From: Antitrichia curtipendula
Lineage: Eukaryota; Streptophyta; Bryopsida; Hypnales; Leucodontaceae
Direction: 5' to 3'
NCBI GenBank assembly: GCA_951230915.1
Contig: OX579634.1
Span: 18,254,725-18,318,724, forward strand
DNA: 64,000 nucleotides
Every line of letters starts with the position of its first letter. Position 1 is the stretch's first letter. Made by a program: the position numbers and the translations under genes. Positions 1 through 64,000 of the stretch are shown here, in pieces. Below the pieces are notes generated by a model. The model was not told the DNA's origin and ran no database searches. It was given only the letters and a program-made list of their open reading frames with translations.

Positions 1-665
1 CCGTTCAAGGGTTAAAATTGTTTTAGTTTTGATTGGATGTTATTAGCAAATGAAAAAAATTGAAAGTCTCCTACTATGTATTTCTTAGACATTGTATGAA
101 TAAATTATGAATTTTAAAAGTAGTGATTGTAGATGAACACAATGCTTCAAGACGATGTTTTGTCCACATAATTTTTCATTCATCCAATGTAATGCTGGAG
201 TCTTGAAAAGAAGACTGTCATTTATGACCAAATTGATGAAATTGAAATACATAATATATGTATACAAAGATATTAATAACTAAAGCAAAAATGTGTAATT
301 AAAAAAAATGATTTAGGCATTAAGAACAACCAATTAGCTTGAAGATCCAATTAGGAATATCCACCTCCCAAATGGCACTTGTATTTTGGCCTTGAATGAC
401 CATCATCATTCATCCAAGATCACCACAAGCCATCAAGAGCAACTAATGGGAGTTGAAACGTTATTTGAGGCAACCAATGGAAGTTGAAACATCTGTTGCT
501 TTAAATTTTAGGATATTAGGATTTAGAGTGTTAGGATTTAGAATTTAGGATTATTTAACGGGAGTCTAGATGTATAAATTAGTATTCTAGACTTTCAACT
601 TTGGATATTCATAGAATATTATGTAAGTATCAAAAAATTATGAAACTGCTTCGATAGGTTTTCTC
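1..665. other. AT-rich intergenic DNA
   Basis: No gene is recognisable. Short degenerate telomere-like runs (TTAGGATTTAG variants) occur around 508-552. The open frames are short and lack codon-like structure. Confidence 0.5.
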
Positions 666-667
666 TA

Positions 668-855
668 CACTGAATAGGAGGATTTAGGGGATACAAAAAT
701 TAAAGGGATTTACTATGTAAAACTATAGATGTTTGAAACATGATGTATAACCCCCGAACACTTTGATAACTATTAATGTACAACAAAGATAGATATTTAT
801 ATAGTGTGTAATGTCAATTAATTAGTACGGGTCCCCTTAAAACCCCTATTCAGTG
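668..855. mobile_element. MITE, 188 bp, TA-flanked
   Basis: The left end CACTGAATAGG and the right end CCTATTCAGTG are inverted repeats. The similarity continues inward for about 30 bases (GGATTTAGGGGAYAC on the left against GTCCCCTTAAAACCCC on the right). The bases immediately outside are TA on both sides, as expected for a TA-targeting element. There is no coding capacity. Superfamily is inferred from size and TA flanks only. Confidence 0.6.
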
Positions 856-1639
856 TACAAGAACTTACACTCTTACCAGTAGAAATGAAGTATTTTGGAC
901 TCATGCAGGAGGGACAGAAAAAGTGGCGGTTTGGGGTGCTTCTACCTTACGGTTCTTCCAAGTGCAGCTTCTCCGTCACCAGAAGCCTGGAACCCAAATT
1001 CAGAATTGCTGGTGCGCAGCCCTAAAAAATTTCATCACTTTTGCAAGCGATGTTGCTGTGCAACATCTGTGGTTCTGGAGTTCGTTCGCTACACTACCTT
1101 CGTGGATTTCTTGCTCAGACAGAGCTTGATTTGGTGTGTAGCTCTCTAGTTCGTCCCGATGGCTTCCGCCTTGAAAACTCCATCTGAATTTGTCTCAATT
1201 AGGTCATTTTGAGGATTCTGAATTAGGTCATTTTGTGAGAGCCTTGGGTGCAAACCCTAATTCGTCTGGTATTTGTTTTCAATGGTCCATTACGTTCAAA
1301 TGGTCTACACCGCCTCTGGAGATGCAGAATTGCGCAAGCTGGGGATCAAACTAGACTGATGCTCACAACGTCCATGGTTGGAACCGTCACAGGTGCTTTC
1401 TTATTACCGTTCTACTAATTCCACTTTTCTTCCTACGTCTAATTATAATTTCCCTAACCACTGCCTGTTTGCATAAATTGCTCGCTTGTGCTGCTTTTGA
1501 CCAAATCCAAATGTGCTTGAATCACATTTCGAAAGTTGACTGGAGGTGACCCCTATTTGATAGTTTTGCAGATTTTGTGTAGTATCGAGAACTTGAGCAC
1601 CTATTTTGCGGCAATATCATCGGTGAATACGAATTAGGT
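856..1639 (+). other. Upstream region / probable 5' leader of the Pkr1-like gene
   Basis: Base composition becomes more balanced than in the flanking AT-rich DNA. This stretch probably contains the transcription start and 5' leader of the gene starting at 1640. AATTAGGTCATTTTG occurs twice (about 1196 and 1220). A TATA-like TTTATATAG near 794 lies inside the MITE. No start site can be fixed from the sequence. Confidence 0.35.
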
Positions 1640-3192
1640 ATGGAGTTGGACGACTTGAAGAGAACGTCCGGCGGGGCAGATAGTTTGGTAGAGAGGGGGC
1701 TTGAGAAGGAGCCTCCGACGAAGGCAGGTGCTGGTGAAGCTGTGCTGCTGGGAGCTTTGGCACAAGGCGTTAATGTAAGATTTTTTTTTTTTCTCATTCT
1801 TTATTGTGTCTTTGAGATGTAGAGCGGATCCTGTGCGTAATTAGAAGAAGCTGGTTCTTGACTGGTTCAGTCGCATAGGTTTTAGGTTTTAGGGTTTGGG
1901 TCTTAAGAGATCCTCCTATTAGATACACGAATTTATGTATAGTAAGCTCATGTTAATCTAATAGAACTGGTTAAATTAATATTAGGCTAATGATGACTTA
2001 ATATTAACTTAATTGTTGCCAATGTAAATTTCAAGTTAATGTCAATGAGACTAATATAGTAACATCTCACTAACCTTAAGCCTCTAACGCTTGAATCCTT
2101 TTTCAAAGAGTTAGCAGATTTTTCCTTATATTTCTGTAAATATATAATAAATTATCTTGATTTCATAAGTTGGTCTTAAAGAAGGTTGTATTTTTTAAGA
2201 TTTAAGCATAACTTTGAATGAATGAGAAATTATTTGGACAAAATGTCGTCCTAAAGGGCTCTGTCCATCGTCCATCCAGAATCTGACTTCTAAGCTCTTA
2301 GGTAAGTTAACACCGTTTACATTGCACTGACATCAAACTAACATGATATGAACATGAGTGACTGCATTATGAACTACATAAAAACTTTGTCAATCTAAAG
2401 AGGGGTCTTTTGTGATGAGTGTCGATGACAGAATCTTTGAAACTTGCAGGCAGAGAAATGAGGATGAACTAATGGGACATTACCAGATATATTTTAGGTC
2501 ACCTAGCCCTAACAATTTGATACAGGCGCTATTTGCAGAGTTCACAATCGGCTGTTGGTCATCTTGGTCGTTTTGTGATGGTTTTCATGTAGGCACCGAC
2601 GTGGACTTTTCTGCGAATGGTATTACTTGCTCTGGCTGCATCCCTCTTATTCATGCTTGCAGTAGCAATCAACATTCAAGGTTTTGGCCCGCTGTTGCAT
2701 GTGCTCGTTCTCATCCTGGTGGCAATCACTCTCTTCATTCTCCTTAATTGGTAAGTCAGTTCATCTATCATGCCATCAATTATATCAACAAGTGGTATTT
2801 GCCTTCAGAAATTTAGCAGATAATTTAGCCCCTACGGACAAATGAAGCTGGCGTATAATATGTTCCAGACAATGCAAGTCGAATGATGATAAGATTCAAA
2901 TTATAGAGTTGCATGTGAAGGTAACGTCCTAGGTAGCGTCCAGGGTTCACTCCCAACCGAATATCTAGTGTTCATTTGTTATTCTTGGTTCATATTTACC
3001 AGATTGAATTGCTCTAGATTTGGAATTTATTCAAAGGACCTTCACCTGGACATGTGAAGGTTTGTGCCGTAACTAAGATTGCGAATGTACAGGTTCATTT
3101 CGGAAACTGGAATAGTTCCCGTAGAAGAGCAGATGGCAGAACTTAATTTGACTGATGCTGACATCGGCCACAGTGACGCACACATCGATTGA
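1640..3192 (+). CDS. Small two-helix membrane protein, Pkr1-like (V-ATPase assembly factor family)
   Basis: Three exons are read as 1640-1774, 2593-2750 and 3093-3192, encoding 130 residues. Introns begin GTAAGA (1775) and GTAAGT (2751) and end TAG (2592) and CAG (3092). Phases agree: phase 0 for the first intron; for the second, TG joins G to make a Trp codon. Residues 1-45 are hydrophilic. Two hydrophobic helices follow (about 54-72 and 79-99), joined by INIQGFG. Next comes WFISETGIVPVEEQ and a short acidic tail. The twin-helix size, the Pro-Thr before helix 1 and the W-F-x-x-E after helix 2 recall yeast Pkr1, an ER protein needed to assemble the V-ATPase Vo sector. That name rests on remembered family features, not a search; other small ER membrane proteins remain possible. 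The exon structure is much firmer than the name. Intron 1 holds telomere-like TTTAGGGTTTGGG near 1886. Confidence 0.65.
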
Positions 3193-4080
3193 GGAAGGTA
3201 CTGGGAGAAGCATCATCGGCTGTGTTGTTGTGTCAGTGAATTTGTGGGATTAACCAGGATTCTGTGATTCACATGACCTTTCAGAAGTATGAAGTTGTTT
3301 GCTGACCATCGAGCTGTAAGTTAGCTTTAGATGGAGATAGCTTTCGGCGAACTCCCTTTCTAAACGCGGAAACAAGAAGTGAAGAATGGCGGGTGGTTTT
3401 CGTAAATTACTAACCTGGGTAGTACTGTAGTTCAGTCTATATCCTGATTTCTGTACTTGAAACATAATCACTAACTTTGGACGAGCGTTCTTGCTATGGT
3501 TCCTCCTCCAGTGTATCATACTAAGCAGTTGTTAACGGGACGCAATCGGCGCATGCTGTATCGGTGATGAGGTCTAGTTCCGGATCTGTCGACAATTTCG
3601 AAGCCGAGAAATTTCAGTCCAGAATTCATGGACCGCAGGAAGCGATTTCTCATAGCTTGGTGCCCAGCTGGAACAAGGGGCTATATATTCCTGGATTATC
3701 AAGAAGAGTATTTTTCTGATTGCAATTTGGTACCCGTTTCTTTCATCAGTGTGAAACTGTGGAGACAGGTGATTCGTTTTGTAGAGAAAGCAGTTAGGTG
3801 TCGCCTTCTCGTTGGTTACTATTTTGAAGCACTTGGACCTCACGTCTAATTTTAATTAGTGTCCGAATTAGGACTTGGTCCAAAGCTCCACGCTAATGAA
3901 AGGAACTAGTGTAGGGGCTAGCAGATTCCAAACTGGACTCCGTTTCCAGGAACACTAGCTAGATCTTTCGCAGCAATTTCTACTTCACCCCGTCGTTGAT
4001 GTTGTGAATACTAATTTCTTCAGAGCATTTCAGGAACACCATGTTCAAGAAACCAGACAATGAGAAGTGATTTTTTGAAG
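3193..4080 (+). other. Downstream region, probable 3' UTR of the Pkr1-like gene
   Basis: Mixed-composition sequence follows the TGA at 3190-3192. A 73-codon frame at 3628-3849 shows no recognisable domain and is probably untranslated. No clear polyadenylation signal can be chosen. Confidence 0.35.
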
Positions 4081-5015
4081 TAAACCCCTAAAGTCCCAAG
4101 GCCATTTTTCCATCAAAACCCACTCAAAACTGCCATTTCTAGAGCAAAGAGCAAAAAAAACAAATTTAATGTTTTTTTTGCATATTTAACCATAGGATCT
4201 TGTACTAGACTAGTGTAAGAATATGTGGAAGAAATTTCAGAAATTTTGATTGTGTAGATTGCAAGATATTTGCATTTAAAGTGAAGGAATCTAGTTTTTT
4301 TGTACCTTGCTCAACTACATTTTGGGGCTTTGAACCATTTTAACTTAAAAATTTTGCTTTAATGATTTTGAATTTCTAATTTTATATGATGAATAATTGA
4401 GTTGAGAATCTAGAATTAAAAAAAAAAAAAAAAAAATGTAGTTTCACTCATTAAAAAATTGTTAAGTAGAAGTAGGTTCGAGATTGAAGGAAAAATTAAA
4501 TCATTAATAGTTCTAAGATAGAATTGAAATATACTAATTTCAACGGTGAGATTGTTCTGGCAAGAAATTTTGACCTTGTGAAACTTTTTTTTTGTTTAAT
4601 TATTTAAATTGAGTTAAAAAATGAACCTACAAGTTATTTTTTCAAAAAGATACTCTAATTGCCCAAAAAATAAGATTGACTATAACTTTTGCATAACAAA
4701 TCCAAATGGAATGAACCAAAGCTTCCCATGTAAATAAAAGTAAAATCCATATGAAAAAATATATATTTAATTTAATTTAAAGTTTTTTTGAGGATTTTTT
4801 TCTACCCGCCGAACTAAAATTTGGGATTTTTGTGCCATAACTTTTTCTCCCGATCACCGATTTAAATAAAAATTATATTTTTGGAAAGCTAATGTGATTC
4901 TCTATCTTCACTAAAAATTTCAGAAAAACACAAAAAATATTGAGTCCGTAGGAGCCTGCCCAAAATCCATTTTGTCCCCTGAGGGGACAATGGGACTTTA
5001 GTCTTTAGGGGTTAA
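4081..5015 (+). mobile_element. TTAA-family element, copy 1
   Basis: Starts TAAA-CCCCTAAAG and ends CTTTAGGGG-TTAA, with short inverted ends. The interior is AT-rich, without long frames. It shares interior blocks with the other copies: CAAAACCCACTCAAAACTGC near the left end, a 'gattgcaagata' block, and a right-hand block with CCCCTGAGGGGACAA. It contains a 20-A tract near 4417. A reverse-oriented close relative lies at 36813-37714. Confidence 0.6.
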
Positions 5016-7974
5016 ACATACTTAAAGTCTTTGAACTAAAGAATGATAATGAAGAAGAGGGTGGTTGCAAGAAAGACCATGATTTTGGTAGTGTTTTGCA
5101 CAGTACTCATGAATTTTTTGTGAGTATTTTAAAATTAGAAAAAAAAAAAAATTGAAAAATTGAAAAATATGTACAATGTATACATTTTTATGAAGAAGGT
5201 ATCCTAAGAAGGAAAAGTACAGAAATTTTTTCTAAGTAGGAAAACTAGAAAAGTATAAAATCTCACAAAAAATAGGTATGTTGACATTTTAATTTGTAAA
5301 AAGTAGAGAAAATCATTTTTAAAGAAACTAAAAATTGGCCATTTGGAAGAATTTTATGATGAAGAGATTTTACCAAAAGAATGATTTCAAAACCATCTTC
5401 AATGTTTAGAAGAGTGCATGGGTAAGGGAGCCCTATTAGTACGCATGTGGAGGATATAAAATAATATTTTTTTAAGTTTCCTTTGCTAGGCACATGTATG
5501 CCTAATACAAGAATAGACCACAGAAATTTCAAATCTACATTATTATCTTTGGATGCTCCACAGTACTAAAAATTCCTAAACCGCAAAGTGTGACAAATTA
5601 GCTAAATTGAAATTTCAGTATAAATTTTTTTTTCAAAATTTCTGAAAAATAAGGAATCTCAATACTTCCAAATTATACATCTTCAGTAAAAATTCCAAGC
5701 ACATTGGCTTCATCTTCCAAAAGTTATGGCTGATGACAACTCCATCACTCCAATTGTGATGCAAAATAGGACCAATATTTCTTGCAATCACCCAAAACTT
5801 TCAAAATTCATGTCATATGAATGCTATCACAAGAATCTTTAATCCGTATAGGATTGGGGTACATTTTTGGCATAAATTGATATACTTTGCCACTTAGGTT
5901 TGTGGAAAAAAAAATGAATAAAGATGAGTTTTTTTGTTCAAAATTTAATTTTACAAATTTGTACCTCTTTTCGTTTCCAAATGATCTTCTTAATTTTATT
6001 GCAATCAGTTTAATACTAAACTTTGAAAAGGGCTCCAAAACTCAAAGTTTCATAACAATAGGAGTACATTGAGCTCTACTTATAGCTTGGAATAGGTCGA
6101 AATAATGTTATTCTCAACCTAAGATCCCAATTGTTTTGTCCAATTAGAAGATCATTTTGGAATGGAGAGAGTAATAAACTACAATGAAAATGTGGAATAA
6201 ATTATAGAAATTTTGATCCCACAAATTGAAAGATTATGATGTCTAAAGCTAGAAGATACATATTTTGCCCTTGCCCAGCAAGATAAGTAACTTTCACTAT
6301 TCTATGAGTGAGAGTTTTGAAAGATTATAACGTTTGAAGTTAGAAGTTAGAAGTTTTTTTGCACCTATCTAGCAAAATAAATAAATTTTAATAGTTCTAG
6401 GAGTGAGGTTTTTAAAAGATTACAATATTTAAAATGTGTTTTTTTATCCTATCTAGCAAGATAAGCAAATTGTAGTTCCTCTAGGAGCCATGAGAGTTTT
6501 GGACTAAATATGTTTATTCTCTTTGACAATTACATCATATTGTATATCATATTAGTTACAAACTTGTCAAATTTAAGAAGTAGAACAAGAGTTCTATACA
6601 TGCAACAATAAAATAATTCTTGACATCTTGTACTTTTATATACTAAACCCCTTTAGGACTAGATATTCAAATTTCAAACAATAGTTGAATGAAAATGTGT
6701 CTCAAACACATGTAAACTTGCATTTTTTCATTTGAATGTTTGTAGATTTTTGAGTTAGATCTTTAAAGATTCCTTGACACATGTTGTCAACTATATGATG
6801 TTTGTACAATATAGATCTGTTGAAATTTCCCTTGGTGAATATTTTATTGTTTCACTTCAAGAAAATACTTTTTCTATCTCAAAAATGGCCTTTAAAAATT
6901 GATTGGAATAAATAAACAAATAAAACAATTTTTTTTTTAAATCACCATGATTTGAACTTAACATTTTGAACTTGAAGGAAAAAATTATTATAAAAATTCT
7001 ACAATCAATTTTAAAAAGAATATTTCATCATTTATCTCGGTATTCTTTTATTGAAATGCATTGATAAATGTAGCATTGTAGCAATAGATCTAAATATCTA
7101 ATTTATGTATACAATATGTAAATTATATTTTATAATTAAAATCAAAATAATCATTAAATAATTCTTCTAAGTTGCAATTTATAATATATCTTCACAATTT
7201 TGGAAATATGGACTATCCTTGGTCCTCCAAAGATTAATATGTTTTAAAGAATAAAAATCAAATTATTTTGGTTAAAATTTTTCTATAGATTCTCAATTAA
7301 ATTATCTATTTGTTCAAGTTGTGGAATACAAGCATTTTTTCCTAAAAATCTTAAAAAGATAAAATTGCTCCTTTTAAAAAGACTATTAAATTTGTTTTTT
7401 CAAGTTTAAAAATTACGTTCTCGTGATTGGTTGGATTCTTTCACTTCAAATATTAAGGAAAAAAACTTCAATATGTTAGCCAAAAGTTTCAAAAGTTGAA
7501 TGCAAAAAAAAATAGAAATCAATAAATTAAAAAAATCTATGCATTGTGTTTAGAATAGAGGGGTGGAAGGGAAATTTGGCGCTCCTAGGTGAAAGAAATT
7601 TTAGGGATTATTTTGCATTTGTATAATAGATACTTGGTGTTATCCAAATACAAAGAGGAAATCACAATGACAATGGATTAATATTGTACAATCTAGCTGT
7701 TTTTACAAGTTGTCTACCTCTAGTGTAGATATGAACATGCAATTGCTTCCATGTAAGGATTTCAGATTTGCATCTAACTTCGTCTCAAACTAGAAGGTAA
7801 ACACACCTAGAAGCACCCAAATACAAATCTAATAATGATTTTTGTTTTTAGATTGTCTTGCACTCTTGCTTTTTGTTGATTCTTGTTGCCAATTGGAGAA
7901 AGATTATATATTCTCTCAAATTGTATTTTTTGGACACTGTATGAATAAACTATGAATTCTTAAAATGGTGATCA
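5016..7974. other. AT-rich intergenic DNA
   Basis: No gene is recognisable. It contains the tandem repeat at 6228-6510. The remainder is low-GC sequence with homopolymer tracts and short chance frames. Confidence 0.5.
6228..6510. repeat. Tandem repeat, about 3 units of about 93 bp
   Basis: Units start at about 6228, 6319 and 6414 with (G/A)AAAGATTA. Each contains a (C)AGCAAGATAAG / TAGCAAAATAA block and ends in GAG(A/T)GTTTT-like sequence. Units are diverged by substitutions and small gaps. Confidence 0.55.
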
Positions 7975-8624
7975 TTAACCCCTAAATGCCCAAGGCTTGT
8001 TTTGAGCATCTTGAAATATGCTCTAAATTGAAAAAAATGCCAACATTTTGATAAGTTGTATTAATTTTTTTTATAATTGTAATTGTACAAATTCAAACTA
8101 GATATGTTAGAGATCTCATAGGAAAAGAAAATACAACAATATCATGTATGGAGTGAAAGATTATAATGTTTGACCATGAAGGTGTTAAAATTGCAAAAGT
8201 GAAGTCTTTCAATCCTCTTTTCACAAGTCAAACCTAAAAAGTTGGTGACAAAAAAATAAAAGGTTAAAGGGCATAACATTTATAACCCCATTCAATTTAT
8301 GGCTTCTTAAAATCTCTTTTACAATTTTTTTGAATGAATTTTGAATGTGATTTTTTCTCCAAGATCTAGTGTATTTGAGGCTCATTTTCAAGAGCTCTCA
8401 ACACTACGAGAAGTCGAGATTGCAATGGGTACCCTTGCACAAAATCTTGAATAGAAAAATCACTATAATTTATTTTCAAGATCGAATTTTTGATGCTAAA
8501 ACTAGACTTCAAGAAGAACTTTTCAAAAATATAAAATACTAAAAATAGAAACTTCTTTAGGTTTTATTTAACTTCAAAGTTTTGCAAACACCAGATTTGG
8601 GTGCCTTGGGCATTCAGGGGTTAT
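7975..8624 (+). mobile_element. TTAA-family element, copy 2 (short subfamily)
   Basis: Left end TTAA-CCCCTAAATGCCCAAGG; right end CCTTGGGCATTCAGGGG-TTAT. The inverted ends therefore extend about 20 bases. The interior matches copy 10 (about 31590-32227) nearly throughout, including the TCAAACTAGA(T/C)ATGTTAGAG block and the CAAGATCTAGTGTATTTGAG block. It lies one base from the MITE that follows. Confidence 0.65.
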
Positions 8625-8625
8625 T

Positions 8626-8919
8626 GTAGAGGGTTGTAAAAGCGACCCTTTACCAGCTGATTTGCATTTGGGGGGAAGCTAAACTCCTTAAAACAATTTT
8701 CAGTAAATTTTCGTGGTAAGAAAAATGGAATTGACATCTAATCCAAGTCGTTTCATATTTTTTGGACCTTCATGGAATTAGTTATGAATTTTTAAAGTTG
8801 AAAACACAGTGGTTTCTAAAAGCGACCCCTTCCTGGAATGTACACTTCTGGTACATGTTAGAGACAAAATCTACCAGATCGCTTTTAGAGACAGGTCGCT
8901 TTTACAGCCCCATACCTTA
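8626..8919. mobile_element. MITE family G, copy 1
   Basis: The left inverted end contains GTAGAGGGTTGTAAAAGCGA; the right end contains TCGCTTTTACAGCCCCATAC. The interior block 'aaaatggaattgacatctaa' also occurs in copies 2 and 3 (25985 and 26381). A short open frame crossing the right end (8809-9063) is a by-product of the MITE sequence. Confidence 0.6.
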
Positions 8920-11373
8920 ATCTATCCAGAAACCATCCTCCACTCTCACGTCAGAAGGTTTACGTGCTGCTTGGAAAGAGGTTTCAGAAGTCCGTTCTGC
9001 AAAAAGAGCGCATCACAATTAGGGTGTGGCTACCCTATTTTATGTTGTATGCATGCACCATAAAACAGGGCGTTCAAGTTCATTCATTTGTTGTTCCAGA
9101 ATAGAAGCCAAATTGGATGTTTTGGACAAGTGGACCTTCGGGCGGAGAACTGGAGGTTACTTGAAGTCACTAAGCTGAGTGTGCAAGGTGCACGTATACT
9201 AAGTCACAGAGCACACTTGCCAGAAACTGCCAATCGTATAGTTACGGTTCTGAAAACAAAGCATTTCTCTAGAGCGCAATGGCCTGGTGATGAGATCTGC
9301 GTACAATTTGTACCCAAATAAGATCTAGAAAAATTCAGGACAATTAGGTACTCTTGACGTTTTCTCCTTGTTTTCTCTGAAATGCAAACCTTCTTTCAAG
9401 TCCAAAATAAGTTTAGGTACTCTAACTTTCCCAGAACACCAGAAGTATTTGCTTTCTTCAGACATCATGACGGAGGGCATGGTCGTCACTCCACTGAATT
9501 GTCCTATCAGCGAGGGCACAAACTTAGAGAAACCTGCAAAGTTAGAGTCACTGCAATTTTTTAATTTTAATTTTTGGACATTTAGTACGATACAGGGATA
9601 TTTCAACCTGCACTGATTTAAAATGGCGTTCACGACTTTGGTAGATCATTACTGTCACACGCCGTGTAGGATAATAAACCAGTGACGGAAGCTGTAACAG
9701 TTCTTCATCCCTAGAATGAATTAATCATCCCCAAGCAAAATAATTCTTCATCCAACTTTACCCCATGCAAAGTACTGTGAGTAGATCTTTCGACAGGATG
9801 ATTACAGAAAAGCAGCCCGGCCGGCATCATTTAGCACTGCAGCTTATTCGTTTATGATTCCCTTGCGCATACAGACGGAATCTCCAAGACTTTGGGTGGC
9901 TTTGGGTGGCTGGACTGCTGGAGCGATGGGCCCTCTCCAAGCAAGGCCCACACAAACTGAATATTTTTATGTGTAAGTTATTGTTTCTAAGTAATTATTT
10001 GTGGGCTTGATCATGACCAACTTTCAAGGTGATCGAATGATGACTCTAGCTCCTTGTATCTCAGTAGTGCCTCGAACTGGGCTCTGGCTCATGGCCGGTG
10101 ACACTTGATCCCGACGGTCGGAGACTCCGAATCCGCGCTCGCTGCAAAGTTTCGGTTCGGGCATCTAACTATCTAAGCTAAGCTTTGGGTGGCCCACAGC
10201 GAACTCCGAAATCTTGTGCTTCTGTAGATTCACGGTCCATGGTGCGGTGCAACTGTAGTGTAATCATGGCTTTGTAGGGTTGATTTGTTCCTCCAATCCC
10301 CAAGATTTGAAAACGTGAATTGTGTTGTCAATTTAATATTCCCTGGTATCTATGCCTATAACGGCTCACACTTTTGGTATTTTCATTCTGCACCACCCGC
10401 CAGGCCAGGCCAGGGTTGAGGTGGATTTCTTCCAGGACAGTCGATACTGATCGTTGCAGGCAGAAAAGATTCGTGAACGAACGATCGACATTTTCATGAT
10501 CGAGCTCAGTGATAAAGGAGATGCAGAATTGATGCTTTCGGAGTCTCAAAAACTTTAAACCTGGAACCTGGCAGGACGGGCCATGACCACTGATTTCAAA
10601 CCTCACTGTCCATCACTATGTTGGTTTGCTGCCATTCTGGAACTAGATATGAAATGACTTTTTTAAATTTATTTTTCAGAGATGAAATCATATGTCTACT
10701 ACAAGTTATGAAATTTTCAAATTTTTTGGAGAAATTTAAAATGATAGTAAATTTTTAAGAAAAAAATGAAGAAAATTCATATCAAATAGACAATATACTC
10801 AAAAAATCTAAAAAATTTCACCATAGATGTATAGGATGGTGCAAAATATCATGGTATAAATCAAAGTTACTATGTCAATCTAAAGTTTAAAAAATCAACA
10901 AACCATGGTTACATGTCCAAAGTTCATATTGCTATAAAATATCGTCATTTACAAAATTTACAAAATTTTCAATTGGAGTAGAAAGTAAACTTGAGTACTT
11001 GACCAACTTCATTTCATTAGTGAGATTCAAATTCATAAAATATCATTTTTATGGCTAAAATTCACGTCAAAAGTGAATAACAAAAATTGTTCAAAATACA
11101 CTAGTCTACAAGGGTGATCATGGATTAAGCATTTTTTTCTTTAAAAAAATCAATGATAGTATACTAAGGAAATTTGCAATCCTATTCATTGAAAATGTAC
11201 TCAAGCAACTTCAAAAAAAAATTGAATGAAAAAAAATATTATTCCATTCTATAAAATTAGGGGAAATCATGCAAAGGTTGTTTTGTGTCCTCAGCAACGT
11301 TAAAGTTCACGAATCCATAAAATTCAGGATGAACAGAAAAAGCCTTGTACAAGTGGGAGTGCAAGGTACCACA
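8920..11373. other. Intergenic DNA, partly mixed composition
   Basis: From 8920 to about 10620 composition is moderate, and several 70-100 codon frames occur on both strands. None shows a domain, a start with good context or splice-consistent partners. A direct doublet CTTTGGGTGG lies near 9889-9908. From 10620 it is AT-rich with nothing recognisable. Confidence 0.4.
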
Positions 11374-12322
11374 TTAACTCCTAAAGGACCATCCAACCAT
11401 AACTATGTTTTTATCAAAAACGCTCTAAAACCGCCATTTCTAGTATAAGTACAAAATTTTGGAAATAAAATAAAATACAATTTGATACTTATAACCAAAG
11501 TATCTTGTAGTATGCTGATTTGAGAGCACGTGGAAAAATTCTCAGAAATTTCCACCACATAGATTGCAAGATTTGAGCTCTTGAATTCACAATAATCATT
11601 TTTTTGGCCTTGCAAAAAATCGGACAGCTGCACTTCACAAGATCACATTTGTATGAAAAAATGTCAAAAAAATGGTAGTGCTTCTTTGGATTCATTCTTC
11701 AAGGCAAATTGTCTACATGCTTGAAGAGTTTAGATCATTTGAAATTATAATATATATAAGAAAAGAATAATAAGTAGAAAGAAATAGAGAATGATTCAAA
11801 ATACTAAATTTTTAAGAATTTAGTTATGGAATTGAAAAACTCCCATCCCAATGGTTGAAATGTTGTGATAAACATTCTACATCCTATGATTTTATTTTTT
11901 TCCAAAAATATTAAAAATTGAATAAAATAAAGGAATTCAAAGTTTATTTTAGAATAGAGAATCCATAGTTGCCCGCAAACTAAAGCTCCTCATAACTTTT
12001 GACTCATTGATTAAAATAGAATGATTAAAAGCTTTCCACATATATATAACTCTAGAAAATTAATTTTCAAATTTTATGTTTATGAGAAAAGTGATTTTTT
12101 TTATCTGCCCAAATTGCTCATTTACAAAAAATTAACATATTAGGCCATAACTTTTGACTCATATTTCCAAATCTCATGAAATTTAGTGTACATGAAAGAC
12201 ATTCCTCGTTCCCACTTTCTATTAAAACTTCAGCCTAAAATATACAAATCTTCAATTACACACATACTTACACATAATTTCTATGTTGCCAAAAAACGCA
12301 TGCTGGTCCTTTAGGGGTTTAA
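11374..12322 (+). mobile_element. TTAA-family element, copy 3
   Basis: Starts TTAA-CTCCTAAAGGACC and ends GGTCCTTTAGGGG-T-TTAA, so the inverted ends extend to about 14 bases. The interior carries family blocks: AAAACGCTCTAAAACCGCCA, the 'cggacagctgcacttcacaa' block, and 'cataacttttgactcat' twice. It belongs to the same subfamily as copies at 19725, 28594 and 48059. Confidence 0.7.
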
Positions 12323-13895
12323 ACAACACTTATAATTTTTAATATAGATTTGACCTTCTTATTGTACTAAGCAATTTTTTTAATTCTCATTAATTCTTAC
12401 ATCAAATCAGGCCCAAGATTCCAATGCATCAAAAATGCCTTGAGAATTGCCTTTGTCACGATGTTATTACTACTACGCAATCATGTGAGCTGGGGAGGAG
12501 CCAAGTTTTAGGAATAGCTTTGCCTTATTGTCAAACTAAAAGCAACCAAAAGTTCAAGTGCGATGTTAAATATAGTTTTCCAAAGTCAAAAAGTTGCCTC
12601 TTCCGCTTTTCACAAGCCTCCCTGAAAAGTTCCGGCCGACAGTCCCGGTTCTCCTCGACGCCTAAACATTGCACACTTCCATGAGGAGTTCCGGAAATTC
12701 TTTTCTTCAAAGTTTGGCAGATTTTTGTACATGTAATTGAGTCACAATGTACACTACACTGCCCTTTGTTCCACTTGGATAGTCATTCTTGTCTATCAGG
12801 ATTTGTGTGATAATAATAACCCTCACTTTAGGTTTTGATACAATTAGGTGTGATCAGAATTAGGCTTAATTACTTACCTGAAACCAACTTTTGATATTCT
12901 CCAATTCAAATTGCACTCATTTTGGGTACCTGTACTTATTGGTACCTCGAACAGAAGGAATATTTTTGTGGCACGCTCAGGACACTCGATGTTCAATGCT
13001 CACAACGCGCAGCAGACGTTCCCCTTAAAGAATCTGACAGCTGTGGAACCCGTACTCTACAAGATTCCTCTTGAAGAAGCGGGACGACCTGTTCAAAGAC
13101 CTCTGTTTCAGAAGGACCCCTGCCCGTGGAAGCTGCGATTCCTAGCTCCCAAGAAACGTTTCGCTCTATTGGAATTCCTGCCAGAGGAAAGAGTCAAGAT
13201 TGCAAGACACAAGCCCTGGAACACAAGCGGAACGTTGATGCCAACAACAAACTGCTCGACCGGTGCCAGACACATACAAACATACATACCATAGTCTAAA
13301 CATTTCGACACAGAAGTGAGTCAATCAAAATCTCATTCATCACAGCCAGCTCGAGACAGTGCTTGAAAACAAACAGAGCCTGAATCGTGAGATCCAAGGT
13401 GTTGTATTATTCAGTAGAAAGAAGGAGCTGCAAAGGATTGGGACTGCGACAGTTATCTACACAACGTACTGCGGTAGTCAATTCCCCAGCCCCAACCCTC
13501 ATGCAGCAGCTTTTATCAAACAATGGCCAGCACGAGTCATGTATACGCCGTAAATGTTCCCAGCTTATTAATTTTCCGTCTCGTGGTGACGATTGCTCTA
13601 GTAGTACCAGCCAGGGGTTGAGCTCTGATCAAAATGACCCCTAGCAATTCATTCGGAAGCTCCAACTACGTAATCCAACTCAGCAAATTTACAACAACGG
13701 AGCCCTAACAACGAGCTAGAACCAATCGTCTAGACAAATAACCAGTGGCTAGATGGTCGATCTCTCGAGGTTACAGCGATGGCGAGTATAAAGTCTCATG
13801 TTACAGCGGACTCCTCTTGCGAAAATTGAGGTGAAATCTTAGCCCTGGTATGAAGGTTCGGTACGATATATACAATCACAGAATTTGCGAATAAT
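12323..13895. other. Intergenic DNA and probable 3' flank of the HD-Zip gene
   Basis: Mixed composition. A 127-codon frame at 12911-13294 begins at TTG and shows no domain. The portion next to 13895 is expected to hold the HD-Zip 3' UTR (read on the minus strand), but its end cannot be placed. Confidence 0.35.
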
Positions 13896-15189
13896 CTAGC
13901 GTGCAATTTCTGGCCAGTCCCACCAGGGGAGCACGCCGCTTTGGTCGTAGAGCTGGAGCGGCAGCAGGTAATTACACGACTGGTCGACGTCGTTGAAGAC
14001 GCTCGCGGCGCCCACGGCGGCGCTGCCATCTTCGAGCTTCACGGCCGCGTCGTGGACGTCGGGCACCATGAAGCAGCTCTCAGGGGGAAACTCCGGGCTG
14101 GAAGGTTGGAATTGCTCCGGGAATTGTTCATGGGGCTCGGAAGTGGGCGACAACCTGCTGCTGTCGACGGTGCGCGGACTCTCCGCATCCAGCACGTCGC
14201 TAGAGTTCGAGCTTCCGCTGGTCTCCGCGGTGTCTTTGATCGGAAGGGTAATGTCCACGGTGGGGGTGGATCTCGCGGCGGTGGTAGCTCCAGTCAAACG
14301 CTGTAACTGCAAACGAAGAAAAGAACGCCAGAATCATCGTCGATCAGAACTCAAAGAACAGAGTAGTATGCAGGAAGTCCGAAGATGGAATCTAAGCAAC
14401 TAAGGTCGGAAATTATCTGGGTGGCAGACCTCTGCGCGTAAGCCGTTCTTCTCTCCCAGAATTTGCTCGTAATCGGCCTTCAGTCGCTTGTAATCCTGCG
14501 CCAGCGTCTCGTAATCGCGCTCCAGCTGTTTCGTCTTCCAGCGCGCGCGTCGGTTCTGGAACCACACCGCAACTTGTCGCGGTCGCAACCCGAGCTCCTT
14601 CGCCAGCTGCATTTTCCGCTCGGGCTCCAGCTTGTTCTCCATTCCGAAATTCTCCTCCAGCGACCGCACTTGATCGAACGTCAATCTGCGCTTCTTCTCG
14701 AGCGGGGAGCCTCCGGGAGAACAATCCTCGCCGCCTTCGTCACCCTCGTCAGGCCCATCCTCCACCGTCGGACCGTCCCAGTAAGGCCGCTTCTGTCCAC
14801 TACCTTGCAACCCAACCACCGCGTCCTCTAGTCCCCCGCCATGGCCAGTTGGTCGTGGTCCTGCAAAACCATTCCCACACGTCAACACTCAATAAATTAT
14901 CCCAGTCGTGATCATGCCAGACATAGCCAGGCCGTGAGTAGGCTGGGCTTCCTACGCTAGCAGGCGGGGACCAGAAAAAGACATGAAAGTGTAGCTGCGA
15001 AATTCAGCCCTTAGGGTGGGGTCGACTCGGGCACGCACCTTGTAGGCCCACATGGGATGATCCACCGGAGCAAGGGCCAAGCATTGCCACCAGCGAATCA
15101 GAAATACTCTCGTTCCGAATGAGCTGCATTCCATTGTGCACGACCCCACTTGCGTAGGGACCTCCTGCTGGCATGCCTGTAAGTGCCAT
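13896..15189 (-). CDS. Class I HD-Zip homeodomain-leucine zipper transcription factor
   Basis: Three minus-strand exons, 15189-15039, 14860-14430 and 14306-13896, encode 330 residues. Donors read GTGCGT and GTCTGC; acceptors are TTTTGCAG and CGTTTGCAG; phases match at both junctions. The homeodomain spans about residues 104-163: it starts [14 protein letters not shown], and its recognition helix contains [17 protein letters not shown] leucine zipper follows directly with heptad leucines ([15 protein letters not shown], then I, L, L) and continues across the exon 2/3 junction. The N-terminus is neutral and the region before the homeodomain acidic ([12 protein letters not shown]). The C-terminus ends with an aromatic/hydrophobic LPWWDWP motif resembling the AHA-type activation motif. 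Absence of a START domain and direct homeodomain-zipper coupling identify class I rather than III/IV. Such proteins act as dimers on pseudopalindromic CAATNATTG sites, usually in development or water-stress responses. The ATG at 15189 is the first in frame. Confidence 0.93.
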
Positions 15190-16370
15190 CTCCGCCTTGC
15201 GATCGCTAGGTCAGAATTCTAGAATTTGGAACAACTCCTGATCAGCTCCAAGAGCACTTTCATGCCGACGGGGAAATCATTCCAAGCTCTGCATCAATCC
15301 ACAATCGTGTCAACGCTGATCGTGTGATGCTGAACATTCTGAAGAGGGTTGCAGCTACAGTTGCGAGTTCCTGTGCAAATGCCGGAACACGTACGTCGAC
15401 TGGGCGAGCTCCGTGACTCCCGGCACAAGATTCAAGTACTGACAAGAAAACAGAGCAGCTATGGTCTACAAGGGGAATGATCTTTACTACCGCAAGGGGA
15501 ATGATTTACACTAACTACACACCGACCTGTTCAGACCCCTCGTATTCTCGACATGTCTGGCCAGATTGTTGGTTGCAGGCTTCGATCGAGATGATCCAAG
15601 TCACAGACTGTAACCTTAAGGTAATGACATACGTTTAGATTGTTGAAACTGAGTCTCAGATGCAGATAATTGCATTTCTGGTGCAGGGAATTGTGCTTCA
15701 GGTGAGAACTAGCAAACTCTGAGCAGAGCATTAGCACTAGATGGTTCAAGTTCACAACCGTCCTCCAAAGTTAGAGAATAACACAACGAGTGCTGCATTC
15801 TGCAAGCCTCAGGAGCAAAAAGAACCATGATCTCACAAGACTAGTACAGACTCCAACCAAACCATAATGATCTCCCTCCCACTTCATCATGGCATCGATT
15901 TGCATTAAATCATCATAGGCGTACAATGTGCAACCCCAACAGCACGATCTGCTGCTGCAGCGACAATACTAACTCCCTCACAGATTGTCTGTCCCCGAAA
16001 CAAGGTCATCACTACAGAGATAGAGATCGACAACTAACTACAACTAAGTGAATTCATGTCCATCAACGACGGAGAGTGAGTGGCACCCCCCATGATTGTA
16101 GCAGACTGCAATGTTGGTCGACACAGAAATGATGTGAAGCAGTACCTTAACTCGTCGGTGTTGATGATCGTCCTTCCTAGCTACCTCCTTGCAGACAGAC
16201 AGACAGACCCCAGTCCTACCACATGCAGAGTGTCGACCAGTTTACATTTCCTTGGTCGTGGGGAAGGGAACGGATGCAGTGGGGCAAGATGAGGGCCAGG
16301 CTTGAGGAAACCCGGGGTGCTTGAATGGGAGATGGTGGCTCCACCCAGCTGGTAGCACGCTGGATTCTCT
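15190..16370 (-). promoter_or_regulatory. Probable long 5' leader of the HD-Zip gene, with uORF
   Basis: About 1.2 kb separates the start codon from a good TATA box. On the minus strand this region contains upstream ATGs, including a 25-codon uORF at 15337-15260. The extent assumes transcription starts about 30 bases below the TATA box and that the leader is unspliced; both are inferences. Leader introns are possible. Confidence 0.4.
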
Positions 16371-16393
16371 GGCAGTGCTGGAGGCTGCAAGGG

Positions 16394-16403
16394 CCTTTTT
16401 ATA
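16394..16403 (-). promoter_or_regulatory. TATA box of the HD-Zip gene
   Basis: On the minus strand the sequence reads ATTATAAAAAGGCCC, a near-ideal plant TATA box, followed by a GC-rich, pyrimidine-containing leader. Predicted start site is near 16365. Confidence 0.5.
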
Positions 16404-16630
16404 ATTGTACCGGCTTTTTCCTGGAAAAGGGCAACTCTCCGGTCCTTGCATGCAGGCTCATGCCAGCCTAGAACCGGGTGGCGTGGATTGCTGTGGTAGG
16501 TCCGACTGGTTCCTCGCGAGACTCATGATTCCGTCCACACCAAGGTGTAACCACAAATCCATCGCTGCCGGATGAGTGCTGCTTCCTTTCACACATTCCT
16601 GCGTCGGTTAAACGCCATAAACTTGCTTAC

Positions 16631-16895
16631 GTAATCATATTACTAGCTTAATTACCTGCAACCACGAACTATCGCAACGGTGGAAGCCTGGAACAGCTCT
16701 TCCGTCGGTCCGTCCGTTAGTGGAACTTGTGGTATAAGCTACTGTAGTATTCCCATTTTGACTCTAACTTACTGAGATAGATTACTCCGTACTAACTTAA
16801 TTACCTGCAACCACTAACTGTGAGTTGAAACGCTGGAACAGCTTCTCCGTCGGTCCGTCCATCAGTGGAAATGTGGTACACGCTAGCATTCCAGT
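16631..16895. repeat. Direct duplication upstream of the HD-Zip promoter, offset 149 bp
   Basis: Two copies of about 110-130 bp share CTTAATTACCTGCAACCAC and CTCCGTCGGTCCGTCC, beginning near 16631 and 16782. They are diverged, so the duplication is not recent. They lie 230-500 bp upstream of the TATA box on the minus strand and may carry duplicated regulatory sites. Confidence 0.55.
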
Positions 16896-19724
16896 TCAAC
16901 ATTGGAATCGGGCCGTCCATCCCCGGGATATAACCTTCTCCACGTTTCGTCCGGGTGCTCAAACTTAGCCCTTGTCTCCTAAAAACCTTAAGGTGGCTTT
17001 AGCCTTGGTGGAAATGGTTTCTTTATTGATTTTGAAATCTGGAAAGGAAGGAATTAAGGAACCGTTATTGTGGCCTTTGCTGTAGCAGTTTGCGCTTTTG
17101 AAATTTTCGCCCATCATTTCTGACAGGAATGTTGGTCTTGTGCCGTTGTTATTAGCAAAGGGTGTGAGAGGGATGGGGATCGCAAGATTCCGTGGTGATT
17201 TTGACGCGGCTCTAACGTTCACAGTCCTGCCACTCCTGCGCCTTCGACTACTGTTGGGACTAGAGTCTGTACAAAACGCGCATCGGTCACTCTAGGAGGA
17301 CTCTCTACCACGCTAATTGATACACTTTCTGCAGCGACGTGTCGGCTTTCGCGTGAGTCGGGGACTCAGTTTACTGGGCTGGGGCCTGATTTTATCACGA
17401 CAGGCGGCCTCAGGACAGTGAAGGTCGGTCCCAAACAATCTGAAGGGGATACTAAATACAAACCACCAAATGTCAACCTTCCAGCTATTATTACCGCTAC
17501 AGTAGATAGATAGGTCTGGAATAGTGCCACCAATAAAAGGATCGTCTGACATTCACACTGAAGCAAAACCAAACGGGTTTGTGAAATGACGGTAGCGCGT
17601 GTGACGCTAAATTACCAAAGTCGCACTATTTCAAATTAGTGCAGGGACGAAAATAGTCCTGTAGTGTACTAATTTTCAGTTTTCCAATGTTTTCTTGGAA
17701 GTGGCACTGATTTGGCGACTTGCCTAATAGGGTAAACCAGTGCAGAAGAAGCAAAGCATGTCAGTGAGGTCCTATTTACACTCAGATTCAGAAGTCTTGA
17801 AGAAAACCCTTGGAGAGTTGGAGGCCCCTGGCTTGTTTTTGAGATGCCAAGAATTGGGGGTCATCAGGTCATGGTTTTGAGCCTTGGAGGTAGTGGTGAG
17901 TGAGAGCGCACAAAAGTGTCCAATCAATTGTTTTAGTATATTTTTAATTTCTAAATAAGAATAGCTTGTAATGTGAATTCCTTTAAATGATTTGCTATGA
18001 GTTTTTGAGCCCAAGGCTCTTTGGAATTGTAGTCAAGTTCAATTCTTGATATAGGCCCAAATAATGTTTCAAAGGACTCAAAACTTGTGCATTTTTTTGC
18101 TACAAAGGTCAAAAGTATTGCTCAGGGGGTGCACTTAGTTCTACTACAACAAATCACGTGCAAACAAGTGGTTTTCAATAAACTATAATTTCAACCTAAA
18201 ATTTTGAGCATTGTTTAATAATGACTATAGGTTTCTATTGCCAAATTTTCAACTCAAATAAAATATGAAATGATTTCTAGAAGAGGTTGAAAATGAACTA
18301 AAATGGCATGTTTTTCAACTCAAATAATTATAGAGAACACATTTAGATGGCCATTAAATCAATTTCAACTCAAAACGAGCTTTCAACAGAGAGTTATTTT
18401 TTGAAAAAAATTGTTCATTTTTTAGATAATTTTTTCTTATATAATATATGGGTGTGAAAGTTATTTTTCAGTTCTACAGTATATCTTTTTACTTCAAAAA
18501 TTTATAACTAATTATTATTAACAAATAAAAATATCAATAATTCAAAACATAAACTTTCAAAGTAAGAAAATCTATTCATTTTTTACTTATTTCTTTTTAT
18601 TTAAATTTCAAAAAATATATAGAGGGTCCAAAGTTTTGTTCACACGTGGTTTCTAATGGAGATTCTAAGTCACCCCCCCGAGAAGTATTGTCTACGTCAT
18701 TCATTTGGACTTAAAATTTCAAGTGTAAATTTATTCAATGATCTTCTCAATTTTGGAAACTCCCATTAATAGAAAGCATCCACTATTTCTCACCTCTAGC
18801 GTAAAGATGCTCTGAGATGGAGGGTGGATCCTTATCTTAGAAGGCTATCACATCAGATGAATTAGGATTGTATCCATCGGGCAATCAAATTGGATGATCT
18901 AAACAATGTGACAACCTTGTTATTTTACTAACCTTCCTTTAATAGTCTATACATCCACTAGAGCTATAACTAAAAAATCCAACAATATTGTAGCAGCCCT
19001 ACAATGTGAAGCAAGGCATTCAAAGTGCCAAACTTCAACCAAACGCTCCATACGATTGCTAGATATCTACCACAGTGGCAAAAGAAAGTCATGGTTGCAA
19101 ACAGCCTATGAGTTGTCGCTTCTCTTTCCTTGCCTTGGAATTTTTGCATGAAGTCAATAAAGTTTGCAAAAATATTCTAATACACTAAAAATATGATAAC
19201 TTTACAATGCAAAAGAGGATTAATATTGCAACCCCATTCTTATGCCTTTTAAAGCATTGGACTGATGACGCTCTTATAGCAAGTGCTAGCATTACGTGTC
19301 ACTTCATTAGAGATTTAGAAGCAAGACAACTTGATAAAAAAAGTTTAAAGAATCCCTTCTTCTCATAGGCATACATTAGGCATCCTATTGAGCATATAAA
19401 ATATGACCTAACACATGAAAATGACATGAAAGATAACATGATTGTTTTTATTTGGGCAATCCTCACTTAGAAATCAATTGAAAGGGTAAGGAAAAAAACT
19501 TGTATTTATGATTTTGGCTGTACTAAAGAGATTTATTGCCAATGAAAATAAGACAAATATCAAAATCCATAACTTGTAGCATGTGGAATCCTATCATTCA
19601 AAATAATGATTTCTTATAATCTGCCAAATTACGACTTATATATATATATATATATATATATTTTTGTAGGAATAATGAGATTCAATCCTTGAGGGCCTCA
19701 CATTGAAATTATGAACAATTGACT
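16896..19724. other. Intergenic DNA
   Basis: To about 17600 composition is mixed; an 85-codon minus-strand frame (17222-16965) looks protein-like but matches nothing I recognise. From 17600 onward it is AT-rich with no gene. Confidence 0.4.
19638..19661. repeat. (TA)n microsatellite
   Basis: About 12 uninterrupted TA units. Confidence 0.8.
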
Positions 19725-20652
19725 TTAACCCCTAAAGGTCAAAGACTATGTTTTCACCAAAACCGCTCCAAAATTGCTATATCTAATACAAGTACCAAAT
19801 TTAGAGAAAAAACATTTTTGGAAAAATGTAACCGTATGATCTTGTATTAAACTAGTTTGAGAAGTTGTGGAAAAAATTCAGAAAATTCCACCATGTTGAT
19901 TGCAAGATAATAGCGTTTGAATTGACAAAAATCATTTTTTTGTCCCTACGAAAGTCTGGGCAGCTGCACTTCACAAGGTCACATTTGTATGAAAAAATAT
20001 CCAAAATGATGGTTACTCTTTGGATTCATTCTTCAAGACAAGTTGGATACATGTTTGAAAAATTTCAAGTCATTTGAAATTGTAAAACATATAGGAAAAA
20101 AATAGTAAGTAGAAAGAGATAGAGAATGTTCAAAACACTAAATTGTTAAGAATTTAAAGATGGAATTGAAAATTCCAATTCCAACGGTTGTAATGTTGTA
20201 TTAAACAATCTACACATTTTCATTTTTTTTCTAAAAATATTTAAAATTGAGTTAAATAAAGGATTTCAAAGTTTATTTTAGATTAGAGATTCTATAACTA
20301 CCCTCAAACTAAAACTCCTCATAACTTACATCTCATTAATCAAAATGGAATGAATCAAAGCTTTCCACGTATATATAAATCTAAAGAACCAATTTCAAAT
20401 TTTAATTTAATAAAAAAATGATTTTAAAGAAGTTTTTTCAGCTGACCGGGCTGCCCACCAACCAATGAAAATGACATATCATGCAATAACTTTTTAACCA
20501 CATAGTCAAAAGTTATGAAAATTGTTGGCCTTAAATCTACTCCTCCGGCACATCTTGTGCAAAAATTTCAAAGAAAAAAAAAATTCTGGTCGTAGTGAGC
20601 TACCCAAAATCACTATGTTGTCAAAAATGGTTTTTGGTCCTTTAGGGGTTAA
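19725..20652 (+). mobile_element. TTAA-family element, copy 4
   Basis: Starts TTAA-CCCCTAAAGG and ends CCTTTAGGGG-TTAA. The interior matches copies at 11374, 28594 and 48059: 'aaaaccgctccaaaattgct', 'tgggcagctgcacttcacaa', and a right-hand block with AGCTGACCGGGCTGCCC. No coding capacity. Confidence 0.75.
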
Positions 20653-22334
20653 ACATATCTATAGCTCATAAAACATTGTTCTTTCAACCATCTAACTTCT
20701 TAAGATTCTTGAGTTCAATAACATTTGTACAATATCATTTTTCAAGATTTTGTTTTTCAAATATTCTAAAGTCAAAGTATACAAGGGCATATCACTTTAA
20801 AAAATAACTTTTCAATTCTAAAAATGATCTTTCAAAAAGGTCTTGAATTAAAAATTATATTAAAAGTTTCAAAATTCTATAATTAGATATTAGCAATTGA
20901 TAGCTTAAAATGTATGTTCATGTAAAACTTACAAATATTTTGTCTAATTGGTTTTAGAAGTGTCATGGCAAATTTCATCATGGTCAATTTGGCAATGCCA
21001 TTTCTAGTGGGTATTAAACATCATTTGTCATAGCTCTCTATAGTTCTTGTCTTCAAACTTGCTTCTAATGTCAAATGCACTCTATTTCATTCATCCAAAG
21101 TCTAATTTTGAATTTTTTTGTATCTATTGTACTTAAATTCTTTAAGCACTTCCAATGGTAGTAATTTTTAATTGTGCTAATTCCATACAAATTAAGAAAA
21201 TATAATATTTTGTTGGGCTATTTTTGTGATCCATTGATAATACTTGTAGAATCCAATGGTAGCATCTCTAAAAATATAAATAATTGTAATGTTGAACTAA
21301 AAAAATACTATTTGTGAAAATTTTTAAATTTTAAGTAAAAGGAAGCCCAACACTTCATTGTTAAGTTTATGGCTTCCTTTCACTTTAAATGTCCATTCAA
21401 CAAACACTTTAAAACTCAACTAGGTTCCTCCAAAGTTAAATTTTGGTCCGATGTTCACAAAATTTTGACACAAGGTGTAAATATGTTCCTCCTTAGAAGA
21501 ATTACAATTTTTTTCCAATTGGGTGTCCAAATAAAAAGTTATGCTTCCACCAAAAATTGGACAATGTAGGTAATTGGGCTTCTTTGGGGCATCTTTTGAT
21601 AAAACTCTTGTCAACTTTTGAAATTTGGCATGTATGTAACTAATAAAATATGGCATAAATTTGTCCCCTAAAATCATAATTTTAGTTCTCAAATTTCATT
21701 CTAAGAGGAATCAAATTTTGTCAGCTATATATATCGAGGCGGTTACAAGAAAATATATTTTCTTTTGACTTCAAGCCCTATTATCTTGCAATCTATAAAG
21801 TCAAAATTCTTGAAATTTTTCCCACATATTCCAAATGTTTGTCTCTAACTTTTTAGTATTTGGATTTTAAATAAAAAATTTCCTCACTGTACAAGAAATT
21901 ATCAAAAAATGACTAGTGTATTGCCAATTCACTTAACATGTTTGCAATACAAAGTGATTAAAAGTAAGCTAGACTCCATATTTGCTTCTAAAATTTTGCA
22001 TGATTGTATCTAGAAAAATTTAGAGCTCAATGGTGAAGAGTCTCAAATTCAGTAAGATCAAAAAATTTATTCCAAGAGGTCTCAAAGTTTGTTGACCCCA
22101 TCTAGTAAGAAAAAATTTAAAAAAATTCTCACTTCAAATGTTATATTCTTTCAATCCACATAGTTGAATGGATTGAAATTTTTTCATCACATTTTCATAA
22201 TAGTGTTTTACAGTTTTGTATGGTTGAAGTTAAATAAAAAAAAAGGTTGTATTTTCAATTTTAGGCAATGCAGTAAAAAATGGCAATTTTTGACAATTTC
22301 TCTTTAAAAGCACCCTTCATCCTTTAGGGGTTAA
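20653..22334 (-). mobile_element. AT-rich DNA containing a minus-oriented, diverged TTAA-family fragment
   Basis: The right boundary (CCTTTAGGGG-TTAA, ending 22334) matches a family terminus. The internal block near 21780-21840, read on the minus strand, matches the family block 'gtgggaaaaatttcaagaat ... gattgcaagata'. The left boundary cannot be found and probably lies between 20653 and 21360. The rest shows no gene. Confidence 0.45.
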
Positions 22335-24285
22335 ATATATTGAATCCTTGACATTTTGTGAGAATGAATAGTTATAGAATGTGTCATTAGAGAGGGTTTA
22401 GTATATTTAACGTTGTCATATTTTGTAGAGAGCTAGAGTATTGACAATACTTAAGGCTTCAATGTGGTCACACTATTGTTGAAAATGGAAATAAATGGAA
22501 CATCTATACATTAAATTAGGTTATTTGTTTTGTTTGTATATTTGTTTTCTTATTTGGTTTGTTAGTTGTTACACTGAAATCTCTATAACCATGTGTCCCC
22601 TAGTTCTATTATTGGTTCCATCAGAAAGCTCTCTATGAGGAAGGGTGCATGGGCTTTGTTTTGAATGTCCATATGATGTAAATGATATTGAATTTCAAAG
22701 TTTGTATGATTTATAAAATTTATAAAATTTATAAAATTTATAAATTATTTTTATTTTTATTTTATATTGTGATAATGGCACAAGGGACACTAATTTGTGT
22801 ATGAATAGACACAATGTCATGTTGTGTAAGGTCTACCTAAATGTATTCGGTGTGCTTGCGATGCCTTCTAACATTTTCTTTTTTTAATGCCAAGGACTAA
22901 GGTGGAGGCACCCATTTTTTATTAGTGACCTATATCCAACATGTAAATTGCAATTATTTCCAACCAAGGCTAGAAGAGATTTTCAATTGAAGCTTGGAAT
23001 GTTTTCTTTTTCTATTTTAAAGTTTGGACTAATAAGTTCATGGCACATGTTCCAAAGTAGTGAGCAAGAAAGTAGGAAGTAATGAGTGGTAAAGTAATTC
23101 TTGAATGATTGGAATTGGATGACTCAAGTTATTGGACATGGGTTCGGAGTACTTTTTGCCTTTCTAAATTTGTAGTAATTTTAATTCAAGCAATAAAATT
23201 ATTAAATTTTTTGCAATCTTCATCATTTCTATTTTTGCACATAGGATTTATTTTGCTTTGCCTTAGACTACTCCAAATCATGTCCAAAATTGTTTATTGA
23301 TCAATTATGCATGCCTCCACCTTATATGGTCATACAATCATATCCACTCTGGAAAACTCATTGGAGGTTTATTTAGAAATTAAAGCAAAGGTACCACTCA
23401 AAAATTTTAAGTAATTATCAATTAAAGATATAATTAGACAAATATGGTATAAGCAACTTATTGTGCTCCTATTTCATGTTCTACAATCTCCTATAGTCAA
23501 ACTCCAACTTTTTTTTGTTATTGAGATTACTGGTGACATCAAGAAAAATTCAATGTGAATCATTTCTTAATTTTTGGGCATTAAAGTGATATTATGTGAA
23601 TTTTCAAAGTTGAAATCATCTAGGACTTACACATACCACTAGACTCCCTTCAAATGGATGCCCTTCAGTACATAATTCTTCAACTTTCATTTATTGCTTC
23701 AAAGAACACTTCAACTTTTAGATTTGATTATTCTAGAAAATTTATAGCATTTTTGGGATGAATGTAGGTGGCCATTTAAGGCCCAAACGTAAATAGTAGT
23801 GAATAAGAGAGAGGCATGAATGTTGGTAGCTCTACAACATTCAATGTAGATGATAATTTTGTTTGGAATATAGCACGGCGATCGATAATAGCCATAATAA
23901 GTTCCTACTTTCTAAGATCATTCTTTGAAGTGAGCACAATGAAATCTTTAGAGGATGTAAGTGGCTTAAATCTCACAATTATGAATTTTGGTCTACTTAA
24001 TTGATCTTGTGATCCTCTTTGATGAATCTAGATATTTATTAATAGTTCCCCACTATGATTTCTTTTGGATTTACACCTAGGTCATACAATGTGATATTTT
24101 TGGAGGTGTATTGGACCCACCGACCCGGCTTTCCATAGTCACATCAAACAAAGTCGGTTACACATAGACATCTTTCATGTAACCTTCTCTTCAATGATAT
24201 TCTGGACTATCTTGTATACTTGCCACGATATCATTAAATTTAGTAGTATTTGACCTTGAATATAATTGTCTTTCAAGCAATCAAA
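22335..24285. other. AT-rich intergenic DNA
   Basis: No gene is recognisable. It contains a 9-bp-unit tandem repeat (about four TTTATAAAA units) at 22709-22745. Confidence 0.5.
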
Positions 24286-25498
24286 TTAGCTCTTAGTGGT
24301 CAAGACTATTTGGCTTATAAAAAATACACTCCAAAATTGTCATTTCAAATGCAAAGAGCTATAATGGAAAAAAATACTTTTTTAGCATACCCAAATGTAG
24401 AATCTTACATTAGACTAGCATTATAATGTTTAGAATTTTTTTGGAAACTTAACATAGTAGATTGCAAGATACTTGTAGTCAAAATGAATTTTTATTTTAT
24501 TTTAAAAATTGTCATGTTAGGTTTTTAAACTTAGAATTATCTTAACTCAAATTTAATGTACTACAAACTTTAGACATTGAAATCTCTACGGTGGAGAATT
24601 GTTTTGAAAATCTTTGAAAATCTTTGAAAAATAAAAACCAGAAATAAAACATTCATTCTTTAAAACATTATTAAGTAGAAGTAGATACAAGATGTAAGGG
24701 AAAACTAAATCATTGATAGTTTTAAAATCGAATTATAAAATGCCAATGTAATTGGTGAGATAATTGTAGCAAGAGATTTTACTACAAGAAAAAGGGATGT
24801 CTTAGGTATAATCCTAGTAGTATAGTCCTATAATTTATGACCTTCAGGAAATTTTTAGTAAAAAATTATTAGAAATATATGTGTTTTCAATAAAAATTTA
24901 TTAAAAGATCATAAATTATATTTCTAGAAAAAATAATTAAAACACTCTTTTCTCTTGTAGGAAATTTTAAGTAAATTTTTAATGAAAACACATGTATTTC
25001 CTAGGACTATACTGCTAGGAATATACTTAAAACGCTCCTTTCTCTTGTATTGTTTACATCCAATGGACTTCTTTTTATTTTGAAGAATTGTGGAAATTGA
25101 GTTAAAAGAATAACTCTATGTATTGTTTTTTCATAAATATGCCTTGATTGCTTTCAAAACAAGACAATTTTTTACTTTAAAATTGCTAATCCCAATGGAA
25201 CAAATAAAAGCTTTCTACGTAGAAACAAATATATTCTATCAAAAAAATGAATTTTCAATTTTTATTTCAAGATCTTGTGAGCATTTTTTGTTGTATGATC
25301 TTAAGCATCTTTGAACTTAGAAGGGCATAATTTCTTTTTCCAGACATTGATTGAAATGCAAATTTTCTCCTAGAATGATATTACTTTCCCATACCTCCAC
25401 AACAAAGTTTCAAAAAATTGTAATAAAATTTAACATCATTGAAACATGTCCAAAATCCTTAAAACAATAATACAAGACTTTGATCCTTCAAGGATTAA
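24286..25498 (+). mobile_element. Diverged TTAA-family element interrupted by a CACTA-type MITE
   Basis: Interior blocks are family-like: 'acactccaaaattgtcattt', 'gtagattgcaagatacttgt', and a right-hand 'cataatttctttttccagac' region. The ends are worn (CTCTTAGTGGTCAAGAC; CCTTCAAGGATTAAAG). The insertion at 24780-25052 lies inside it and accounts for its extra length. Confidence 0.45.
24780..25052. mobile_element. CACTA-type MITE, 273 bp, nested
   Basis: The left end TACTACAAGAAAAAGGG and the right end CCTTTCTCTTGTATTG are imperfect inverted repeats close to the CACTACAAGAAAA terminus of plant CACTA (EnSpm) elements. The inverted similarity runs on for about 47 bases, to TAGTATAGTCCTA / TAGGACTATACTG. 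TTT flanks both ends, the expected 3-bp target duplication. It sits inside a TTAA-family element and so inserted later than that element. Confidence 0.75.
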
Positions 25499-25984
25499 AG
25501 GTATATAGTGTATGCTTAAATGCAAGTGGTTCCTTGCTGATATTTTGGAGTAACAATCTCTTTCATTCTTATCAAGGAAAACCTCATCCCAATTTCATTA
25601 AAGTAGCAGAAAATTTTGACGCCAAAATTGTGCTACTTAGGATGCCATGTAGGATGAGTTGTAGTTCTGACCCAACCCTAGTATAAAACCCTTGGGTCAA
25701 ATTTGGAAGTATTGAGCAATGGTTCAAACTTATTGGTTCAAACTTAGTTAAAGAGTTTGGCCAAACTTTCAATACAGCCCTGAGTATAAACCAAGAGATC
25801 ACTCTGATTCATACTTCATTTCATGCTAAATAGTCTACATACATTCAACTTGAAGTGGGATCGATGCTGCAACCATTAAGCTTAAATTGTTGTGATTATC
25901 AGTACCCGGCTCTGTCAAAGGCGTAGAGCAATGGTCCTATGACAGGTGGAAAAGTCATGGCAATAATTTGCTTTGTTGTTGGAG
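25499..25984. other. Intergenic DNA
   Basis: No gene is recognisable. Short frames on both strands overlap one another and show no domain. Confidence 0.45.
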
Positions 25985-26276
25985 TAAGGTAGGAGGCTCT
26001 TAAAGCAACTCTTTTAAGAGCTGATTGCATTTTCAGGGAAGCTAAACTCCTTAGAAAAAAAATTCAGTAAATTTTACTAGGAAGAAAAATGGAATTGGCA
26101 TCTAATCCAAGTCGTTTCATATTTTTCGGACCTTCGTGGAATTAGTTACAAATTTTTGAAGTTGAAATGCAGTGGTTTCTAAAAGCGAACCCCTCCTGAA
26201 ATGTACAACGTTGGTACACTGAAGAAAGTAAAATGTACCTTTGTGTTAGAGGTCACTTTTAGAGACCCCTACCTTA
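25985..26276. mobile_element. MITE family G, copy 2
   Basis: Left end TAAGGTAGGAGGCTCTTAAAG; right end CTTTTAGAGACCCCTACCTTA, inverted. The interior matches copy 1 (8626) across most of its length, including 'gaaaaatggaattggcatct' and 'tagttacaaatttttgaagt'. Confidence 0.65.
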
Positions 26277-26380
26277 CTACAATTGTGAGAATCCCTCAAA
26301 GAGTTTTGTACTTGCAAAACATATCTTGGAAAGGTGAATGCTTGACTAATGTTTAGATGATGCATTGCCCATCACTAATG

Positions 26381-26709
26381 TAAGGTAGGAGGAGTTCATA
26401 AAGCACCCAATTAAGAATGAAGAACTGAAAGTTAAAGTTGATTTGGGGACCATAGAATTCTTGAAAAAAAATTTAGTGAATTTTCCTTGAAAGTCAAATG
26501 GAATTGGCATCTAACCCAAGTCATTTTATTTTTTGAACTTTGTGGAATTAGTTATGAATTCTTGAAGTTGAAACTTAGTGTTCACTAAAAGTATCCACCT
26601 TGTGAAATGTATATTATTTGTATATTTTTAGTGCTATGAGAAAGCAAAATGTACCTTTGTGTTAGAGGATATTTTTAGAGCCCAAGAGCTTTATGGACCT
26701 CCTATATTA
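26381..26709. mobile_element. MITE family G, copy 3
   Basis: Left end TAAGGTAGGAGGAGTTCATAA; right end TTATGGACCTCCTATATTA, inverted. It shares the interior 'aatggaattggcatctaacc' block with copies 1 and 2. It lies 104 bp from copy 2 in the same orientation. Confidence 0.6.
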
Positions 26710-28593
26710 AACAACATATTTTCATAGCATTGACCCCTTTACATGCAAGGGGGCTGACACTCTTCAAATGTAGATGAAAAGTGCTCAAGGCCCCTCACAA
26801 TATTCTCTTGACACTTAATCCTATTATGTCAAGGAAGGACCCTCAAAATCATTGTTCATCCTAAGTTTAATTGTTTTATCCTTTATTCGACTTGATGACT
26901 AGTTAATTGACTATTTATTGATAATATGTGGTGAGCCAACAATGCTAGTATGTGAGCATAAAAATGAAAGCATGTGAGCTTTGAGCATACATATAAGTAT
27001 ATATACTACAACCATTGAAAGTGCTTTTAATGAAAACACCTATAATATATGTACCTATATCATAGTTATATTAAATCATGGAAGGTTTCTATAATATAGA
27101 CACCTATAACATAGATGTATAGTCTTCTAAGCTCATATGCTCAAGCTCCTAGGCTCACATATTAGCACTCCTATGTGATGAGCAAAGGTGGAGAATAAGA
27201 TTTAGGGTTTCTTAAAAAAATAAATGTAAATTTATAGTGCGTTAGATTTAGCACACATGGATACAAATGCTCTCACACTACATTACAACAAGAAAAATTC
27301 ACTCTCACTACAATATGCTACAAACATGCACGTTGTCAATAAATACTATGTCACAAACCATTTTAGGTATACAATTAAATGTAGAATGGACTCATACAAC
27401 ATTTGATTACAATGTACTCAACATGTTTTGCTTGACCAAAGAAAAAAATGATTTTCTATATACAAAACTTTATATATTGTAAGATAGTCAATGACCACAT
27501 AGCCATAGAGTTTTGTATCCTTGAGGTCACCCCCAACAGATGCTTCATCCATGCCGGTCTTTCAAATTAGAATTAACCATCTTCTTCTTAATATCTTTGA
27601 GGACAATTGAACATCCTTATCTACTTACCTATATCACATGGATATTGAAGGCTACAATACATTTTAAGTACAGAAGAAGAGTAACTCTGGTAATTTCTGA
27701 CCATCATGAATGAAGAGTCTGTTGGAGATAGTTCTACTATCTAAGCATTTTAATTACTAAAATTCCGTCACCTTGGAAGATCAAATTTCCCTTACAAAAC
27801 TCTATTCAAAATATAATGCAAATATTTTATTACTAGTATACTTTGTTGCAAAATTTGCAATATAAAAAATTGTAGCATTGAGACTCAAAACATGGATGAA
27901 ATGTGACCATTCACGTGATGGATGAAATTTATACTTTGTGATATTGTGCATAATTATATTGTAGTAGATTTATCTATTTTTTAATGAAATTAGCCATTGA
28001 ATATTCTCTTACTTGCAAGAATATATCCTCTTAAATTTTGAATTGAAAAAAAAAAAAATGAAAATATAATTACTAAAGTTCAGAGACCAAGTTTTAGTAG
28101 TCTTTCCAGAAAGAGCAATATATTGTCTTTCAAGATTTTCAAGAAAAAATGCATGAATTCCTAAACTTCAACAAGTCGATAGTACTTGAAAGAATTGAGT
28201 TGAGAATTACTGAAAGTAAAATATAAGTCCTTCCATAAGTTGTGAATTGCTTTAATATGAAATTGAATAATGTGAACCCATAGGTGAAAATGTTTCAATA
28301 AACCATGTAAAATTTGTGAACCTTTTGTTTTATGAAGGTTGTAGAAATTGAGCTCAATATTAGCTTAATATATTTCTTAAAGGTGCTACCTTCAAGTATA
28401 GAAAACTGATGAAGTTTGACCAAGTACTTTCAAGATATTACCTTCAAAGTGTCACAAAAATTATAATATTAGCAATTTTGAAAAAAACTAGAGTGAAATA
28501 AAAATTAGATTATTGAAGCTACATTTCTTTAATCAAGCTTAAATTAAATTAAATTTTAAAATCAAGAACAATAAAAAAATTAGTTTTGACTTT
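26710..28593. other. AT-rich intergenic DNA
   Basis: No gene is recognisable. 'tatgctcaagctcctaggct' and related short repeats occur near 27120-27170. Confidence 0.5.
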
Positions 28594-29499
28594 TTAACCC
28601 CTAAAGTTCCATGACTTTGTTTTCACCGAAAACGCTCAAGAACTGCCGTTTCTGGTACAAGTACCAAATTTTTGAAAAAAAACATTTTTTGATACATGTA
28701 ACCGTAGGATCTTGTAGTATGTTAAGTTGAGAACATGTGGTAAAAATTTCAGAAATTTTCACTGCGTGTATTGCAAGATATAAGCATTCAAAATCACTGA
28801 AATTGTTTTTTGCCCCTGCAAAAAATCGGGCAGCTGCACTTCAGAAGCTCACTTTTCTATGAAAAAATGCCCCAAATGGTGGTGCTTCTTTGGATTCTTT
28901 TTCTTAGACAAGTTGGCTACATGCTTAAAAAATTTCACATCATTTGGAATTGTACAACATATAGGAAAAAAATAGTAAGTAGAACAAAGTAAAGAATGAT
29001 TCAAAATACAAAAATGTTAAGAATTTAGATATGAAATTGAAAAATGCCAATCCCAAAGGTTGAAATGTTGTAATAAACAATCTACGCCCTATGGTTTTAT
29101 TTTTTTCAAAGGACTTCAAAGTTTATTTTAGAGTAGAAATTTCATAACTGCCCGTAAACTAAAACTCCTCATAACTTTTGACACATTGGTCAAAATGGAA
29201 TCATTCAAATCTTTCCATGTATATATAACTCTAGAAAACCAACTTCAAATCTTTGTTTCTGAAAAAAGTGATTCTTTGCGATCTGCCTGGACTGCCCGGC
29301 CAAGAAAAAAAATAACATATTAGGCCATAACTTTTGACTCGTATTTCCAAATGGCATGAAATTTAGTGCATATGAAAGATATTCCTCGCGCACAACTTCT
29401 ATTAAAATTCCAGCCAAAAATATGAGAATCTCTAGTCACAGGTACCTGCCCAAAATTTCTATACTGCCCAAAAACGCATGTTGGTCCTTTAGGGGTTAA
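28594..29499 (+). mobile_element. TTAA-family element, copy 7
   Basis: Starts TTAA-CCCCTAAAG and ends CTTTAGGGG-TTAA with matching flanks. The interior is one of the best preserved: 'accgaaaacgctcaagaact', 'tcgggcagctgcacttcaga', 'cataacttttgacacattgg'. No coding capacity. Confidence 0.75.
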
Positions 29500-29524
29500 C
29501 ATGCCATGTGGCTTGGTTTGTCCT

Positions 29525-29934
29525 TCAACACCTAGAGAACCAAGGCCTTTTTTCATCAAAAACACCCAAGACTGCCATTTCTATTACAAAGTGCATTTTT
29601 TTTTTTCAAATTTAACTATAGGATCTTGTAATTAACTAGTACTCCCTCGGACGTCCCCAAATGATCTTCATGTTCAACAAAATGTTCCGGATTGAGGTTG
29701 AAAATCACATTATTTTAACTTGTTTAAAGGTACACCACAAAAACATATTAAAACCTTCATAGCTTTTGCAATGTTTTTTAGAATCTCTTGAAACCAAGAT
29801 TCTTGTATGTGTAGATCATGTCATGTGGGAGTTGCAATAAATTACTCAAATAAAAAATGAGAAATATATAGTTTCTATTATCTGTCTGAAATCAACCCAA
29901 AAGCAAAATGGTTTTCAAAGACTCTAGGGGTTAA
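29525..29934 (+). mobile_element. TTAA-family element, copy 8 (short)
   Basis: Left end TCAA-CACCTAGAG; right end CTCTAGGGG-TTAA. The first 120 bases contain family blocks ('tcatcaaaaacacccaagac', 'ggatcttgtaattaactagt'); the middle differs from other copies. It lies 25 bp from copy 7. Confidence 0.55.
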
Positions 29935-30772
29935 CCCACACTTATTTGAGCTCTACACTAATAGCATGGTTTTGTGTAGAAAGGTTTGCCCACATTTTGC
30001 CCACATTTTTGCCCAGCCTGAGTGATGTTCCTCATGTCTGTTTTTGTTTTTGTTTTTTTGAAACAAATGAAGATGTTTCTTATGTTTGTGTCAATCTCCA
30101 TCATCCCATCAAATTGGTCCGAGTGCACGAGAGTGTACAGAGAGTAGCAAAGTCATGGAATTTTTTGCCTGGTCACAAGCAGAAGTGGTTGTTGTGACAA
30201 TGTACTTACTGTACATTTCATCACCATCAAGGAGGTATGATAAGTTAAGAAGCATGCATCTTTTGCAGCCTGTCACTTGCTCATCTCTGCAGTAACTTAA
30301 ATAGTTTGTAGCAAGAGCAAGGACAGTACTTATGGTAAGACCACCTATACCTAATCACTTAAGCTCCTGTGGCGCAGATGGTGAGCAATTGAATGCGATG
30401 GAGTTTTTTTTCTTGTGTAGGAAGATAAAAAATACTAAGATTGCGAAATTTTCAGAATAACTTTTGCAAAACTGAAATTTCTGTGAATTTTGGGAGCCAA
30501 AAAGTGTTCTTAACCAATTCCCAATCACTAGAGTCTTCCAATTCTGATCACTCAAGAACTAGCTTCCTACTATCTATTTTCTTGTTATTTTTTGCATACT
30601 TTAGGACATATGTCATGATCTTACTAGTTCCAAAGTTAAAAAAGAATAAAAAACACATTACAAGCCTTGATTGGAAATAGGGGCACTATTGGTTGGGAAT
30701 TGGTCCATGGTTGGAAATGGGTGGTCTTACTATACTATGCAGTATTGGAAATTTGGAATAGAAGAAGTTGCC
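29935..30772. other. Intergenic DNA
   Basis: An 83-codon plus-strand frame near 29946-30197 lacks any recognisable domain. A low-complexity 'gtttttgtttttgttttttt' run lies near 30039. Nothing else is supported. Confidence 0.4.
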
Positions 30773-31167
30773 TTAACCCTTAAACGCTCAGAGCAGCTCA
30801 AAATGGCCTACGATTTCTAATACCATACAATATCATATAGTATTTTGGTCTTAATGAAATTCACTGTTCAACTTTTTGGTTGTTCATTAATTGTGTAGTA
30901 AGATTAATGTAGTTTCTGTACTATGGTTTGAGTTGGCCAATTTTGAATGGATGGCTCATTCCTTTACATACTCATTTGAACCTTCATTAAATCTGATCAG
31001 TCTTGGAATGTGGGATAAAAGTACAAAATTATAGAATCAATCAATAGTCAATGCGTGAAAATTTGTGCATTGTTAGCTTTCAATTAATTCTCTTTATTGC
31101 TAGGCATATGATATTGTACTCCGTAATTCGAAAACCGTATGCCAAGTGCTGAGCATTTGAGGGTTAA
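30773..31167. mobile_element. TTAA-family element, copy 9 (short)
   Basis: Starts TTAA-CCCTTAAACGCTCAGAGC and ends GTGCTGAGCATTTGAGGG-TTAA. The inverted ends therefore run about 22 bases with a few mismatches, and TTAA flanks both sides. The interior is not closely related to the longer copies. Confidence 0.6.
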
Positions 31168-31589
31168 GTTAAGCTTACGTGCTATTGGGGATTTTTTTTT
31201 AAAAGCCAAGGAGTTGGTAGAGGGTGTATTCCAGTTGAACAGAGGTGTCGGTGCCTTTTCCTGTCAAGGCTGCCCGCCTGGCCCTTGAAGAGGGAGCCTG
31301 GCGCAGCCTCCCAGAGACTGATGAATATTTAATGGACGAGGGAAAGGGCGAGCCGGGCAGTCTGGGACTCTGGGGCTCTGGGCAGCGCAATAAAGGGCAC
31401 GCCTGCGAGCCTGTCAATCCGCCCAGCTATGTCGGCTGTCGGCCTTGGATTAGCACAAGTCTAAACCGACCATCAACTCTTGTAAACCACCCGATTAAGG
31501 TTCCGATCCTGAGACCACGAATTTAGGCCACGGAAGGCAAGCGACGGAAGGGAAGGGGCGGCACTGCAGCAGCCGCCTTGGAAGAGTGA
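31168..31589. other. GC-rich island without assigned gene
   Basis: A sharp rise in GC spans about 31230-31590. Overlapping 65-93 codon frames occur on both strands, with no domain or splice partner. It could be the relic or untranslated part of a gene. Confidence 0.35.
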
Positions 31590-32227
31590 AGCCACTGGCT
31601 TCAGTTTTGAAGCTTCTTGAAATTTGTTTTATATCGAACAAAAAGACAACATTTTTGACAAGTTCTATCAATTTTTCTTGAATTGGGAACATATAAATTC
31701 AAACTAGACATGTTAGAGATCACGTAAGAAAAGAAAACACAACAATGTCATTTAAGGATTCAAAGATTATAATGTTTGATCATGAGGATGTTAAAACTAT
31801 GAAAATCTTTCATCTCTCTTTTTGCAAGTCAAATCTAGAAAATTGATCACCCCAAAAATATGAGTTTGAAGGGCCTAACATGCATAACCCCAATCAATTT
31901 ATGGCTTCTCAAAATCTACTCTACAATTTTTTTTAAATGAATTTCTAATGTGATTTTTTCTCCAAGATCTAGTGTATTTGAGGCTCATTTCCAAGAGCTC
32001 TAAACACTATGGAAAATCAAGATTGCAATGGACACCCTTGCACAAAATCTTGAATAAAAAAATCATGATCATTCATTTTCAAAATTGGATTTTTGATGCT
32101 AAAACTAAACTTCCAAAAGAATTTTTCAAAAATATAAAATACTAAAAATAGCAACTTAGTTGGCTCTTATTTAACTTCAAAGTATTGTTGACAACATAAT
32201 TTGGTGCCTTGGGCATTTAGGGGTTAA
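31590..32227 (+). mobile_element. TTAA-family element, copy 10 (short subfamily, left end lost)
   Basis: The right end is GCATTTAGGGG-TTAA. The interior is colinear with copy 2 (7975-8624): TTCAAACTAGACATGTTAG, CAAGATCTAGTGTATTTGAG, and the final 'ggtgccttgggcattta'. The left terminus is degraded or replaced by the GC-rich island. Confidence 0.6.
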
Positions 32228-33096
32228 AATTCGAACCTCTGTTTTTTATAATAGCAATATACTGATCGTAGATACCGAATCACAAATATGTGTACGAGTA
32301 TGTTGGAACTAGTATCGTTGCACTTGGAAGTTAGAAGCAAAAAGATAATTTACTTTTGGTGCCACTTTGCTTCAAATGCCATGCAACTGGAGAGTCAGTG
32401 TAATAAGGGTAGCAATCTTTGATGCATAGAGCCATGCGTTGGATTTGGTGAATATTACAGTTGTATGTTGGCAGTTGTATCGCTCCACTTGAAAGTTAGA
32501 AACAAAAAGAGTTATTTCTCCCCGTATTTCTCTGAGAAAACAAAGAGATAATGCTTTTCCATTTGTTTCAAAAATAAAATAAAATAAAATATAATCTACT
32601 TCAGTTGTCACTTTGCTTCAAATGCCATGCTGCTCGAAGATTAGTGCAATAAGTGAGAAAAAAGGGGTAATAATCTGTGATGCAAAGAGCCCTTGGATTT
32701 GGAGTCTGCAATCTGGACAGACAGCACGAGGATTCTACCCCCAGGGAGGTGGAAAAAGGAGAAGCAAAAGAGGGTCCCAGCAGCTTGCTCGTGTTGCCTT
32801 TTCTCCAAATTATTGTTGGCAACCTTTTTTTCGTGGTTGCCTTCCCTGGAGGTGGTGAACCGCAGTGACGACCCCTTCCTGGCTTGGGCAAGTGCGATGA
32901 TGGGCACCCCACCAATTGTAGCTTGCGTCACCTTCTCCCTCTTTTGTTTGTTTCTTCGCTGCATGCACGAGCATCTGTGATTAGCAGAAAAGTTTATGCT
33001 CCGTGACGTTTTTATTGTATGTGCAAATCGATCAACACGGGTCGTACGTACTGTACAAACTAGCTGGCCAGCCAAGGGGGAGCGAGAGTGAGAAAG

Positions 33097-33128
<32 letters not shown>

Positions 33129-34113
33129 CACTCCTGTCGATCTGCTGTTGTCGAATTGGGTCCGGTGATGAGCAGCAAGCTCCACCGTCAATGTCAAAAG
33201 AGGTGCATGCCTCGGAAGAGGCATCTTTCAGTAGTCGCCACCTGAACTACAACCGACGCCATACCAGGGCATTGTGCGCGCGTATTCTGTTGCAAACTCA
33301 AGTTAGACATATAATCAAACGTACTGCACAAGTTTCGAGACGGCACCTTTGCATGGACGTTCAGTATACCAGGCGAATTGGCCCTGGAAGAAGCCAATGG
33401 GGGATAACTTACTGTCTGGCTTTCACGAGCCAGTGGGGCGACTAAAAATAAACGTAATCCAAGCAACACGGTATTGAGCCCTGGACCCCTCGTTTTGAAT
33501 ACTGGAAACACTGTCGCAGCTAGTCAGCTACAGTAGCGGATTGTATTTTCTGGCAGCTGGATGTATCTGATCAATTTCGATGTTACAGGATATTAGACAT
33601 TGTCTCCAACTTCAGGTTTGGGTGGATTCCAAATGTGAACGGGGCGTTCGTTCGTCGCTTACGAGGCATGGGCTTCTTGATTAATCACCTTCGTACGAAC
33701 TTACGGTAGTCTGTGGCATGCATTGGTGAAGAGTTAATCCTGGAAGGACGCTGAGGATGGTCAAACCGGCTTTGTAGAATGGATCATTTTCATCCAGTCT
33801 TGTGTGCCGGCAACTTCATTGATGCTACACCCACATCATTGAGTTAAGTTCAAGACATTTTAGTTTTGTTTTAAAATTTCTACGAGGCAATTCATTAAAA
33901 AAAATGGTACACTACAATATCTACTATATTCTAATATGTCGAGCTTCTTTCCCTTACAACTTGATTTTGACATTCAAAATGATTTCTTTTGTTGTTGAAT
34001 AAAACTAACAAGATGAAAATTCTAAAGTGTATTAATGTAGCTTCTAGATTTTTTTTTTAAATTCCTTAAAATAAGCATTTTAGTGAAGTTTGAAGTTTAG
34101 GATCTATAACTAT
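32228..34113. other. Intergenic DNA with a GC-rich stretch
   Basis: 32640-33800 is GC-richer than its surroundings and has frames of 60-144 codons on both strands. None shows a domain. 'gtatcgttgcacttggaagt' (32312) and 'gtatcgctccacttgaaagt' (32476) mark a diverged direct duplication of about 165 bp. Nothing more can be supported. Confidence 0.4.
33096..33130. repeat. (GCAG)n microsatellite
   Basis: About nine tetranucleotide units (GCAG/GCAG...). It creates a spurious AGRQ-repeat frame. Confidence 0.85.
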
Positions 34114-35226
34114 CACTAGAAGAAAATGAGGATTTTTTTGACTACACTATGCAATTGGTTTTCAGTTGCATAAGACACATCCGAGTAGTCTGCAACTGGT
34201 GATAATTTGGAGACCTGTACTCATAATGGATACCCTAAAATCTAGGAAAAAAGTGCAGCAATTGCAAAAGTCACACTTTATGTGTGACTCATTTGCGACT
34301 TGTTTTAGTTGTTTGTGACTTATAGATTTGTAGATTTTGAAATACTAATCTCAATGATTTGTGAATTTCAAATTTTCATATCTACCTTCTTTCTAGATTT
34401 TAGAATTTTAGAACTCCTTTTTTTTCTAGATTTTTTGAATTTCAGAACTCTTTTTTTAGATTTTAAAATTTCAGATCTACTTTCTTCTTAGATTTAAAAA
34501 ATTCTAATATATTTTTATTTGATAGATTTCATTGTTTTAGGATACCTTATAATTCTATCAACAAAATTCATAAGACTACAACAAATTACAAGTCTCATAT
34601 GTCTAATCTAATGGTAATCTTTACAATTGATATGGAACAATTGATATAAGACAAATGGAAATGAACTTTAGAAGCAACTAGGAAACAACTAAAAACCAAC
34701 TAAGAAACAACTAGTGTACAAGTTAAGAGCGACTAGGAAACGACTAGCTTCACTATTAAAAAATTCAATTTTTTTTGTTGATTTGGTTGCATTCATTTGG
34801 TTCACTTTTCTATTGATTTCTATCCAAATCAACAAATTATTCTCCAAATCAATACAAAAAAGTGAATCAAATCAATAGGAAAGGTGAATTTTTTTGTACT
34901 ATAGGAAATGACTAAGAAACAATTAGAGTACAACTAGAAAGCAACTAAGAAACAACCATGGTCATTTTATAGTTGCAATATTTTCCTAATTGTTTCCTAG
35001 TCATTTTTTGCAAGTTGCAATATTTTCCTAGGTGTTTCCTAGTCATTTTTTGCAACTATAGATTGACTACTTTGCTACTAAAACAATGTATCAATGCTGT
35101 AAAACAATGATATAAGACAATTATGTTAGATTTGGTGCTAATAGAGAGGATTGCAGTCGCAAAATAGTTGTATAGGATACTAGTTGCATAGTAGTTGGTT
35201 GTGCTAGACATGTTTTTCTTCTAATG
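34114..35226. mobile_element. CACTA-type non-autonomous element, 1113 bp
   Basis: Left end CACTAGAAGAAAATGAGG; right end CATGTTTTTCTTCTAATG, inverted. TAT directly flanks both ends, a 3-bp target duplication typical of CACTA elements. Sub-terminal zones carry many short CAACTA / GTTGC-type motifs (for example around 34670-34750 and 34960-35050), as in CACTA elements where they bind transposase. There is no transposase gene, so it must depend on another element. Confidence 0.75.
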
Positions 35227-35988
35227 TATGTTTTTAAATATGGAGTGACACAAAAAGTTTTCCTATACCACAACATTCTACACTATAATGTATTTCTATT
35301 CTAAAACTTTTAGATTTTTTGAACATAATTTGTATTTAATATGAATTTCCTTCATGTTTTCTTCAAAAAATCATGGCAATTTGAAATTTTCTCAAAAAAA
35401 TTGAAATTTTATGACAAATATTCTCGCAAATATTAGACATGTGATTTCATCTTTGAAGAATAGAATCACAAAATTTAACTCATGAATCACAAAAGAATAG
35501 AGGATACAAAGTGAAGGACTTTCAATTTTGACTGCTGATGGTTACAAGCTTTGTCCCCCATGGATTAAATGGTTAATTTTAGAAGGACACCGTAGACATT
35601 AAGTGTTCAATAGGTGATAGAGAATCTTTCTCTGTAGAATAGAAGTCTTCTCTGTAGGATAAAAGTGCAAATGTTCATCTTTGAAATTTCATTTGAAAAT
35701 GGAAGGTCTTGTACAATAGTTGGACCTCCAATTAATGCTCTTCAGTTTCTTAAAAACAAATGATTCACACCGTACCCAAAAAGATGGTTTCCAAGGTAAC
35801 CAGGTAAACCAGCCCCTCCCTCTGGAATTAAGCCCCCTCCCTCGCGCACCCTCGCTGCATATGAATTTATTTCCTTCTGCTGAAACATAGGAAGGTAGGA
35901 TAAAGGGGCATAGTATCGCTAAGGGATTCCGGCCAAGCCTGGCAGTATGCACTGCACTGTACTATACAGTACCCGGAAGGAATGTTAC
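35227..35988. other. Intergenic DNA
   Basis: No gene is recognisable. AT-rich to about 35690, then mixed composition with an 87-codon minus-strand frame lacking any domain. Confidence 0.45.
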
Positions 35989-36812
35989 GTAATCCCTGTT
36001 TTGGCATGCCAAACAAGTTTGTATAACGAAAAGTATAAAGCTCATTTCAATCTCATATTTTTGGTATTTGATTCTCATGCATTCTCAATTGACCATACCA
36101 AATTTTGGTTACTAAAAATCAAAATCCTATTTTTGGTAAGTTGTTTTGTGTCAAAATCACGGTTTTACAAGAAAGTTGATTAAAACATATTGGTGATGAA
36201 TTTTTGAGATTTGATTACATGGATATGTAGGAGACATTTATATACACATCTTTTCTATTAACAAACATCTTCAAAAAGTTTAAAATTCTATCAATAGAAG
36301 TCCAAATGCTGGAGTGATCATGACCAAATTTAAAAAAATAGATAATTCTTTGTAGAAATTAAATTTTGGCAAAATAAACATATCATCATGTTCAACGGTA
36401 TATATTTAATCATAATGTATGAGTCAAATAGTAAAATTTAATTACCACAAAGAATTATCTATTTTACTAAATTTGGTCATGATCATCCAAGCATTTGGAC
36501 CTCTATTGACAAGAATTTTAAACTTTTTAAAGATGTTTGTTAATAGAAAAGATGTGTATATAAATGTCTCCTACATATCCATGTAATCAAATCTCAAAAA
36601 TTCATCACCAATATGTTTTAATCAACTTTCTTGTAAAACCATGATTTTGACACAAAACAACTTACCAAAAATAGGATTTTGATTTTTAGTAACCAAAATT
36701 TGATATGGTCAATTGAGAATGCATGAGAATCAAATACCAAAAATATGAGATTGAGATGAGCTTTATACTTTTTGTTATACAAACTTGTTTGGCATGCCCA
36801 AACATGGATTAC
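35989..36812. repeat. Long inverted repeat (foldback), arms about 372 bp
   Basis: The left arm 35989-36360 and the right arm 36440-36812 are reverse complements with few mismatches. Outer ends are GTAATCC and GGATTAC; the spacer is about 79 bp. Examples of matched blocks: 'aggagacatttatatacaca' on the left, 'tgtgtatataaatgtctcct' on the right. The right arm touches the TTAA-family element that starts at 36813. It could be a foldback transposon, or an inverted duplication able to give a long hairpin RNA. Confidence 0.85.
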
Positions 36813-37714
36813 TTAACCCCTAAAACCCCGTTTGTCCCCTCGGGGGACAATTTGGGTCCGGGTAGGTTCCTGTGACCTCAATTTGTAGAGAAATGTTTTG
36901 GGTTTTTTTGAGGTTGTGCGGTTTTGCGAGAGCTTTGTGGATATATAATTTTTATTTCAATTGGTGCCCGAGAGAAAAAATTATGCCAAAAATAGAGTTT
37001 GGCGGGCAATACAAAAAAAACAAATAAAGTCAAAATAAATTTCTTAAATATTTTTTTCAAAATCTTTGTCTTTTTTTCTACATTTGAAGCTTTGATTCAT
37101 TCTATTTGGACTAATAATGAAAAAGTTATGGACAATCTTAGTTTTTCGGGCAATCGAAGCATGTTCTTGAAAAAATAACTTTTAGGATTCATTTTTTAAT
37201 GCAATTTTTACAATTTTCAGAATTTTTTTTTAGACAAGGTTGAATTTGCTTTCTAGAACAATCTCACCGTTGGGATTATGGTATTTCAATTTTGTCTTAG
37301 AGCTATTAACGATTTAGTTATTCCTTCAATCTTGAACCTACTTCTACTTAACAATTTTTTAATGAGTAAAAATTTAGTATTTTTTTCTTGAATTTTTTTT
37401 CCTAGATTCTCAACTGAAGTATTCAACGTATAAACTTAGAAAATCAAAATCAACAATACAAAAAATTTAAGTTAAATAGGTTCAAAGCCCCAAAATCTAG
37501 TCAAGCAAGGTGCAAAAAAATTTGTTTTCTTCACTTTGAATGCAAATATCTTGCAATCTATTTGTTCAAAGTTTCTGAAATTTCTTGCACACATTCTCAT
37601 ACTAGTCTAGTATAAGATCCTACGGTTAGATATGCAAAAAGAAACAATTTTTATAGTTTTTTGCTCTTTGCAATAGAAGTGGCAGTTTTGAGTGTGTTTT
37701 GATGGAGAGAAGGC
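36813..37714 (-). mobile_element. TTAA-family element, copy 11 (reverse orientation)
   Basis: Starts TTAA-CCCCTAAAACCCCG. Read on the minus strand it follows copy 1 (4081-5015), including the CCCCTCGGGGGACAA block near this end and 'caaaacacactcaaaactgc' at the other. The far end is replaced by AAAAAC-type low-complexity sequence (about 37715-37745), so one terminus is lost. Confidence 0.6.
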
Positions 37715-40048
37715 CTCGACAAAAAACAAAAAACAAAAAACGTCAACATGAAGGGCCTTGAGAGTTGGAGAGCCTTGTATTATTACCCCTCAAAATGTGT
37801 AGTCAAGCTGACACCTTTGGGGTGATTCCCGAAAATTCCTCACCCCCTGGACTGGTTCAGCCCTACAGGGAGCTGACGGACCCCCTAGTATGACGTCGGT
37901 CACCCCTGGTTAGTGACTAGTTAGTGACTAGTTAGTGACCAGATAGTGACTAGTGACTAGCCCGACCCGGTGAGAGAACATACTCCCTTGTCGGTAACCG
38001 GCACGACGCGCAGGCTGCAGGCAGGCTCTCCAGGGTCGGTGCCCATCAGTTGAATTTTCTACCACAGGATTAACTTACCCAATCATAAAGTGCTGTCTGC
38101 CTGATTGAGTGTACCTCCGTCCCGAATGAAGTTACTCAAAGTGCTTTATCAAAGTGCCAGCCAGGAACCTTTCAACTTGGAAACAGTGAGCCTGAATATC
38201 TTACAGTAGAATTGCGCAAGGGTAGTAGGGTACTGGTGGTTGCTGAAGGGGCTTGGTTGGGATTCTGGCCAATGATTCGGGTGGGTGGAACGCTGGAAGT
38301 CAGGCATGTAACTTCCGCCCCTCCTGCTGCTGAATATTCACGTGGGTGTCGATGCCGGTGTCCTTGTCATATTCATTGACAAGAGGGCGCATTTGATCAT
38401 TTCTTCAATGATCAGCGAGGCAGCTGTGGATATTTTCCGCAAGGCAAGGCTTCCCTTAGCTTCTTCAACTTGATAAGATCCCTGGACGAGTGTCACTTCG
38501 ACTTGGAGCGGCTATCTGGTGCCTGAGTAAGTTGAATCGATCACCAAGCCCCATGTGAAAAGCGGGCGATCGATATAATCAAAGGAAGGGTACAAGATGT
38601 GATCGAATTGACAGAGGACACTGCGAAAAAAACACTGAATCATTAACGTAACTCCCTTGTTCCAAAGAAGCAAAGATCGCAATTCTGTCACGCGTTCTCA
38701 CCTTCAATGCTAGTAGGTCTACTGGAGTAGTTCAAGACTATTGCAGAATGTGAACAGACAGGCCAAATATTAATCTGCCAGCATATCGGAGATCGATATT
38801 ATCTATCCCCAATTGAACCATATGGTCTTGGGTTTTGTTCTGACTCTAGCTTTTGTCTGCTGGGATTCATTTCTCACTCGTTTTCAGCTGCGGAGTTGTC
38901 AATTTTCTGAACATCCGTCCTTGGAGAACTTTTGTCGTGTTGTATGGAAAATATACACTCTGGAGAGGTACTCACCTGCGAGAAAATCGACTCCCTGATT
39001 GCAAAGCTTATGGAGAATGCATGTGCAGTCATACATCAAAGACTTTTCTGAGAAAAAAATTATGGGCTAGCTTGGAAGGGAAGGTGAATGTGGTCAGATG
39101 GTCTTTGCCCTAGGAGGACAGTCAACGTCACCAAGCTCTAAAGGCAGTGCCGCAATTAATTTGAGAGTCAACTGAAGGTATTTCATTAAGGTGTTGAATT
39201 GCTAATAACAAATGAAATGCGCAGATGAAATGCGGAGATTTGAAAAGCTCTTCAAACGTACGACAGTTTCCTTATGAGATGCAGAGCCTAGGAACCTTGC
39301 ACCGCACTGCTGAGTGCATTGTAGCATGGAAATGTGTACCTGTCTTTTGAACGCATAGCGAGGTAGAGGTTACGTTACCGGTGACAATTAAACCCAATTT
39401 AAATATATTTTTTAATTCTCAAAACCACCCCAACCTTAATCCAAACCCTAACTCTAACCACCTCCAACCACCTCACCCCTATTTGTAATTTCAGACTGAT
39501 ATGGGATATTGCCATATTGCCATATTTGTATTATGTATCCATACCATATTCAATTATTCATATCTATATTTGTATCGTATTCATATTTGTATCCCAAATT
39601 GGTGACGTGCACGATGACATGGAGACTAGTTTCATTTGGGGGGGAGCAAATCAATGGTCTGTGATTTTTGAGAATTGAAAGTGGGGCGATTAATAAAAAA
39701 CATGCTATTCACATCTTTTCATCAGATTTGCACCTCAATCTCTTAGCTATTGTTGCGACTTGGTGATAACCTTAAAAGGACAGGCTTGTGACCACTTATT
39801 CAAACTTCAAAATCCATTAGTCTCTATGCTTATTCTTCCATTTTGCAACTATTTATAAATGAGATCTTAATTAACACCGAATTAGACATTCTTGCACTTG
39901 AGGGGCGCAATATTGCACTTGGCTCGTATGTTAGTCAATATAGTAATTTTCAAATGTTTGGGGGGGGGACCAATCAAAATCATGATTCCTTATTGGTTGG
40001 AAAAACAACTCAGTGCAAAATTGTCAAATGCTGCTTACTTTATAATTA
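37715..40048. other. Intergenic DNA, partly mixed composition
   Basis: 37800-39380 is GC-richer, with several short frames but no domain or consistent exon pattern. 39400-40048 is AT-rich with CATATTTGTAT-type simple repeats at 39508-39600 and a poly-G tract near 39960. Confidence 0.4.
37908..37960. repeat. Short tandem repeat, about 11-bp unit
   Basis: Four to five units of GTTAGTGACTA with small variations (GTTAGTGACCAGATAGTGACTA at one place). Confidence 0.75.
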
Positions 40049-40290
40049 ATGCCATATTTAACTACTTTTGGACTTTGCAAAGTCCAAAATTGGTAAAGGG
40101 ACATCTACGACAATTGTAGATTTTGACTTCTATAGATTTTATGAATCTAGAAATGATATAGATTTTGGACTAGGTGGTTTGAAAAATGTACAACAGGTTT
40201 AGATTTTAGAGATCTATGACATCGGGGGATCTCACGATCGACAAAGTCCAAAATTCCCTTAAAAGTCCAAAAGTAGTTAAATATGGCATA
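40049..40290. mobile_element. MITE, about 242 bp, with about 29-bp inverted ends
   Basis: The left end ATGCCATATTTAACTACTTT and its continuation TGGACTTT are matched at the right by AAAGTCCAAAAGTAGTTAAA and TATGGCAT. ATTA lies directly outside both ends, a possible 4-bp target duplication. Confidence 0.7.
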
Positions 40291-40445
40291 TTACTTCATT
40301 AAAACATTGTATACTTTTCACTCTATAGTACTTCAACAATATGCTACTCTGAGTTCTATAGTACAGTACATCTAAATGCCTACTACTTGTAGGTCAAAAG
40401 CACACTACATAGTATAATATGTTACTAATACATATTCAAATCATT

Positions 40446-43400
40446 CTACAAGTGTTCGTCATCTAGGTCTTCCATTTGTCTCGCTAGGTATTTCACAAGG
40501 TGTGGTTTAGCTTTGGGTAGAATGATCACTGTCTTCTCTGTTTGCACACCATACAAGATAACATTAGAACCTACGATGTGACCATCTCTCTTCCGACGCG
40601 GAACGTCCACCCAAGAATATATAGCGGCTTCCTTCTCAATCCAGGCAAATCTCTCACCAAACGGTTTCCATGTAGATTCCATGCAGTTCCTGTATCTCAT
40701 TCTATTATTGTCTGCTTCTACTTTTGCTCCAGGTCTCATTATAGGTCAATACCACAAAATCTTCATCTTCGATGCTTACGTCCTCTGTCCAAATTCAAGC
40801 ACCTTTCCAATGAAAAAAAGTAACCCCTCTCTTACTTCCGTTAGCTCTACTGTAAGAGCTACATATTGACCTACTACTATGTCGTTCTCTGGATAGAATG
40901 GTGGAAAAGCATCTTCATCTGCACCTTGTATTACTTCTGATAAAACTTCATTTCTTCTGCTTCTCCTCCTCCCCCCAGTAACTCTTCGTACTCCTTGTTG
41001 TGGAGTTTTGTCCCTGTGGGGTCCAAAGTAACCTCTCTTCTCAGGATTTGACATTATTGCCATAATCACGTCCACGGTTGCACTCTCTATTTCTGTCCCA
41101 TTTGCATTTTCTGTTCCATTTGAAATTGTATCTGCTTCCTCCACATTCGATGCAATACCACCATCTTCATTTCAGTTTTTGACATCACTCGACCAAAATG
41201 GTAAATCGCGAAAGCCTTCTCTACTTTATCATGGAAAATTCTCCAAATACTCCTTGAATTCATTTGTTTTGTCCACCACTTCCATGTCCCTAATCCGGTT
41301 GTTACCTCTCAACACCATCTTCTTCTTATATGCAATGAACTCGTTCAGTGCTTTCAGTTCTCTTTGATCAATGACAAAGACCTCCGCAAGATCCGATTTC
41401 TCTGCTACACTTGGTAGTGAATTCAAACATGAATGTCCTCCTGTGGGGCCCCATTCATCTTAGCAGAAATGTTTGTGTTGCACACGGACCAAACCATTTT
41501 CCACGTAAAACCTCATATGGTGTGGAAATGTTATGCCCATCAATTGCTCTCCTCCTCGTAGCAAATGAGGTGTGATGAATGCCTTCCAATCACGGATGTA
41601 TTCAAGCTTGCGAGCACTCACGAATGCCTCTGTATACGATGTTCCTTTCTTTACTCGTTGCAACATCTCCTCCAATATATCTATATCTTTTCTCTTCAAT
41701 ACATTGGAAATGACACTGAATCTTTGATCGATGTCCTCATGGATGTGGCCCACTATAAAAAAACAAAGATGCACTTCCTTGAAGAACCCAACCCAACCAG
41801 TGTAGTGCACATGGCGAACATGTAAATGTTCTTGTTTTCCCTCGTGGTGTTATTTGCTTGAATCTTCAACATCGGCGGCAAACTTCTCTTTCTTCACTTC
41901 ACGTCGTATATTACGTTCATCACTGATGTGATGACTTGATTGCTATCGTGTTTGTGGTGAGCATCTATCCACACATTTGCATACAAGCCGATCCCATGTA
42001 TAAGAATACCATACAAATGAGTCTTCACAAATCGAGATTTGATGTTCTTCACAGTCCGCCTCATCTTCGGTATCATGGTCGTATTTTGATCCATACCATC
42101 CACAATTAAGCACATAAAAAAATCTGGAGTGATCATCGCTGATCTTTTGAATATCCAATAATTTCGCTTCTCCTCCATCTGATATTGGATGTGCAACACG
42201 TACAACTCTTTTATCTTGACCTTAGCTAGTGCATTTGTCGTAGACTCCATTCCACACTTGTACTCCCAACAATGATATCACTTGAAAAACCTAGAGAAAG
42301 GTGGAATTTGCACGTGCGGAAATTCCTTCTGCCAAAGTTGATTGAAAGAGCTCATTGACAATTTCGATCCATCCACTGGTTTCTTCACTTCTTCATTCAC
42401 ATATCGGAAAACATCTAGTTTGCTCATATTCATTGGCAACAGAATCAACGGTAGTATTGCATTGTCTGTTTTCCTGCGTATCGATCGATGCGCTTGTTGA
42501 CATCCAACTTCATTTACAAAAACGTCAAGGCTTTCTCTAGCTGCTGACATTTTTGCACTTTCCCTTCCTTTACAAGTATTTCCATGAACTGCTGCCACTC
42601 TGCTGTATACAGCGTGTGCTATCTTCAACTGTTTCAACGCCTTTGAAAATAACCCAACGTCGCTGCGTAACATGCATTACAAACGACTGCACCATCTAAT
42701 TTTGTCACATACTTGTCTCTTCTTGGACGCTCAGTATGAGTGAAGAAAGCATTTAGCATTTGCATTATCCAAGTAGCCCGCGCTTCGTACTTCTGCCCCC
42801 ATGCCATGTAGCGCTGATCCAATATGTCTTTGGCGTCTACATCACGCAAACAATTATGTTTACATGCTCCTTTTTCCTTTCCGCACAAAACACTTTTGAG
42901 GATAACTTTCTGACTTGCTGACTCCCCTCTTTCTCTGGGACTTCTCACCCTACCCCTCCGATTTTCCATTGAATACTTCCTCCTTTGTGTATGTTGCGTT
43001 AATCCTCTTCTATTGAAATCCACAGTGCTGCCTTCAGAGTCTTGCGTCTGAGGAGAACTTCTCTCAGATGTGTTTCTTCCACCAGTACTTGACGGTGTCA
43101 TTTGTGAAGTGCTTGAGGTGTCCTCCACGTCATGAAAATCAAATTGAGGTGCATTGACTGGTGGAAAAGAAAAATTATTTCCCTCCCCTAAGGTCGTGGT
43201 CATTATTCTCACTTTTGAAGGAAGTGGCCAACGAACAAAAGCACGACGCCATCATATGATTTTCTCTACACAGTCTCCAATACACTTCCCTATCAATTCA
43301 CCAACTCATTATGTTGGGTGCACAACATGTATAACACAAATCGCAATTTCAAAAGGGCGTAATTTTACTCTGCGAAGTTCATCACCACAACTGAAGCGCG

Positions 43401-43626
43401 TTTCTACCATGCCGAATGCCACAACTCGACCATCGCTCCCAAGAAGTTTAACCATGCCATTGGTACATTGAGGGTGAACAATACTCGTTGCGCCTTTCTC
43501 CTCATGGAAAAGTCCTCCACGTACCACACGTGCCAATCTTTCACCCCCACTTCTTTGTTCTGTGGCAACCACCGTTGCCCCTACCCCATTGAATACCACT
43601 GGACTTCCAAATGCTTCTATCGCCAT
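40446..43626 (-). pseudogene. Decayed DUF7869-type (DDE-like, transposon-related) gene
   Basis: The minus strand holds colinear fragments in three frames (43626-42634, then 42673-41815, then 41810-40446) with several stops. From the N-terminus: a Cys/His-rich segment (GKEKGACKHNCLRD, then VVCNACYAA); the family's SSFNQLWQKEFPHVQIPPFSRF-like block; DGMDQ; THLYGILIHG; HDSN; NNTTRENKN; and VGHIHEDIDQRFS. These motifs and their order match my memory of the DUF7869 family of eukaryotic proteins, thought to be DDE-like transposases. A TGA at 42278-42280 replaces a residue right after RFFK where relatives carry a Cys. A TAA at 41460-41462 and frame changes near 42650 and 41815 also break it. The residue before NTTRENKN is Asn where family members have Asp. 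The segment at 43626-43309 is in frame but unrecognised. No terminal repeats of a host element were found. Confidence 0.65.
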
Positions 43627-44976
43627 TTTCTTCAGTTATTGCTTCTTCACTAATAACGCATTTGGTACATAACTTTGTGAATACACTTTCTTTGGAAAAC
43701 ACTGTCATGCGCAATGTACATCAATTGAAATAATGAATATTAAAAACCTACAATTCTTACCTACAAATATCTACAAAACAACAACAACCTAACACATCCA
43801 AGATAATAGGACTCTTTTCAGTTTTCCATTTTCACATTTCTCTGAGTGTGCAATAATCCTATACGTTTTCTTGTGTCACTATCCTTTGACACAAATAAAA
43901 TGTTTAGGATTATTGAAAAATTAGTTTGTTCTTATTTTTGTTGGACTGCCCCTCGAGTTGCTTGTTGGACTCACAATGGAATAATTTTTTTACTGCGATA
44001 CTAATTTAAATAAAGATTATATTCCCAACGAGGCACTCATTTTTCCTACCTCCTCAAATAATTTAAAAAAAAAATGCCAGACATCAAGATCACGCGAGTA
44101 AGCCTGAAATCCCAATAGTCTTTTTCGGAACTTTAGGACTTTAGAGGTTCATTTAAGTGGTTTTTGAAAGAGTCATTTTTTGATTTTAGAAGGTCACCTT
44201 ATGATGTAAGATTTATTGATACCATTTAAGTTACAGAATACTTGCAAAGCAAAGTTGCCATACCTTATATGAACCTAATATTAAAAAATCTATAAAAGAG
44301 TCTTTGGGAAGAAAATAATGGATTAAAAAACGGATTTTGCTATGTTTGCAGTAGGGATTCTTTTATTCATTGTTCAAAGTTTGCACTTATGGTCTTTAAA
44401 GGGCTAAAGAATTCAACATGGACACATATTGTTTTTTTTAGTGTGCAAGTAAGTAACATTTCAAAACATGGACTCTTTCTATGACCACAACGTGTATACT
44501 TCAAAACTTTGTAACGAAGTCCACAAATAAAGGTACTTGCCAATTCAATATTTTCCAATTAATATTGAATTAAAACTGTTTTAATGTTCTTCAACTTTGC
44601 CAATAGGGTAATGGGTTTGTTAATGAACGCTTCAAAACTTGAAGCACTCTAAGGTATTGTGTTACGGAAAGAAATAGCCAATTCATATCAATATTGCACA
44701 CTTATACATTTTTGTTTTCTTCAATGAACCAATGGTGTACATTTTTGGAGTTGGTCAATTGAACCACCCATTGCTTGTCCACTTCATTAATTTTTAACAA
44801 ATTCTACAATTGTGGATAAAAATAAAAATAAAAGTTTGTTTATGGATGGAATACTACCTTCTGTTCACTTCCTACAATAACTACTAGAAATTGATTCAAT
44901 TTTCATTAGCTTCAACGAAGATGCAAACAACTCTTATAGTGATGCCTATATAGCACAATACCTTTTCCCTATGACA
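43627..44976. other. AT-rich intergenic DNA with a TTAA-family fragment
   Basis: About 43930-44160 resembles the right third of TTAA-family elements ('ctcgagttgcttgttggact' against the same part of the copy at 44977) and ends GGACTTTAGAGGTT. The rest shows no gene. Confidence 0.45.
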
Positions 44977-45906
44977 TTAACCCCTAGAATCCCAAGGTTG
45001 TATTTCCATCAAAAGCCACTGAAAATTGCAATTCCTTTGGCAAAGACCGAAACTCTTTAAAAATCATCATTTCAAACGTATGTAACCGTACAATCAAGTA
45101 CGACACTAGCATAAAAATGCATGAAAAAAATTCCAAAACTCTGACCACGTAGTTTGCACGTTCTTTGCATCCAAATTGAAGAAAACAAGTTCTTCTCCAC
45201 CTTGCTTTACTACATTCTTTGACTTTAAACCTTTGTAACTTAAATTTTTTGTACTATCAAATTTGATTTCATAAATTTTCAAGTTAAAGAGTAGAGTTGA
45301 GACTATAAGAAAAAAAAATCAACAAAAACCACATAATGTTCACTGAACCAAGAACTATTAGGAAGAAAACGGTTTCAGATTGAAAGAATAATTAGACCGT
45401 TCATAGCTCTAAGATGGAATTGAAACCAAAAAATCCCAACAGCGAGATTTTTGTACCAAACAAACTTATCATTGCATAACTATTTCTTTTGGCAAACTCG
45501 TAAGAATTGAATTCAAAAATGAATTCTATAAGTTATTTATTTCAAATAGATGCTCAGATTGCACGAAAACTAAGATTGTTTATAACTTCCTCATCATTAG
45601 TTCAAATAGAAAGAATTAAAGCTTCAGATGTAGACAAAATAATAGTCTCTGAATAAATTTTTTTAATATTTACATATTCTTATTTTTGCAATTTTTTGCG
45701 AACTACTCTTGAAGTTGCTTTGTGGACTTATGGTGACATAACTTTTGTTCCCAGGCATCTATTGAAATGAAAATTATATCCACAGAAACCTAATATGATT
45801 TTCTATTTAAAAAAAAGGTTAATAAAATCATGTCACAAATTGAGAGTATAGAAACTTCCAAAAATCCTAAAAGTCCCCCATAGGGATTTTGGGACTTTAA
45901 GGTTAA
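44977..45906 (+). mobile_element. TTAA-family element, copy 13
   Basis: Starts TTAA-CCCCTAGAATCCCAAGG and ends GGGACTTTAAGG-TTAA. The interior follows copy 1: 'catcaaaagccactgaaaat', 'acgtagtttgcacgttcttt', and a right-hand 'gtgacataacttttgttccc'. Confidence 0.65.
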
Positions 45907-46065
45907 ACAAAATCAATTTTGGAATAAATTGAAGACTTGCACAAGCCCTACTTGGAGACATTACAAAGAATGCACAATTTTTTAAATATAGATGGATTAC
46001 ATTCAACCCTAATTTAAATGTGGAAAGGATAGTTTTTTAAGAAATCGGGAGAATTGCCACAAGTT

Positions 46066-46073
46066 CTTACAAT
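46066..46073. repeat. Target-site duplication, left copy (CTTACAAT)
   Basis: An 8-bp direct repeat with 62512-62519, directly abutting the element end CAGGGTTGAC. It fits the hAT target pattern nTnnnnAn. Confidence 0.9.
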
Positions 46074-46400
46074 CAGGGTTGACAGGACGTCCGGATGTCC
46101 GCGTCCATGTCCGGCGGACGTGGACGCTGACCCCCGAACGTCTTTTGACATCCTTGGACGGGCCGTCCGATCGGTCGGATCCTCCGCGCGGTCGAGAGGC
46201 TCGCGGACAGTCCCGCGGACGGGCCCTCGGGCGGACAGGGCGGACGGACGGACGGACGCGATCGAGCGGATAAGATCGCGCGGATGGATACGTGCGGACA
46301 AGACGTCCGCGCGATCCCGTCCGCACGATCTGCCCGTCCGATTCTGGGCCGTCCGATTCGCACATACGCGTCCGCATTGCCTGGTCCGCCTTCGGACGCC
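46074..46400. repeat. Left terminal repeat and GGACG sub-terminal array
   Basis: After CAGGGTTGACAGGACGTCCGG the sequence is packed with GTCCG/CGGAC motifs in both orientations up to the gene A promoter. Base composition contrasts abruptly with the AT-rich flank. Such arrays in hAT elements are usually transposase-binding sites. Long open frames on both strands here are composition artefacts. Confidence 0.8.
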
Positions 46401-46432
46401 ATAAATAGCGTGGCGGACGGCTCATTCCTCAC
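46401..46432 (+). promoter_or_regulatory. Core promoter of zinc-finger gene A
   Basis: ATAAATAG at 46401-46408 is followed by GGACGGC and by CCTCAC at 46427-46432, 26 bases downstream of the TATA start. The same layout precedes the kinase gene and gene B. Confidence 0.6.
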
Positions 46433-46682
46433 AATCGTTTCCCTTGCGGAGTGGGTGATCCAGTGCCTCTCAGTGGCTCTGCGCGCCCCTTTCATTTTGG
46501 TGCGTGAACGATTGTGCTCGGATACTGAATTGCACCAATTTATTTTGGTGATTACTTGGTTTTGAAGGCCTTGTTAACAACTTCACCTCGTTTCATTGGC
46601 AAGTGTCAAACATTTTGTTCAGTTGTTCTAAAGTTTCATGTGAACTTTGTCATCAAATCATTTCATTTTAATCAAGGTTATC

Positions 46683-47780
46683 ATGCCTCGCAATAGTAGT
46701 TCAAGGTCCAGTAACAAAGGCAAATCCCAGGACATGAACTGGGGAGATTGGGCAAATCCAATGTGTGTAGCTGAACCTGGATGGGAAGAAGAGCCCAAGA
46801 AGGTTTGGGACTGCACAATGTGCAAAAAGTACGTGAAAATGACGCACCTCTCCAAAATGTGGTCACAAGAAAGAGCAGACAAACAAGTTCGACGCTAGGA
46901 AGGACAAATTTCCACGTGCGAGAGCCAACACTTTGTGCACCGATACGAGGAAGTAACGCGGTGCGCTGAGCTGCTTGACTCCAAACCAAATGTTATGAAT
47001 TATTCTAACATGGCCATGGTTTGGGCAGAGATTGTACTCCACAAAGATGTAGATTGGCGCACAATTTACGGGAAAAATGTTGACAATATGAAGCGCACTG
47101 ACGCTGTTATTTATACGAGTTGGACTCAACCAAGTGATTGTATGCAAATGTGGTCCAATCGAGGGCAGTTTGGATTTCCGCCGGTTGTATTGCCGGATAC
47201 TGAGGATGAATGGTCGGACGACGATGATGTAGAAGACAATTCAGCACCCGTAACATTTACAGTGGGACATGAGCGTCAAGAAGCTCGGGAAGACATCGAG
47301 TTCAATCAACAAATGCAAGAAGCTATGCGTAGGAGCATGGAGGATTGGGGTCAACAACACGGGCATGACAGGTCCTACCAACATGATCGTACTGCATCTG
47401 GTTCACAAGATGGTCAAAGGGTCTTACACTACGCTAACGACCCCCGAGGTACTTATTACAACCCAGAAAGAAGCCATGGAACCACACATGATTTGGGATC
47501 TAGCCAAGGAGGCTCCCAATACTTGTCCGGATCTACTACGGGTGGTTCATATGAGCGTCACACAGGCTCTCGTCATGTCGAACCAAGGCAAGGAAGGTCT
47601 CAGCACCGTGATGTAGTTCCTCCTCCAACTTTTGGAGGTCCTTACTATGGAAATCCCAATCAAGGAGCTACGCCAAGCGACTATGGATGCACTTGGGGCG
47701 GAGGACCATATCTTGGCACTTATGGATCCGGTTCCACACCACCAAAACGTAGAGATGACATCCATTCAGATTCCGAGTAA
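46683..47780 (+). pseudogene. Zinc-finger 'head' gene A of the giant element (one nonsense codon)
   Basis: The frame runs from the ATG at 46683 to 47780 (366 codons), interrupted by a single in-frame TAG at 46896-46898. The N-terminus is basic and Ser-rich (MPRNSSSRSSNKGK). A Cys/His segment follows, with C-x2-C, KKYVKMTHL, and a later C-x3-H, then SNMAMVWAEIVLHKDVDW. The latter half is acidic (DTEDEWSDDDD) and then rich in Gly, Ser, Gln and Tyr. The first 120 residues align without gaps to the start of gene B at the opposite end of the element, including across the stop. A DNA-binding role at the GGACG arrays is inferred from that Zn-ligand pattern and position, not shown. No known domain can be named; a BED-like finger is the nearest comparison. 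Either the copy is dead, or translation uses a splice or readthrough not visible here. Confidence 0.6.
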
Positions 47781-48058
47781 AGTAGGTAGAGCTATTTTAG
47801 TCGTTGTCTCACAATCGAGTGGGCCTTGGAATCTTTTGTTATTGGATTATGGAGTGTGGCAATCATAGTACAAACATATCGGCATCTCGGCGAATAGCAT
47901 TTACGATTTTACGTACTAAAATATTTTGATGTAAATATATTGTATTAAAATGTATTTGGAGGTTGGTACTTGGTATCATCATAGCGGTATCGTTCAAGTA
48001 TCAACTGTATTGCTTTTCAATATAAAAAATATTTGCGCATGACCAAATTCTATTATCA

Positions 48059-49008
48059 TTATCCCCTAATCGTTTTTGACTATGTTTTCACCAAAAACGT
48101 TCCAAAACTGCCATTTCTAATACTAGTGTCAAATTTTAGAAAAAAAACATTCTTGGACACATGTAACCATAGGATCTTGTAGTAAACTTGTTTAAGAAGA
48201 TGTGGAAAAAATTTCAGAATTTTCCACCATGTGGATTGCAAGATAATAGTGTTTGAATTGACAAAAATCCTTTTTTTGTCCCTGCGAAAAAACGGGCAGC
48301 TGCCCTTCACAAGGTCACATTTATATGAAAAAATGTCCAAAATGGTGGTTACTCTTTGGATTTATTCTTGAAGGCAAGTTGGCTACATGCTTGAAAATTT
48401 TCAGATCATTTGGAATTGTACAACATATAGGAAAAAAATAGTAAGTAGGAAGAGGTAGAGAATGATTCAAAACACTAAATTGTGAAGAATTTATTTATGG
48501 AATTGAAAAATGCCAATCCAACGGTTGTAATGTTGTAATAAACAATCTACACCCAATGTTTTTATTTTTTTTCAAAAATATTGAAAATTGAGTTAAATAA
48601 AAGACTTCAAGTCTTCAAAGTTTATTTTAGAGTTGAAATTCCATAACTACCCTTAAACTAAGAATCCTCATAACTTTTGACTCATAGATCTAAATGGAAT
48701 GATTCAAAGCTTCCCATGTACATATAAATCTAAAGAACCAATTGGAAATTTTTATTTTCTTAAAAAGTGATTTTTGAAGAAGTTTTTTTCGCTGCCCGTG
48801 CTGCCCGCCAAGGACTGAAAATGACATATCATGCAATAATTTTTTAACCATGTAGTCTAAATGTATGAAAATTGTTGGGCCTTAAAGCTACTCCTCGGGC
48901 ATGTGTTGTATGAAAATTTCAAAGAAAAAAAATATAAATTTCATTTGTAGTGAGCTGCCCAAAATCGCTATGTTGCTAAAAAAATCACTTTGGTCTTTTA
49001 GGGGTTAT
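48059..49008 (+). mobile_element. TTAA-family element nested in the giant hAT element (TTAT-flanked)
   Basis: Left junction TTAT-CCCCTAATCG; right junction TTTTAGGGG-TTAT. The flank TTAT is not a palindrome and is the same on both sides in direct orientation, so it is a true 4-bp target duplication. The interior matches copies 3, 4 and 7, including 'acgggcagctgcccttcaca'. Confidence 0.8.
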
Positions 49009-49353
49009 ATGTGTTCAACATTGATTATACAATTTTGAACCCAACCAGACCAAGCTAACATCCATCAACAATAATTGTTGCATTGCACTTCTCATTCAAG
49101 GATTTCAAGCAAAACATATGATGAATGCATAAATAGATGGTAGACATTGGACATTAGAAGTTTCAAAACATACAAACATTTCAAAACTTTATATGAATTA
49201 TAAGGGTGCACATATATTGGCATACATTGATGGTGCATATATATACTAGAAAATCCTTGCACACAATCATGCAAATTTATGTACTCGCCTCTACATTTAT
49301 CTAATACTTTTATAGTTCTATCACTTCTATGTCGTCCACTAACACCATAGACA
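49009..49353. other. Downstream region of the kinase-like gene
   Basis: AT-rich; probably the 3' flank or UTR of the minus-strand kinase-like gene. No separate gene is recognised. Confidence 0.4.
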
Positions 49354-50838
49354 TTAATATGAGTGGCGGAAGTGTTCATCCGGAATAGGCCAGTTGTAAT
49401 TATTGGTAAATCGATGGATGATTTCGGACAAGCTACCGCGAGAATCAATCACCGAATCACAAAGGCGCTCCAAGTAAAGGTGAAAAATCCTTGCCAAATC
49501 CTCATAGCTAAATCTTGTATGTCCTTCATTTTCCCGATGTAAGCTCACGTAGTCCGTCGACATGCAACCATTGTTGATGGCTTGAGCTATTCGACCAACC
49601 ACATATTCCTCCGATTTACGTGATAAATCCGGTATCATTGACACATCCGCATCTCTTCGGTGCAGGTATGCAATAGAAGGGTCCACCCACCACCTCTTTT
49701 TCAAGGTCTCAGTCCGCTCACTCTGAGAGGTGAACGTGTACAAGGACTTCATTGGTTCATTACGTAAAGTAGTCAGGCCCCAATCGCAAACTCCAATGTA
49801 AACACGTGACTCATCATTGGGAAAGTGAAACATAATGTTGTCCAGTGAAAGATCATTGTGCAAATGTCCAGTGTTGTGCACTGCATTCATGAGGTGCACC
49901 AATGTCCATGCAAGCTCCGTGCGCTTCTTCTTCCAACGACCAAGAAAAAAAGCTTTCGTCACCTCTTCCAGGGTCGGTTGAGAATAAGCCAACTGAATGC
50001 CAATGTTATCGGGATATTCCTTATCCAATTTTAACATTTGCTTCAATGTTCCGCCATTCCACCAATACGAGTACCCTTCGTTTTGCGTTGCATGAACAGC
50101 AGAAAACCGGATAACTCCATCATGTGGAATTCTCACTGCCATTGACTCGTTTTGGTGTTCCAACTTTGCGAGCGGAGGTCGTATGCGTTGTTGATGAGAT
50201 ACCTTCGCTGCGAACTCCCAAAATGTGGGTATCTCACGACATCCTTCAATTCGGACCCTCCGAATTGTTGCGTATCCACCCCTCAGGATTTGATCATCTT
50301 GTGGAATCACCCTTGCTGTTTCCGGAAGTGCTAAGAGATGTCGTCGCCCATGTTGCAACTCCACAACTCCCTCATCACTATTCCACCAACCCATTGAACC
50401 TCGCCTATTTCGATTCTTTGCAAAAGGAGCGCACTGGCGAACAAACAAGTCTGCCCTCAAAATGACCTGTTCAAAAGTGCCATCACCTACGCGGTGTTGC
50501 TTCCCGTACTTCTCTAAAATCACCTTTGCATTCCACAATGCATCATGGACCTTGTTCTTCAAAAATTGTTGAAAGCCCTTCTTCTCCATTTCATGAATCC
50601 AGTAGGGTACGTTTAAAGCATCCGTGAACTTTTGTGCCATATCTCCCTTGAATTTAGCTGGGCACTCGTCTTCATACCTCGCATATTTGGTATACAACGA
50701 CGCAGTGGTTTCCGACTCATAAAAATTGACAATGCATTCAATGAGAAATGCTTTGCAAGCGAGAGAAGGAGCGTCCATACTCGCCTCACTGTCCGACTTC
50801 ACTCGTTTGTCTTTCACAGCCTTCTTTGATCTCGGCAT
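49354..50838 (-). CDS. Protein-kinase-like protein carried by the giant hAT element
   Basis: An uninterrupted 494-residue frame from the ATG at 50838 (MPRSKKAVK). The first 180 residues are not recognised. A kinase fold follows: Gly-loop-like LRGGYATIRRV at about 186-196; AAK with Lys about 211 as the likely ATP-binding lysine; the catalytic loop HNDLSLDN at about 327-334; and CDWG at about 351-354, where most kinases have DFG. The HxD aspartate, its Asn partner and the DWG aspartate are all present, so activity is possible. A basic patch (KKKR) precedes the catalytic loop. The gene reads toward gene A, and its promoter lies beside a GGACG array. It is the only gene here with a complete ATG-to-stop frame free of nonsense codons. 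Substrate is unknown; phosphorylation of the transposase or a host regulator would be speculation. Family assignment within the kinases cannot be made by eye. Confidence 0.8.
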   Translation of the reverse strand: MPRSKKAVKDKRVKSDSEASMDAPSLACKAFLIECIVNFYESETTASLYTKYARYEDECPAKFKGDMAQKFTDALNVPYWIHEMEKKGFQQFLKNKVHDALWNAKVILEKYGKQHRVGDGTFEQVILRADLFVRQCAPFAKNRNRRGSMGWWNSDEGVVELQHGRRHLLALPETARVIPQDDQILRGGYATIRRVRIEGCREIPTFWEFAAKVSHQQRIRPPLAKLEHQNESMAVRIPHDGVIRFSAVHATQNEGYSYWWNGGTLKQMLKLDKEYPDNIGIQLAYSQPTLEEVTKAFFLGRWKKKRTELAWTLVHLMNAVHNTGHLHNDLSLDNIMFHFPNDESRVYIGVCDWGLTTLRNEPMKSLYTFTSQSERTETLKKRWWVDPSIAYLHRRDADVSMIPDLSRKSEEYVVGRIAQAINNGCMSTDYVSLHRENEGHTRFSYEDLARIFHLYLERLCDSVIDSRGSLSEIIHRFTNNYNWPIPDEHFRHSY

Positions 50839-51050
50839 TGTGATGAAATCACGTTTAGAAGTGCACTTGCAATTTGTAATCCACAAGGCAATATACAATT
50901 TGCCAAATGATCATACGCAAAATGTAGAAAAAAAAAGCAACAAGTATCCCCTAAAAATCACACTCTTATCTTCCCTTAGAAAGGAGCCAATGGAGGATAA
51001 ACCACCAAGCTCTTCGCTCTCTCTTGCATGACACAAGGAGGAAGATAAAA

Positions 51051-51083
51051 GTGAGGAGCGGACGGGCCGTCCGACTCTTTTAT
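51051..51083 (-). promoter_or_regulatory. Core promoter of the kinase-like gene
   Basis: On the minus strand: ATAAAAG from 51083, then CGGACGGC, then CCTCAC at 51056-51051, 27 bases downstream of the TATA start. This is the same arrangement as genes A and B. Confidence 0.6.
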
Positions 51084-51490
51084 GCAAGGCGGACGCCTCG
51101 ACCGTCCGCCTAATCGGACGGACCCGACGAGGCGGACGGATCATCGTCCGCCTCGTCAGGACCGTCCGATCAGGCGGACGCCACCCGTCCGACACATCGG
51201 ACGGCCACCGTCCGCTCTGGGCCGTCCGACCCTAAAATCGAAGGCGGACGCCTCGCCCGTCTGCTTGATCGGGCGGACGAGACGACGCGGACGGACAGTC
51301 ATCCGCATCGTAAAGACCATCCGATCAGGCGGACGCCACCCGTCCGACTCATCGGACGGCCCTGATGTATTGGACGGCTGCTGTCCGCCCAGGGCCGTCC
51401 GCCCTGGGCAATCCGCTTGATCGGACAGCCCCTCTCAAGTGGAGATCAAATTGAGAGATTTTTCGAGGTCGTCCGACCAGGCGGACAGCT
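51057..51490. repeat. Internal GGACG/CGTCC array
   Basis: GC-rich, dense in GGACG in both orientations. A block with GATCAGGCGGACGCCACCC is repeated at an offset of about 145-150 bp (near 51170 and 51325). It lies upstream of the kinase-like gene. Confidence 0.75.
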
Positions 51491-53703
51491 ACATCATCTG
51501 ACTCCTAAAACGACCTCAACCAGCAAATAATGACAAGGATTGGAAAGACAAAAATCTCATCGACATTCACTTTCTTACTTAAAGAACTTGAATCATTAAA
51601 TAGAACTCCAGCGTTTTTTTAATGCAAAGATCTTCAATTTTATACACTAAGTCCTACATCCTAAATCCTATACCCTAAAACCTAAATCCCAAATTATACT
51701 CTAAAGTTACAAATGTAAGAAATCATAACTAATTAAAAATATGAAAACAAATGCAAATTAAGTTCCTCAAGAAATATATGGACCATCTTCAATTAAGAAC
51801 TTAACTTGAGGATTCTTGATTGGGTTTAGGTGTTTCTTGAATTCATAGCATGCACAAGTTCGCAAATAAAGCTTTGAAGTCAATTTTTTAATTTCTTATG
51901 TGAATATATTTTGTTAAACAAATTCAACAATAGACATTTTATGTAACTTTATCAACACCATTGTCCCACATTAGTTGCATGAATTTATACCTCAAAGAAT
52001 TCACCAATGTGCAATTGTGCATGGAATTTAAAAATTAAATGTTTACTTCTCTAGCTTTTTTAAATTGGGATGTTTGGTCATTCAACCCTTTGAGGAATAT
52101 TCACGTACGTCTTTCACCTTGTGCATTTTAGCCAAAATTTAGGCAATTGAGTTATGAATAAATGATTAAATGTGAAATGTTTAACCCCTATTTTTTAGGC
52201 ACCTTGGCACCTTGCTTAACTACATTTTTTTGCGATGAACCTTTTTAACTAAAAAAGGCTACTCTAGTGATGGTGAATGTCTAATTTTATATGATAAACA
52301 ATTGATTTGAGAATCTAAAAAAAAGATTTTAAAAAAGAAACACTTAGTTTTCACTCATTAAAAAATTGTTAGGTAGAAGTAGATTCAAGATCAAAGGAAA
52401 AATTAAATCATTAATAGCTCTAAGATAGTAAGATAGAATTGAAATATACTAATTTCCACTTTGAGATTATTCTAGCAAGGAATCTAGACCTCATGAATTT
52501 TTTTTTTGATTTTAACTCTTAGAATTCAATTCAAAAATGAATACTTCAAGTTATTTATTCTAAAAGATACCAAAAAAACTCAGAAAATTACAAAAAATAT
52601 TGAGGCCATAGGAGCCTGTCTAAAAATCTTACATCCATTTTGGCCCCCGATAGGACAATGGGACTTTAGAGAATTAGAGGTTAAACTCAAAAGAACTATA
52701 CATTCATTTTTAAAAATTTGTGAAGTAGAAATTGATGTACTATTAAATGAAAAATAATACGCTAATAACTTTTGGAAGAATTGAAGAATTGTTAATCCCA
52801 ATGAAAAAAATATTCTAATAGACAATTAATATTCTTTGATATCAATTTTGAATAACGAACTTTGAATTCTAGAGACATAAGACAACTCTATATGCTTTTT
52901 CTAACTTCATGATCCGCACTCCACAAGACCGCAAGTCCGCAACATATAAGTTATATAACTCCAAATGATTTTTGACAACATTATTTGACATTGAATGGGG
53001 CAATTTCTTATAAGTAGGTAATTACTAATTAGGTATCAATCTATACTATCATGACCAAAATGATTTTTTAATATTACATCAAAATATTATCACACATCCA
53101 TTTTCGAAATACACTTCTAATTTGGACAACATTTATATAAATGACATGAACCCTAAATCCTAAATCCAAAATCCTATATTAGAACTTTGCATACAAATAT
53201 CTTAGAAGATCGTGACTTTGATGCAATAGTATTATATAAGTACATAGCAATTGTTTTTAGTTTCATGACATTAAGTCGGGTTTCGCTTACTTCGACAAAT
53301 TTCTTTATAAAAACAATTATTTTAAAATTGAGATGTCTTACAGTATATAGTAATATATGATTAAAATCCAAATAAATTTTTGAATATAATTAAATCTACG
53401 ATCTATCATCAAAAATTTAGAAAAAAAAATTTAGAACTATAGGTAGCATTTCATTTTGATCTTTCAAGATGGTCATTTCAAAATATCATTGAGATGTTTA
53501 ATTTCAAGATTGCACCTAAAAATATGATGTGCACATTGAAGAATGAAGTTTGATGTCGGTGCCATGAGGAGTCCAATGTCTTTGAAGTATTCACATTGGA
53601 TGCTTGTTGTCATGAAGGCACACTCTTTGAAGATGACCTGGCCATTTCAGGAATCCTATGCTGCACTAAATGAGAAAAAAACATGCACTGCCATGGTCTG
53701 ATG
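51491..53703. other. AT-rich spacer inside the giant element
   Basis: No gene is recognisable. It contains a degenerate telomere-like run (CCTAAATCC variants, about 51645-51715) and the nested TTAA-family element at 52181-52684. Confidence 0.5.
52181..52684 (+). mobile_element. TTAA-family element, internally shortened, nested
   Basis: Starts TTAA-CCCCTATTTT and ends GAATTAGAGG-TTAA. The interior corresponds to parts of copy 1 ('caccttgcttaactacattt', 'cattaatagctctaagatag', and a right block with ACAATGGGACTTTAG) with the middle and left third missing. Confidence 0.6.
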
Positions 53704-53898
53704 GGCGGTCGGACCGTCCGCCCGTCGGACGGAGGTGACCAAGGCGCGGACGAGACACCAGGCGGACAGGCGGTCAGACCATCCGCCCGTCGGACGGAGG
53801 TGACCAAGCCGCGGACGGGCCACCAGGCAGATGGGCGGTCGAACCGTCCGCCCATCGGACGGAAGTGACCAAGGCGCAGACGGGCCACGAGGCGGACG
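53704..53898. repeat. Internal GGACG array: three tandem 65-bp units
   Basis: Units begin GGCGGTC at 53704, 53769 and 53834. Each contains CCGTCCGCCCGTCGGACGGA-like sequence, then GGTGACCAAG. It sits about 180 bp beyond the 3' end of the transposase frame. Confidence 0.8.
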
Positions 53899-54081
53899 GA
53901 CGGACAGACGGTCTTCGCTAGTTTTAAGGTATTTGAAAAAACAAAATTTTGATGGTGTGCACAACATGAATGAGCAAATTTGTATTACAAACTTAAAGTT
54001 CGAACAATGAATTGTCATAACATAATGTGTTTAGGGTAAAAAACTAAACACCCAAGTTTACATCTTCTCAATCTTTATAAA

Positions 54082-57000
54082 CTATGGTTGATAGTCACTA
54101 TCTCCTTTGACTTCAGCCCCGCTACTATGACCTATTGTATCCCATCCGGAATCATCGTCACTGGATGAATTTTGCATACTATCTGATGAAGATTGTACAA
54201 TCTTCCCTCCTTCTTCTTGTACTTGTTTCGATGTGCTTGATCTCACTGGTCTACCTAACTTATGATCCCTTTTGACTTTTAGTAGAGACTTTCCAATACC
54301 TCCCTTAAGATCGTGGATTGGTTTCACCTTTCGCTTGGTTAGAGGCAGACTTGCATCAAGGGGGGTTCTACCTACATTTTGTTTTTTCAATGGAGAGATT
54401 GCAAAAGGCTTCATTATTCTTTTCCTCTTAGCTTTTTTGGACTCCTTCACCGCGGGTGGACGTGCTTCCGAACCTCCTGGAATGTTTGTCTTCTCTGCGG
54501 ACAAAGCTTCCACTGTAGGGTTTGAAAATTTGATCGGAGAATGCTTTGCATGGCAAGAAAATCGACGAAACATAAACTCCAATGTTTGCACATCATCGTT
54601 GTCTGATGAAACGGATGGATTGGGATTGGCTCCAATATGCAATTCCTTCAAATTGCTCAAATGTTGTTCTTTGAACAGTAAGTCTTTAGGACCATTCAAA
54701 GTCGTGCTACCGCTTGTATATAGTGCATGTCGAGGACCGCTACGTGATGGTAATTGAGGATCTCGTACGAGGTGCTTCATGTCTTTGGCGTTGCGGTGTG
54801 ACATTGGGCACACGGACTCCAATACACATGGATCTTGACTTCCCTCTATTCAAGGTGCTTGGGCATTTTGAATGCCGAAAAGTCCAATAGTTTCACTTGT
54901 CAATGCCCTTGGAAATTCAATATTTTGGTTGATCACATTTGTGTGGGACTTCACCCCACACTCTTTCATGTCTTCGTGTTGATCATTTTCTTCCGCTCCT
55001 ACCGTTGTCATGGATGGACACTCGGGAATTCGAATCACTTCATCCATTTGGGGAGTTTCATCACCTATAACCATTTCCTCATCTTCCTCCGCTACCTTCG
55101 CATGAGTATTTTCCCTATTTGCTAGAATGTTTTCACTACGCAACAATCCGGTTCCATCTAAGTATTTAGCTATGGAAGGTCCACCTTCGTCATATTCACA
55201 ATCGTCCTCATTCAACGAAAACTTGTAAGGGTCTTCACAATGATCTCCGATGTCTGCATCATAATGAGGTGGGCTTCGAAGCGGTTCATCATCGAAATTG
55301 CGGATGCCGTGGTCATCTTCATCGTCTATGAGGGGATCAACTTCTTCACCGGATTCACCACCCTCGTCTTCCGATGAAGACAAGGCCGAATCCTCCGACT
55401 CGAGGTTCTCATCGTACCACTTTTTCTTGTCATTTTGCTTTGATGCACCGAGGACTTTGGAATTGGTATACACATATACCAAATCCTGTGCTCTTTGTAG
55501 CTTCAACTTGTTTCGATATTTGTTGTGAACAAAAGAATAGCTACTCCAATTTTGTTCACATGAAGACGATGATACCGGTTGGGCCAAAATCCTTTTGGCA
55601 ATTGGAGCAATGAGCTTCCCGCACGCGCCCTCAAAATCCCACCAAGCATGCGCCGACAATTGTTGTTCACCCGGATCCAACATGTTGTGGAACGGAGGTT
55701 CCCTATGGCGGAAGGCTACAAATTCCTTCACCACCTTCGCATACTCTGAAGGTGTACATATTTGCATCAAAACGCGCTTGCATGCAGCCATGGCATCGGT
55801 GTCGTCGGCTAGTTCTTTGTCTTCAAGAAGGTAGGGATTCAAAAGTGCTCCTGCATAATGTAAATCGGTCTTCACCATATCACGTCGTTCGTAGAACGCC
55901 TTCACCAACGAGATGGCTTTATCCAAAGCCAAACAAAAAGGCTCTTTGTCTAAAGCGAAGACGTGCTTCTCTAGTTTCCTCATAATATGTAACACCTTGC
56001 CCATGCATGGTGTCTTCGCATCCAAATCACGAAGAGCACTAACAATTGGAGCTGTCACATCTTCAAAATTTTGACAACGATGCCAAAAATGCCCACTTAG
56101 AATGGTCTTCTTCACCCGTTCGGATTCTAAACGAGTTTTGGATTTTCGCGAGTGTTTTCTAGCATATTCCTCCCATTGCGGGTCCGTCACAGTTTGTTGC
56201 AATTGTGCTCTCACCTTGAGCATACGTGCAACCATGTTGTAATTCGAGGCAAATCTTGTTTTCATCGCCAACAACAAGTTGTACTGCGTCGAATACTTCC
56301 GAAGTATCGCAAGCGGCATGTGCCTCTTCTTGAAGAATTTGACTATCTTTCGGGAATCTTTCACGACGTCATCAATCCATTGTTCGTTTGCCCAATCTTT
56401 TAGCAACAAATTCAAGGCATGCACCACGCAACCTTGGAAAAAAATGTGGGGATAGGTAGTAGATACCAAACTCCATGCTGCTGGATTTACAGCCGCATTA
56501 TCTGTACTCACCTGCACTACGTTTGCAGGGCCCACTTATTCTATAAAACTCTCTAATATAGAAGCCAAATATGGAGCATCTTTTGTTTTCCCAGTTGTAT
56601 CCACCGATCCTAGGAATTGCTCACCCGCGGATGACACAAGCATGGCATTTATCAATGGCCGATTCGAAACCGAGGTCCACCCATCAATAGACAATGTGGC
56701 TCCAAACTTCCTGATACTGGTTTCTGTCCGCTTACGGAGATTGACCTCTAAGTCTACCTTAGCTTGGTCAAGCAATTTATGACGTAGATCATGGTATGAT
56801 GGTGGGCTATAAGGTTGGTGAAACTCCGCCGTTTTCTTCACTGCTTCTTTGAAGGCTGGATTTCGGGCTACAGCAAATGGTATATTTGCCGCATAAAAGA
56901 AATTGGCCCACATTGCATTCAAAATGCGTTTATTTGCTTCGTCGAATCCCTCTACTAGCCTACTTTGTCTTTGAGGCCTACTGCTTGATGTCCGCTAAGT

Positions 57001-57399
57001 TCCACGTCCACCTGATGCTTGTGTACTTGGATTTCCTTGGGAAGAACCACCAACATATTCCTCTGGTGCCGTGCATGAGTCTTTTTCGGTAGAGTTCACA
57101 GTGTCTCTCGCATTTGACATAGCACGAACAACCATAGGCATAGGTGTGTCATTGCCATCCACATTGTATGGAGTACCTCTTTGTGGAATCACTCCATTGC
57201 AACGAACAAATAGACCTCGAACTTCAGATGTCATTTGAGTACAAAGGCTGATTCCTTTGTCACGACTCCCCGATGTGCCTGCATATCCCAAATGACTAAA
57301 CATACGGACCGGCTTTTTGACAAATACCAATTTGCAAGCCTTGCATTGTACTTTTCCATTTGATAGGGTTTCGTACCAAGAAGACCAATCCTTGGTCAT
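54082..57399 (-). pseudogene. hAT transposase with BED finger, three in-frame nonsense codons
   Basis: A single minus-strand frame from the ATG at 57399 (MTKDWSSWYE), with stops TAG 56995-56997, TAA 56536-56538 and TGA 54850-54852, and no frameshift. Domains in order: a BED-type zinc finger (VQCKACKLVF ... FSHLGYAG ... ISLC, about residues 5-55); a DUF659-like segment with LSIDGWTS, which carries the first catalytic Asp; VVQVSTDNAA with the second Asp, directly after the TAA; and the C-terminal dimerisation region AWWDFEGACG ... SSCEQNWSSYSFVHNK with the catalytic Glu. An acidic, Ser-rich tail leads to the TGA. Beyond it a further 255 codons stay open, with basic NLS-like KKAKRKR and a Ser/Asp-rich end. 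The protein would cut and rejoin the element ends in the nucleus. All catalytic landmarks remain, so the gene looks recently disabled. Introns removing some stops are possible but not needed to keep frame. Confidence 0.85.
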
Positions 57400-57699
57400 G
57401 GTGGCTATTTTAGGCTCTATGTATTGAAACCCTAAATTCAAAACGTAATGATAACAATTGGATAAAATCGTTCAAATGTTTATGCACAAAGCCTTGGAAA
57501 ACAAGGCCCCCCTTTCCACTGAACTATGCATTACTAAGCAAGGGACACAAAAAATTGCAGCGCCTAGCCCTTGGAAATCTTAACGTTCAGATTCTTAAGA
57601 GTGTTTGCAAATGTCAATTTCAGGACTCTTATAGTCTTCATCTGTATGTGACCGTTGAATATGGGAAAAAAAAAAATCCTCCCACAATGGTCATGCGGA

Positions 57700-58085
57700 C
57701 GACGGACGGCCAATTGGACCGTCGGAACAGCGGACGACGGACGGAGGACGGCCAACTGGGCCGGCGGAACAGCGGCCGGCGGACGACAGACGCGAATCTG
57801 GTCCGTCTGAACAGCGGACGGGCGGACGGCGGACGGGAATCTGGTCCGTCTGAACAGCGGACCGGCGGACAGTAGACGGCGGACTGAAGCCGTCGGATCA
57901 TCGGACAGGCGGACGGGAATCTAGGCCATCGGATCAGCGGATGGGCGGTCGGTGGACGGGAATCTGGACCGTCGATTCAGCGGACGGTGGACGGTGGACG
58001 GCGGACCGCGGACGGGCCGACCTAAAACCTGCCGGGCAGACAGGCGGTTCTTACAATTTCGGTAAGATGTTTGAAGTGTGCAGAC
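57700..58085. repeat. Internal GGACG array with about 43-bp repeats
   Basis: GAATCTGG(T/A)CCGTC-type blocks occur at about 57794, 57837, 57917 and 57960, separated by runs of GGACGG. It lies upstream of the transposase gene (minus strand), 300 bp from its ATG. Confidence 0.75.
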
Positions 58086-58489
58086 AGGCGGACAAGTGGA
58101 TTACGCGAATAGAAATGTATGTGCAAATGAAAATGGGTGATTTGTAGGCATGGGATTATAGAAGATAACATAACAATAACTTGAAATGATTTTGTACAAA
58201 TGTAAATAGGTATGATCTTCTGCAATAGGTACGCAAAAGAAACATATTTGACAAATAAAAAAGGCAAAATTTACCATTATGAAAAAACAAATCCAAACAT
58301 ATTTGTATTGCATAAATATTTATACATTAATTAAAAGCAACTCATGACATACTATGAGTGTTGTGCATTACTAATATTGAATCCTCATGAGATTCAAATA
58401 AGTACAAAACAAATTTCATTGGTTAACCCCCTAATACAAACACTATTTTGTATCATCGCTACTGTTTGCGGAAATATGAGAGGCACCCT

Positions 58490-59611
58490 CTAACCCTCTT
58501 GTTCCTTAAGTCTTCGACTTGCTCTACGAGTTTGAAGACCACCGGACCCGGAGCCTGTGCCCCCTCCTGATCGGACTTCCATGTCCACGGCAATGAATTG
58601 TCGTTTGGTTTCTGGAGAGTAGTCATCTTCGTCTTCCATCTTCCGTTTATTTTTCTTTGTGAGAGACAAATCTACTTCCTCTGCCTTTAACGCTCTCAAA
58701 GCCGAATAAATCTTTTTTATCATAGCATTTACCGCTTTGTCATCATCTCGAGGGGTCAACGAGATCGTTTGCCCTGTGCCATGTAGAAAAGTCCTCCACG
58801 TCGTTATAATGTCGGTGATCTTCTTATCAAATGCACTTGTCACCTCCACGAGTGCATGTTCTGTGTTTGATAGCCCATCTACATTAAAAGCAGCACGAAC
58901 TTGCGCAGCTTCTTCCAATTTTGATAAGAAGAGGGCCCTCCTTATTAAGCTGTGATTGTATGCTCCGTAATGCTCATTGAACTCTTGGGATGGTTGCACT
59001 TCTATCCAGACGCCATCTTCTCCTTTCCGCACTTCCTTTTCAGGAAATTGGAAGAACTTTTGATGTGAGATGCTCCAGTGTCCCCCCATGCTACGACAAA
59101 ACAATTCTCGAGCCTCCAAGTCTTCAATACCCCTGGCCCGCAACTCCACCTCTCTATTGCGCGTCATCCAGTCAAAGTCATCCAATTCGTCATTGTAATT
59201 CTCACAAACATCATGCATGAGTTTTTGCGCATTCCAAATTAGAGGTCGCCCCCAATGAATGTAATTTTGGAATAGAAATGGCTTTTGGTCAAGTGGAAGG
59301 GTCCATCGATTGTATTCGTGGCTAGGGGGCATGCTCTCCTCGTGCCCAACCATTTCGTAAAACCTAGGGCTCAAAGGAGACCGACACTCGGGACAAACCG
59401 AACGAACAAGGGATGATTTCACCATACACGTGATATGGTAAGTGTGGCGACATTGGCCCATGATTAAGGCGCCCTCGGGACCAAAATGATTTAGACAAAG
59501 GTTGCATTTACCCTCCAATAGTTCCGTATTTGAACTTTCACCATGCACTACTATTTTGTCCGCCTCTTTGATGTGCGCTGAATGCGTGTTGTAAGGGGCC
59601 CAACCTTTATT
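58490..59611 (-). CDS. RING-H2 finger reading frame, probably a downstream exon of gene B
   Basis: An open frame of 374 codons (59611-58490) with no ATG before the RING domain. It begins right after TAG at 59614-59612. The RING is C-x2-C-x15-C-x-H-x2-H-x2-C-x10-C-x2-C (CNLC ... CRHTYHITC ... CPEC), the C3H2C3 type of E3 ubiquitin ligases. The rest is unrecognised, ending with a Gly/Ser-rich stretch, an acidic/basic patch (KKNKRKMEDEDD) and a basic tail. A possible intron, GTACAT at 59729 to TAG at 59612 (118 nt), would join gene B at Glu to this frame in phase and supply the missing start. If so, the product is a zinc-finger/coiled-coil/RING protein. Such a ligase could control levels of transposase or of host factors; that is inference. 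Confidence 0.65.
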   Translation of the reverse strand, partial: NKGWAPYNTHSAHIKEADKIVVHGESSNTELLEGKCNLCLNHFGPEGALIMGQCRHTYHITCMVKSSLVRSVCPECRSPLSPRFYEMVGHEESMPPSHEYNRWTLPLDQKPFLFQNYIHWGRPLIWNAQKLMHDVCENYNDELDDFDWMTRNREVELRARGIEDLEARELFCRSMGGHWSISHQKFFQFPEKEVRKGEDGVWIEVQPSQEFNEHYGAYNHSLIRRALFLSKLEEAAQVRAAFNVDGLSNTEHALVEVTSAFDKKITDIITTWRTFLHGTGQTISLTPRDDDKAVNAMIKKIYSALRALKAEEVDLSLTKKNKRKMEDEDDYSPETKRQFIAVDMEVRSGGGTGSGSGGLQTRRASRRLKEQEG

Positions 59612-59624
59612 CTACTTCCAAGGT

Positions 59625-61976
59625 CTAATTGATGGACTTTGACGCAATCTTCTGCAAGTCATTCAATCGCTCAAACATTGCCGACATGTCCCCCCAATAT
59701 GTGACGTCAATTGAACCCCAATGATGTACCTCAAACATCCTTCTAATAGATAAGAGGTCAGAGGAAATGGCATCGCATTGCTCCTTCGACTTCATGGCTA
59801 ATTTGAGAAGCCCCTTCATTGCTCGGGTTATTACAGACAGTTTGTCTTGTAGTTTTTGAACCCACGTCAACCAACGAGTGTCGGAACTGCTCTTTGGCAA
59901 GCATTTATCTAGCTCCATTAATTGCATAATTTTCTGATATTGTGCCTCCAAATAGACGTTTTGTTGAGTTACCAACTCTAGTTCATGCTTCACCTCTTCA
60001 AACTCGTGGCCTTCCGTTTGCATGGACGCGTCTTGGAATGTGGGAGGAGGATTATCCATGGCGGTTTCGGATATTACTTCCTTTTGGTTGTTTTCCTCAA
60101 CCGCTTCTATACGCACGGCTCCGCCGGTCTTTGGAAGAACATATCCTCCATCCTTCAAATTCTTTTGCTTGAGCGCTACAATTTCGTACTCCAATTTCTC
60201 AATCAATTCCCTTTGAAAAACTAGAGTGTCATATCGGGAATCCTGTGCGTTCGCAAATCTTTCATAATTAGCGCACACTCTTTTGAATGCATCCTTCAAT
60301 TGCTTGTGGTCTTCTTTCAATTTCTCGTGCTCTATCTTCAAGGCTTTGTATTTCTCATTCTCTTCAGCAAAGATGAGCAGCTTGCGATTATTTTCGACCC
60401 GCTCCTCCAATAATGGTTTCATAGACGTGACGAAATTCCAAAACGACAAGGCACCTTCCACCAACTCGGGCTCGGATTTGGTGAATATCTGAGCAACTTC
60501 CATAAGTTTGGGGGCAATGCTAGCTACAAATTGAGCTGTAATCGGCAATCTTTTGGAGGTGATCACAAAATTGGGCCATTCATCACTGTATTCAGCGAAA
60601 AGATTATTCGGTCCGGCCTTGTTTGCGGTTTCAGTTAAGCCCGCCTTGTTTGCGGGGTTACTAGGACCGGCCTCATTTGTCTCGATTACTTGCTTTGGTT
60701 GAAGAGAGATGTCTTGTTGATGTGCCCTAAACAAATAAAAAGCTTCCAACAAGCTTTCCAATTCACTCGCCATTGGCAAATGACGAAGATCCTCCAATTG
60801 TGCCGTATTTTGAGTTGACAAATGCGGATAGCTCTTATCCAATGGGTTGTCATCAATGGACACATTTTGCGCCATGCCATCGAGTTGCTTTCCATTTTTT
60901 GGCAACATCTGCCCTTCAACTCTTGGGCTCGATACGGGGCCCAACATGGGGCTTGATACGAGGCCCAATACGGTGCCCAATACGGGGCTCAATACGGGGC
61001 CCAATAGGGTGTCCAGTACGGGGCTCGATACGGGGCCCAATACGGGACTCAATACGGGGCTCGATGTGGTTGGCAAGTCTTGATTGCAAGGTACTTGTGT
61101 CATAAAATTCGTAGCATCGCTTGCTATAATATTATCAATTGATGCAATGGCCCTTGCCATATGTTCGGGACGAACCTCTTCCCGATGTTTTTGTGGTGCA
61201 GACGGGGTCACCGGTTCCTCCTTCACGGGCCGCATGCTTGAAGCACCACTTTGTTCACCCACAGATGTAAAATTGCGTGTGCATATCCAATCCGCCCAAG
61301 GAGTTGAAAACACCTCTCCATCAACACCTTCCACCGTGGCATTTGACATTGTAGTTGGAATCTTCATAGAATCCAAATGTACTCCAATATTTCCCTTCTC
61401 CATGATCTCTTTTTTAACCTACATTAAAGCATATTTTTGTAGCTTCTGTGATTTTGGTGCCTCACTTGGACTTGCCTTTGGATCATACAAATCGGGTTTA
61501 TCTTTTTGCCCTTTTGTAAGCAAAAGCGGAGCCGTAGTTGTCGTTGGATATGTGCTCCAGTCCACCTTCCGAGCCAATATGAGCTCAGCATACACCATAG
61601 AGGCCACGCTGTAGTTTATGAGACCCTTACTCATTGATTTGTCCCCGAAGAGGGCCCGCCAAACCTCAAGTGATCAATGGACAAAATGTCCATCCTTGCA
61701 ATTCGATGGCCTGCAACAAAACCCTCGTGTGTAAATAATGTGGAACTCACGAGGCCACAACTTGTCGATGTGATACATTTTCACATATCTTTTGCAGATT
61801 TTGGAGGTCCAATAAGTTTCTTCCTCCTTCTCCCATTCGCTCTCCGCTTTGATATTTGGATCATCTAAAATGTCCCAGTGAAGCTCGTGGGCAGTCCCCT
61901 TTGATTTTGTCTTCGTGCTCTTGCCACCTCTTGAAGTCATCGCTATAGTACCCTTGCTCGTACCGTCCGTTGTCAT
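59625..61976 (-). pseudogene. Zinc-finger/coiled-coil gene B of the giant element (two nonsense codons)
   Basis: One frame from the ATG at 61976 (MTTDGTSKG) to TAG 59627-59625, 784 codons, with an in-frame TGA at 61676-61674 and TAG at 61421-61419. The N-terminal 120 residues parallel gene A without gaps: W-x4-C-KRYVKMYH, C-x3-H, HFVH, SVASMVYAELILARKVDW. The TGA stands where gene A has CGA. An ATG at 61403 after the second stop opens an uninterrupted 592-codon frame. That part contains a PVL/SPV-rich repeat zone, then a long coiled coil (EENEKYKALKIEHEKLKEDH and on), then a second helical region. No enzyme motif is seen. It reads inward from the right end of the element, mirroring gene A. 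The 592-residue part could be translated on its own, or the full frame could be spliced; RNA would decide. Confidence 0.65.
60928..61064. repeat. 15-bp coding minisatellite in gene B
   Basis: About nine units of AATACGGGGCCCAAT with point changes, in frame. They encode a degenerate SPVLGPV-type pentapeptide repeat on the minus strand. Confidence 0.8.
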
Positions 61977-62100
61977 GGCTGACGACAAGTGATATCAAAA
62001 AATAATTGACCTCACTCTCCACCCGTATAGGAGCAACCAGCACAATGAAGCAACGGTTGTAACGTTCGACACGGGTTCCACCTCTAAATGGAGAGAAGAA

Positions 62101-62134
62101 GTGAGGAAAAATGGAAGGGCCGTCCGCCTTTATA
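62101..62134 (-). promoter_or_regulatory. Core promoter of gene B
   Basis: On the minus strand: GTATAAAGGCGGACGGC (TATAAAG 62134-62128), then CCTCAC at 62106-62101, 27 bases downstream of the ATAAA start. It lies within the right sub-terminal array. Confidence 0.65.
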
Positions 62135-62511
62135 CCCGTCCGCCACCAAACCTAAAGTAGGTCCGGCTGCGGACGCCCTCCCAAACCTCCCGAAGCGGAC
62201 TAGGTCGTCCGATTGATCGTCCGAACCTATTGTCCGCTTGATCGGACGGTCTGACCGTCTGCTGGATCGAGCGGCCGGGTCGTCCGATCAATCGGATGAT
62301 CTGACCGTCCACTTGATCGGACGGTCAGATCGTCCGAGTCGAACCGCCCGTCGGCCGACCGCCGTCCGCCCGTCCCGTGGTCTGCGTCCGTCGGACGTGG
62401 CCACTACATCCGCTGCGTCCGCAACAGCGTCCGCGGACGCTGCGTCCGGATGTCCGGACGTCCGATTTTTGGACGTAATTTGCCCCCGGACGTTCCAATT
62501 CGTCAACCCTG
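62107..62511. repeat. Right terminal repeat and GGACG sub-terminal array
   Basis: Dense GGACG/CGTCC motifs run up to GTCAACCCTG at the edge. Near the tip the palindromic GGATGTCCGGACGTCC mirrors GGACGTCCGGATGTCC just inside the left end. Confidence 0.8.
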
Positions 62512-62519
62512 CTTACAAT
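62512..62519. repeat. Target-site duplication, right copy (CTTACAAT)
   Basis: Identical to 46066-46073 in direct orientation and directly adjacent to the element end. Confidence 0.9.
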
Positions 62520-64000
62520 GCACAGCTTACATACTACTACAACATCATTCCATACTCTTCACCTCTCTACTAATTGTTGGCTTTCTTCTCGTTCTCTATG
62601 GTAATCATGGTCATAATTAGGCCTTGACATGCAAACGTACCCTACCCCAACCCCAAGTCCGTTTTAAAATTTGGAGAAATTTTATACCAATTTAAATGCT
62701 AGTCATTGCGATTTCGGTCAAAGTTCTCAAAACTACAAATCCACTCTTACTACTTTCTTGTAGTTAGATTTGAACAATCGTGCTCAATCTTTCTCTATGG
62801 TTATGGTGCTCAAAGTGATCACCAAAAGGCCTCCCATTAAAACTTTGTCCAGATTTGGAAAAAATTGGAAATCATCAAGTGCTTCTATGTTACAATTTAA
62901 TTAAACGCTCTAAAAGTCATTCCAATTTGTCCAGTTGTAATGATCGCACTTAAGTGTTTTTCAGATGTAACTAATTTTGTGTGGTTCCCAAAGATTTAGG
63001 ATGTCATTCAAAAATTGGTAACAAACTAGAGAAGTTAACATTGCCACCAAATATAAAGAAAGTTGCACATACAACACTTGATTGCTGCGATTTCAATCTA
63101 CACTCTCTACTACTGACACATTCTATTATGCCGTACTGCCAAGACAAGGAAAACTAACTCCATCATTGCCCCCAACTAGGGTAATTTATAGAAATTGATA
63201 TGGTATATTTTGTGCCTTTTTTTTGGTACTCTTTGACTTAACTAGGCTAATGTGAAGCCAGGGTGAATCGACCCCTCATTGACCTACAAGAACAAACACT
63301 AGAGTTTTTTTATTTGCAATACGTCATAAAATTCTGAAATTTTGAATTCATATTTGCAATCAACGGCCACAAATTAGCTGGAAGAGGTGAATGAACAACA
63401 AAACACTTGGCCAAAAGAAAAGATACAATTTTTCTACATTATCCTTGATTTGGGCATTGAGGGGGTCAATTCTCCCTTCCCCTAATTTGGTGCAGTTGAT
63501 TCAAATATGAATTCAGAAATTCATAATCTTATCATATATTGAAGAAAATAAATTCCAATATTTGGAATTCGGGCCAATGAGGGTCAACTCAATCTCTGGC
63601 CCTTTTGTCGAACCCTGCCGAACCCGGGCGAACCTTGCTGAACCCTCCCCATCTTTACTGTTCCTGTGATTTACAAGGAGGGAGAACACGGCGGGGTAAC
63701 TCGAAGTGGGAATGTGGAGGGGAAACGCGCTGCTGCTTCCGAAGCACATCAATAGATGCTTTTGAAACCCTAACAAGTCCTGTTTCGCAAGGGAAGAACG
63801 ACCTACGCTAATCGCTACGGACTTCTTTCCTATTAACGTCGCTTTCACCCGTTGCTTGGCTACTTCAGATTGTGCTACAAGAGAATTGAAGAAGCTCGAA
63901 GGAGGCGCAGCAGCAAGTGCGGAGGAGGCGTAGCAGCAACTACGGAGGAAGCGCTTGAAGATTCACACCAATTGCTTCACGACGCTTTCAGGCAAGTTTC
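62520..64000. other. Intergenic DNA; possible gene start at the right edge
   Basis: AT-rich to about 63580 with no gene. From 63600 a GC-richer stretch contains (G/C)GAACC(C/T)TGC-type repeats (63608-63650) and GGAGGCG(C/T)AGCAGCAA twice (63901-63940). A 111-codon minus-strand frame at 63848-63513 shows no domain. It may be the 5' part of a gene beyond the window. Confidence 0.35.

Follow-up and report, generated by a model that had tools for sequence, protein, structure and literature searches.

To our knowledge, the transposase is usually the only gene of a hAT element. Ac of maize carries one gene, VANDAL elements are Mutator-like, and hAT transposases need subterminal repeats. The closest described systems are: i) Ac of maize, given as 4.6 kb (PMC3260210); ii) ToxhAT of fungi, described as a hAT-named unit 14 kb long that mobilizes a cargo gene (PMC12506042); iii) the VANDAL elements of Arabidopsis, whose non-coding and terminal parts are described as containing rapidly evolving tandem repeats with short motifs (PMC5735166); iv) fungal DNA transposons, including a hAT lineage, reported to encode a TET/JBP dioxygenase that is thought to counter silencing (PMC12730594).

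The locus described here lies at 46074-62511 (16,438 bp) of the window, i.e., the whole 64,000-nucleotide stretch of Antitrichia curtipendula DNA that was analyzed (Table 1). It is very probably a large DNA transposon of the hAT superfamily with four genes, present here as a decayed copy; this level of confidence applies to the four-gene unit and not to the role of its accessory genes. The element represents a single member of a high-copy family in a 400-Mb genome. Since hAT elements normally carry a single gene, its four-gene content is unusual.

In this hAT transposon the set of accessory genes (kinase, RING and zinc-finger-like) is fixed. Like Ac/Ds of maize it has a hAT transposase with a C-terminal dimerisation domain, short terminal inverted repeats (TIRs), an 8-bp target-site duplication (TSD) and subterminal repeats, but it is far longer than Ac (~16 kb) and holds three further genes. 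It resembles ToxhAT in being a large hAT-named unit with cargo; ToxhAT however is fungal with an effector as cargo, whereas in this plant the same kinase, RING and zinc-finger-like genes were present in every whole copy read. With the VANDAL elements, which have VANC anti-silencing proteins, it shares the design of a multi-gene DNA transposon with arrays of short motifs that evolve fast outside the coding sequence and at the ends, yet its transposase is hAT and not Mutator-like, and a kinase and a RING gene are found instead, with no VANC homologue shown. The fungal TET/JBP transposons likewise hold an accessory gene within a hAT, but theirs is one captured dioxygenase, as opposed to three accessory genes here, none of which matched a dioxygenase in a Pfam search. 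A literature search, with most subscription journals outside its reach, found no description of such an element.

Table 1. Features of the element and its flanks (positions in the window).
Feature	Position	Strand	Remarks
Left TSD	46066-46073		CTTACAAT
Left TIR	46074-46083	+	CAGGGTTGAC
Left subterminal CGGAC/GTCCG array	46074-46440		21 motifs; upstream of gene 1
Gene 1	46683-47780	+	365-aa zinc-finger-like protein; in-frame TAG at 46896-46898 in window copy
AT-rich stretch	48059-49007		75-84% related to repeats elsewhere in window
Kinase gene	49354-50838	-	494 aa from Met; frame intact in window copy; catalytic residues present
Internal CGGAC/GTCCG array	51055-51500		26 motifs; upstream of kinase gene
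AT-rich stretch	52204-52686		related to repeats elsewhere in window
Internal CGGAC/GTCCG array	53695-53925		12 motifs; downstream of transposase gene
hAT transposase gene	54082-57399	-	1105 codons, one frame; in-frame stops at 56995-56997, 56536-56538 and 54850-54852 in window copy
Internal CGGAC/GTCCG array	57690-58050		18 motifs; upstream of transposase gene
Gene 4	58490-61976	-	N-terminal domain common with gene 1, coiled coil, RING-H2
Right subterminal CGGAC/GTCCG array	62110-62490		22 motifs; upstream of gene 4
Right TIR	62502-62511	-	inverted match of CAGGGTTGAC
Right TSD	62512-62519		CTTACAAT

Insertion of the element as one unit

The initial annotation had reported exact TIRs, a perfect 8-bp direct repeat outside them and matching subterminal motifs, all of which were borne out: CAGGGTTGAC has exact matches in the 64 kb at the two element ends alone (0.09 expected), CTTACAAT directly adjoins both TIRs on their outer side, and CGGAC/GTCCG arrays were found at both ends. 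The left TIR was exact in 12 of 20 other copies inspected. By themselves, a 10-bp TIR and an 8-bp TSD are not decisive, as three such pairs were found in the window versus two in 60 Markov sequences. The pair is only moderately rare by chance, and the case was decided by the other copies.

This moderate rarity, together with the resemblance of the two AT-rich stretches to repeats elsewhere in the window, would suit chance nesting, in which an ordinary short hAT or its ends came to lie around unrelated host genes or other transposons. However, three other copies followed over their full length (15,977-16,549 bp) were collinear with the window copy, had the identical gene set and order with TSDs of their own, and were 96.3-98.5% identical to it in coding DNA. 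Moreover, a private perfect 8-bp TSD flanked six of the seven further copies for which both ends were accessible (the seventh agreed at 6 of 8 bases), and a related empty site for one whole copy was 92% identical, gapless and with a single target copy. For the window copy and five others, no junction-spanning sequence was present among the DNA compared, and the right end was not visible in seven of 14 right-end stretches. A scored RING gene was in the expected place beside 44 of the 83 scored kinase copies (0.11 expected by chance), where 83 of 1379 kinase and 110 of 1328 RING candidates were scored. Chance nesting is already refuted by the copies with the same gene set, and we regard its probability as negligible.

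Thus the ~16-kb unit (gene 1, kinase, transposase, gene 4 and five arrays) is inserted in one piece and has come to occupy many sites. The initial annotation had proposed such a multi-gene element moving as one unit and had named, as support, further copies with the same genes, order and own 8-bp TSDs or an empty site; both kinds of support were found, the latter for one whole copy and not for the window copy, while its counter-case of all other copies holding the transposase only is contradicted by the full gene set of the three whole copies. On the other hand, no scored RING was in the expected place for 39 of the 83 scored kinase copies, and among nine left-right end pairs two enclosed a scored kinase and five a scored RING (from the same 83 of 1379 and 110 of 1328 candidates). 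Since these 39 copies had no scored RING in place and only part of the candidates were scored, kinase copies may exist outside full elements.

Thirty kinase loci (one being the window's own) all aligned around the kinase at 92.8-100%, with homology ending at 51693-51705 in five of them. That the AT-rich stretches were later insertions specific to the window copy was considered and dropped, because the first stretch (48059-49007) was in all 30 loci and both were in the three whole copies. The first was 98.6-99.1% identical in the whole copies; the second (52204-52686) was complete in these, and its first part was in 25 of the 30 loci, whose ends fall close to this point. Between copies, these non-coding stretches were conserved at least as well as the genes.

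The transposase and the accessory genes

The transposase gene, read in the window and the three whole copies, matched DUF659 (PF04937; 3.3e-11 and 8e-15) and Dimer_Tnp_hAT (PF05699; 1e-8) in Pfam, and relatives carrying both domains were found. By these domains, the 8-bp TSD and the short TIRs, the element belongs to the hAT superfamily. All four transposases carried stops, none being intact. The initial annotation of a BED/hAT transposase held for the hAT part, while the BED finger was not confirmed: the N-terminal pieces had no Pfam match, and a CxxC...H pattern was visible by eye. Sequence comparison showed no relation of this N-terminus to the domain of genes 1 and 4. The four other reading frames of the initial annotation do move as a unit, but they amount to three genes besides the transposase. 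The RING frame, the long coiled-coil frame and the right-end frame were rejected as separate genes: they form a single gene 4, which in the window copy is interrupted by three in-frame stops (61674-61676, 61419-61421, 59625-59627) and, near 59610, by a frameshift, and which is present as an open 1178-aa frame in sister copy L069.

Gene 1 was open in four of 10 sister copies inspected, and its N-terminus is homologous to that of gene 4 (E 5.9e-15). Gene 4 carries a RING-H2 domain and is predicted to encode a ubiquitin-ligase-like protein: it matched zf-RING_2 (1.9e-5) and zf-RING_5 (1.4e-5), both under the Pfam cut-offs, and RING finger protein 24 (1.2e-4), with a poor structure model of the RING (pLDDT 60). 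The kinase gene, whose frame is the sole intact one in the window copy, likewise matched Pfam Pkinase under the cut-off (2.4e-4). Its model (pLDDT 82.6) matched kinase structures, and K236, E255, D353, N358 and D376 (catalytic Lys, Glu, HxD Asp, Asn and DFG-type Asp) were invariant in 34 aligned kinases. The gene is thus predicted to encode a kinase, with a kinase fold and catalytic residues.

In a gene-capturing (Pack-type) hAT, the kinase and RING would be host passengers that hitch-hike with the element. Kinase variation inside this genome indeed looks nearly neutral: singletons comprised 63 synonymous and 144 non-synonymous changes and nine stops, and shared variants 27, 38 and one respectively, relative to 491 synonymous and 991 non-synonymous among all possible transitions. 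The 83 scored kinase copies (window's own included) were 91-100% identical, 29 of them had no internal stop, and pairwise dN/dS in this genome averaged 0.42. The 39 kinase copies with no scored RING in place also fit passengers. Several lines of evidence nevertheless make passengers unlikely: i) 27 of 33 kinase relatives aligned at 41-66% identity to the window kinase, and all 33 kept the catalytic residues; ii) one moss cluster had 126 members; iii) a kinase relative and a transposase relative elsewhere were on equally long contigs (27,639; chance ~0.0008); iv) a domain is duplicated between two genes of the element, gene 1 and gene 4; v) common motif arrays lie beside the genes. No kinase relatives were found in genome-contig, viral-contig (with relative P0012) or phage searches, in which records near the window's genome are possibly absent.

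The CGGAC/GTCCG arrays and a proposed accessory role

The five arrays held 99 of the 120 CGGAC/GTCCG motifs of the element, where motif density was 7.3 per kb versus 0.55 in the remaining window; the 21 motifs of the left array compare with a maximum of seven in 2000 mononucleotide shuffles. Between copies, the arrays showed 87-95% identity and many gaps, versus 96-99% elsewhere in the element. They evolve faster than the rest of the element. The resemblance of internal to terminal arrays could mean that several related hAT elements fused, with internal arrays as old ends. Such a composite origin is very unlikely, as no further TIR with 0 or 1 mismatch was present within the element, and the internal arrays were at the same positions in all three whole copies.

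For the four-gene element, we propose cut-and-paste movement between the 10-bp TIRs by the 1105-aa transposase of a putative intact source copy, which probably bound to the CGGAC arrays near the ends. Gene 1 and gene 4, with their common N-terminal domain, would bind the terminal arrays as well as those next to the genes, the RING part of gene 4 may direct ubiquitination of proteins of the host or the element, and the kinase may phosphorylate them. Together, the three products could maintain expression of the element or oppose silencing by the host, and perhaps their role is VANC-like anti-silencing, by analogy with VANC for VANDAL. We hold this chain of array binding and RING and kinase action only tentatively. 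Comparably tentative is the alternative that the arrays are transposase-binding sites and spacers only, with kinase and RING regulating the activity or timing of the transposase and not host silencing; the need of hAT transposases for subterminal repeats favors it, and nothing in this analysis speaks against it. Somewhat doubtful is the broader proposal of a built-in host-manipulation module conserved across mosses, in which the kinase, the RING and two proteins with a common targeting domain would act on CGGAC arrays all along the element to block silencing or time transposition. Such a module would give a plant DNA transposon a counter-defence based on phosphorylation and ubiquitin.

Implications for moss genomes

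A review describes natural barriers to large cargoes of eukaryotic DNA transposons (PMC6431247). In the moss element, 16 kb and four genes move together, and its copy number is high. If the accessory genes (kinase, RING and zinc-finger-like) serve the element, plant transposons would act on host control via phosphorylation and ubiquitin, an idea that the CGGAC arrays make directly testable. Moreover, where moss genomes hold kinase and RING genes of this kind, the finding suggests that these belong to transposons and not to host gene families.

Ends and genes of the element in the window

The initial annotation had placed a 16.4-kb hAT transposon at window positions 46066-62519, and its coordinates proved exact: the terminal inverted repeat (TIR) CAGGGTTGAC and the flanking CTTACAAT were both re-found in place, with CTTACAAT directly adjoining both TIRs as an 8-bp target-site duplication (TSD). 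CAGGGTTGAC occurs twice in the window (0.09 expected). By themselves the window ends are suggestive, not proof, because a scripted count gave three pairings of a 10-bp TIR with an 8-bp TSD in the real window versus two in 60 Markov sequences.

Coordinates of the element's features in the window, and TSDs of further copies
Feature	Position	Strand	Sequence or product
Left TIR	46074-46083	+	CAGGGTTGAC
Gene 1	46683-47780	+	365-aa zinc-finger-like protein
Kinase gene	49354-50838	-	494 aa from its Met, intact in the window copy
hAT transposase	54082-57399	-	single frame of 1105 codons
Gene 4	58490-61976	-	
Right TIR	62502-62511	-	CAGGGTTGAC
Perfect TSDs of further copies			TCTACAAC, CTTATTTT, GACGTCAC, ACTTAGAC, GATTTACC, GGTGACGT
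Imperfect TSD of a further copy			CTTGATAT/CTTAATAC, two mismatches

The element is a member of the hAT superfamily and holds four genes. Of the BED/hAT transposase originally described, the hAT part stands (Pfam matches: DUF659 and the hAT dimerisation domain), while Pfam found no BED finger. Frames first described as separate are joined in gene 4; the relatives P0057, P0067 and P0052 have coiled coil and RING in one protein. The transposase frame has stops at codons 135, 288 and 850 in the window copy, and at 322, 372 and 412, at 336, 409 and 946, and at 409 and 1007 in three other copies. Gene 4 carries three stops and a frameshift near 59610 in the window, and is open over 1184 codons in sister copy L069 (1178 aa from its Met) and over 1144 codons, without the first residues, in L068. 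Its 12-bp coding tandem repeat (60925-61089; a PVLGPVSS-like peptide repeat) differs in length between copies. Gene 1 is interrupted by a single stop in the window copy, is open in four of the ten sister copies read (L072, L074, L077 and L078), and matches Pfam zf-C3HC weakly (0.0091, below cut-off). The N-terminal domains of genes 1 and 4 are homologous (hhalign probability 98.4, E 5.9e-15, 34% over 117 columns), and so derive from the duplication of a single domain inside the element.

Outside the element, the domain scan covered two of five ORFs of at least 150 aa. An HD-Zip gene piece lies at 14403-14888 (-) (Homeodomain 8.6e-17, HALZ 1.2e-10), in keeping with a land-plant host, probably a moss. 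A 205-aa open frame at 42637-43251 (-), for which Pfam gave nothing at E up to 0.01, is perhaps a further transposon gene. A dispersed AT-rich repeat (19725-20651, 28594-29498, 11402-12099) also occurs inside the element at 48059-49007 (75-84% identical), and may have moved in either direction.

Four genes move as one unit

That several genes moved as one unit, as first proposed, is borne out by three whole copies and a related empty site: the four-gene unit moves whole. The three copies read end to end (16,549, 15,977 and 16,198 bp), selected for perfect ends and a perfect TSD, all repeat the window's gene order: gene 1, kinase, transposase, gene 4. Their identity to the window is 96.3-98.5% in coding parts, 97.9-99.1% in the AT-rich and other non-coding parts measured, and 87-95%, with many gaps, in the CGGAC arrays; the transposase is broken in all three and gene 1 in, for example, the copy on contig C6. 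For the copy at C2:14.77M (TSD GATTTACC), the flanks joined with one TSD align to locus L062 over 743 columns at 92%, with no gap at the junction and only one target copy, which differs by one base. Rather than the allelic site, L062 is a related repeat, but the alignment shows the 15,977-bp unit to have gone into continuous DNA. In the DNA examined, no junction-spanning match was found for the other five joined flanks or for the window's.

The kinase search of the 400-Mb assembly (303 contigs; window, G000:C2:18254725-18318724) scored 83 of 1379 candidates, the window's own included. Among these listed matches, identity was 91-100% and 29 of 83 lacked an internal stop; a RING hit lay 5-15 kb away in the expected orientation in 44 (0.11 expected under random placement), at a median distance of 9,090 bp (9,136 in the window), and five more kinase-RING pairs within 15 kb were otherwise arranged. 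A scored left end accompanied 18 of the 83, a scored right end 18, and RING with both ends two; these joins cover the matches listed, and absence there is not absence from the genome. In the region of the kinase, all 30 kinase loci examined (one being the window's own) match the window at 92.8-100% identity. Homology reaches 52308 or beyond in 25, and ends at 51693-51705 in five (L016, L019, L020, L025 and L029), a hint that the element has another structural variant upstream of the kinase.

Among 20 left ends, the TIR was exact in 12 and changed in a copy aligned to its end in four (L044, L045, L049 and L050); alignment started late, at 46109 and 46335, in L039 and L043 and was absent in L040 and L047. 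Right-end stretches were taken for 14 of these copies (the 12 with exact left TIR, plus L045 and L050): the end was reached in seven, homology stopped at 62149 in L059, L064 was still within the element at the stretch edge, and five contained no stretch of element DNA as long as 80 bp. All seven copies with both ends in reach have their own 8-bp duplication, six perfect and one with two mismatches. When the assembly was searched with the end sequences (scored: 40 of 426 candidates for the left end, 40 of 543 for the right), the matches listed formed nine left-right pairs spanning 16438 (window), 16821, 16086, 16164, 11840, 16215, 26041, 15657 and 15854 bp, seven of them between 15.6 and 16.9 kb. 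Of the nine, two enclose a scored kinase and five a scored RING. The 26.0-kb pair (G000:C8:351458-377498) may represent a larger variant or reflect a nested insertion.

Kinase conservation, CGGAC arrays and a proposed role

Fifty relatives of the kinase match at E up to 0.001, including two Ceratodon purpureus proteins, P0023 and P0033 (the latter's cluster has 126 members). K236, E255, D353, N358 and D376 are invariant across the window protein and 33 of the 50, mostly longer ones, and the best matches of the AlphaFold model (pLDDT 82.6) include the kinase structures of FGFR2 and ULK1 (E about 1e-8). Kinase relative P0036 and transposase relative P0073 each lie on a 27,639-base contig from the same source, a putative linkage judged from the equal size (chance of coincidence ~0.0008 for contigs in the range 10 kb to 1 Mb); a second shared size, 3,215, was set aside since the sources differ. 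Between copies, kinase singletons (63 synonymous, 144 non-synonymous, 9 stops) look neutral and shared variants (27, 38 and 1) lean weakly to synonymous, the reference being 491:991 for all possible transitions; mean pairwise dN/dS is 0.42, and the five catalytic residues are retained in 29 or 30 of 30 copies. On this evidence most copies degenerate once inserted, so that the argument for function depends on the diverged relatives.

The element contains 120 GTCCG/CGGAC motifs (7.3 per kb versus 0.55 in the rest of the window), 99 of them within five blocks: one at each end, one upstream of the kinase and one on either side of the transposase gene. Each block holds 12-26 motifs versus mononucleotide-shuffle means of 1.0-1.6 (at most 7). 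Former ends are an unlikely origin for the internal blocks, because a search inside the element allowing up to 1 mismatch found no TIR. The array layout resembles the VANC targets of VANDAL elements, which are described as short, tandemly repeated motifs in non-coding and terminal regions, changing quickly between copies (PMC5735166).

The element's own transposase, presumably supplied by a putative intact source copy, would cut and paste the unit. As far as the searched open-access literature shows, the multi-gene architecture is new. The most likely accessory role, proposed tentatively, may be element-specific regulation or anti-silencing through proteins reading the CGGAC arrays.
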